A DNA stretch of 30,661 nucleotides from a virus. Location: positions 1 through 30,661 of IMG/VR virus record IMGVR_UViG_3300037189_025266. The stretch is one strand, 5' to 3'. Below the pieces are notes generated by a model. It did no database searches, had not been told where the DNA came from, and saw nothing but the letters and a program-made list of their open reading frames with translations. A program made the translations under genes and the position numbers. This document shows, piece by piece, positions 1-30,661 of the stretch; the stretch's first letter is position 1; each line of letters opens with the position of its first letter.

Positions 1-26
1 TCAGTTAAGTTAATTGTATATGCCAT
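1..26 (-). CDS. Start of a tail-fibre/structural protein (partial, 5' end only)
   Basis: An ATG at 26-24 on the minus strand opens a frame reading M-A-Y-T-I-N-L-T before the window ends. A GGAG ribosome-binding site lies at 41-38, 11 bases upstream, and a CATAAATA late-promoter-like box lies further up at 83-76. N-termini of the form MA-x-TINLT are familiar to me from tail fibre and structural proteins of T4-like marine phages, but eight residues are too few to name a family. It is the next gene downstream in the minus-strand virion block. The existence of a start here is well supported by the Shine-Dalgarno site and the intergenic position; the product is a guess. Confidence 0.55.
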
Positions 27-49
27 TTTTTATGTTACTCCGTCCTAGT

Positions 50-60
50 GTATTTACCGC
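50..60 (-). promoter_or_regulatory. GCGGTAAATA box (possible late promoter element)
   Basis: On the minus strand this reads GCGGTAAATAC. The same ten bases, GCGGTAAATA, occur upstream of the first gene of the minus-strand block (27448-27439), and a shorter GGTAAATA lies at 851-844. The last six bases match the TAAATA part of the T4 late consensus TATAAATA. It could be a second late-promoter variant, or simply A/T-rich leader. Confidence 0.3.
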
Positions 61-75
61 AAATTAATATACTCA

Positions 76-83
76 TATTTATG
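76..83 (-). promoter_or_regulatory. Late-promoter-like box CATAAATA
   Basis: The minus strand reads CATAAATA, one mismatch from the T4 late promoter TATAAATA recognised by gp55. It overlaps the stop codon of the 205-aa gene, so transcription would start near 68 and give a leader of about 40 bases before the ATG at 26. The identical octamer occurs in the gap before the gp6-like gene (18704-18697). The presence of gp55 in this window makes a late promoter plausible. Confidence 0.5.
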
Positions 84-696
84 CGGCACTCAAATTAGTT
101 AAAGTCTGTATGCGCACAGTATAGTCAATCTGTATCTGTCTATTCAAGCTCTTTTGTACCGGGTGAAAAATCACGTGTGTAATTAGCCGCAAATCGGTAG
201 TCGATCCGCTGACACATTTCAATCCCAGTTCGTCAAACACATATTCGCCATTGAAATTGGTTGAATTATCAAAGGCCTGCTGTCCTGCAGGCTCACCATA
301 GTCCAACAAACAGGTCACCAAAATATCGGTATAGGACTTGCCTGTGGTATGCAACACAGTCATTTTGTTGTTGGCCGGATCTGTGTTAGCAGCCGAATTA
401 TCGTCTACTACCTTGGCATAGGTCTCATTGTATAAATCAGCGTTTTGTCCAGTGACGTTGGGCGGCAAATATGTGATAACCCCAGTAGGATCCACGCTGC
501 TTCCTCCGTTGCCAAAGGCCATTTCGTAGATCCATCCTCCACCTTGAGCTAGAGTTCTGTTGCTGAGTGTTTCGGCCATGGCAATTGAAATATTTTCGTA
601 ATGAATGGCATTCTTTTTATCAACTAGGACTTCGCCTGAATTGGGATCTGTGATCTTGACAAATCCTTCAATTTTACACAAACCTGGCACAATCAT
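79..696 (-). CDS. Virion structural protein, 205 aa, conserved in far-T4 phages (function unknown)
   Basis: A 205-residue protein with no signal peptide or membrane segment, rich in Asn, Thr, Asp and Gly as is usual for virion proteins. Distinct stretches are IEGFVKITDPNSGEVLVDKK (residues 9-28), the AFGNGG-SSVDPTG segment around 60-71, and DYGEPAGQQAFDN with YVFDELGLK in the second half. From memory similar proteins are encoded near baseplate and fibre genes of far-T4 phages without an assigned role. The ATG at 696-694 overlaps the stop of the upstream 48-aa ORF (ATGA), with GGAG eight bases upstream inside that ORF, so translation is probably coupled. Its first 30 residues resemble the 48-aa ORF. 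A small baseplate or fibre-attachment protein is likely; no enzymatic motif is visible. Confidence 0.75.
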   Translation of the reverse strand: MIVPGLCKIEGFVKITDPNSGEVLVDKKNAIHYENISIAMAETLSNRTLAQGGGWIYEMAFGNGGSSVDPTGVITYLPPNVTGQNADLYNETYAKVVDDNSAANTDPANNKMTVLHTTGKSYTDILVTCLLDYGEPAGQQAFDNSTNFNGEYVFDELGLKCVSGSTTDLRLITHVIFHPVQKSLNRQIQIDYTVRIQTLTNLSAA

Positions 697-839
697 GCTC
701 GTTTCTCCACAAATGTTTCTTGCGTTTTTGGATCAAATATTTTTACAAAACCTTCCACGCTGATACTGCCAGTCTCGTTGGGACGTTTTGGCGCAGATGG
801 TGTTGCATTGATTGATTTTTGTTGGTCTTTTTGCGTCAT
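693..839 (-). CDS. 48-aa ORF resembling the N-terminus of the next gene (truncated paralogue)
   Basis: An ATG at 839-837 opens a 48-codon frame ending in TGA at 695-693, which overlaps the ATG of the 205-aa gene. An AGAGG ribosome-binding site lies at 854-850, overlapping the stop codon of the giant gene. The protein begins MTQKDQQKS, has a polar Pro-rich head, then the stretch ISVEGFVKIFDPKTQETFVE. This aligns without gaps with KIEGFVKITDPNSGEVLVDK of the 205-aa protein. It therefore looks like a tandem partial duplication: a beta-hairpin module with the rest of the protein missing. It may be a real small structural protein, a coupling leader, or a decaying duplicate. Its start, ribosome-binding site and stop-start overlap are all intact, which favours a translated gene. 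Confidence 0.6.
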   Translation of the reverse strand: MTQKDQQKSINATPSAPKRPNETGSISVEGFVKIFDPKTQETFVEKRA

Positions 840-852
840 CTTTTATTTACCT

Positions 853-3800
853 CTATATTTCGCCCCGTAAAAACCTTGCGGCCTGAGTATTGGTCATTTG
901 CAGTGGAACTCCGTTGCTGGGTGTTCCTACACCCGGAGCATACCATGTAACTCCGCGCCGTACCAAAATAGTAACCTCTACTCCAGCTGCTGGAGCGGTA
1001 TCAAATAGGATATTTACAGGATTATCAAGAGTAATTGAATACCCAGCCATTGGTTGCAATAATGTACCACCTACATAAACCTCAACTGCTTCCTCTAAAG
1101 TTGTACTATCTAATGAATCAACGTCAATGTTATCTGCAACAAACAATGTAGTAGATCCGTCTGCTAGGGTCGTTGTTTCAACAATATAATTTTGGAACTC
1201 AGCTGGTAACAGATTTCCGCGGCCCAAATCTGTCACAGTTGCTCCAACGGCATGATTGTCTGTTGCAGTCCCTGCTGTGCCTCGTAGTAAACTACTGATA
1301 GTATTGGTTGCAGTGTTACGTACACGATACATTATACGTTCACCGTTGATCATGACCACGCCCCAGATGTTGATATCTACAGCTGGTTCGCTGAGTGCGC
1401 CGGCATTTGCCACATAGATGATGTCATCGGTTTGACTCAATTCTTGTGTCAATGTTGTTGTAGTCTGCGGTGTTATTCTATAAACTGCTTGCACTCCACG
1501 CATGTCTTGGAATATACGGAAAGCCATGGCTTGTGGCACTACACTTTCAGTGAACATGCTGATCATGACCACATCTATGACACCAAGCACTCCTGCGTGT
1601 AAAATTAATTCTTGACCGCTGATCACAAAATCTACTCCAGGGAACTGCCGGATACCATTCAATGTTACCCACAGTCTGCTGGGATCAGTTATAGTGCGAC
1701 CCAGTTGGAGATCATTGACCGTGACTGTGTCTCCAGTAGAATAATCAAACTGTCCAGGAGTTGCTGATGCCAGGCCTGCAGGATTATCATACAGGGTTTC
1801 GTCGTAGGACTCTGTCACAGTGATGCCTGTGGTCACTGGACCAACATATACCAAGGGCAATATGTTTTGTTGACGAGTATCATTCCAGGTAGTCACAGCA
1901 ATAACATCGCCCAAGATTGGTTCTAACCCGCTGCCAGTCACAAAATTCAATTGGTTACCAGCTACATAACACTGAACTCCGGTTTCCACATACACTTGTA
2001 TTTGACTGCCAAGAGCAGGAGCAGTAAAGAAAATCACTTCTCTGGTATTATTCACATCATATGGTTCAACATAGAAATCAACGTTTAATACCTGAGGTAC
2101 CTGGTCAACATACACATGCACTTGATTGTTGGCGATGGTGTCTTGTGTGAATCCCAAGCGTTGTGGCAACAAGTAAGCTGTGCTGCCATCACCAACATAT
2201 TCGGCTCCGGCTGCTGTCCTGGCCCGTACTCCATTGACCGTAACGATCAGACAGTCGGGATTGGTATAAACAAGACTGTTGTCCAGTTCATAACTGAGGC
2301 TGCTGCCATCTGCCACAATTATTTGTGTCTGTGGAGCACTCCAGCTGTAGTCAACTTCTACATTGTTGACCAAGGTTGGTCCTAGAGCAACCAAACTAAT
2401 AAAGTCTGTGGCAGTATAAGTTGATCCAAATACAATAGTGGTGCCACCTGCGGTTGCGCTGGCATAGGTATAGTTGGTAACTATTATCCCGTTGACAAAT
2501 ATAACGAATTCTTGGATTTCATCAAAGGACACAGGAACTGTTAGTGTATTGCCTACGTCTGCACCATTGTAGATTTGTTTGTAAAGCTGATTGCCGCCGC
2601 CTAGTTCATAAACACTGACAGCCATGACATCACCAGTGGTGGCCCCGGAATTAACAGTTATGACCTGTGTTGGCCAATCTACTGAGCACGCATAAGTTTG
2701 ATCCAATTCAATGCCGGTGGTTTGATTGAAAATCACCACTTGTACTGGATATGGTAAAACTTCAGCAAAATTAAATGTCGGATTGGCACTGTCAAACACG
2801 AAATTGATCACGGTTTCAGGGAATCCGTGGCCGTCGGCCTCCCAGTCCGCTCCGGGTCTGGTGTAAACACGCATGTCTAGGGTGTCAAATTCTGCACCAG
2901 GTACCAGCTCTTCAGGAGCATGACTGCTATAGGTGTCCACGTATGCACCGCCATCTACGTTGACGTCTGTGGCACGAGTGCCCAGATAGATGTCTAAATA
3001 ACTGCTTTCGTACACAGCATCTAGAATAGCAGGATCGTAGGTTGGGCGGCCTTCCGGGCCATAAGCAATATTGTCAAATGGATTGATGTCATAATTGCCT
3101 ACGTCAAAACCAGTGTTTTGATTGAAGTTGACCCCGGTGACCTGGACTCCTGGATAATCAATACCATCAATCAATAATGGAAGACTTAGGCCAGGTTGAT
3201 TGGCAGTTGGAGTATAATAACCCATGGTACGATCTGCACCGCTCAAGGTGCCAGCATCTACCAAGATCCATTGTGTAGGATCAAAGGTTGCACTTTGTAC
3301 ACCGGTGCTGTCGTCGCTGTTGGCTTCCCATACCCTGTCAAGATATCTTACCATGGTACCGTTGTCATAGTTGACATCGGCTTCCCAGTCAACTATGTTT
3401 GAAGTATATTCACAGCGGTCGTATTTGATTGTGGTCTTGATACTACGAACAAGATTGTTGCCCATGACAGCCACAGCACGAGCACCTAGACCGTTGCCGC
3501 CAACCAAGGTTATAATACATTCTGTTGAGAAACCCAGTCCTGGGTTTACTATTTCTATGGACACAACTTGTCCAGCACTGTTTATAATTGCCAAAAGATC
3601 AGGTTCTTCAATGCATGTTCCAGAAATCAGCACCTGCGGAGCCACGGTATATCCAGCACCACCATCGACCACGTTGACTTCAACTATGTTCAACAAGTAG
3701 TTGTTGTACCATTCGCGCCAAGGGTCAAGAGTCCATATTTCAGCATCTGGCGGGGTGTCGCTTACGAAATTTTCTATCAGGCTACCGCTGGGTGTGTAGG

Positions 3801-6800
3801 GTTGTCCGGCTTGATCAAATTGCAACACTGGGCTTATATTTTGCGGAACTTCGAGATCAGTATTCCAATAAGCAGGCACGTCAAAATCGGTCATTGTGCC
3901 TGGATATGCATCATTACCATTATAGACCAGATTGAATTCTCTAATTTGCACATGATATGGTTTGACTTCTTGAATGTAATCGAGTACAAAATCTTGATTG
4001 TCTTGCAAGTATGTCTGGAACGGCAACAAGGTTCGAATCTTGTGATTGACATCGACCAAACTGGTTTTGATCAGCCATTCTGGAGCAGTAAATTCACTAT
4101 AAACATAGTTGAACATAAGAATCAAACTGCGATTGCGTTCAATAGCAAGGTCACCACTGAACAACTGTTCATTGATTGCTTGTATAATTTTTCTTGTTTC
4201 AATCACAGGCTCTTGATCAAAGTATTGTGCATCAAACACTTCGACACCGAATCCAAAATTACCCAACACATAATTCCAAAGTTCTTCACGGAATTGCAAG
4301 GTACCGTCCTGTAATCCCACCCGATCCCACCCTAGGTCTGTGCGTAGATAGATTTCAAATTTGCCCTGAGCATTGGCCCTGACCTTGACACTGCTACCTA
4401 CGGGAGCCGCTGAAAGATTCAGCGTGCTCAATGCTGCAAAATTTGACACTTCTGCCCTGGGCTGGATAGTGCTGTTGTAACCTGGCAGATACCAGTCAAT
4501 ATGATACCAATACCGAGGAGTGCTGTAATTTTGAATTCTTACTAGTTGTGTTGCTTTTTCTCCTGGCAACAAATCTGATTCTATCACTTCGTAGATGCCC
4601 CATAGGCCATTTTGCGTGCTCACAGATACAACCAGATACAGATATCCTAGGGGAACTGCATTGAGATTTTGAAAACTGAGTTCTTCAAGATTGGCCAATC
4701 TCAAATTCCAAGCTCCTGATCCCGATGATGGTTCTGGTTCCTCACTGTTTAATAGACTTAAATTTTTAGTTTCAATTATGGGATACTGCTTGAGAATTCT
4801 GTTGGCATATCCTAAATAATTTTCCAAAGCCATAAAACGGTTGACAAACATGCTTTGACGTGGACGGAACTGTACCCCATAGCGTTCTGCTGGACTTAAA
4901 AATGGGTCTGGCACAACAGAGCCTGCGCTGTCTACACCACAAAAACTATCTTGTAATTTACGATACAAAGTGGTATTTAAAAAGCTATCAGCTTCGCCAT
5001 CGGCCACAAACTGGTACTCGGTGTGTATGTTGGCATCATTGGCTTGACGGTCGTAGCCCACATGTAAAATTGTGTCAGCAGCTGAAATAAATTCTAAACC
5101 ATTGTAGATGGCCACAGTGCTGGCATTCAACAAGGCAATATAAGGTATACCACTGCTGCGCGGACTTTCAATGTAACGTGCAATTCCTGTGGTGCTGAGA
5201 GTTTTTCCGGCTGCGGTATTAATAGTTGTAACGCCGCGCACCCAAAAATAATAGGTGGTGACAAAAATGTTTTCTTGATTGAGACTACTTCTCACTGTGT
5301 AGCTAGTGGTTGTCAACGAAATTCCTGGGCCTGTATAGCTGACCGGAGGCACTGAACTTGCTACCCATTGATAAATGTCAACTCGACTGCCCGGGAATAC
5401 TTGTCCCCAACGACGGCTTGCATATACTATGTCATCTTGGTTGGGATCAATGAATCTAACTTCATTGGTGTCCCACCAGATCTGCCCCACATGTTCTGGT
5501 CCCCAACTGTTGCCTTGATTGCGAACTGTGCCTGTGTTGTAATTAGCAGGGTCTACTGCTCCAATGTAGTCAATATTTTTGCGTGCAGCCCCAAGTATTT
5601 TTCCTTGCAATGGATTAAAGAAATCAAAATATGTTTGTGTGGTAGAAGTCAACTTGTCATACATGAATGAAGTGTTGATCAAGTTTACATCTACCACAGG
5701 TTGTTGAGCATGTATGACTTTCCATGCAGGATCACTGTTGGGGTTATCAAATATTTTTACTACACCATAATTACCAGTGGTGCCGCCGTTGTCATTGTCG
5801 GGTGCTCCTACAATCAATCTTCCGTTGGTAAAGTTTACACCGATGCCAAATTGATCATTGGTTTCAAGGTCATCAGTGAAGATCTGTTGTCCAAATACAA
5901 ATTTACCTGGATTAGTGATACTTCCGTCGGCGCTGGACAAGAAATCGTAAGTGTATACTACTCCGCTGTTAAACACTGGATCAAAGAAGGTGGTGCTGCG
6001 ATCGTCAAAGTAAGTGGCTCCACCATCAAATGTCACAGGATCGTAAATGTTGCCATTGGGAGCGCCTATTACCAGGTTTACAGCACTGCTGTCTATGTGA
6101 ACAGTTTGTCCAAAATAGGCAAAGTCGCTGGGGCTGGGGCTGGTCAAGATCTGTGTGTAAACAAAAGTTTCAAAACCGAACTGATCAAACGCTGTGCCGT
6201 TTACGCCTGGCAACACAGTTAATTTGCCATTGGGTGTGGCTGCTTCGCTGTTTTTCACCGTGATAGTAATGCGACCAGACACCACTGTGATGATACTACC
6301 GGCATCGGGCGCAGTGACAAAATTCAACTGCTCATAGTTGTTGCTCCAACTAAATCCCACAGTTTGTACCACGTCATCTACTAACACTCTTGTGTTGGGA
6401 GTCACGGTGTATGTGGTACTAGAATATATAGTGCCCACATCAAAGGTCTTGTTTGTGCCATCGCCTACAAAATTTAAATCTGGGGTGACCAAGGAGGTAG
6501 CATTGGGTATATTGGATTCATTGATTGTGTTAACCCATGCGTTTATCCAAGTGTCGGCTGCCCAATATGTGGTATTGCCAATGGCTACTCCTACTGGCAC
6601 TGCCTGGATGGATCGATAGATTGACGAGCCATTGGCTACATAATTTCCCAGCGCCCAGGTCACGGTATTGGTCCAAGTAGGCACCGCTAGATCATAATCG
6701 TTGATTCGTAAACTATCACCAGCAACAAAAGTTGGATTGGCCACAGTACTGGTGGTCACACCATACACTCGGCTTTGATTTACATTTCTTTCTACACTGC

Positions 6801-9800
6801 CGGCCTTTGGCAATACCCGACTATCCAACGGAGCACCAACATACAAACTACAATTGGTTGGGCAGATGTCCACAGCTGATCCGTAGGCACTTTCGTCAAT
6901 GGGAGTATCCGCTGATACCTTTTGTATCAACTTGAATTGATTGGTTTGAATCTCTAACACATCGCCCACTGCAGGATTAGACACCAGCGTTATTTGATTT
7001 GTATCTAAATCTACGTCAACTTGACCATTGGCATATTGAGTGGTAGTTATACCGCCTTGAGTTATATTTTGTATGTTCAAGAATGAATTGTTCAACAACA
7101 CAGAAATTGGCTCGGCCACAGCACCAACAATATCGTAAGTTGTTACAGAAACATCATCAATCAAATATTTGATAACACTACGGTCAACTATGTAAGCGGC
7201 GCCGGCCTGTATTTGCACAGTATTGCCATTGCTGTCAATCACGTCTACATCAGCATCACTGGCCCCCACAATAACCTGTTGTCCATCTGTGGTTGTAGTA
7301 AGACTGCCGCCAAACTTGGCATTCGCTGGAAGTCCTGCTACAGTTATAGTATCACAGTATCTCCAATAGGTAGTACTGGTTACATCAATAATATCTCCAA
7401 TGCCCGGAGCCACATTGAATCTTAAATCCTTGGTTAGATCATTGCTGTCTGAATTAAATTCATAGTCAATATAAGGTCTTTGAAGGTTGCCATTGATTCT
7501 GACTGTAAAAGAATCTATATTTGTAGCTGTGTATAGATATGGATCCAATAAAAAGTCAACAGTGCTGCCGTCACCAGTAAACTGCACACCACTGCGACGA
7601 CGTATTGTTAGTACCTGGTCAGCGTCCGGAGCAACAGCAAATGTAATACTGCTTATACCAACGGAATAATCAACCCCTTCCGTGGCAGTAAAAGTTCCAA
7701 CAGTGACCACAATCTGTGTGGTGCGATATGATTGATCAACCACAATGTCATTGATATAATTGAAACTCAACGTGCTACCGTCAGTGGTATACCTTGATAC
7801 CTGCTCTTCTACATCTACACGACCATATGCATATACCTTGCCGCCTTGGGTGTCGTCGGGTGCGCCAATATACATCCATCTTTCGTCCTGGCTTACTGCA
7901 AGGGCCTGGCCAAATCTCATAGGATCAATGCTGGGACTAGGACGAACTATCAGTTGTGTTTGACTGAATGCTCCGGTGACACTGTTTCTAAACAAGGGTG
8001 TCACATAACCAAAATTATTTAAACTTTGACTGGCGGCTGCAGCACCCCAGTTGTTGCGCCCAAACACCAGGGTATCTCCATAGGCCACAACATCAGTGGC
8101 CGGAAGCGTGATCAGTCCTTCGGCGGTGTATTCATTGTTGATGGTGTTGGAACGATACAAATATACTCCACCTGTATTGGAATTGCTGTTGGGACTTCCT
8201 ACCAACACTGCCACAAGATTTTCAGTCTGTGTTACTGTGGTGCCAAATCCAGAATTGGTGATCTGAGGATCTGGCAGTATCTGCGAGATTGAACTAAATG
8301 GATCTTGTTTTTGTAGAACTTGCCAATGGCCAAGGCCATTGTTGTCTACATAGGCCAATGCACCTGGAATCAGATCATTTACATAAGGCAGATTGATAAT
8401 ATCACTGGCCTGTGCTACACGCATGGTCTGTAGATAAAATACCAAACCAGTACCAGTTATAGTGGTTTGATTGGTGTTGATAAAATTGTAAGCAATTGTG
8501 ACGCTGGTAATAGACGGCACCGACAACACACGGTACACTCCAGTGACTGCGTCATTGAAATACCGCACAATAATTAGATCTCCCACAGAAAGATCATGTG
8601 CTTGATTGAATTGTGCTATGCTTGTGCCATTGAGATTGTCAACCAATTGACGCATCTGTCCAGGCACACGACTGCATCTATACACATTCCAGTCATAACT
8701 GTTGCTCTTGGCAGCCCAAATAGTGGTTCCAAGTCCTATAGACTCAATATTTGCGCTGATACTAGAAGGATCGTCAAGACTAAACACTGTGATATCCACA
8801 TCATCAATATTGACATATCCAGCACTGGGTAATGCTGTGTCAAGATTGGTGGTGTAGGTTGTTGGAAATATATCCGTAGAAGTCAATCTAAAACTTTCTC
8901 TCCATACGTCATCCAACAAGACAGTCTGATTGGCCAGACTGGTTTGTTCTGGCAATATGACCTGAACAGTGCTGGGATCTGAATTTAGATCAGCTTCGTT
9001 GAGTCTGAGTTCAATAAAACTTCTTACAGCGTTGGCTCCATAAGTGCTGACCAACACTCCCCAGTTTTCATAAATCTGATACTCTCCGATTTCTTTGCCA
9101 AGGTCGGCATTGGTAAAAATTTCAGCGGCTCGAGTGGTGCCCTTGGTTGGCAAAAATTGTTGATAGAGATTTACCTGACTTACATCGTCAAGATTTAAAT
9201 CAACCATGTACTGTCGTGGACGAAATCCTATGAGACCGTAACTGAGCAGATCGTTGTCACTTTCAAGATTGGCCACTTGTGTGTTATAGCTGTTGGCCAG
9301 TTGATCGGCCTTGTTGGCTAGGTTAGGCAACAGACCACCTTGTATTCTGGTATAATCGCTCTTGACCCAGTCATTGTACTCGAATTCACGTTTGGGCTGA
9401 ACAATGGTCTGCGCTGACCAATAATTGTTTTTGTATATAACAATTTCGCCTTTGGTGTATTTGCGATTGGCCTGCCATTGTTTGACTGTTGTGTTGTCGT
9501 TGAGTATGAATCCCTGGGCGTCCAGGGTGCCGTCCCACTCAGTAGAGGTAGCCGCTATAATTCTCACACGATTTTGTCTGGCCGCTGTGGTTGGATCATA
9601 TATCAGGTCACTGAAGACGCTGACATTGTCCAGTATCACAATATTTTCATAATTGGTAAACTGCATGTTCAAGAAACTAATAGTCTGATTACCAGGAGAA
9701 GTAATGGAAAAGAAATCAGATTCGCGTTCAATGATCAGGTCTCTTGTGGGCAAGTTCTGACGATTTTGATCCAACAACAGATTTTCTGGGCTGGTGCTAA

Positions 9801-12800
9801 TAATAGTATCCACCACAGCTCCAGGTTTTACTGCTTGCAACGTAGTAGCAGCTGGATTCAAGTTGATTAGTGTGCCGGGTGTCCATCCTTGCTGACTGAA
9901 ATACAAAAACTCTGTGGCCATTTGAGACCAATTCAATGTGTAACCGTTTTCCCTGTCGTTAAAGATTAGACCCTGTGTTTCCAAATACTTGCCATAACTC
10001 AATATAAAGTCAACTACCATGGTGGTATTGGTAAAGGTATAACCGTAGGGCACTTTGACCACGTTGTTGGTATATTGAGCTGGTACCCGTACTTCAGCGC
10101 CACCACCGCTTATGGACTGTAGCAATCCATTGCTGGAACTGGCCAACACATTGAAATAAGGTGTGGCGTTGTTGTATCCCCAGACCGAATATCCATCTGT
10201 GGTACGTTCCACAATCAAACTGCTGTAGATGATTCTATCAAAAGGTTGATTTTTATACAACAACAAGTTATAGCTATCATCGGGCAACAACAAACTGCTG
10301 TTGGTGCTGTTGGGACTGCTGCGCTCGAGAAAAATCTTAAGATACTGTTTGTCAGTGAAGCTGGCCATTCTATAGCACAAGCGTACGGTTATGTTGGATA
10401 AATCTTTGGTCAGTTCTGTGGTGCTGTTGCGACCCAACTGTTGATTGTAATCCACGATCCAATCAATGTAACTGGCCTTGCTGACTCCATTGCCATATAT
10501 CTCCAAGGTACTGTCAACAGGTTGATTTGGCAAGGTAGCTGTGGTCAAGCGATATCGACCACGATAGAGATACTGTCCAAGCTCGGCATCAAATCTATAC
10601 AAATCTCTGTCGGCAAACAGGCTGAAAAATTCTGCTGGCCGGGTCATGGCCAACAGGCGCATGATAGCAAATGGATAACTGGAACTGGCACGCCAAGAAT
10701 ATTCTACGGGGCCGCCATCACCGGGTACCCAGCTCTTGCGAAACGCCGAAGGGTCATAAGGACCGACCACACTTTCAATTGGTGATAACAAGCTAAACTC
10801 AGTGCTGTTTGGAATAACCTTGGTCAGTCCAGGTCTGGCGTACTCAGGTCGCACATAAGGTGCCACAGGATCAGCGACCAGGCCTAGTTCAAGGTCGTCC
10901 CACAACACCAAGTTGTCGCTGGTATAAGGAGCAGGACCATAACGATTTTCCCACCAGGCTGGTTGTTCACTGAATCCCAGCATTTCCCAAGGTGTAAAAT
11001 TGGGGCTGGTAGTATCATAAAAATATTGATAAATGCCGCGCCAGGCTCCCAACAATGGTTCACCGTTGATCTTGTTACCGGCTGTGCTGTAGTTGTAGGT
11101 AAACGGATCGTTGGGATTGTAGTTTTGTGTTGTATAATCTAACTTGTTGGCACCTACCCAGATCAAGAAACTTTCATTCAAGATATCGTTGATTTCAGTC
11201 AGACTATAATCAGTCTGGCGAAAAAATCCAGGAATGACATCGGCCGCTGTTAGTGGAATAGGATTTCCATCTGTTTTTAAATTGTTGTAAATGCGTCGTT
11301 CAAATTCTAACAGTATTTCGTCACGGAAATCATTGAATGCAATAGTGATACTGCCATCGTGTCCTTGAATAACCACTGTGGGTTCTACATAATTAGGATC
11401 CACAAACATCTGTGGCACAAACTTGGGATACAATCCCAGTTTGGTCGGAGTATTGGGTACAAAGTTACCAGCAGTGTCAGAGTATTCTCTAATGGTTATG
11501 ACATCACCTGTTTGTAAAGGTGTTGTAACTACAAGTCTTGGCGAATCCACTGATACTTCATATTCTTGGTCGCGTACCAGCAACACAGTTTCTGATCTTG
11601 AATTCTCTGTTGCACGAGTCAAGTAAACACTTAATCCCAAATAGTTGGCCGAAGTGTAATCATAAACCTGATTTGTGTTGAATTCGGGCACTGTGATTGG
11701 CGTTATAGGATTAACAGATTCCGTGTATACTGCTCCCGTTGGCATCATGTCTGACCAATAAAATGGATTGATGTCTGTACGTCCTTTGGTTATTTCTGCC
11801 ACAGCTGAATCCAGTATACCAGCAATTCCCAGGTCTCCATAATCATTACTGACCACAGTTTCCAATAATAGACTTTTGAATTTAATATATTCTCGACTGT
11901 TGTATTCTATGGCAGAAAAAATATTGTATTGTTTGCTGCGTTGGAAATAGCCTGCCAAAGTCAACGGACTACTTTGTTGTAGAATTTGTAGTCCGTACGG
12001 TATAATGTTGCCTAGATCTCGGCTGTTGTTGGAGCCGATTATAGGCCCTTGCAAAGTGGTCAAATTCTGACCAATGGTTTCATAATGGGCACGTATGGTC
12101 CCTAGAGTAAAAATCTCGCTGTTGGCATTCAAAGGATTGTTTTCAAGATTCACAGGAACCTGATAGAATGCTGTGGCACTAACTTGGTCACTAATTACAG
12201 ACACTTCAATCACATCCCCCGGCACATACGCAGTGGTCAAAGTGATCGTGGTCGTAGTTGATGTGGTGACGTAGGTATAGTTGTCAGGTTTTTGGAATTG
12301 ATTGTTTACATACAACTGTACCGCAGGAACACTGCCATTGTCAGGTGATACTGCCACGTCTAACAACAACGGACTACCATCATAGCTGAATTGAAATTGT
12401 TGTCTTTGGACACTGGGCACTATTGCCGTTTGCCATCCAAGCTCTCTAACAAATGCAATTCGATCGCTGTACTGCCTGACAAAGCCTTCGCTGATGTATT
12501 TGGTTTGTCCAGTTGATTCAGTCACGTACTCAAATGTGTCAGTGTAAAGATTATTGGCAAACACAATGTCGCCCACGTTGGCCAGGCTCAAATAACGCAA
12601 AGGAAATCCTAAAACTGTGTCTGCAATTGATCCGGTACTTTCAGCATAACTGAACAACTTGCTACCGCGGAATGTGCTACTTGTATACTTTATACGATTG
12701 CTGAAACTCTCTCCAGTACTGTCATATACATCAAACAATGGAGCTTGATTGACTGAGGTTTTGTCCTGAGCTGGCAACCATTCAACTCCGTCGTAGTAAA

Positions 12801-15231
12801 AACTTTTTCCCTGGAGAGTGGTTCCACTGAGGCATACCGTGGTTTGATTTATCAATACATCAGCATCGGCGGCTGGAATCAAATTAATCACTGGTTGAGC
12901 AATCAACGGAGGCACAGTATCCGGAATAATAAATTGCACTTCATAAATCTTGTTGCGTACCTGGCTGTCAGTATCTGCAGCAAAGATCACTTGAGTTCCA
13001 GAAATAAAATTGTATCCATCCACACTGTATCCAGTGGTTCCATTGATTTCGCTCAAGGCGTCGGTGGTTTCAAAGTCTATGATATTAACTGGTTGTTTGC
13101 CTTGGGTTCCAAAATTAAATAGCTTTGTACCCGCACGAAATTCCAAAATTGGCCGGCGTGCCCTAAAAAGATTGTCTGCGGCCGGAACAGTGTTGTTGTA
13201 TTCGGCCGAAGCATTGATTACATCAATATGGAACCAACGATTGCTTCTAGTCCAAGGATTGAGATCGTCGCTGGCACGATTAATGGTCAGATAATCCGGA
13301 ACCAATGGTGCATTCTCTGTAGCATCATATCCACCCACATCATAGGGTAAGCTGTCAAAAGGGATTGTGCCGCTTTGAGTGTAGGGTTCAGGAGTTACAA
13401 AATTTGTTACAGGCAACAACTGGATAGCAGTACCTACTCCTTCCACGTAGTATTCATTGTTGGCATATGAAACAGGTTCAACATCTCCTCTGAATACTAC
13501 TTTAAGACCATTGGTGAATACTACACCATTGGGAGACGTATAGTTTTTTTGACCAATGATGTCTTCAACAAAGATTGTTTCTGCCTGATCTTGATCCAAC
13601 AGTCTAATTTGTCCAAAAATTTCTGGATCGGTTCCGTCTTGATAAAACAACAAACTTTTTATAGCAGTCAACAACGGTATCTGTTCAAAATAGCCACTGG
13701 CGTTTTTGTACCAATTGGTGCTGGCATACGTGGTTCCAAACTGCACTTGAAATTTTTCTAAATTGGCTACCGGCAACACGCTGGTCAAAGTCATGTAAGT
13801 TTGTCCACCATTGGTGTTGTATTGTATTTGCCATACACTGTATCTTTGATCTTGACTGACAATGTCTGTGGTTTGGTCAAACGCAGTCGAATCATAAGAC
13901 CCAACTGGACTTACCACGTTACCTGCATTGGGCAGAGGATCAAACCTGGAAGTGATCTGCCATCCGCCGTCTTCGGCGTTGGCCGTTTGATTCAAAAACA
14001 CAATTGTTTTTCCGTTGAGATCTTTGATTCCGTCAATGCCATTGGAGTTGGCTTCAAAGAATGGATCCAAGAAAATGTTGTTGATTTGATTGAAATCCAA
14101 CGTGGTCACCAGATCCACAGTTCCCGGCAGTTGGCCAGGGATATTTCCAATGGGTGCCAGTGTGTAATAAAAATTCTGAGCAGTGCTTAAAGGAACATTG
14201 AATGTGACCGTGCCCAAGTCTTCACCGTTGTTGATCACGCCCAGCACATCTCTTGAACTGATATTAGGGGTGGATGGGATACGTCCACTGACTCCAGGAT
14301 CTGTCTGTATCCAAAATCCAGGACCTGTGCCAGCAGTGGCATCAATCACGTTCATTGTGCCGCGCATGTTGGCCTGGACTGGATTTACGTAGTACAATGT
14401 ATCAGGAGCAGTTTGTGGAACTGTAAAGGTAATAGTGCCTGTGGCAGCTCCATTGTTGGTTACTCCATCATCATAGCGATTTGTTGTGCCCAGTGTTGGT
14501 TCGGTTTTGATATAAAAAGGAAACACTCCGTCCATGACCAGGGTAAAGGTGTAGGTATTGCCCCGCACCAAAGTAAGCGTGGGATTGGATTGAAAATCAA
14601 TCACATAGGCTGATGTACGATCATTGGACACACGGAAATTGACATCTTCGGTGGCATTTTGTGCAACCTGGAAATTGTAATTGCCGCCACGTAACAAAGT
14701 AACTGTGGGATTGTTGCCGGCCAAGCCGCTGAAGGTGTAAACACCATTGGCACGTGTGACTGTGAAAGTGTCAGTGAGCGGCACCCCGGTTGAGGATATG
14801 TCTGCTGAATCTGGGCCATCTGGTAGCCAATAATACTGACTGTAATTGACAAACTTGTCAAAGTCAACAAAAGGATCCCAAGTATAATAATCACTGGTAT
14901 ACAGTCTATCAGCATTGTTGGTTTTGGCACCTTGCAAATTCAATGCTGCATTGATACCGGGATAGGTAATGGAATCTCGTATGACACCGGTGTCTGGGTC
15001 GAGACTGATCACTCCGGGTTCCAACTGATAGTTGTTGCGTTCGGCTGTGGGTTCGATTACATAACGATCCGCAGCATTGACTCCGGGACCTATCTTGCGC
15101 CCAACGAATCCTTGAGTCTTTTGAAATGCAGGTTCTTGCGTGAGTTGGTCTAAGGTAGCATTAAGAAACTGCCGATTGACTGGAGTTTGAAATATTTCTG
15201 GTAGAAATTCAACTGTACGAACTCGTGCCAT
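853..15231 (-). CDS. Giant multidomain baseplate/tail-fibre-like structural protein, 4792 aa
   Basis: A single open frame of 14.4 kb directly downstream of the gp6-like gene, where T4 has the wedge gene 7. Residues 1-150 (VEFLPEIFQTPVNRQFLNAT onward, then a Tyr/Trp-rich stretch) look like the conserved N-terminus I recall from large structural proteins of cyanophages and related phages, and probably anchor it to the baseplate. Further along are: cupredoxin-like beta domains (about 172-374); three CBM5/12-like Trp/Tyr modules (from about 1917, 2851 and 3947); six or seven FG-GAP propeller blades (2328-3130); the conserved segment around EWLIKTSLVDVNHK and EVKPYHVQIREF (3700-3790); a GGAGYTVAPQ-type repeat (3860); and fibre-like GDGST/VNG repeats (4150-4760). 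The C-terminus has an INGERIMYRV module. No signal peptide, transmembrane segment or catalytic motif is seen. ATG overlaps the gp6 stop (TAATG). Confidence 0.85.
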   Translation of the reverse strand: MARVRTVEFLPEIFQTPVNRQFLNATLDQLTQEPAFQKTQGFVGRKIGPGVNAADRYVIEPTAERNNYQLEPGVISLDPDTGVIRDSITYPGINAALNLQGAKTNNADRLYTSDYYTWDPFVDFDKFVNYSQYYWLPDGPDSADISSTGVPLTDTFTVTRANGVYTFSGLAGNNPTVTLLRGGNYNFQVAQNATEDVNFRVSNDRTSAYVIDFQSNPTLTLVRGNTYTFTLVMDGVFPFYIKTEPTLGTTNRYDDGVTNNGAATGTITFTVPQTAPDTLYYVNPVQANMRGTMNVIDATAGTGPGFWIQTDPGVSGRIPSTPNISSRDVLGVINNGEDLGTVTFNVPLSTAQNFYYTLAPIGNIPGQLPGTVDLVTTLDFNQINNIFLDPFFEANSNGIDGIKDLNGKTIVFLNQTANAEDGGWQITSRFDPLPNAGNVVSPVGSYDSTAFDQTTDIVSQDQRYSVWQIQYNTNGGQTYMTLTSVLPVANLEKFQVQFGTTYASTNWYKNASGYFEQIPLLTAIKSLLFYQDGTDPEIFGQIRLLDQDQAETIFVEDIIGQKNYTSPNGVVFTNGLKVVFRGDVEPVSYANNEYYVEGVGTAIQLLPVTNFVTPEPYTQSGTIPFDSLPYDVGGYDATENAPLVPDYLTINRASDDLNPWTRSNRWFHIDVINASAEYNNTVPAADNLFRARRPILEFRAGTKLFNFGTQGKQPVNIIDFETTDALSEINGTTGYSVDGYNFISGTQVIFAADTDSQVRNKIYEVQFIIPDTVPPLIAQPVINLIPAADADVLINQTTVCLSGTTLQGKSFYYDGVEWLPAQDKTSVNQAPLFDVYDSTGESFSNRIKYTSSTFRGSKLFSYAESTGSIADTVLGFPLRYLSLANVGDIVFANNLYTDTFEYVTESTGQTKYISEGFVRQYSDRIAFVRELGWQTAIVPSVQRQQFQFSYDGSPLLLDVAVSPDNGSVPAVQLYVNNQFQKPDNYTYVTTSTTTTITLTTAYVPGDVIEVSVISDQVSATAFYQVPVNLENNPLNANSEIFTLGTIRAHYETIGQNLTTLQGPIIGSNNSRDLGNIIPYGLQILQQSSPLTLAGYFQRSKQYNIFSAIEYNSREYIKFKSLLLETVVSNDYGDLGIAGILDSAVAEITKGRTDINPFYWSDMMPTGAVYTESVNPITPITVPEFNTNQVYDYTSANYLGLSVYLTRATENSRSETVLLVRDQEYEVSVDSPRLVVTTPLQTGDVITIREYSDTAGNFVPNTPTKLGLYPKFVPQMFVDPNYVEPTVVIQGHDGSITIAFNDFRDEILLEFERRIYNNLKTDGNPIPLTAADVIPGFFRQTDYSLTEINDILNESFLIWVGANKLDYTTQNYNPNDPFTYNYSTAGNKINGEPLLGAWRGIYQYFYDTTSPNFTPWEMLGFSEQPAWWENRYGPAPYTSDNLVLWDDLELGLVADPVAPYVRPEYARPGLTKVIPNSTEFSLLSPIESVVGPYDPSAFRKSWVPGDGGPVEYSWRASSSYPFAIMRLLAMTRPAEFFSLFADRDLYRFDAELGQYLYRGRYRLTTATLPNQPVDSTLEIYGNGVSKASYIDWIVDYNQQLGRNSTTELTKDLSNITVRLCYRMASFTDKQYLKIFLERSSPNSTNSSLLLPDDSYNLLLYKNQPFDRIIYSSLIVERTTDGYSVWGYNNATPYFNVLASSSNGLLQSISGGGAEVRVPAQYTNNVVKVPYGYTFTNTTMVVDFILSYGKYLETQGLIFNDRENGYTLNWSQMATEFLYFSQQGWTPGTLINLNPAATTLQAVKPGAVVDTIISTSPENLLLDQNRQNLPTRDLIIERESDFFSITSPGNQTISFLNMQFTNYENIVILDNVSVFSDLIYDPTTAARQNRVRIIAATSTEWDGTLDAQGFILNDNTTVKQWQANRKYTKGEIVIYKNNYWSAQTIVQPKREFEYNDWVKSDYTRIQGGLLPNLANKADQLANSYNTQVANLESDNDLLSYGLIGFRPRQYMVDLNLDDVSQVNLYQQFLPTKGTTRAAEIFTNADLGKEIGEYQIYENWGVLVSTYGANAVRSFIELRLNEADLNSDPSTVQVILPEQTSLANQTVLLDDVWRESFRLTSTDIFPTTYTTNLDTALPSAGYVNIDDVDITVFSLDDPSSISANIESIGLGTTIWAAKSNSYDWNVYRCSRVPGQMRQLVDNLNGTSIAQFNQAHDLSVGDLIIVRYFNDAVTGVYRVLSVPSITSVTIAYNFINTNQTTITGTGLVFYLQTMRVAQASDIINLPYVNDLIPGALAYVDNNGLGHWQVLQKQDPFSSISQILPDPQITNSGFGTTVTQTENLVAVLVGSPNSNSNTGGVYLYRSNTINNEYTAEGLITLPATDVVAYGDTLVFGRNNWGAAAASQSLNNFGYVTPLFRNSVTGAFSQTQLIVRPSPSIDPMRFGQALAVSQDERWMYIGAPDDTQGGKVYAYGRVDVEEQVSRYTTDGSTLSFNYINDIVVDQSYRTTQIVVTVGTFTATEGVDYSVGISSITFAVAPDADQVLTIRRRSGVQFTGDGSTVDFLLDPYLYTATNIDSFTVRINGNLQRPYIDYEFNSDSNDLTKDLRFNVAPGIGDIIDVTSTTYWRYCDTITVAGLPANAKFGGSLTTTTDGQQVIVGASDADVDVIDSNGNTVQIQAGAAYIVDRSVIKYLIDDVSVTTYDIVGAVAEPISVLLNNSFLNIQNITQGGITTTQYANGQVDVDLDTNQITLVSNPAVGDVLEIQTNQFKLIQKVSADTPIDESAYGSAVDICPTNCSLYVGAPLDSRVLPKAGSVERNVNQSRVYGVTTSTVANPTFVAGDSLRINDYDLAVPTWTNTVTWALGNYVANGSSIYRSIQAVPVGVAIGNTTYWAADTWINAWVNTINESNIPNATSLVTPDLNFVGDGTNKTFDVGTIYSSTTYTVTPNTRVLVDDVVQTVGFSWSNNYEQLNFVTAPDAGSIITVVSGRITITVKNSEAATPNGKLTVLPGVNGTAFDQFGFETFVYTQILTSPSPSDFAYFGQTVHIDSSAVNLVIGAPNGNIYDPVTFDGGATYFDDRSTTFFDPVFNSGVVYTYDFLSSADGSITNPGKFVFGQQIFTDDLETNDQFGIGVNFTNGRLIVGAPDNDNGGTTGNYGVVKIFDNPNSDPAWKVIHAQQPVVDVNLINTSFMYDKLTSTTQTYFDFFNPLQGKILGAARKNIDYIGAVDPANYNTGTVRNQGNSWGPEHVGQIWWDTNEVRFIDPNQDDIVYASRRWGQVFPGSRVDIYQWVASSVPPVSYTGPGISLTTTSYTVRSSLNQENIFVTTYYFWVRGVTTINTAAGKTLSTTGIARYIESPRSSGIPYIALLNASTVAIYNGLEFISAADTILHVGYDRQANDANIHTEYQFVADGEADSFLNTTLYRKLQDSFCGVDSAGSVVPDPFLSPAERYGVQFRPRQSMFVNRFMALENYLGYANRILKQYPIIETKNLSLLNSEEPEPSSGSGAWNLRLANLEELSFQNLNAVPLGYLYLVVSVSTQNGLWGIYEVIESDLLPGEKATQLVRIQNYSTPRYWYHIDWYLPGYNSTIQPRAEVSNFAALSTLNLSAAPVGSSVKVRANAQGKFEIYLRTDLGWDRVGLQDGTLQFREELWNYVLGNFGFGVEVFDAQYFDQEPVIETRKIIQAINEQLFSGDLAIERNRSLILMFNYVYSEFTAPEWLIKTSLVDVNHKIRTLLPFQTYLQDNQDFVLDYIQEVKPYHVQIREFNLVYNGNDAYPGTMTDFDVPAYWNTDLEVPQNISPVLQFDQAGQPYTPSGSLIENFVSDTPPDAEIWTLDPWREWYNNYLLNIVEVNVVDGGAGYTVAPQVLISGTCIEEPDLLAIINSAGQVVSIEIVNPGLGFSTECIITLVGGNGLGARAVAVMGNNLVRSIKTTIKYDRCEYTSNIVDWEADVNYDNGTMVRYLDRVWEANSDDSTGVQSATFDPTQWILVDAGTLSGADRTMGYYTPTANQPGLSLPLLIDGIDYPGVQVTGVNFNQNTGFDVGNYDINPFDNIAYGPEGRPTYDPAILDAVYESSYLDIYLGTRATDVNVDGGAYVDTYSSHAPEELVPGAEFDTLDMRVYTRPGADWEADGHGFPETVINFVFDSANPTFNFAEVLPYPVQVVIFNQTTGIELDQTYACSVDWPTQVITVNSGATTGDVMAVSVYELGGGNQLYKQIYNGADVGNTLTVPVSFDEIQEFVIFVNGIIVTNYTYASATAGGTTIVFGSTYTATDFISLVALGPTLVNNVEVDYSWSAPQTQIIVADGSSLSYELDNSLVYTNPDCLIVTVNGVRARTAAGAEYVGDGSTAYLLPQRLGFTQDTIANNQVHVYVDQVPQVLNVDFYVEPYDVNNTREVIFFTAPALGSQIQVYVETGVQCYVAGNQLNFVTGSGLEPILGDVIAVTTWNDTRQQNILPLVYVGPVTTGITVTESYDETLYDNPAGLASATPGQFDYSTGDTVTVNDLQLGRTITDPSRLWVTLNGIRQFPGVDFVISGQELILHAGVLGVIDVVMISMFTESVVPQAMAFRIFQDMRGVQAVYRITPQTTTTLTQELSQTDDIIYVANAGALSEPAVDINIWGVVMINGERIMYRVRNTATNTISSLLRGTAGTATDNHAVGATVTDLGRGNLLPAEFQNYIVETTTLADGSTTLFVADNIDVDSLDSTTLEEAVEVYVGGTLLQPMAGYSITLDNPVNILFDTAPAAGVEVTILVRRGVTWYAPGVGTPSNGVPLQMTNTQAARFLRGEI

Positions 15232-18200
15232 TAAATTACTCCACTGCCAGGAGCAGTTCTAATATTGGTGCTTGTCAAGGCCTGGATCACTTCAATGTCG
15301 TTGACCGTGGCTCCATTGACAAAGATTTGATTTGGAGCAGATCTGATCTCGTATAAGTCACCAAAATATTTTTGTGGGTTGAGTGGAACCAACACAACAC
15401 TGCTGACTATGTCGCCGATCTGGCTATGTATGTAAGCGCCTAATTCTGAAAAATAAAATGTGTCACCAAAGTCCCATTTGTCAAGACTGAAATAGGCATC
15501 CATGTTGGCCACAACTAAATTTTTGATTTCGCTGACACTGGCAGTGCTACCACTGGACCGGATGACCTTGATTGTGGCTCGAAGTTCTTCGGCAGCTTTT
15601 TGTCCAAACACTGGTTTAAAATCCACACTGTTTAGAATCATGTTGTCACTGATCATTTTGTATTCCTGTAAACCAGCATACTCTGTGGTCAGCTGATCAA
15701 TGGTAGGCGGCACAGGCTTTTGCACAGTGCCAGTGACGTCTCTCAACCAGTTTTGATAGGCAGTGTAATAGGCCAAGGTCACAATATAGATATCAATGAT
15801 ATTGGTACTGCCTGGATCAATCCTGGAAGTCAAAGGGCTGTTGTGACGGTATTGAAAATATAGATCTTGACGTCCGGTACGGGCAATAAATGCGGAGCTT
15901 TGTGTGAGCAATCGATTGCCGGAGAGATCCAGTGATAAAACATAAAATAGTCCTGTTTCATAGGCATAGAATACCTGACCTGAAACATATTCTTCTTTGA
16001 CCAATTCAATAGCATCCAAGGTAGAATATTGGCTGTTTACACGACCTTGTTCGACTAATAGATAGCGTTGCAAATTGTCAAAATCTACAGTTTCCTCCAA
16101 GAACACCCAAGGACTGTTGGCAGTGGGCGGGTTTGGTGCTGTGCCTACAATTTCTGTAAAGAAATCTGGGTTGTCAGGAACTCCGTCGCTGTCTGAATCT
16201 TCAAAGCTGACCAAAACCTGGAAGTCATCCACATATCCGTCGCTTTCCACAGGCTGACCGATAATTTTGAGTCGATTGTCTCCCTCCAGGGGCAGATTGT
16301 TGTTGGGTTTACTGTTGGTTTTTAACACATTAACAAAGTCGCTGAGCACTGTGCCAGTGCGGCTGTCATAGATCTTTTGGTCACTGAAGAAGAAAAATCT
16401 TGTTTGTAGCACACTGCCAAAGTAGTAGTCTAAGCTGCGGCTGACCACAGTATAGTTGGTTCCATCAGTGGTGGTGGCCTGAATAAACCAGCTGGCATCA
16501 AGATTGCCACCCGAGACATCGCCTGCATACTGTTGACTCCAGGGTGCTGTGGCAGGTGCCAGATTGTTTGCAGTTATCAAATACCAAGTGCCAGCAGTGC
16601 CGGTAACCACTCCATCATTGTCATAGCCTAGACCAAAATTTTGATTGAGAGTGATTTGATCTATCATGCTCTGACGCAAGGTATTGGTAAAATCCGTGAC
16701 AAACAAAGGTATTACTTGTGTTAAAAGTGCGCCTGTTGGTACAAAATTATTGAGCACCACAGGTCCTTGACCATTGGCTAAATTACCTTGACCTTGATTG
16801 GTGCCATCTAGATATACTGCGGTAGGACTGGCCCAGATAACCATTTTTTCTTCGGCTCGTACTGGCACGCCAGCTACCAATCGGTTGTTGGCATCAAAGA
16901 AATACCCAGCTGGCGGTTCAAACTTTATGAGACTTCCTACCACAACATATTTCATGTTGTTGGATGTATAAGCGCCGATGGGCACTGGATTATTCAGACT
17001 GTTTTTAAAATAACCTGTGGTCTCGTTGGCCAGCACTGTGCTCTGATTCCACGAGTTGTTCAATGCTGTTAGGCTGGGTCTAGGAAAGTTAGCATAGTAA
17101 AATTGTTTTGCACCTGCTTGCAACAAAAGTGGAGTGATTTGATTGGTAACCACGTCACTGACATCGTTGGTGGTCAACCAAGCAAAATTAAATGCTGGCA
17201 GGTTGTTGGCTTCATACAATGCACCATCGCTGCTGAAAACATTGGTGCTGGAATATTTTCCTGTGTTGTCCACCAGATCTAGATAACGACTGGTTCCGAT
17301 TGAAGCACGATTCAAAGCCTTGCTTTTTAAAATTGAATTGTAGGCGGTGAATGGAAAGTTGTTGTAGTCTTCGCCGTTGACCATGCGATTCTGTGTGTAG
17401 TATCGAGCTGGAGCACGCTGTTTGATTTCGTCGATGGTTTCACGAGCCTGGGCGTTGCTCACAGGTTCGGTTATGCCGCAGGTAAAGGTAACAGTTTCAA
17501 TCTGTCCGGTGCGGCTCACATAGCTGATGGGAATCTGTACACTCTGCATTTCCTCTGGATTGATAATGTATTGTAGCCCGTTCGACGCCCGTACATAAGC
17601 GCGGAATAATCCTACAGGTATGGCACTAAACACTCCGTCGCCAAAGTTAAGTGTGATCTGGTCGTTGGTACGAGATGTTACACTAAAGATTGCTCTTGTT
17701 CCTGGCGTCAATTGTTCAATGGCAGCTCCATAAACGCTTTCAACAAAGTTCCATTCTCTAGCAACATTGCCTAGATTGTCCAGCTGGTACAACCAACGGT
17801 CGGTGTTGTTGATGCCTTCAATGTTGATATTGACCGTGCGATTGGCCACACGCTCAGGCAAGTTGAAATCTTGATTTTGTAACACGCCCTGTTTGAACAG
17901 GAAAAAATATCCAGTGTTGGCTGACGCAAATCCCAGCTCGTCGTTGCGAAACAGCACATTGAATTGACCATTGGGCAAGGGACTGGGTTCTTTGATGACT
18001 TTGTTGCCTTCAGTTCCTGTTGCAGTGGCATTGACCGCTTCAAATGGCATGTTAACGCCGTCGACTGTGGCGGTGTAGGGGACCACTGGTAAAAATCCAG
18101 GAACCAGATTAATGGTATATTCGTCAGTTCTCATGCCAATTATATTGTTACGGGCCCCGGGACGTCCAATGCGTTGTGTATCTACCAGGCTGGCATTGAT

Positions 18201-18677
18201 AATGGCCGTAAACTGTTCTTGCCAATCAAAATTGCTAGGATCTGCCCAGGTGACCGTGACATTGGCCAAGTTGATGCCGTTGTAGTCAATGACATTTTCT
18301 GTGGTTTGCACAGAAAATACCTTGAGATACCCCGATGCTTCTGTGTTGCGCTTGGGTGTGTAGCTGACCAGATTGGCCAATTTTACCACACTGTCACGTC
18401 GTTCAGCTGTGTCTAGATAACTTTCACGAGTGTTTAGGTCTGTGCGGAAGGCCAGAGCCTGGCCCATGAATGCCATGACATCTAGTAGGGCAATGAACTC
18501 ACTAGACTCAATGTAATCGTTAAAGGTTTCTGGATAGTACAGGCGCAGATAGTCCACAAAACTCTTGCGCAGTGTTTCAAAATCATAGCTTTGAAAGTCG
18601 GCTTCGCGATAGGTCTGATAGATTCGCTTCCAATCTTCTACACCAAATATCGCGGTTTGTCTAGTGGTTCTGGCCAT
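15231..18677 (-). CDS. gp6: Baseplate wedge subunit, gp6-like, 1148 aa
   Basis: T4 gp6 is the wedge protein that dimerises around the hub to form the inner baseplate ring and belongs to the baseplate-J-like group. The N-terminal 110 residues carry the features I recognise: FVDYLRLYYPETFNDYIESS, then a helical LLDVMAFMGQALAFRTDLN and NTRESYLDTAERRDSVVKLA, ending in SYTPK. A baseplate-J-like beta domain follows, with NFGDGVFSAIPVG and later RQDLYFQYRHNS. At 1148 residues it is clearly longer than T4 gp6 (about 660), the excess lying in the C-terminal half. It starts 53 bp downstream of the gp25-like gene behind a CATAAATA box and an AGGAAG ribosome-binding site, and its stop overlaps the start of the giant gene. 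Position after gp25 supports the call. Confidence 0.85.
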   Translation of the reverse strand: MARTTRQTAIFGVEDWKRIYQTYREADFQSYDFETLRKSFVDYLRLYYPETFNDYIESSEFIALLDVMAFMGQALAFRTDLNTRESYLDTAERRDSVVKLANLVSYTPKRNTEASGYLKVFSVQTTENVIDYNGINLANVTVTWADPSNFDWQEQFTAIINASLVDTQRIGRPGARNNIIGMRTDEYTINLVPGFLPVVPYTATVDGVNMPFEAVNATATGTEGNKVIKEPSPLPNGQFNVLFRNDELGFASANTGYFFLFKQGVLQNQDFNLPERVANRTVNINIEGINNTDRWLYQLDNLGNVAREWNFVESVYGAAIEQLTPGTRAIFSVTSRTNDQITLNFGDGVFSAIPVGLFRAYVRASNGLQYIINPEEMQSVQIPISYVSRTGQIETVTFTCGITEPVSNAQARETIDEIKQRAPARYYTQNRMVNGEDYNNFPFTAYNSILKSKALNRASIGTSRYLDLVDNTGKYSSTNVFSSDGALYEANNLPAFNFAWLTTNDVSDVVTNQITPLLLQAGAKQFYYANFPRPSLTALNNSWNQSTVLANETTGYFKNSLNNPVPIGAYTSNNMKYVVVGSLIKFEPPAGYFFDANNRLVAGVPVRAEEKMVIWASPTAVYLDGTNQGQGNLANGQGPVVLNNFVPTGALLTQVIPLFVTDFTNTLRQSMIDQITLNQNFGLGYDNDGVVTGTAGTWYLITANNLAPATAPWSQQYAGDVSGGNLDASWFIQATTTDGTNYTVVSRSLDYYFGSVLQTRFFFFSDQKIYDSRTGTVLSDFVNVLKTNSKPNNNLPLEGDNRLKIIGQPVESDGYVDDFQVLVSFEDSDSDGVPDNPDFFTEIVGTAPNPPTANSPWVFLEETVDFDNLQRYLLVEQGRVNSQYSTLDAIELVKEEYVSGQVFYAYETGLFYVLSLDLSGNRLLTQSSAFIARTGRQDLYFQYRHNSPLTSRIDPGSTNIIDIYIVTLAYYTAYQNWLRDVTGTVQKPVPPTIDQLTTEYAGLQEYKMISDNMILNSVDFKPVFGQKAAEELRATIKVIRSSGSTASVSEIKNLVVANMDAYFSLDKWDFGDTFYFSELGAYIHSQIGDIVSSVVLVPLNPQKYFGDLYEIRSAPNQIFVNGATVNDIEVIQALTSTNIRTAPGSGVI

Positions 18678-18696
18678 GGTCTTCCTGTGTTTTTAT

Positions 18697-18704
18697 TATT
18701 TATG
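18697..18704 (-). promoter_or_regulatory. Late-promoter-like box CATAAATA upstream of gp6-like gene
   Basis: The minus strand reads CATAAATA, the same octamer as at 83-76, in one of the few real gaps of the minus-strand block (18678-18729). Initiation about 7 bases downstream would leave a leader of roughly 13 bases that still contains the AGGAAG ribosome-binding site at 18686-18681. This fits a gp55-dependent late promoter for the gp6-like and giant genes. Confidence 0.55.
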
Positions 18705-18729
18705 GAAACAATAATCTGGGCAGTTTAAG

Positions 18730-19104
18730 TTAGATATAACTGGCGCGGCGTTGTGTTTGATCAAAAAATATGCTGAGTCGTTGAGCATCTGTGCTAGGAA
18801 CCACTGTGATTTCTACTTGTATGAGCATGCCATTCTGCTGAGGGAATATTTCTACCTGGTTGACAAATATTCTGGGATCACCGCCGGCCACACGCTGTAT
18901 TTCGGCCACAATGCCGCGCTCAGTTTCCTGCAGTTGATTTTCAAACACATAGTCCCAGATCACGGTGCCGTACCCAGGACGACCCACCACCTGTCCTTGA
19001 CGAATGTTCAAAGCGTTTAGCAAATCGCGTTTGATCAACTCAAAATCTACTAGGGTAAATTTTTTGTTTTGATCTATGGTGTTGAATCCAATAAATGTGG
19101 CCAT
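18730..19104 (-). CDS. gp25: Baseplate wedge subunit, gp25-like (124 aa)
   Basis: In contractile tails gp25 is the small conserved wedge protein that links the inner baseplate to the sheath. The length (124 aa, close to T4's about 130) and pattern fit: DFELIKRDLLNALNIRQGQ, then the family hallmark GRPGYGTVIWDYVFENQ (about 42-58), then a helix with ETERGIVAEIQRV and a final beta-rich half, DPRIFVNQVEI and LIQVEITVV. It is followed by the gp6-like gene, the usual gp25-gp6 order in T4-like and T6SS-like systems. An AGGA ribosome-binding site lies 12 bases before the ATG, and the gap to the preceding gene is 16 bp. The call rests on motif recognition and synteny. Confidence 0.9.
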   Translation of the reverse strand: MATFIGFNTIDQNKKFTLVDFELIKRDLLNALNIRQGQVVGRPGYGTVIWDYVFENQLQETERGIVAEIQRVAGGDPRIFVNQVEIFPQQNGMLIQVEITVVPSTDAQRLSIFFDQTQRRASYI

Positions 19105-19120
19105 GAAGTATTTAATCCTG

Positions 19121-20983
19121 TTAAATTGTCACAGTTTGTCCAAAGGTTCCAGAAACAGAACGCAGTTGATTTTGTAAAAAATTTTGGGCCTGCTGTATGT
19201 CTAGTCTTGGTGCCAACGCAGCAAGACTTGGATACTGAAAAACCGGCGCAGGTATTTTGCTACTACCTGCTGCACGAGCCCAGGCCGCATCCACTGTGGC
19301 ACGATTTACAGTGTTGTTGAAACCGCCGGCCACAGCAGTGCCTGAAACCAGATCTCCACCGCCACCAAACAGATCACCAACCGCACCTATGCTGGCAAAA
19401 CTGCCAAGACTGCCAAGACTGCCAAAAGCCCCAGTCAGACTTCCTAGTTGACCTGTGAGAGCACCAGTCAGACTTCCTAGTTGACCTGTGAGAGCACCAG
19501 TGAGTTGGCCTTGCAAGGCGCCAAGATTTCCTAAATTGCTGAGATTACCAAGATTTCCTAAATTGCTGAGATTGCCAAGATTGTTGAGATTGCCCAAAGG
19601 ATTAGCAAAGTTTGTGGCAAAACTCCCTGCTTTGCCAAATATGTCAAGACTGCTAGACAGATTGCTAAATGATCCAGGCACAAGATTTGTGAGATTAGTA
19701 GTTATATTGTTGAGGCTTCCAGTGAGTCCGCCGGCAAGGTTTGTGAGATTTGAAGTCAGTCCTCCGGCAAGATTGTTCAGATTTGAAGTAAGGCCGCTGG
19801 TTAGGCTACCGGCAAGATTGTTCAGATTGGTTCCAGCAAAGTTGGTTAGGCTACCGCCGATGTTGTTGAAATCAAGACTGCCGGTCCGGGCCCACAATGC
19901 TGTGGCCTGTGAGCCAAACTTGCTGGCATTGGCCACAAGCCCGCCTATGCTGCCCGTGATTTGATTGGTCAAGGTTGAACCTATGCTGGCAAAATTCAAG
20001 TTGGCCAGGTTGCCTAGGTTGCCAACCCCTGCTGTGAGGCTGTTGACGGCACCTGATGCAATGGTATTGAGATTGATGTTGGAGCCGCTCAACAATCGAT
20101 TTAGTGCGGTGGAGCCGGTCAGAGCATTTTGAGCTATACCACTGAGTGATCCTAGATTGACTCCCAACAAGCTGGCCGCGGTCAAGGCACGCACAGATTG
20201 TAATCCACTGTTGGTATAGACCTGGCCAGTGGCCACGCTGATGCTGGGTGTAGGGGCTGTGGAGATGGTCCCATTGGACACCAACTCGTCGTAGCCCTGT
20301 TGCATGAGCTGAACCTGGGCGCGGTTTTGAAAATTGGCATCGCTCAACACATCATTCAATGAATATGTACCATCTTTGCCAGTCCAAACACTGGGACTGC
20401 TCATCACACTCACAAAGTCTTCTGGTTCTACCGCAAAAAATCTCAAGCTGGTACCAGGTTTGACATAACCGGCCTGTTCAAGTTGATAGGCTGTAAATCC
20501 ATAACGACCTATGCCTTTGTTTCTGCTGATTTGATCGCTTTCTTGATCCACTAGGGCCGCTATCTGTGCCTGGAGTTTTTGTATTTGATATGAACTAAGT
20601 GGGCCCACAGAGTCAGGCCCAAGATCTTCGCCCTTGATCAACACAACGTCTGCTTCGTCAATTGGGTTGGTCAGGGGCACATTGCCCAGGTTGGGTGTGC
20701 CAACAGGAACTGGTAGTCCTTGTATGGTTGACAGCAACCCTTGGCTAATAGCCAACACAGGGTTGCTGTCAACTCCAGCTGTGCCTCGATCCAGGCGACT
20801 GAGTTCAAATTTGGTCAGCCGGGTGGCTGGACTAGACAATGTTTGTCCAGATTCGTACCCTACTAGACTACCGGCTGCCACTTGTTCATAAAAAATTCTG
20901 TCAGCTTGAGCCTGTGTGGCTCCGGCTGGTCCACGTACCACATATTCACCACCGCTGGGAAGAGTGTAGTTGAACTGACTCAT
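19121..20983 (-). CDS. Tail/hub-associated protein with muralytic-like segment and Leu/Gly/Asn repeats, 620 aa
   Basis: The start chosen is the ATG at 20983-20981 (MSQFNYTLPSGGEYVVRGPA), which overlaps the gp5-like stop as ATGA. The longer frame reaching 21154 only runs over gp5 codons. Residues 1-70 form a small N-terminal domain. Residues 140-230 contain a Glu-Ser followed by GIGRYGFTAYQLEQAGY and later VWTGKDGTYSLND. This resembles a lysozyme/transglycosylase-type module (Glu, then G-x-x-GF-x-x-x-QL-x-x-AGY) found in phage tail proteins, though activity is unproven. Residues 260-535 are low-complexity repeats such as LGNLSNLGN and GQLGSLTGALT. The C-terminal 60 residues are non-repetitive. 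It may extend or decorate the spike and supply the cell-wall degrading function that the gp5-like protein lacks; that role is inference. Confidence 0.75.
   Translation of the reverse strand: MSQFNYTLPSGGEYVVRGPAGATQAQADRIFYEQVAAGSLVGYESGQTLSSPATRLTKFELSRLDRGTAGVDSNPVLAISQGLLSTIQGLPVPVGTPNLGNVPLTNPIDEADVVLIKGEDLGPDSVGPLSSYQIQKLQAQIAALVDQESDQISRNKGIGRYGFTAYQLEQAGYVKPGTSLRFFAVEPEDFVSVMSSPSVWTGKDGTYSLNDVLSDANFQNRAQVQLMQQGYDELVSNGTISTAPTPSISVATGQVYTNSGLQSVRALTAASLLGVNLGSLSGIAQNALTGSTALNRLLSGSNINLNTIASGAVNSLTAGVGNLGNLANLNFASIGSTLTNQITGSIGGLVANASKFGSQATALWARTGSLDFNNIGGSLTNFAGTNLNNLAGSLTSGLTSNLNNLAGGLTSNLTNLAGGLTGSLNNITTNLTNLVPGSFSNLSSSLDIFGKAGSFATNFANPLGNLNNLGNLSNLGNLGNLSNLGNLGALQGQLTGALTGQLGSLTGALTGQLGSLTGAFGSLGSLGSFASIGAVGDLFGGGGDLVSGTAVAGGFNNTVNRATVDAAWARAAGSSKIPAPVFQYPSLAALAPRLDIQQAQNFLQNQLRSVSGTFGQTVTI
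19400..19426. repeat. 9-bp tandem repeats (ACTGCCAAG, three copies)
   Basis: Copies begin at 19400, 19409 and 19418; the last ends in A rather than G. On the coding (minus) strand they encode a Leu-Gly-Ser register inside the repeat region of the 620-aa protein. The array adjoins the 33-bp and 27-bp repeats. Confidence 0.8.
19431..19496. repeat. Two perfect 33-bp tandem repeats
   Basis: Bases 19431-19463 and 19464-19496 are identical 33-mers starting CCAGTCAGACTTCCTAGTTG, and the first five bases of a third copy follow. The unit is in frame and encodes an 11-residue LTG/GQLGS unit in the 620-aa protein. Perfect identity suggests a recent duplication by slippage or recombination. Confidence 0.9.
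19521..19574. repeat. Two 27-bp tandem repeats
   Basis: Bases 19521-19547 and 19548-19574 start CCAAGATTTCCTAAATTGCT and differ only in the final base; a shortened third copy follows. The unit encodes nine residues (LGNLSNLGN type) of the 620-aa protein's repeat region. Confidence 0.85.
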
Positions 20984-22503
20984 TGTTTGGTAATACTCCA
21001 TTCGTTGGGCAGATCTGGCGCATCCGGTGGAGGTGTTGTTTGTCCTTCTTCCAGGTTCACTTTCACAGGCACACCTTGATTGTGATAAGGATATGGTTCG
21101 TGTGTGGGAGCTCGTGTACAGATACTTTCTAGACCAGTGGCACTCACCGTCCATCCTGTGCTGGAATTAAAATCTGTTTCGGGCATCAAGGTTTTGGTGA
21201 TACCTTTAGGAGTAGTAATAGGCAACCCTGGAGCGCCGTTGAGATTGATGACTACACCTTTGAGATTCAATGGTCCTGTGGCGTCCAAGCTGGCCAATTT
21301 GCCTTTGAGTGCCAGAGTGCCGTTGCTTTTAACACCAAGTTGTGTAGACGCAAACAACGTGAGATTTTTTTTGCAGGCCACGTTTAGATCGCCATCACTT
21401 TGTATGGCCGTCCCAGCCACGCTTTTGATATTGATTTTTTTGCCGGCAAACATGTTGATGTCTTCGTCAGCATGCAGATTGATAGTGCCTTGTGAGCGCA
21501 GATTGATTGAATTGGTTGAAAACACATCAAGTGTTCCTTCTTGTCCTAGCTCAACCCAGGTTTGTCCATTGGCGTGACAGATATAAAAACAGTTGCCATC
21601 GTCGCTCATGGTAATTTGATGGCCTTTGCTGGTGCGTATGCGTATCAAACTGTCATTGCCAGCCAAGTTGCCATCATCCATGACCAAGGTATGACCGCCA
21701 CGTCGACCAATGACCTTGACATCTTCGGGCTTGAGATTTTGCAATTGTGCTGCCACATTGGCTTCGCCATCGGCACCACCACCTAGACCTCCTTGATAAA
21801 TTGGACGCCCGGGAGTGCTCATGCCGTAGCAAGCACTGGGACTTTCTCGTTGACTACTTGACCCAATGGTGCCGCGCACAGGATCATTGATCAAGCCCTG
21901 TTGAAACAAAGTTGCAGCCACATAGCTGTGTACTGGCTTGGGTTGATCAAAGAATCTGGGATTTTCGTTGATGGCAGTATTGGTACTAGCGTTGTTGATT
22001 TCTGTGACCGGCAACAAAGGGGCATTGGCAAAGTACGTGGCCTGATTGTTGTTTTCTGTTTGTGTTTGAGTTCTGGGCACACTTCCAATGGCCGGAATCA
22101 TGTGGTTGATTCCTTGCTCGGGTATGCAACCCACATAATAACCTTGATTGGGATCACCTTCCACAAAGAAACACAGCACATTGACACCGGTGTCTGGAGG
22201 TGTAAACCACATGCCGTAGCTTTGTTGATTGCCGTTGAGATAGGTTCCTGTGCCGGCACTGCCGCCCTTGGGCGTGGCTCCATAAAATGGAGGGCAATAG
22301 CTTACTGTGCGCCACAAGCTGGGATCTTCAGGATTAGGACCAGCAAATTGCTCTATGTAAACCTGTAAGCGTCCCTGACGTGTGGGGTCAATGTTGTTGG
22401 TCACACGTCCAATAAATGGACCAAATTCAGTAGGACTCCCACCACGATCAAATTTATAACTACGTGGTTGCCCTCGACTACGTTCAATATTTTCTCCGGC
22501 CAT
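20980..22503 (-). CDS. gp5: Baseplate hub/spike protein, gp5-like (OB fold plus beta-helix), 507 aa
   Basis: This should be the trimeric central spike of the baseplate. An OB-fold domain spans about residues 25-150: GPFIGRVTNNIDPTRQGRLQ, then WRTVSYCPPFYG, then the hydrophobic strand VNVLCFFVEGDPNQGYYVG. From about 266 (GRRGGHTLVMDDG) to 430 there are short repeating strands (GHQITMSDDG, INLRSQGTINLHADEDINMF and so on), as in VgrG/gp5 triple-stranded beta-helices. The C-terminus has LESICTRAPTHEPYPYHNQG, a motif I recall from cyanophage gp5 proteins. No lysozyme domain is seen between OB fold and helix, unlike T4 gp5. The ATG overlaps the upstream stop (TAATG), and the stop overlaps the 620-aa gene (ATGA), consistent with co-assembly of hub parts. 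Confidence 0.88.
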   Translation of the reverse strand: MAGENIERSRGQPRSYKFDRGGSPTEFGPFIGRVTNNIDPTRQGRLQVYIEQFAGPNPEDPSLWRTVSYCPPFYGATPKGGSAGTGTYLNGNQQSYGMWFTPPDTGVNVLCFFVEGDPNQGYYVGCIPEQGINHMIPAIGSVPRTQTQTENNNQATYFANAPLLPVTEINNASTNTAINENPRFFDQPKPVHSYVAATLFQQGLINDPVRGTIGSSSQRESPSACYGMSTPGRPIYQGGLGGGADGEANVAAQLQNLKPEDVKVIGRRGGHTLVMDDGNLAGNDSLIRIRTSKGHQITMSDDGNCFYICHANGQTWVELGQEGTLDVFSTNSINLRSQGTINLHADEDINMFAGKKINIKSVAGTAIQSDGDLNVACKKNLTLFASTQLGVKSNGTLALKGKLASLDATGPLNLKGVVINLNGAPGLPITTPKGITKTLMPETDFNSSTGWTVSATGLESICTRAPTHEPYPYHNQGVPVKVNLEEGQTTPPPDAPDLPNEWSITKQ

Positions 22504-24128
22504 TATGTGTCTCTGTTCCTTAGTTGTGCGTCTGGATTGTCTATTACGCCGGCCAACACATTGTTGTTTTCATCGGGCGTGACTATGGGTTGAATATCAC
22601 CATCACTGCTTGGAGGTGTTGGTGGTGGACTATTTAACAATTGAGGGGCAGAATCATCTTGATTTGATTCGGTATTTGCAGTGACGTCTGATTTTTGTAC
22701 CAACAATCCGTTGACGTCGACCCATCCATTGTTGACGTCCTCGGCAGTGAGGTTTGCTCGGGTTCCGTTTGCTGTGCCTGGATTGTTGACAGCGGCACGT
22801 CCGGCATCTGTGGGCGTGGAATTTTTTTCATATTCAATCAAGAGACGTCCTTCTAGTTCTTGCTCAAATCTACCTTTGCTGAATATGTTTTTGCACTTGA
22901 TGGCAGTATAGGTAAAATTTAATTGGGGTTGTGTTCTGGGCTTGCCGCCGGGTTTGATTCCAGTGTTGTTGACTTCCACGAGTCCGGTGTCAAAATTATA
23001 ATCTGTGGGCTGATTCCAAGAAATGTCAAACACCACTTCTTGACTGTCATAGTTGATGGTGCCATCGTTGTTGAATGGATCAAAATTAAAATTTCTAGCA
23101 CTGACTCCTGCAGATATCTCACCCTGTTGCATCCAAGCAGGATCACCCACAATTCTTAGTCGAGCCTTGGCCTGGTCTGTGGGACTGTACAAGAAACTGG
23201 CCGCGTTGTCTCCAGCTTCGTTGGTATTGCCATCAGCACCCTTGGCATGATTTTCACTGGTAGGTAAAAAAGTCCTACGCATCTGATCTCTAAAGTCAGT
23301 GCGTGCCTGTTGCACCGGTACACTGAGACCACTGATAATCAAGCGATACAGGTTATTGTATTCCTGTTCAAAATTCAGTATTTCTTTGTTGGCTCCTGTG
23401 AACCAATAATTGTAACTTTTATGACTGCCACGATACCGACTGTTTTTGAACCAGTCACTGGGCAGGCTGTTGATGGCATAGGGAGTGATCACAAATTTCA
23501 TTCTATAAGCATGATCGTGCCTGCGAGCATCATAGCCCAGTTGTGTGGCCTGCACACTGACCTTGTACCAGGCTGTGATGCCTCCAGGCGGATTAGGATT
23601 GGGCTTGAGTTCTTGTGTTTTGGGATCAACAATGTAAAGTTGTTGATCTGTAATGTAACTACTGCTACGCATGATCTGATCTATAAATTGCACAATCTGC
23701 ATGCCGGCTGACACTGGCATGACACTGGCCTTGTTGTTGGTGCTGTTGCTGGCTGGACTCAGTGCGCCGGGTGTTTGATTTTGCATGGGCACCTTGCTTT
23801 TGTCTGTGGTGCCTTGACGTTTCATTGTGGCCGAGCCCAGCCCTTCGGTAAACTCTATTTCATATTCGTCAGGCACGTCGTACTTGCGATTGGGATCTTT
23901 GGGATCGGCTAGCCTGCGTTGAAAAGTGTTTAGAGCCTCGGCCAGTCCAGTAAACACATCTTTGGTCTTGCTGGGTGCGGCCGGAGCCTTGGCCGGGGCG
24001 CTTTGGCTACCGGTGTTGTTGCCGGCGGCAGCACTGACCGCGCCAATGGTACCAGACTGTCGTGAATCGCCGGCCGCGGCATTGGTCAGGAAAGTGTCAA
24101 GTTCAGCGTCACTGATTCGGTTGGCCAT
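22503..24128 (-). CDS. Baseplate hub-like structural protein, 541 aa
   Basis: Residues 1-75 are a disordered Ala/Ser/Pro-rich arm. A structured region begins at KYDVPDEYEIEFTEGLG (about 85). The next segments are QIVQFIDQIMRSSSYITDQQ, WYKVSVQATQLGYDARRHDH and FVITPYAINSLPSDWFKN, then a Tyr-rich stretch around SHKSYNYWFTGANKE. LRIVGDPAWMQQGE (322-336) resembles a GDP strand-turn seen in hub proteins of the gp27 type. The last 110 residues are disordered and acidic/Asn-rich. An AGGAG ribosome-binding site lies seven bases before the ATG, one base after the stop of the 489-aa gene. Placement before gp5 is that expected for a gp27-type hub. Recognition is by context and short motifs, so the exact T4 counterpart is not certain. 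Confidence 0.65.
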   Translation of the reverse strand: MANRISDAELDTFLTNAAAGDSRQSGTIGAVSAAAGNNTGSQSAPAKAPAAPSKTKDVFTGLAEALNTFQRRLADPKDPNRKYDVPDEYEIEFTEGLGSATMKRQGTTDKSKVPMQNQTPGALSPASNSTNNKASVMPVSAGMQIVQFIDQIMRSSSYITDQQLYIVDPKTQELKPNPNPPGGITAWYKVSVQATQLGYDARRHDHAYRMKFVITPYAINSLPSDWFKNSRYRGSHKSYNYWFTGANKEILNFEQEYNNLYRLIISGLSVPVQQARTDFRDQMRRTFLPTSENHAKGADGNTNEAGDNAASFLYSPTDQAKARLRIVGDPAWMQQGEISAGVSARNFNFDPFNNDGTINYDSQEVVFDISWNQPTDYNFDTGLVEVNNTGIKPGGKPRTQPQLNFTYTAIKCKNIFSKGRFEQELEGRLLIEYEKNSTPTDAGRAAVNNPGTANGTRANLTAEDVNNGWVDVNGLLVQKSDVTANTESNQDDSAPQLLNSPPPTPPSSDGDIQPIVTPDENNNVLAGVIDNPDAQLRNRDT

Positions 24129-24129
24129 G

Positions 24130-25599
24130 TCAGGCTCCTAGCACTGAAGAAATTGAACCGGCGGTGGTTTCGCCGGTAAAATTACCATTGTCGTTTACGA
24201 CCGCACCCACATTAGATGGTACATTAGATGGTGCGCTGGTGTTAGGAGTAGGCGTGTCTCTGCGTTCACCTGGGCTGGCTGGGTACACTGTGCCCACGGG
24301 TTTGCCAACCAAGACCTGTTCCACTGTTTGACCAACCAACTCAAATGCAAATGGAATACTGCCACGGTCTTGACTCTTGTTGTAAAAATGCGGGATAGGT
24401 TTGCCAGAGACTTCGTACTCAACCACACGGTCCTTGGGTATTCTAAACTTGATGTTGGTGATCACAAACGGGTAAAATTTTTCTACTATGGCTCGAGGAT
24501 CAGTGAGATTGGTCTTTCCGTTGGTGCCTCTGCGGCCGGTGGTTACCAACTCGCCAGCATCGTTGTAGCCATAGAATCTCACCACCAGACAATACTGTGC
24601 CATGGGGTAGTTGGCCGTTTTACTGACATTTTTTTCTTTGTAGAGATTGCTCACAGCGTTGTAGAGATTTTCAATCAAGGTTATACCACTGGGTTCAGTG
24701 ACTCGAAATTTGATATCTGTGGCTGTGTTGGCAGCCCCAGTGCCTTTGAGTGGCACCAGGCTGTCAATTTCCAAATCATCTATGTAGTAATCTTTGTCAA
24801 AATACTTGTTGCGTCCTGCAGTGGCAACACTGTTGGCAGTGGCACCGGCGGCTTGTGTAGGGGCTCCTCCGCTCTGCATCAGCAGTTGCCAGCTGGCACA
24901 GTTTTTCTTTTGACTACGTGTCATTTCGTTGTATTGATCTGGGGTCAACAGATACCAGGTTATGGCATAGGTATAGCTGGCATAGGCATCCAACACATTG
25001 GGCTCGGGCACTATACGTTGATTAAAACTGGCATTTATAAGTTGAGCCGTGGCGTTGCTGTTGGGTCTAGTGCCATCTTCTCTAGGGGCGCCCACACCCG
25101 ATTGTGTTCTAACAAACGGAGCTTGTGCCGCATCTTCGTCGCCTGGAGTGGCAAATGGCAAGGGCGATCCATCCCCGGCTGGTGGAGTAGCCTGTGTTTC
25201 TGTCAAGGGTCTGGCAGGATCGTTGGTACCGCGTTCTACATTGTTGGCATTGATTCTGCCATTGGGTGCTAGTACGCTAGCTGCTAGTACGCTGGACGGA
25301 GCGGATGGATTTGATGCAACTGCTCCCTCGGCACGTGCCTGTGCTTCCTCAGCAACAACCTGGCCTGAGCTTGCTGTGTTATCTTTGCCGTAGTTGTTGT
25401 ATTCAGTTGTAAACTGTGCTAACTGAGCACGCAATTCAACCAAATAAGCTTCACCGCTTTCGATCTGTCTGCGCCAGACTGGTGCATCAGAGCTGTTGGG
25501 ATTGGCTGCCAACAGAGCTTTGTCCCTCTCGATATTGCGAATGGTTTGTTGTATGACAGAATTGACTCTAGCTATTTCAGCTGTCCATGGATTGGCCAT
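24130..25599 (-). CDS. Baseplate hub-like structural protein, 489 aa
   Basis: Residues 1-70 are predicted helical/coiled coil (ARVNSVIQQTIRNIERDKAL, then LVELRAQLAQFTTEYNNYG), followed by an Ala/Pro/Asn-rich linker to about 185. The folded part includes SYTYAITWYLLTPDQYNEM, a strand-helix pair FRVTEPSGITLIENLYNAV (298-316) and YCLVVRFYGYNDAGELV (336-352), then FYPFVITNIKFRIPKDRVVE. From memory the TEP-x-G-x-T-x-x-E and FxGYxDxGE pairing occurs in the first half of large baseplate hub proteins of far-T4 and jumbo phages. The 541-aa gene follows after one base and looks like the second half. The C-terminal 60 residues are disordered. Role as part of the hub ring around the tail tube is inferred. 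Confidence 0.62.
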   Translation of the reverse strand: MANPWTAEIARVNSVIQQTIRNIERDKALLAANPNSSDAPVWRRQIESGEAYLVELRAQLAQFTTEYNNYGKDNTASSGQVVAEEAQARAEGAVASNPSAPSSVLAASVLAPNGRINANNVERGTNDPARPLTETQATPPAGDGSPLPFATPGDEDAAQAPFVRTQSGVGAPREDGTRPNSNATAQLINASFNQRIVPEPNVLDAYASYTYAITWYLLTPDQYNEMTRSQKKNCASWQLLMQSGGAPTQAAGATANSVATAGRNKYFDKDYYIDDLEIDSLVPLKGTGAANTATDIKFRVTEPSGITLIENLYNAVSNLYKEKNVSKTANYPMAQYCLVVRFYGYNDAGELVTTGRRGTNGKTNLTDPRAIVEKFYPFVITNIKFRIPKDRVVEYEVSGKPIPHFYNKSQDRGSIPFAFELVGQTVEQVLVGKPVGTVYPASPGERRDTPTPNTSAPSNVPSNVGAVVNDNGNFTGETTAGSISSVLGA

Positions 25600-25600
25600 G

Positions 25601-25900
25601 TTAGAATCCCAGCACGTTGCGTAAGGTAGTTATCTTGGGCAGGTATATCAAGGCGTCGACTCGGAAATCCAAGGGCGGTTTGGTCAAGGTGTTGGGGTTG
25701 CGTTGATAAAACACCCACCATAAATTGCTGTTGTCATACAAGTCAAAGGCCAGGAGATCTGGCCTATACTGATAGGTTTGATTGATCTTGAACAGTTGAT
25801 CGTCGGCCTGCTTGGGTATGGGTCTGTTGATCATGACATCCAGGAAAAACTGGCTGTATCCTGTTAGGAAATAAGGGCTGACTGAATCATATGTGGCCAT
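25601..25900 (-). CDS. gp53: Baseplate wedge subunit, short gp53-like protein (99 aa)
   Basis: The sequence YDSVSPYFLTGYSQFFLDVM, then RPDLLAFDLYDNSNLWWVFY and QRNPN, then DALIYLPKI, matches the LysM-like core of gp53-type baseplate wedge proteins, in which an aromatic DLY-x-x-x-x-LWW motif is typical. T4 gp53 is about twice as long, so this is the short form carrying only the core. In T4 gp53 binds at the wedge edge and helps close the six wedges around the hub. The ATG at 25900 overlaps the stop of the 505-aa gene (TAATG) and the next gene begins one base after its stop. Family and position agree. Confidence 0.85.
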   Translation of the reverse strand: MATYDSVSPYFLTGYSQFFLDVMINRPIPKQADDQLFKINQTYQYRPDLLAFDLYDNSNLWWVFYQRNPNTLTKPPLDFRVDALIYLPKITTLRNVLGF

Positions 25901-27417
25901 TACCAGAATCCTCCTTTGATCAAGTTACCGTTGGCAAATTCTTTGACACTGAATTGTTTGCTGATCTGGTCGCGACTTTGTATGGGCAATAGACTGATGA
26001 CCATTTCCATCTTGGTAGGCACATAGGTTGGACGATTTTGTCCAAAACTTGGTGGAGCTGGAGGATTAGGAATGGCACCCTTGGTCAACAAGGCCGCTGC
26101 CAATCTATTGAGTCCACCAAACGCACTGCCAGTGCTTACTGTCTGCCGATCTCGTTGATTGACCTGATTTGTTCCCAGTTGATTGGGACTGCCAGCTCGA
26201 ATATAGTCTATGTCTGCTGGCAAGGTGTAATTGAATTGACTGACCACACAAGGATGCTCGTTGAATTGAAACTCGCCCAGACCTGTCAAATAAGTCAATG
26301 GTGGTGGTGATCCACGTTGGGCGTCTTGTCCATAAAACATCTTGGTCACGCTTCTAAAAAATTGTATCACGGCCAAGAGATAATTGGCTTCAGCTGTGTT
26401 TTGTGCTGTAAATGTGGCCGTGATCTGTATGGGATCTACATAGCTGTTTTGATAAAAGTAGCCACGATAGTTGCTGTGTGTAAGATCGTAGTTGCTGTAG
26501 TTGGCCTTGTAGGCTGTGCTTATGGTTGGTGTGTAGGGGAATATTACTCCGTCGGTGATGGCCAATGGTTGCAGAATTCCAGGGGAAGGATCCTTGTACA
26601 GGTATTTGGCCCCGGGAGCCAATCTCAATCTCACACGCCAATCGCCGTTGTTGATCTGGCGTCGTTGGGCGCTGATGACCTGCTGTTGTCGGGCACGATC
26701 TCTAGCAGCTGACTCGTCTGTGGCTCGTTGAACTTCCTCTGTGCTCAGCACTCTAGGACCTTCAGGTGTAAACTCTGTGACATAACCAGCGGCATCTTCG
26801 ACCGGAAGATCTTCCGGTAACACATTGAGTCCGGTCACAGGATCTGTCACAAATCCAAATTCATCCGGGACACCCAAATTGGCTCCATCGTTGAATCGAG
26901 TAACTCCTTCTTGTGTGGGTCCGTCTACGGCTGCGTCGACGTCCTCGGGCAGGACATTCAAGCCGGTGCTGGACTGCGTAAATTCTTGTGCTGGGGCAGG
27001 AGTCTGTGGATTTTGTGCAGGATTTATTTCGGCCGGTGGAGTGCCGGTAATTTGTCCTGCATCAACAATCTGCTGTGGTTGGGGTGCCCCGGGACTTTGA
27101 TTTGGGGCCAACGTCGTTGATGCTTGTGTATTGATGTTGGGTCCTTGCTCGGCCTGTGCATATTGTCGAGCTGCATCCAGCTGTGCCAGGTCTTCTTCAT
27201 ACTGTAGTTTTACTGTGTCTGCGTAGCTTTGTGCGGAATTGACCAACCGATTTCTGGCATTTAAAAATTCTTGAGTTCCAGGCACCAATCGGCCCGCATC
27301 AACTTCGGCCTGCAATATTGCTCGGCCCTCGGCTACGCCGGCCAAAGCATCTTGATACAGCAAACGTGATTGATTTATGCGTCGTTGTGCTGTTTCTATT
27401 GTCGGTATAAATGCCAT
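25900..27417 (-). CDS. Baseplate/tail-tube-end structural protein, 505 aa (gp48/gp54-like candidate)
   Basis: First gene of the minus-strand block. Residues 1-90 are helical/coiled coil; 95-250 are a disordered Gln/Pro/Asp-rich linker containing the motif TGLNVLPED twice (near 149 and 193). The folded C-terminal domain starts at WRVRLRLAPGAKYLYKD (about 259), with GVIFPYTPTISTAYKANYSN, GYFYQNSYVDPIQITATFTA and ANYLLAVIQFFRSVTKMFYG. The last resembles a helix seen in tube-like baseplate proteins. Position at the head of the hub genes and the beta-rich core suggest a tube initiator or cap (T4 gp48/gp54 role), but I cannot confirm which. The ATG at 27417 is preceded by AAGGA at 10 bases and a GCGGTAAATATA box. 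The arm-plus-linker layout is shared with the 489-aa protein. Confidence 0.6.
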   Translation of the reverse strand: MAFIPTIETAQRRINQSRLLYQDALAGVAEGRAILQAEVDAGRLVPGTQEFLNARNRLVNSAQSYADTVKLQYEEDLAQLDAARQYAQAEQGPNINTQASTTLAPNQSPGAPQPQQIVDAGQITGTPPAEINPAQNPQTPAPAQEFTQSSTGLNVLPEDVDAAVDGPTQEGVTRFNDGANLGVPDEFGFVTDPVTGLNVLPEDLPVEDAAGYVTEFTPEGPRVLSTEEVQRATDESAARDRARQQQVISAQRRQINNGDWRVRLRLAPGAKYLYKDPSPGILQPLAITDGVIFPYTPTISTAYKANYSNYDLTHSNYRGYFYQNSYVDPIQITATFTAQNTAEANYLLAVIQFFRSVTKMFYGQDAQRGSPPPLTYLTGLGEFQFNEHPCVVSQFNYTLPADIDYIRAGSPNQLGTNQVNQRDRQTVSTGSAFGGLNRLAAALLTKGAIPNPPAPPSFGQNRPTYVPTKMEMVISLLPIQSRDQISKQFSVKEFANGNLIKGGFW

Positions 27418-27436
27418 GTTTGTCGATTCCTTGTTG

Positions 27437-27448
27437 TATATTTACCGC
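27437..27448 (-). promoter_or_regulatory. GCGGTAAATATA box upstream of the 505-aa gene (possible late promoter)
   Basis: The minus strand reads GCGGTAAATATA, 20 bases before the first gene of the virion block. The core GGTAAATA matches six of eight bases of the T4 late consensus, and the ten bases GCGGTAAATA recur at 60-51. A late promoter is expected here because the block has no other visible upstream start. Confidence 0.4.
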
Positions 27449-27479
27449 CAAAATAAACCGCCCAGATAATGATAAAAGG

Positions 27480-27507
27480 TTGACAACCGGGTATTTTGTG
27501 CTACAAT
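27480..27507 (+). promoter_or_regulatory. Sigma70-type promoter for gp55 (TTGACA-N16-TACAAT, extended -10)
   Basis: A perfect TTGACA lies at 27480-27485 and TACAAT at 27502-27507, spaced by 16 bases, with TGC directly before the -10 hexamer forming an extended -10. Transcription would begin near 27514, leaving a leader of about 18 bases that contains the AGGAG site for gp55. This is what an early or middle promoter read by host sigma70 polymerase should look like. Confidence 0.75.
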
Positions 27508-27531
27508 AAATATATTATTAGGAGATCAGGA

Positions 27532-28446
27532 GTGTCAACAACTACCACGAGAACACCAGCAAAAGTCAATTATTTAAATAATCGCGACATCTTAAAAGAA
27601 ATACACGCCAGCAAAAATACCTACTGTAGTTACCGTGATCCGGTACAGGATCACCAGTATGATATCATCCTGCCCGCAGTGGAAAAAATCAATCAAAGAA
27701 CCACGGCCGAGGCCCGCAGAAACCGTGCCGACAGACTCAAACGCGAAGGTACCATAGTAGATCCCAAAAAAATACCCAACACTGATCTAGTGTTCCGCAT
27801 TACCTGTTGGGAACACATACCAATGGCACCCAAGAAAGTTTCCAAAACACAGGCCAAGAAAAAGAAGCTCGAAGATATATTTGAATTGGATCTGGTGGAG
27901 GAAGATGATCCCTTGGCAGAATTACTAGAGATTCCTGTCTTGGACGAAAAACATGTGCGCCTTAACTTTCCACCTTTTTATCACTATCGTCTAGACGACA
28001 ACAAACAACCATTTCTGGTGGGCAAGAGCCACTGGCGAGGTGATCTCGAACACGGTGAGTTCAGCAAAGATCATGGCAACATGACCCGCAAGTTGGCCAC
28101 CATGTTCATCAAGCTGTGCGAACGCTATGCCACTCGCTCAAACTGGCGTGGCTATACCTACAATGAAGAAATGCGCGGACAAGCACTACTACAACTCAGC
28201 CAAATTGGCCTGCAGTTCGATGAATCAAAAAGTCAAAATCCTTTTGCCTATTACACTGCCGCTATCACCAACAGCTTTACTCGTATCTTGAATCTAGAAA
28301 AGAAAAATCAAAACATTCGCGACGATGTGTTGGAGATGAACGGACTTAATCCTAGCTGGACTCGTCAGAATGCTGGCAAGAAAAATCCTAATTTAGGTAT
28401 GACAGTTACCAACATCGACACAGCCGAGTACAACAACGAAAATTAG
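27532..28446 (+). CDS. gp55: Late-transcription sigma factor, gp55-like (304 aa)
   Basis: T4 gp55 is a minimal sigma factor that recruits host RNA polymerase to TATAAATA late promoters. The C-terminal half shows a sigma region-2-like helical core: GNMTRKLATMFIKLCERYAT, then NWRGYTYNEEMRGQALLQL, then NPFAYYTAAITNSFTRILN and EKKNQNIRDDVLEMNGLNPS. This pattern is shared with gp55 of far-T4 phages. The N-terminal 150 residues (YLNNRDILKEIHASKNTYCS onward, a Lys-rich stretch and an acidic EEDDPLAELLEIP segment) make it much longer than T4 gp55 (about 185). I chose GTG at 27532, seven bases after AGGAG. A TTG at 27496 would extend the frame, but lies upstream of the expected transcript start. It heads the gp55-gp47-gp46 group. 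Confidence 0.9.
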   Translation: MSTTTTRTPAKVNYLNNRDILKEIHASKNTYCSYRDPVQDHQYDIILPAVEKINQRTTAEARRNRADRLKREGTIVDPKKIPNTDLVFRITCWEHIPMAPKKVSKTQAKKKKLEDIFELDLVEEDDPLAELLEIPVLDEKHVRLNFPPFYHYRLDDNKQPFLVGKSHWRGDLEHGEFSKDHGNMTRKLATMFIKLCERYATRSNWRGYTYNEEMRGQALLQLSQIGLQFDESKSQNPFAYYTAAITNSFTRILNLEKKNQNIRDDVLEMNGLNPSWTRQNAGKKNPNLGMTVTNIDTAEYNNEN

Positions 28447-28455
28447 CCAAAGAAC

Positions 28456-28484
28456 TTGCAAAGTTAAAACCCATAGTGTATACT
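28456..28484 (+). promoter_or_regulatory. Sigma70-type promoter for gp47 (TTGCAA-N17-TATACT)
   Basis: TTGCAA at 28456-28461 and TATACT at 28479-28484 are spaced by 17 bases. The expected start near 28491 is immediately before the gp47 ATG at 28492, so a transcript from here would be nearly leaderless. No Shine-Dalgarno sequence precedes that ATG. Confidence 0.6.
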
Positions 28485-28491
28485 GTAATTT

Positions 28492-29505
28492 ATGAGTCTA
28501 TTTAAAAAAGTAGCTGTCTGCACGGATCTACACTTTGGTCTAAAATCAAACAGCCTGGTACACAATCAAGACTGTAGTAATTTTATTGACTGGTTTATAA
28601 AAACTGCCAAAGAAAACGGTTGTGAAACCGGCATGTTCTTGGGTGACTGGAGCCATCAGCGTGCGGCCATCAACATGCAGACCTTGCAGTACAGCCTGCG
28701 TAGTCTGGAAAAGTTAAGTGCCGCCTTTGATCGCTTTTATTTTATTCCGGGCAATCATGATCTCTATTATAGAGACAAACGTGATATCTACTCTACCGAA
28801 TGGGCCAAGCACATACCCAACATACAGATTGTAAACGATTGGTTCCAAGACGGTGACGTAGTAATTGCGCCTTGGCTGGTTGGAGATGATCACCGACGCA
28901 TACCCAAGATGACAGGCCAGTACATGTTTGGCCACTTTGAACTGCCACACTTCAAGATGAATGCCATGGTAGAAATGCCTGATCACGGAGAAATCAAAGT
29001 TGACAATTTTGGTGGTTTTGAACGTGTGTTCAGTGGGCACTTTCATTTACGGCAACAGAAAAAGAACATACACTACATTGGCAACTGTTTCCCGCACAAC
29101 TATGCCGACGCTGGCGACTCGGCTCGCGGCATGATGACTTTAGAGTGGGGCCAGAAGCCAGTGTTTCATTCATGGCCAGGACAACCTCTCTACCGAGTGT
29201 TAAAGCTGAGTCAAGTCATTGACCATGCTCCTGATTTATTGTCACCGAACATGCATGTCAGAGTGGAGCTGGACATTGATATCAGCTACGAAGAGGCCAA
29301 TTTTATCAAAGATACTTTTGTCAAGGATTACAATTTGCGAGAGATGGCCTTGATTCCTGTAAAAAGCACAGCAGTAGACACGGACATGGCCCCGGGCGAA
29401 GTTAAATTTGAAAGCGTGGATCAGATTGTCACAGATCAGATCACCAACATAGAAAGTGAATTCTATGACCCTAAACTGTTGCTTAAAATATATCAATCAT
29501 TGTAA
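28492..29505 (+). CDS. gp47: Recombination nuclease subunit, gp47-like (Mre11 family), 337 aa
   Basis: gp47 is the metallophosphoesterase nuclease that works with the ATPase gp46 to resect DNA ends during phage recombination-dependent replication and host DNA breakdown. The Mre11-type metal-binding motifs are all present in order: DLHFG (12-16), GDW (51-53), GNHD (87-90), GHFE (147-150) and SGHFH (182-185), supplying the expected Asp, Asn and His ligands. The C-terminal 120 residues form the capping region. The length (337) agrees with T4 gp47 (about 339). It lies 45 bp after gp55 and ahead of gp46, the usual partner order, with a homing endonuclease gene between the two. The start has no visible ribosome-binding site. 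Confidence 0.95.
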   Translation: MSLFKKVAVCTDLHFGLKSNSLVHNQDCSNFIDWFIKTAKENGCETGMFLGDWSHQRAAINMQTLQYSLRSLEKLSAAFDRFYFIPGNHDLYYRDKRDIYSTEWAKHIPNIQIVNDWFQDGDVVIAPWLVGDDHRRIPKMTGQYMFGHFELPHFKMNAMVEMPDHGEIKVDNFGGFERVFSGHFHLRQQKKNIHYIGNCFPHNYADAGDSARGMMTLEWGQKPVFHSWPGQPLYRVLKLSQVIDHAPDLLSPNMHVRVELDIDISYEEANFIKDTFVKDYNLREMALIPVKSTAVDTDMAPGEVKFESVDQIVTDQITNIESEFYDPKLLLKIYQSL

Positions 29506-29543
29506 AACATACTAAATACGTAAAGATAACCTAATGGAGTTGT

Positions 29544-30281
29544 ATGGAAAATATTTACTATGTTTACGCATTGATTGACCCAAGAACAAATTTACCGTTT
29601 TATGTAGGTAAAGGAAAAAATAATCGTATGTTGCAACATTTAAAAGAAGGTGCTACAGGCGGAGTAAAAAAGAATAATAGAATAGCAGAAATTAGAGCCG
29701 CAGGGCTTGAACCTGTTGCGGTTAAGTTAGCTGGAAATATGTTTAATAATGAAGCTTACAATTTAGAAGAAGATATTATCTCAGAATTAGGTAGAGAAGA
29801 TATTGAAAAAGACGGAGTTTTAACTAATAATAGACTACACGCCCGGGGTCCTGTTATGACTGACGAAGTTCGATTAGCAATATCTTCTCGGCGTACAGGA
29901 ATGACATTTAGTAAGGATCATCGTAAGAATTTAAGTTTAGCAAAAGCCGGAAAAACATATGAAGAAATTTATGGTATCGAGGGTGCTAAAAAGAGGCGAG
30001 AACAATTAGCAGAAAAAAGAAGGCCGATGTCTGAGGGAAGAAAAAATAATATCTCAGCGGCTAAAAAAGGTATGGATGCTCCGCATGATTGGAGTGTAGC
30101 TTCTCGTAAAAAAGTAAGCGATAAGCTAACTGGTGTTCCTAAAAATTTAACCGACGATGAGCATAAACGTCGTCAAGAAGTAAACAATTTTTTAATGCAA
30201 TGCCCGCATTGTAGTGCGGAAGGTAAGGGGCTATCAATGAAACGATGGCACTTTAATAACTGTAAAGAAAGAGTACATTGA
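29544..30281 (+). CDS. GIY-YIG homing endonuclease with NUMOD3-like repeats (245 aa)
   Basis: A free-standing homing endonuclease that would cut an endonuclease-free allele so that its own gene is copied in. The N-terminal nuclease domain has YVYALIDPRTNLPFYVGKGK (residues 6-25), the YVY...YVG form of GIY-YIG, followed by Arg28, a Glu in YNLEEDII (75 or 76) and TNNRL, matching catalytic positions. Residues 105-200 contain Ser/Lys/Arg-rich NUMOD3-like DNA-binding motifs (MTFSKDHRKNLSLAKAGK, PMSEGRKNNISAAKKG). The C-terminal CPHCSAEGKGLSMKRWHFNNC is a C-C-H-C zinc-finger-like end common in phage enzymes of this type. It sits between gp47 and gp46, is visibly more A/T-rich than gp47, has GGAG four bases before the ATG, and its stop overlaps the likely TTG start of gp46. 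Confidence 0.92.
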   Translation: MENIYYVYALIDPRTNLPFYVGKGKNNRMLQHLKEGATGGVKKNNRIAEIRAAGLEPVAVKLAGNMFNNEAYNLEEDIISELGREDIEKDGVLTNNRLHARGPVMTDEVRLAISSRRTGMTFSKDHRKNLSLAKAGKTYEEIYGIEGAKKRREQLAEKRRPMSEGRKNNISAAKKGMDAPHDWSVASRKKVSDKLTGVPKNLTDDEHKRRQEVNNFLMQCPHCSAEGKGLSMKRWHFNNCKERVH

Positions 30282-30661
30282 TTAAGCTAAAAAGATTGAC
30301 AGTAAAAAACTTTATGTCCGTCGGTAATGCGACACAAGGTATTAATTTTGATCGGCAAGATTTAACCTTAGTTCTCGGCGAAAACCTTGACTTAGGTGGA
30401 GATGGATCTCGCAATGGAACTGGAAAAACAACAATTATCAACGCTCTTAGCTATGCGATGTATGGTACAGCGTTAAGCAACATAAGACGCGATAATCTCG
30501 TAAACAAAACTAACGGTAAGAATATGTTAGTGTCGTTAGACTTTCAAGTAGGTAATCAGGAATTTCAAATCGAGCGTGGTCGCAAGCCCAATGTGTTGAA
30601 ATTTTACATTAACAATCAAGAACAGACCATTACCGATGAAGCACAAGGCGATTCAAGAGAA
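30278..30661 (+). CDS. gp46: Recombination ATPase subunit, gp46-like (Rad50/SMC family), partial 3'-truncated by window
   Basis: The frame starting with TTG at 30278 reads IKLKRLTVKNFMSVGN, the first strand and turn typical of Rad50/SMC ATPases, and continues to the window end (128 codons seen). The Walker A loop is SRNGTGKTT (44-52), preceded by an insertion in GENLDLGGDG, so the first Gly of the canonical GxNGxGKS is Ser; I recall the same form in other far-T4 gp46 proteins. The next ATG (codon 13) would lose the conserved first strand, so TTG is the better start. The TTG shares bases with the homing endonuclease stop (TTGA), implying coupling. In T4, gp46 pairs with gp47. The coiled coil and Walker B lie outside the window. 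Confidence 0.92.
   Translation, partial: MIKLKRLTVKNFMSVGNATQGINFDRQDLTLVLGENLDLGGDGSRNGTGKTTIINALSYAMYGTALSNIRRDNLVNKTNGKNMLVSLDFQVGNQEFQIERGRKPNVLKFYINNQEQTITDEAQGDSRE

Follow-up and report, generated by a model that had tools for sequence, protein, structure and literature searches.

The virus record IMGVR_UViG_3300037189_025266, analysed over its full 30,661 bases (the window), encodes a giant protein in which a motif of the FG...GAP type recurs. The locus raises the question of whether these repeats form a single propeller of the integrin type, as an earlier note on this DNA had proposed, and what such a fold would do in the virion. The window carries genes for a late sigma factor, SbcD- and SbcC-like proteins, hub and baseplate proteins, a gp25-like and a gp6-like protein, and then the giant ORF. 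This arrangement matches that of Escherichia phage 121Q and Pseudomonas phage PA5oct. The giant gene, its upstream neighbour and the two conserved segments around a variable slot were placed as follows.

853..15231, minus strand: giant virion structural protein, 4,792 aa (phrog_10938, E 1.1e-293)
15231..18677, minus strand: gp6-like baseplate wedge protein, directly upstream of the giant ORF (phrog_10646, E 1.7e-281; phrog_219, E 1.2e-24)
8653..11466, minus strand: conserved core on the upstream side of the slot, residues 1256-2193 (alignment with 121Q, PA5oct and Atu_ph07)
3760..5724, minus strand: conserved flank on the downstream side of the slot, residues 3170-3824 (flank alignment)

Both the profile match and the position after gp6 placed the giant protein in phrog_10938, and its PA5oct homologue carries an ESI-MS/MS mark in its own record. 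The position and this mark suggest that the giant protein is a baseplate virion protein. Relatives of the window were found on contigs reaching 345 kb, so the source virus is probably a jumbo myophage. A PDB sequence search gave no match to T4 gp7 for the giant protein or its core. The AlphaFold2 model of the conserved core was poor (pTM 0.43), and its Foldseek search returned no known baseplate protein and nothing at E below 0.001. The gp7-like position of the giant protein is therefore one of synteny only. Chitin-binding domains were among the Foldseek neighbours of this core model. Residues 1918-1939 form a CBM5/12-like module, sub-threshold in Pfam, that recurs in the PA5oct and Atu_ph07 homologues.

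Other genes of the window showed features of their own. A small protein beyond the giant gene (79-696, minus strand) belongs to phrog_11259. The protein at 19121-21154 (minus strand) contains L/N/G-rich repeats (NLGNLSNLGNL, LTGALTGQLGSL). At its start the ORF shares about 175 bases with the preceding gene, and the actual start codon may therefore be further downstream. A GIY-YIG homing-endonuclease-like gene (29544-30281, plus strand; PF22945 / phrog_314) sits between the SbcD-like and SbcC-like genes.

The seven motifs of the giant protein, six clear and one weak, were all found where the earlier note had listed them, except that its residue numbers were approximate (off by 0-12). They start at residues 2329, 2384, 2440, 2640, 2783, 3040 and 3128. 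The pattern [FY]G-x(6-16)-hydrophobic-[VI]G[AS] occurred 6 times in the 4,792 residues against 0.17 expected (5,000 shuffles, maximum 3), and a stricter form occurred 5 times against 0.009 in shuffles. The motif was absent from six other virion proteins of the window. Conservation was followed in 136 distinct relatives' sequences, a set that includes the window. The FG glycine was kept in 132-136 of the 136 in every blade. The weak blade 2, which reads YGDTLVFGRN in the window, proved to be real, with [YF]G in 133/136 sequences and GA in nearly all; here the window is the exception. Profile comparison among the seven blades supported a shared origin of most pairs, with blade 2 the weakest.

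The earlier suggestion of an FG-GAP family match held for one Pfam family and failed for another. FG-GAP_2 (PF14312; curated cut-off 23 bits) scored 32.7 bits (E 8.3e-8) over the whole protein and 42.9 bits (E 5.5e-11) in a sub-region. It matched at E 0.01 or better in 16 of the 17 sequences of the first alignment, and exceeded the cut-off in 7/7 relatives' contigs. The classic FG-GAP family (PF01839) had no match in the window's record and one weak match (E 4.2e-4) among the 17 aligned sequences. No DxDxDG calcium loop was present in the blades of the window, and the loops between strands A and B were 2-5 residues long in all blades of the 136 relatives. A loose DxDxDG pattern was detected in 43 relatives; the inspected examples lay in the N-terminal hairpin, outside the blades. 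The lack of calcium-binding loops points to an FG-GAP_2 propeller rather than an integrin domain. Sequence searches of the PDB (queries P0001, A2 and A3) returned nothing significant, and no relative was found in GTDB genomes.

We then considered the fold. The AlphaFold2 model of residues 2240-3210 (971 residues, 79-sequence alignment) had a mean pLDDT of 89.2 and a pTM of 0.88, and displayed seven A-B-C-D strand sets, one per predicted four-strand blade. The top Foldseek neighbours in the PDB were the propellers of integrins alpha5, alphaIIb and alphaV (probability 1.00, E 1.7e-8). Even the best TM values to these integrins were low (0.36-0.39 by target); the large inserts probably interrupt the alignment. 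Predicted viral FG-GAP proteins gave best TM values of 0.70 to 0.82, normalised to target. The low integrin TM, and the spread of the repeats over 850 residues, would suit independent β-sandwiches or an open array, with no single ring. Against this reading stand the pTM over all 971 residues, the TM of 0.70 to a predicted protein of Atu_ph07 (393 aa; about seven repeats by eye) and 0.75 to a 411-aa protein, both predicted FG-GAP propellers, and the retention of seven repeats in insert-free relatives. We regard the absence of a single ring as very improbable. Mean-field DCA (136 sequences, effective number 92) was noisy; it recovered some within-blade strand pairs, and the pairs H63-A936 and H63-V933 gave a weak hint that the N-terminal hairpin lies beside blade 7. 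Taken together, the integrin-type seven-bladed fold proposed earlier is upheld as a prediction: residues about 2290-3180 most probably form one seven-bladed FG-GAP_2 propeller (probability about 0.93), and the closure of the blades into a single ring is well supported by the model, the Foldseek neighbours and the TM to FG-GAP propellers. The predicted layout is given below.

8308..8358, minus strand: N-terminal hairpin WVDNxGxGxWxVLEK, candidate ring closure, residues 2292-2308 (sequence and AlphaFold2 model)
8110..8247, minus strand: blade 1, residues 2329-2374 (motif, AlphaFold2 model, conservation)
7936..8082, minus strand: blade 2, degenerate in the window and clear in relatives, residues 2384-2432 (AlphaFold2 model, conservation)
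7816..7914, minus strand: blade 3 strands A-C, residues 2440-2472 (motif, AlphaFold2 model)
7369..7815, minus strand: blade 3 C-D loop insert, two GDGST-type β modules, residues 2473-2621 (AlphaFold2 model, loop lengths in 136 sequences)
7345..7368, minus strand: blade 3 strand D, residues 2622-2629 (AlphaFold2 model)
7162..7314, minus strand: blade 4 strands A-C, residues 2640-2690 (motif, AlphaFold2 model)
6961..7161, minus strand: blade 4 C-D loop insert, residues 2691-2757 (AlphaFold2 model, loop lengths in 136 sequences)
6916..6960, minus strand: blade 4 strand D, residues 2758-2772 (AlphaFold2 model)
6778..6885, minus strand: blade 5 strands A-C, residues 2783-2818 (motif, AlphaFold2 model)
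6166..6777, minus strand: blade 5 C-D loop insert, CBM5/12-like stretch and T7-fibre-N-like module (~2920-2993), residues 2819-3022 (PF03906, AlphaFold2 model, loop lengths; CBM-like by eye)
6145..6165, minus strand: blade 5 strand D, residues 3023-3029 (AlphaFold2 model)
5881..6114, minus strand: blade 6, without a C-D insert, residues 3040-3117 (motif, AlphaFold2 model)
5704..5850, minus strand: blade 7, best FG-GAP_2 match, residues 3128-3176 (Pfam, motif, AlphaFold2 model)

The extra modules had been thought to sit between blades. Instead, they lie inside blades 3, 4 and 5, each between strands C and D, with lengths of 149, 67 and 204 aa in the window. Inserts occupied the same three loops in 136/136 sequences (139-307, 56-110 and 95-217 aa, respectively), whereas in blades 1, 2, 6 and 7 the C-D loop had 3-14 residues. 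Large inserts in other loops were rare. In integrins, the 1-2 and 3-4 loops are at the end opposite the FG-GAP motif (PMC3192720). With all inserts in C-D (3-4) loops, the modules should therefore project from one face. The mean identity over the 136 sequences was 0.39-0.52 for the inserts and 0.44-0.64 for the blades. In two distant relatives, L249 and L275, the seven repeats fit into about 480 aa and no large insert is present, which suggests that the modules were added. FG-GAP_2 scored 17.5 bits in the compact L249, below the cut-off. The E-INS-i alignment misplaces blades 2-3 in compact members, so their seven repeats are taken from motif counts and reading.

The nature of the modules was less clear than their position. 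The T7 fibre N-terminal domain (PF03906) matched the blade 5 module with E 2.9e-5 and 24.2 bits, just under the cut-off of 25.2; support in relatives was weak, with 2 of the 17 sequences of the first alignment matching (E down to 6e-5). The view that adhesin domains are carried on the propeller loops survives as to the loops; as to the adhesins, the sub-cut-off PF03906 signal places the GDGST modules weakly nearer to the T7 fibre N-terminal domain than to any known adhesin. A T7-fibre-N-like module would suggest docking over adhesion. The proposed CBM-like module, a stretch of the blade 5 insert, had no Pfam match and is kept for its resemblance to the other CBM5/12-like module of the protein.

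The propeller fills a slot whose content varies among relatives. The flanks of the giant protein align with homologues of the RaK2/121Q/PA5oct/Atu_ph07 type at about 19-40% identity. Between them, the slot holds about 1,000 aa in the window, 120 in 121Q, 300 in PA5oct and 436 in SCTP-2, and about 1,530 residues of other sequence in Atu_ph07 and Phosso. The propeller profile had no match in the giant proteins of these five cultured phages, and a tblastn search of 50,697 phage records (INPHARED) with the propeller region found none. On the core tree (FastTree; long branches), 81 propeller-bearing rows were separated from 29 propeller-free rows, which include cultured phages and IMG/VR contigs, by a single change with 100% local support. 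The propeller was gained or lost once on this tree. Mapping of insert-bearing and compact states required 5-6 changes; only the change in propeller presence was used, because the compact state was assigned from rough anchors and the branches are long. The group comprises at least about 550 database stretches and 216 propeller sequences, not dereplicated. Sinorhizobium phage Phosso (PV764938.1, ~48-69 kb) encodes two giant ORFs of 3,702 and 3,182 aa that hold most of 42 FG-GAP_2 matches and are possibly a multi-propeller array.

What might such a propeller do? It occupies a slot of variable content, flanked by two segments that the examined relatives conserve, and three sets of β modules are predicted to project from one face, on the C-D loops in blades 3, 4 and 5. 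At the periphery of the baseplate it could serve as a rigid mount presenting these modules, which might contact the host surface by glycan binding or dock a fibre. We lean modestly towards this reading, in which the place in the virion, the binding and the role in adsorption are all inferred. By analogy, the propeller might rather be structural, its loops holding neighbouring wedges or the tail together and its inserts serving as contact arms instead of adhesins. The T7 nozzle protein gp12 has a seven-bladed propeller used in this way, the blade loops making the strongest contacts between subunits (PMC6702177). The presence of inserts in every sequence of the window's group, about as conserved as the blades, also suits contact arms over a hypervariable adhesin. 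However, insert length differs two-fold among sequences at blades 3 and 5, and the distant relatives have no large inserts, both unusual for an essential contact. We consider this structural role possible but somewhat doubtful.

An enzyme acting on host surface glycans, in the manner of phage sialidases, is improbable. Enzymatic propellers do occur in tail spikes, for example sialidases, but integrin-type propellers are binding domains. In addition, no Pfam enzyme family was matched, and the PDB neighbours of the model were integrins. Some room for activity is left by the propeller of PhiKZ gp131C, which was proposed to be a receptor binder or an enzyme (as cited in PMC4901313). Returning to the peripheral mount, we tentatively suggest a course of events that is possible but speculative: the lineage may have acquired one FG-GAP propeller within its giant baseplate protein, after which loops on the same face of three adjacent blades became sites for adding and exchanging adhesin or docking modules, giving a host-range platform resembling an integrin head that bears several inserted domains.

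Both phage FG-GAP propellers and propellers in the tails of phages had been described before. What is new here is the setting of the FG-GAP_2 propeller and the pattern of its inserts. These would connect a fold like that of integrins with the baseplates of a large, uncultured group of jumbo phages, and provide a natural series from plain to module-bearing propellers within one protein. With this series, it becomes possible to test whether gains of modules on one face follow host range. In the literature collection consulted, no paper linked FG-GAP with jumbo phages or the baseplate.

Comparison with known systems places the window's propeller among several relatives in fold or position. The phrog_10938 giant proteins of the RaK2/121Q/PA5oct/Atu_ph07 type are the same protein in the same gene order, without the propeller in five cultured members. 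The repeat family is shared with the 409-aa hemagglutinin-like protein of Atu_ph07, whose predicted fold fits at TM 0.70, and with two proteins of Phosso (3,702 and 3,182 aa). There, the propellers are separate proteins; in the window, the propeller is instead a segment of the giant protein encoded beside gp6, with modules inserted in three blades. The N-terminal propeller of integrin alpha, the best PDB neighbour, likewise has seven blades with FG in strand 1 and GAP in strand 2, but the window's propeller lacks a PF01839 match and has no DxDxDG calcium loops in its blades. The integrin I domain is single and lies between blades 2 and 3. In contrast to this one I domain (integrins may also bear an inserted domain; PMC3192720), the inserts of the window are in the strand 3-4 loops of three blades. 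With PhiKZ gp131C (PDB 4GBF), compared by description, another jumbo phage has a seven-bladed propeller at the periphery of its baseplate, proposed as a receptor binder (as cited in PMC4901313); there it is the C-terminal domain of a separate protein. The propeller of the phi11 receptor-binding protein has a cavity that could hold GlcNAc (PMC4901313). T7 gp12, also compared by description, is a seven-bladed propeller of a phage tail with an extra domain, at the nozzle tip, reached from a blade 3 loop (PMC6702177); it differs in forming a hexameric nozzle that gates DNA.
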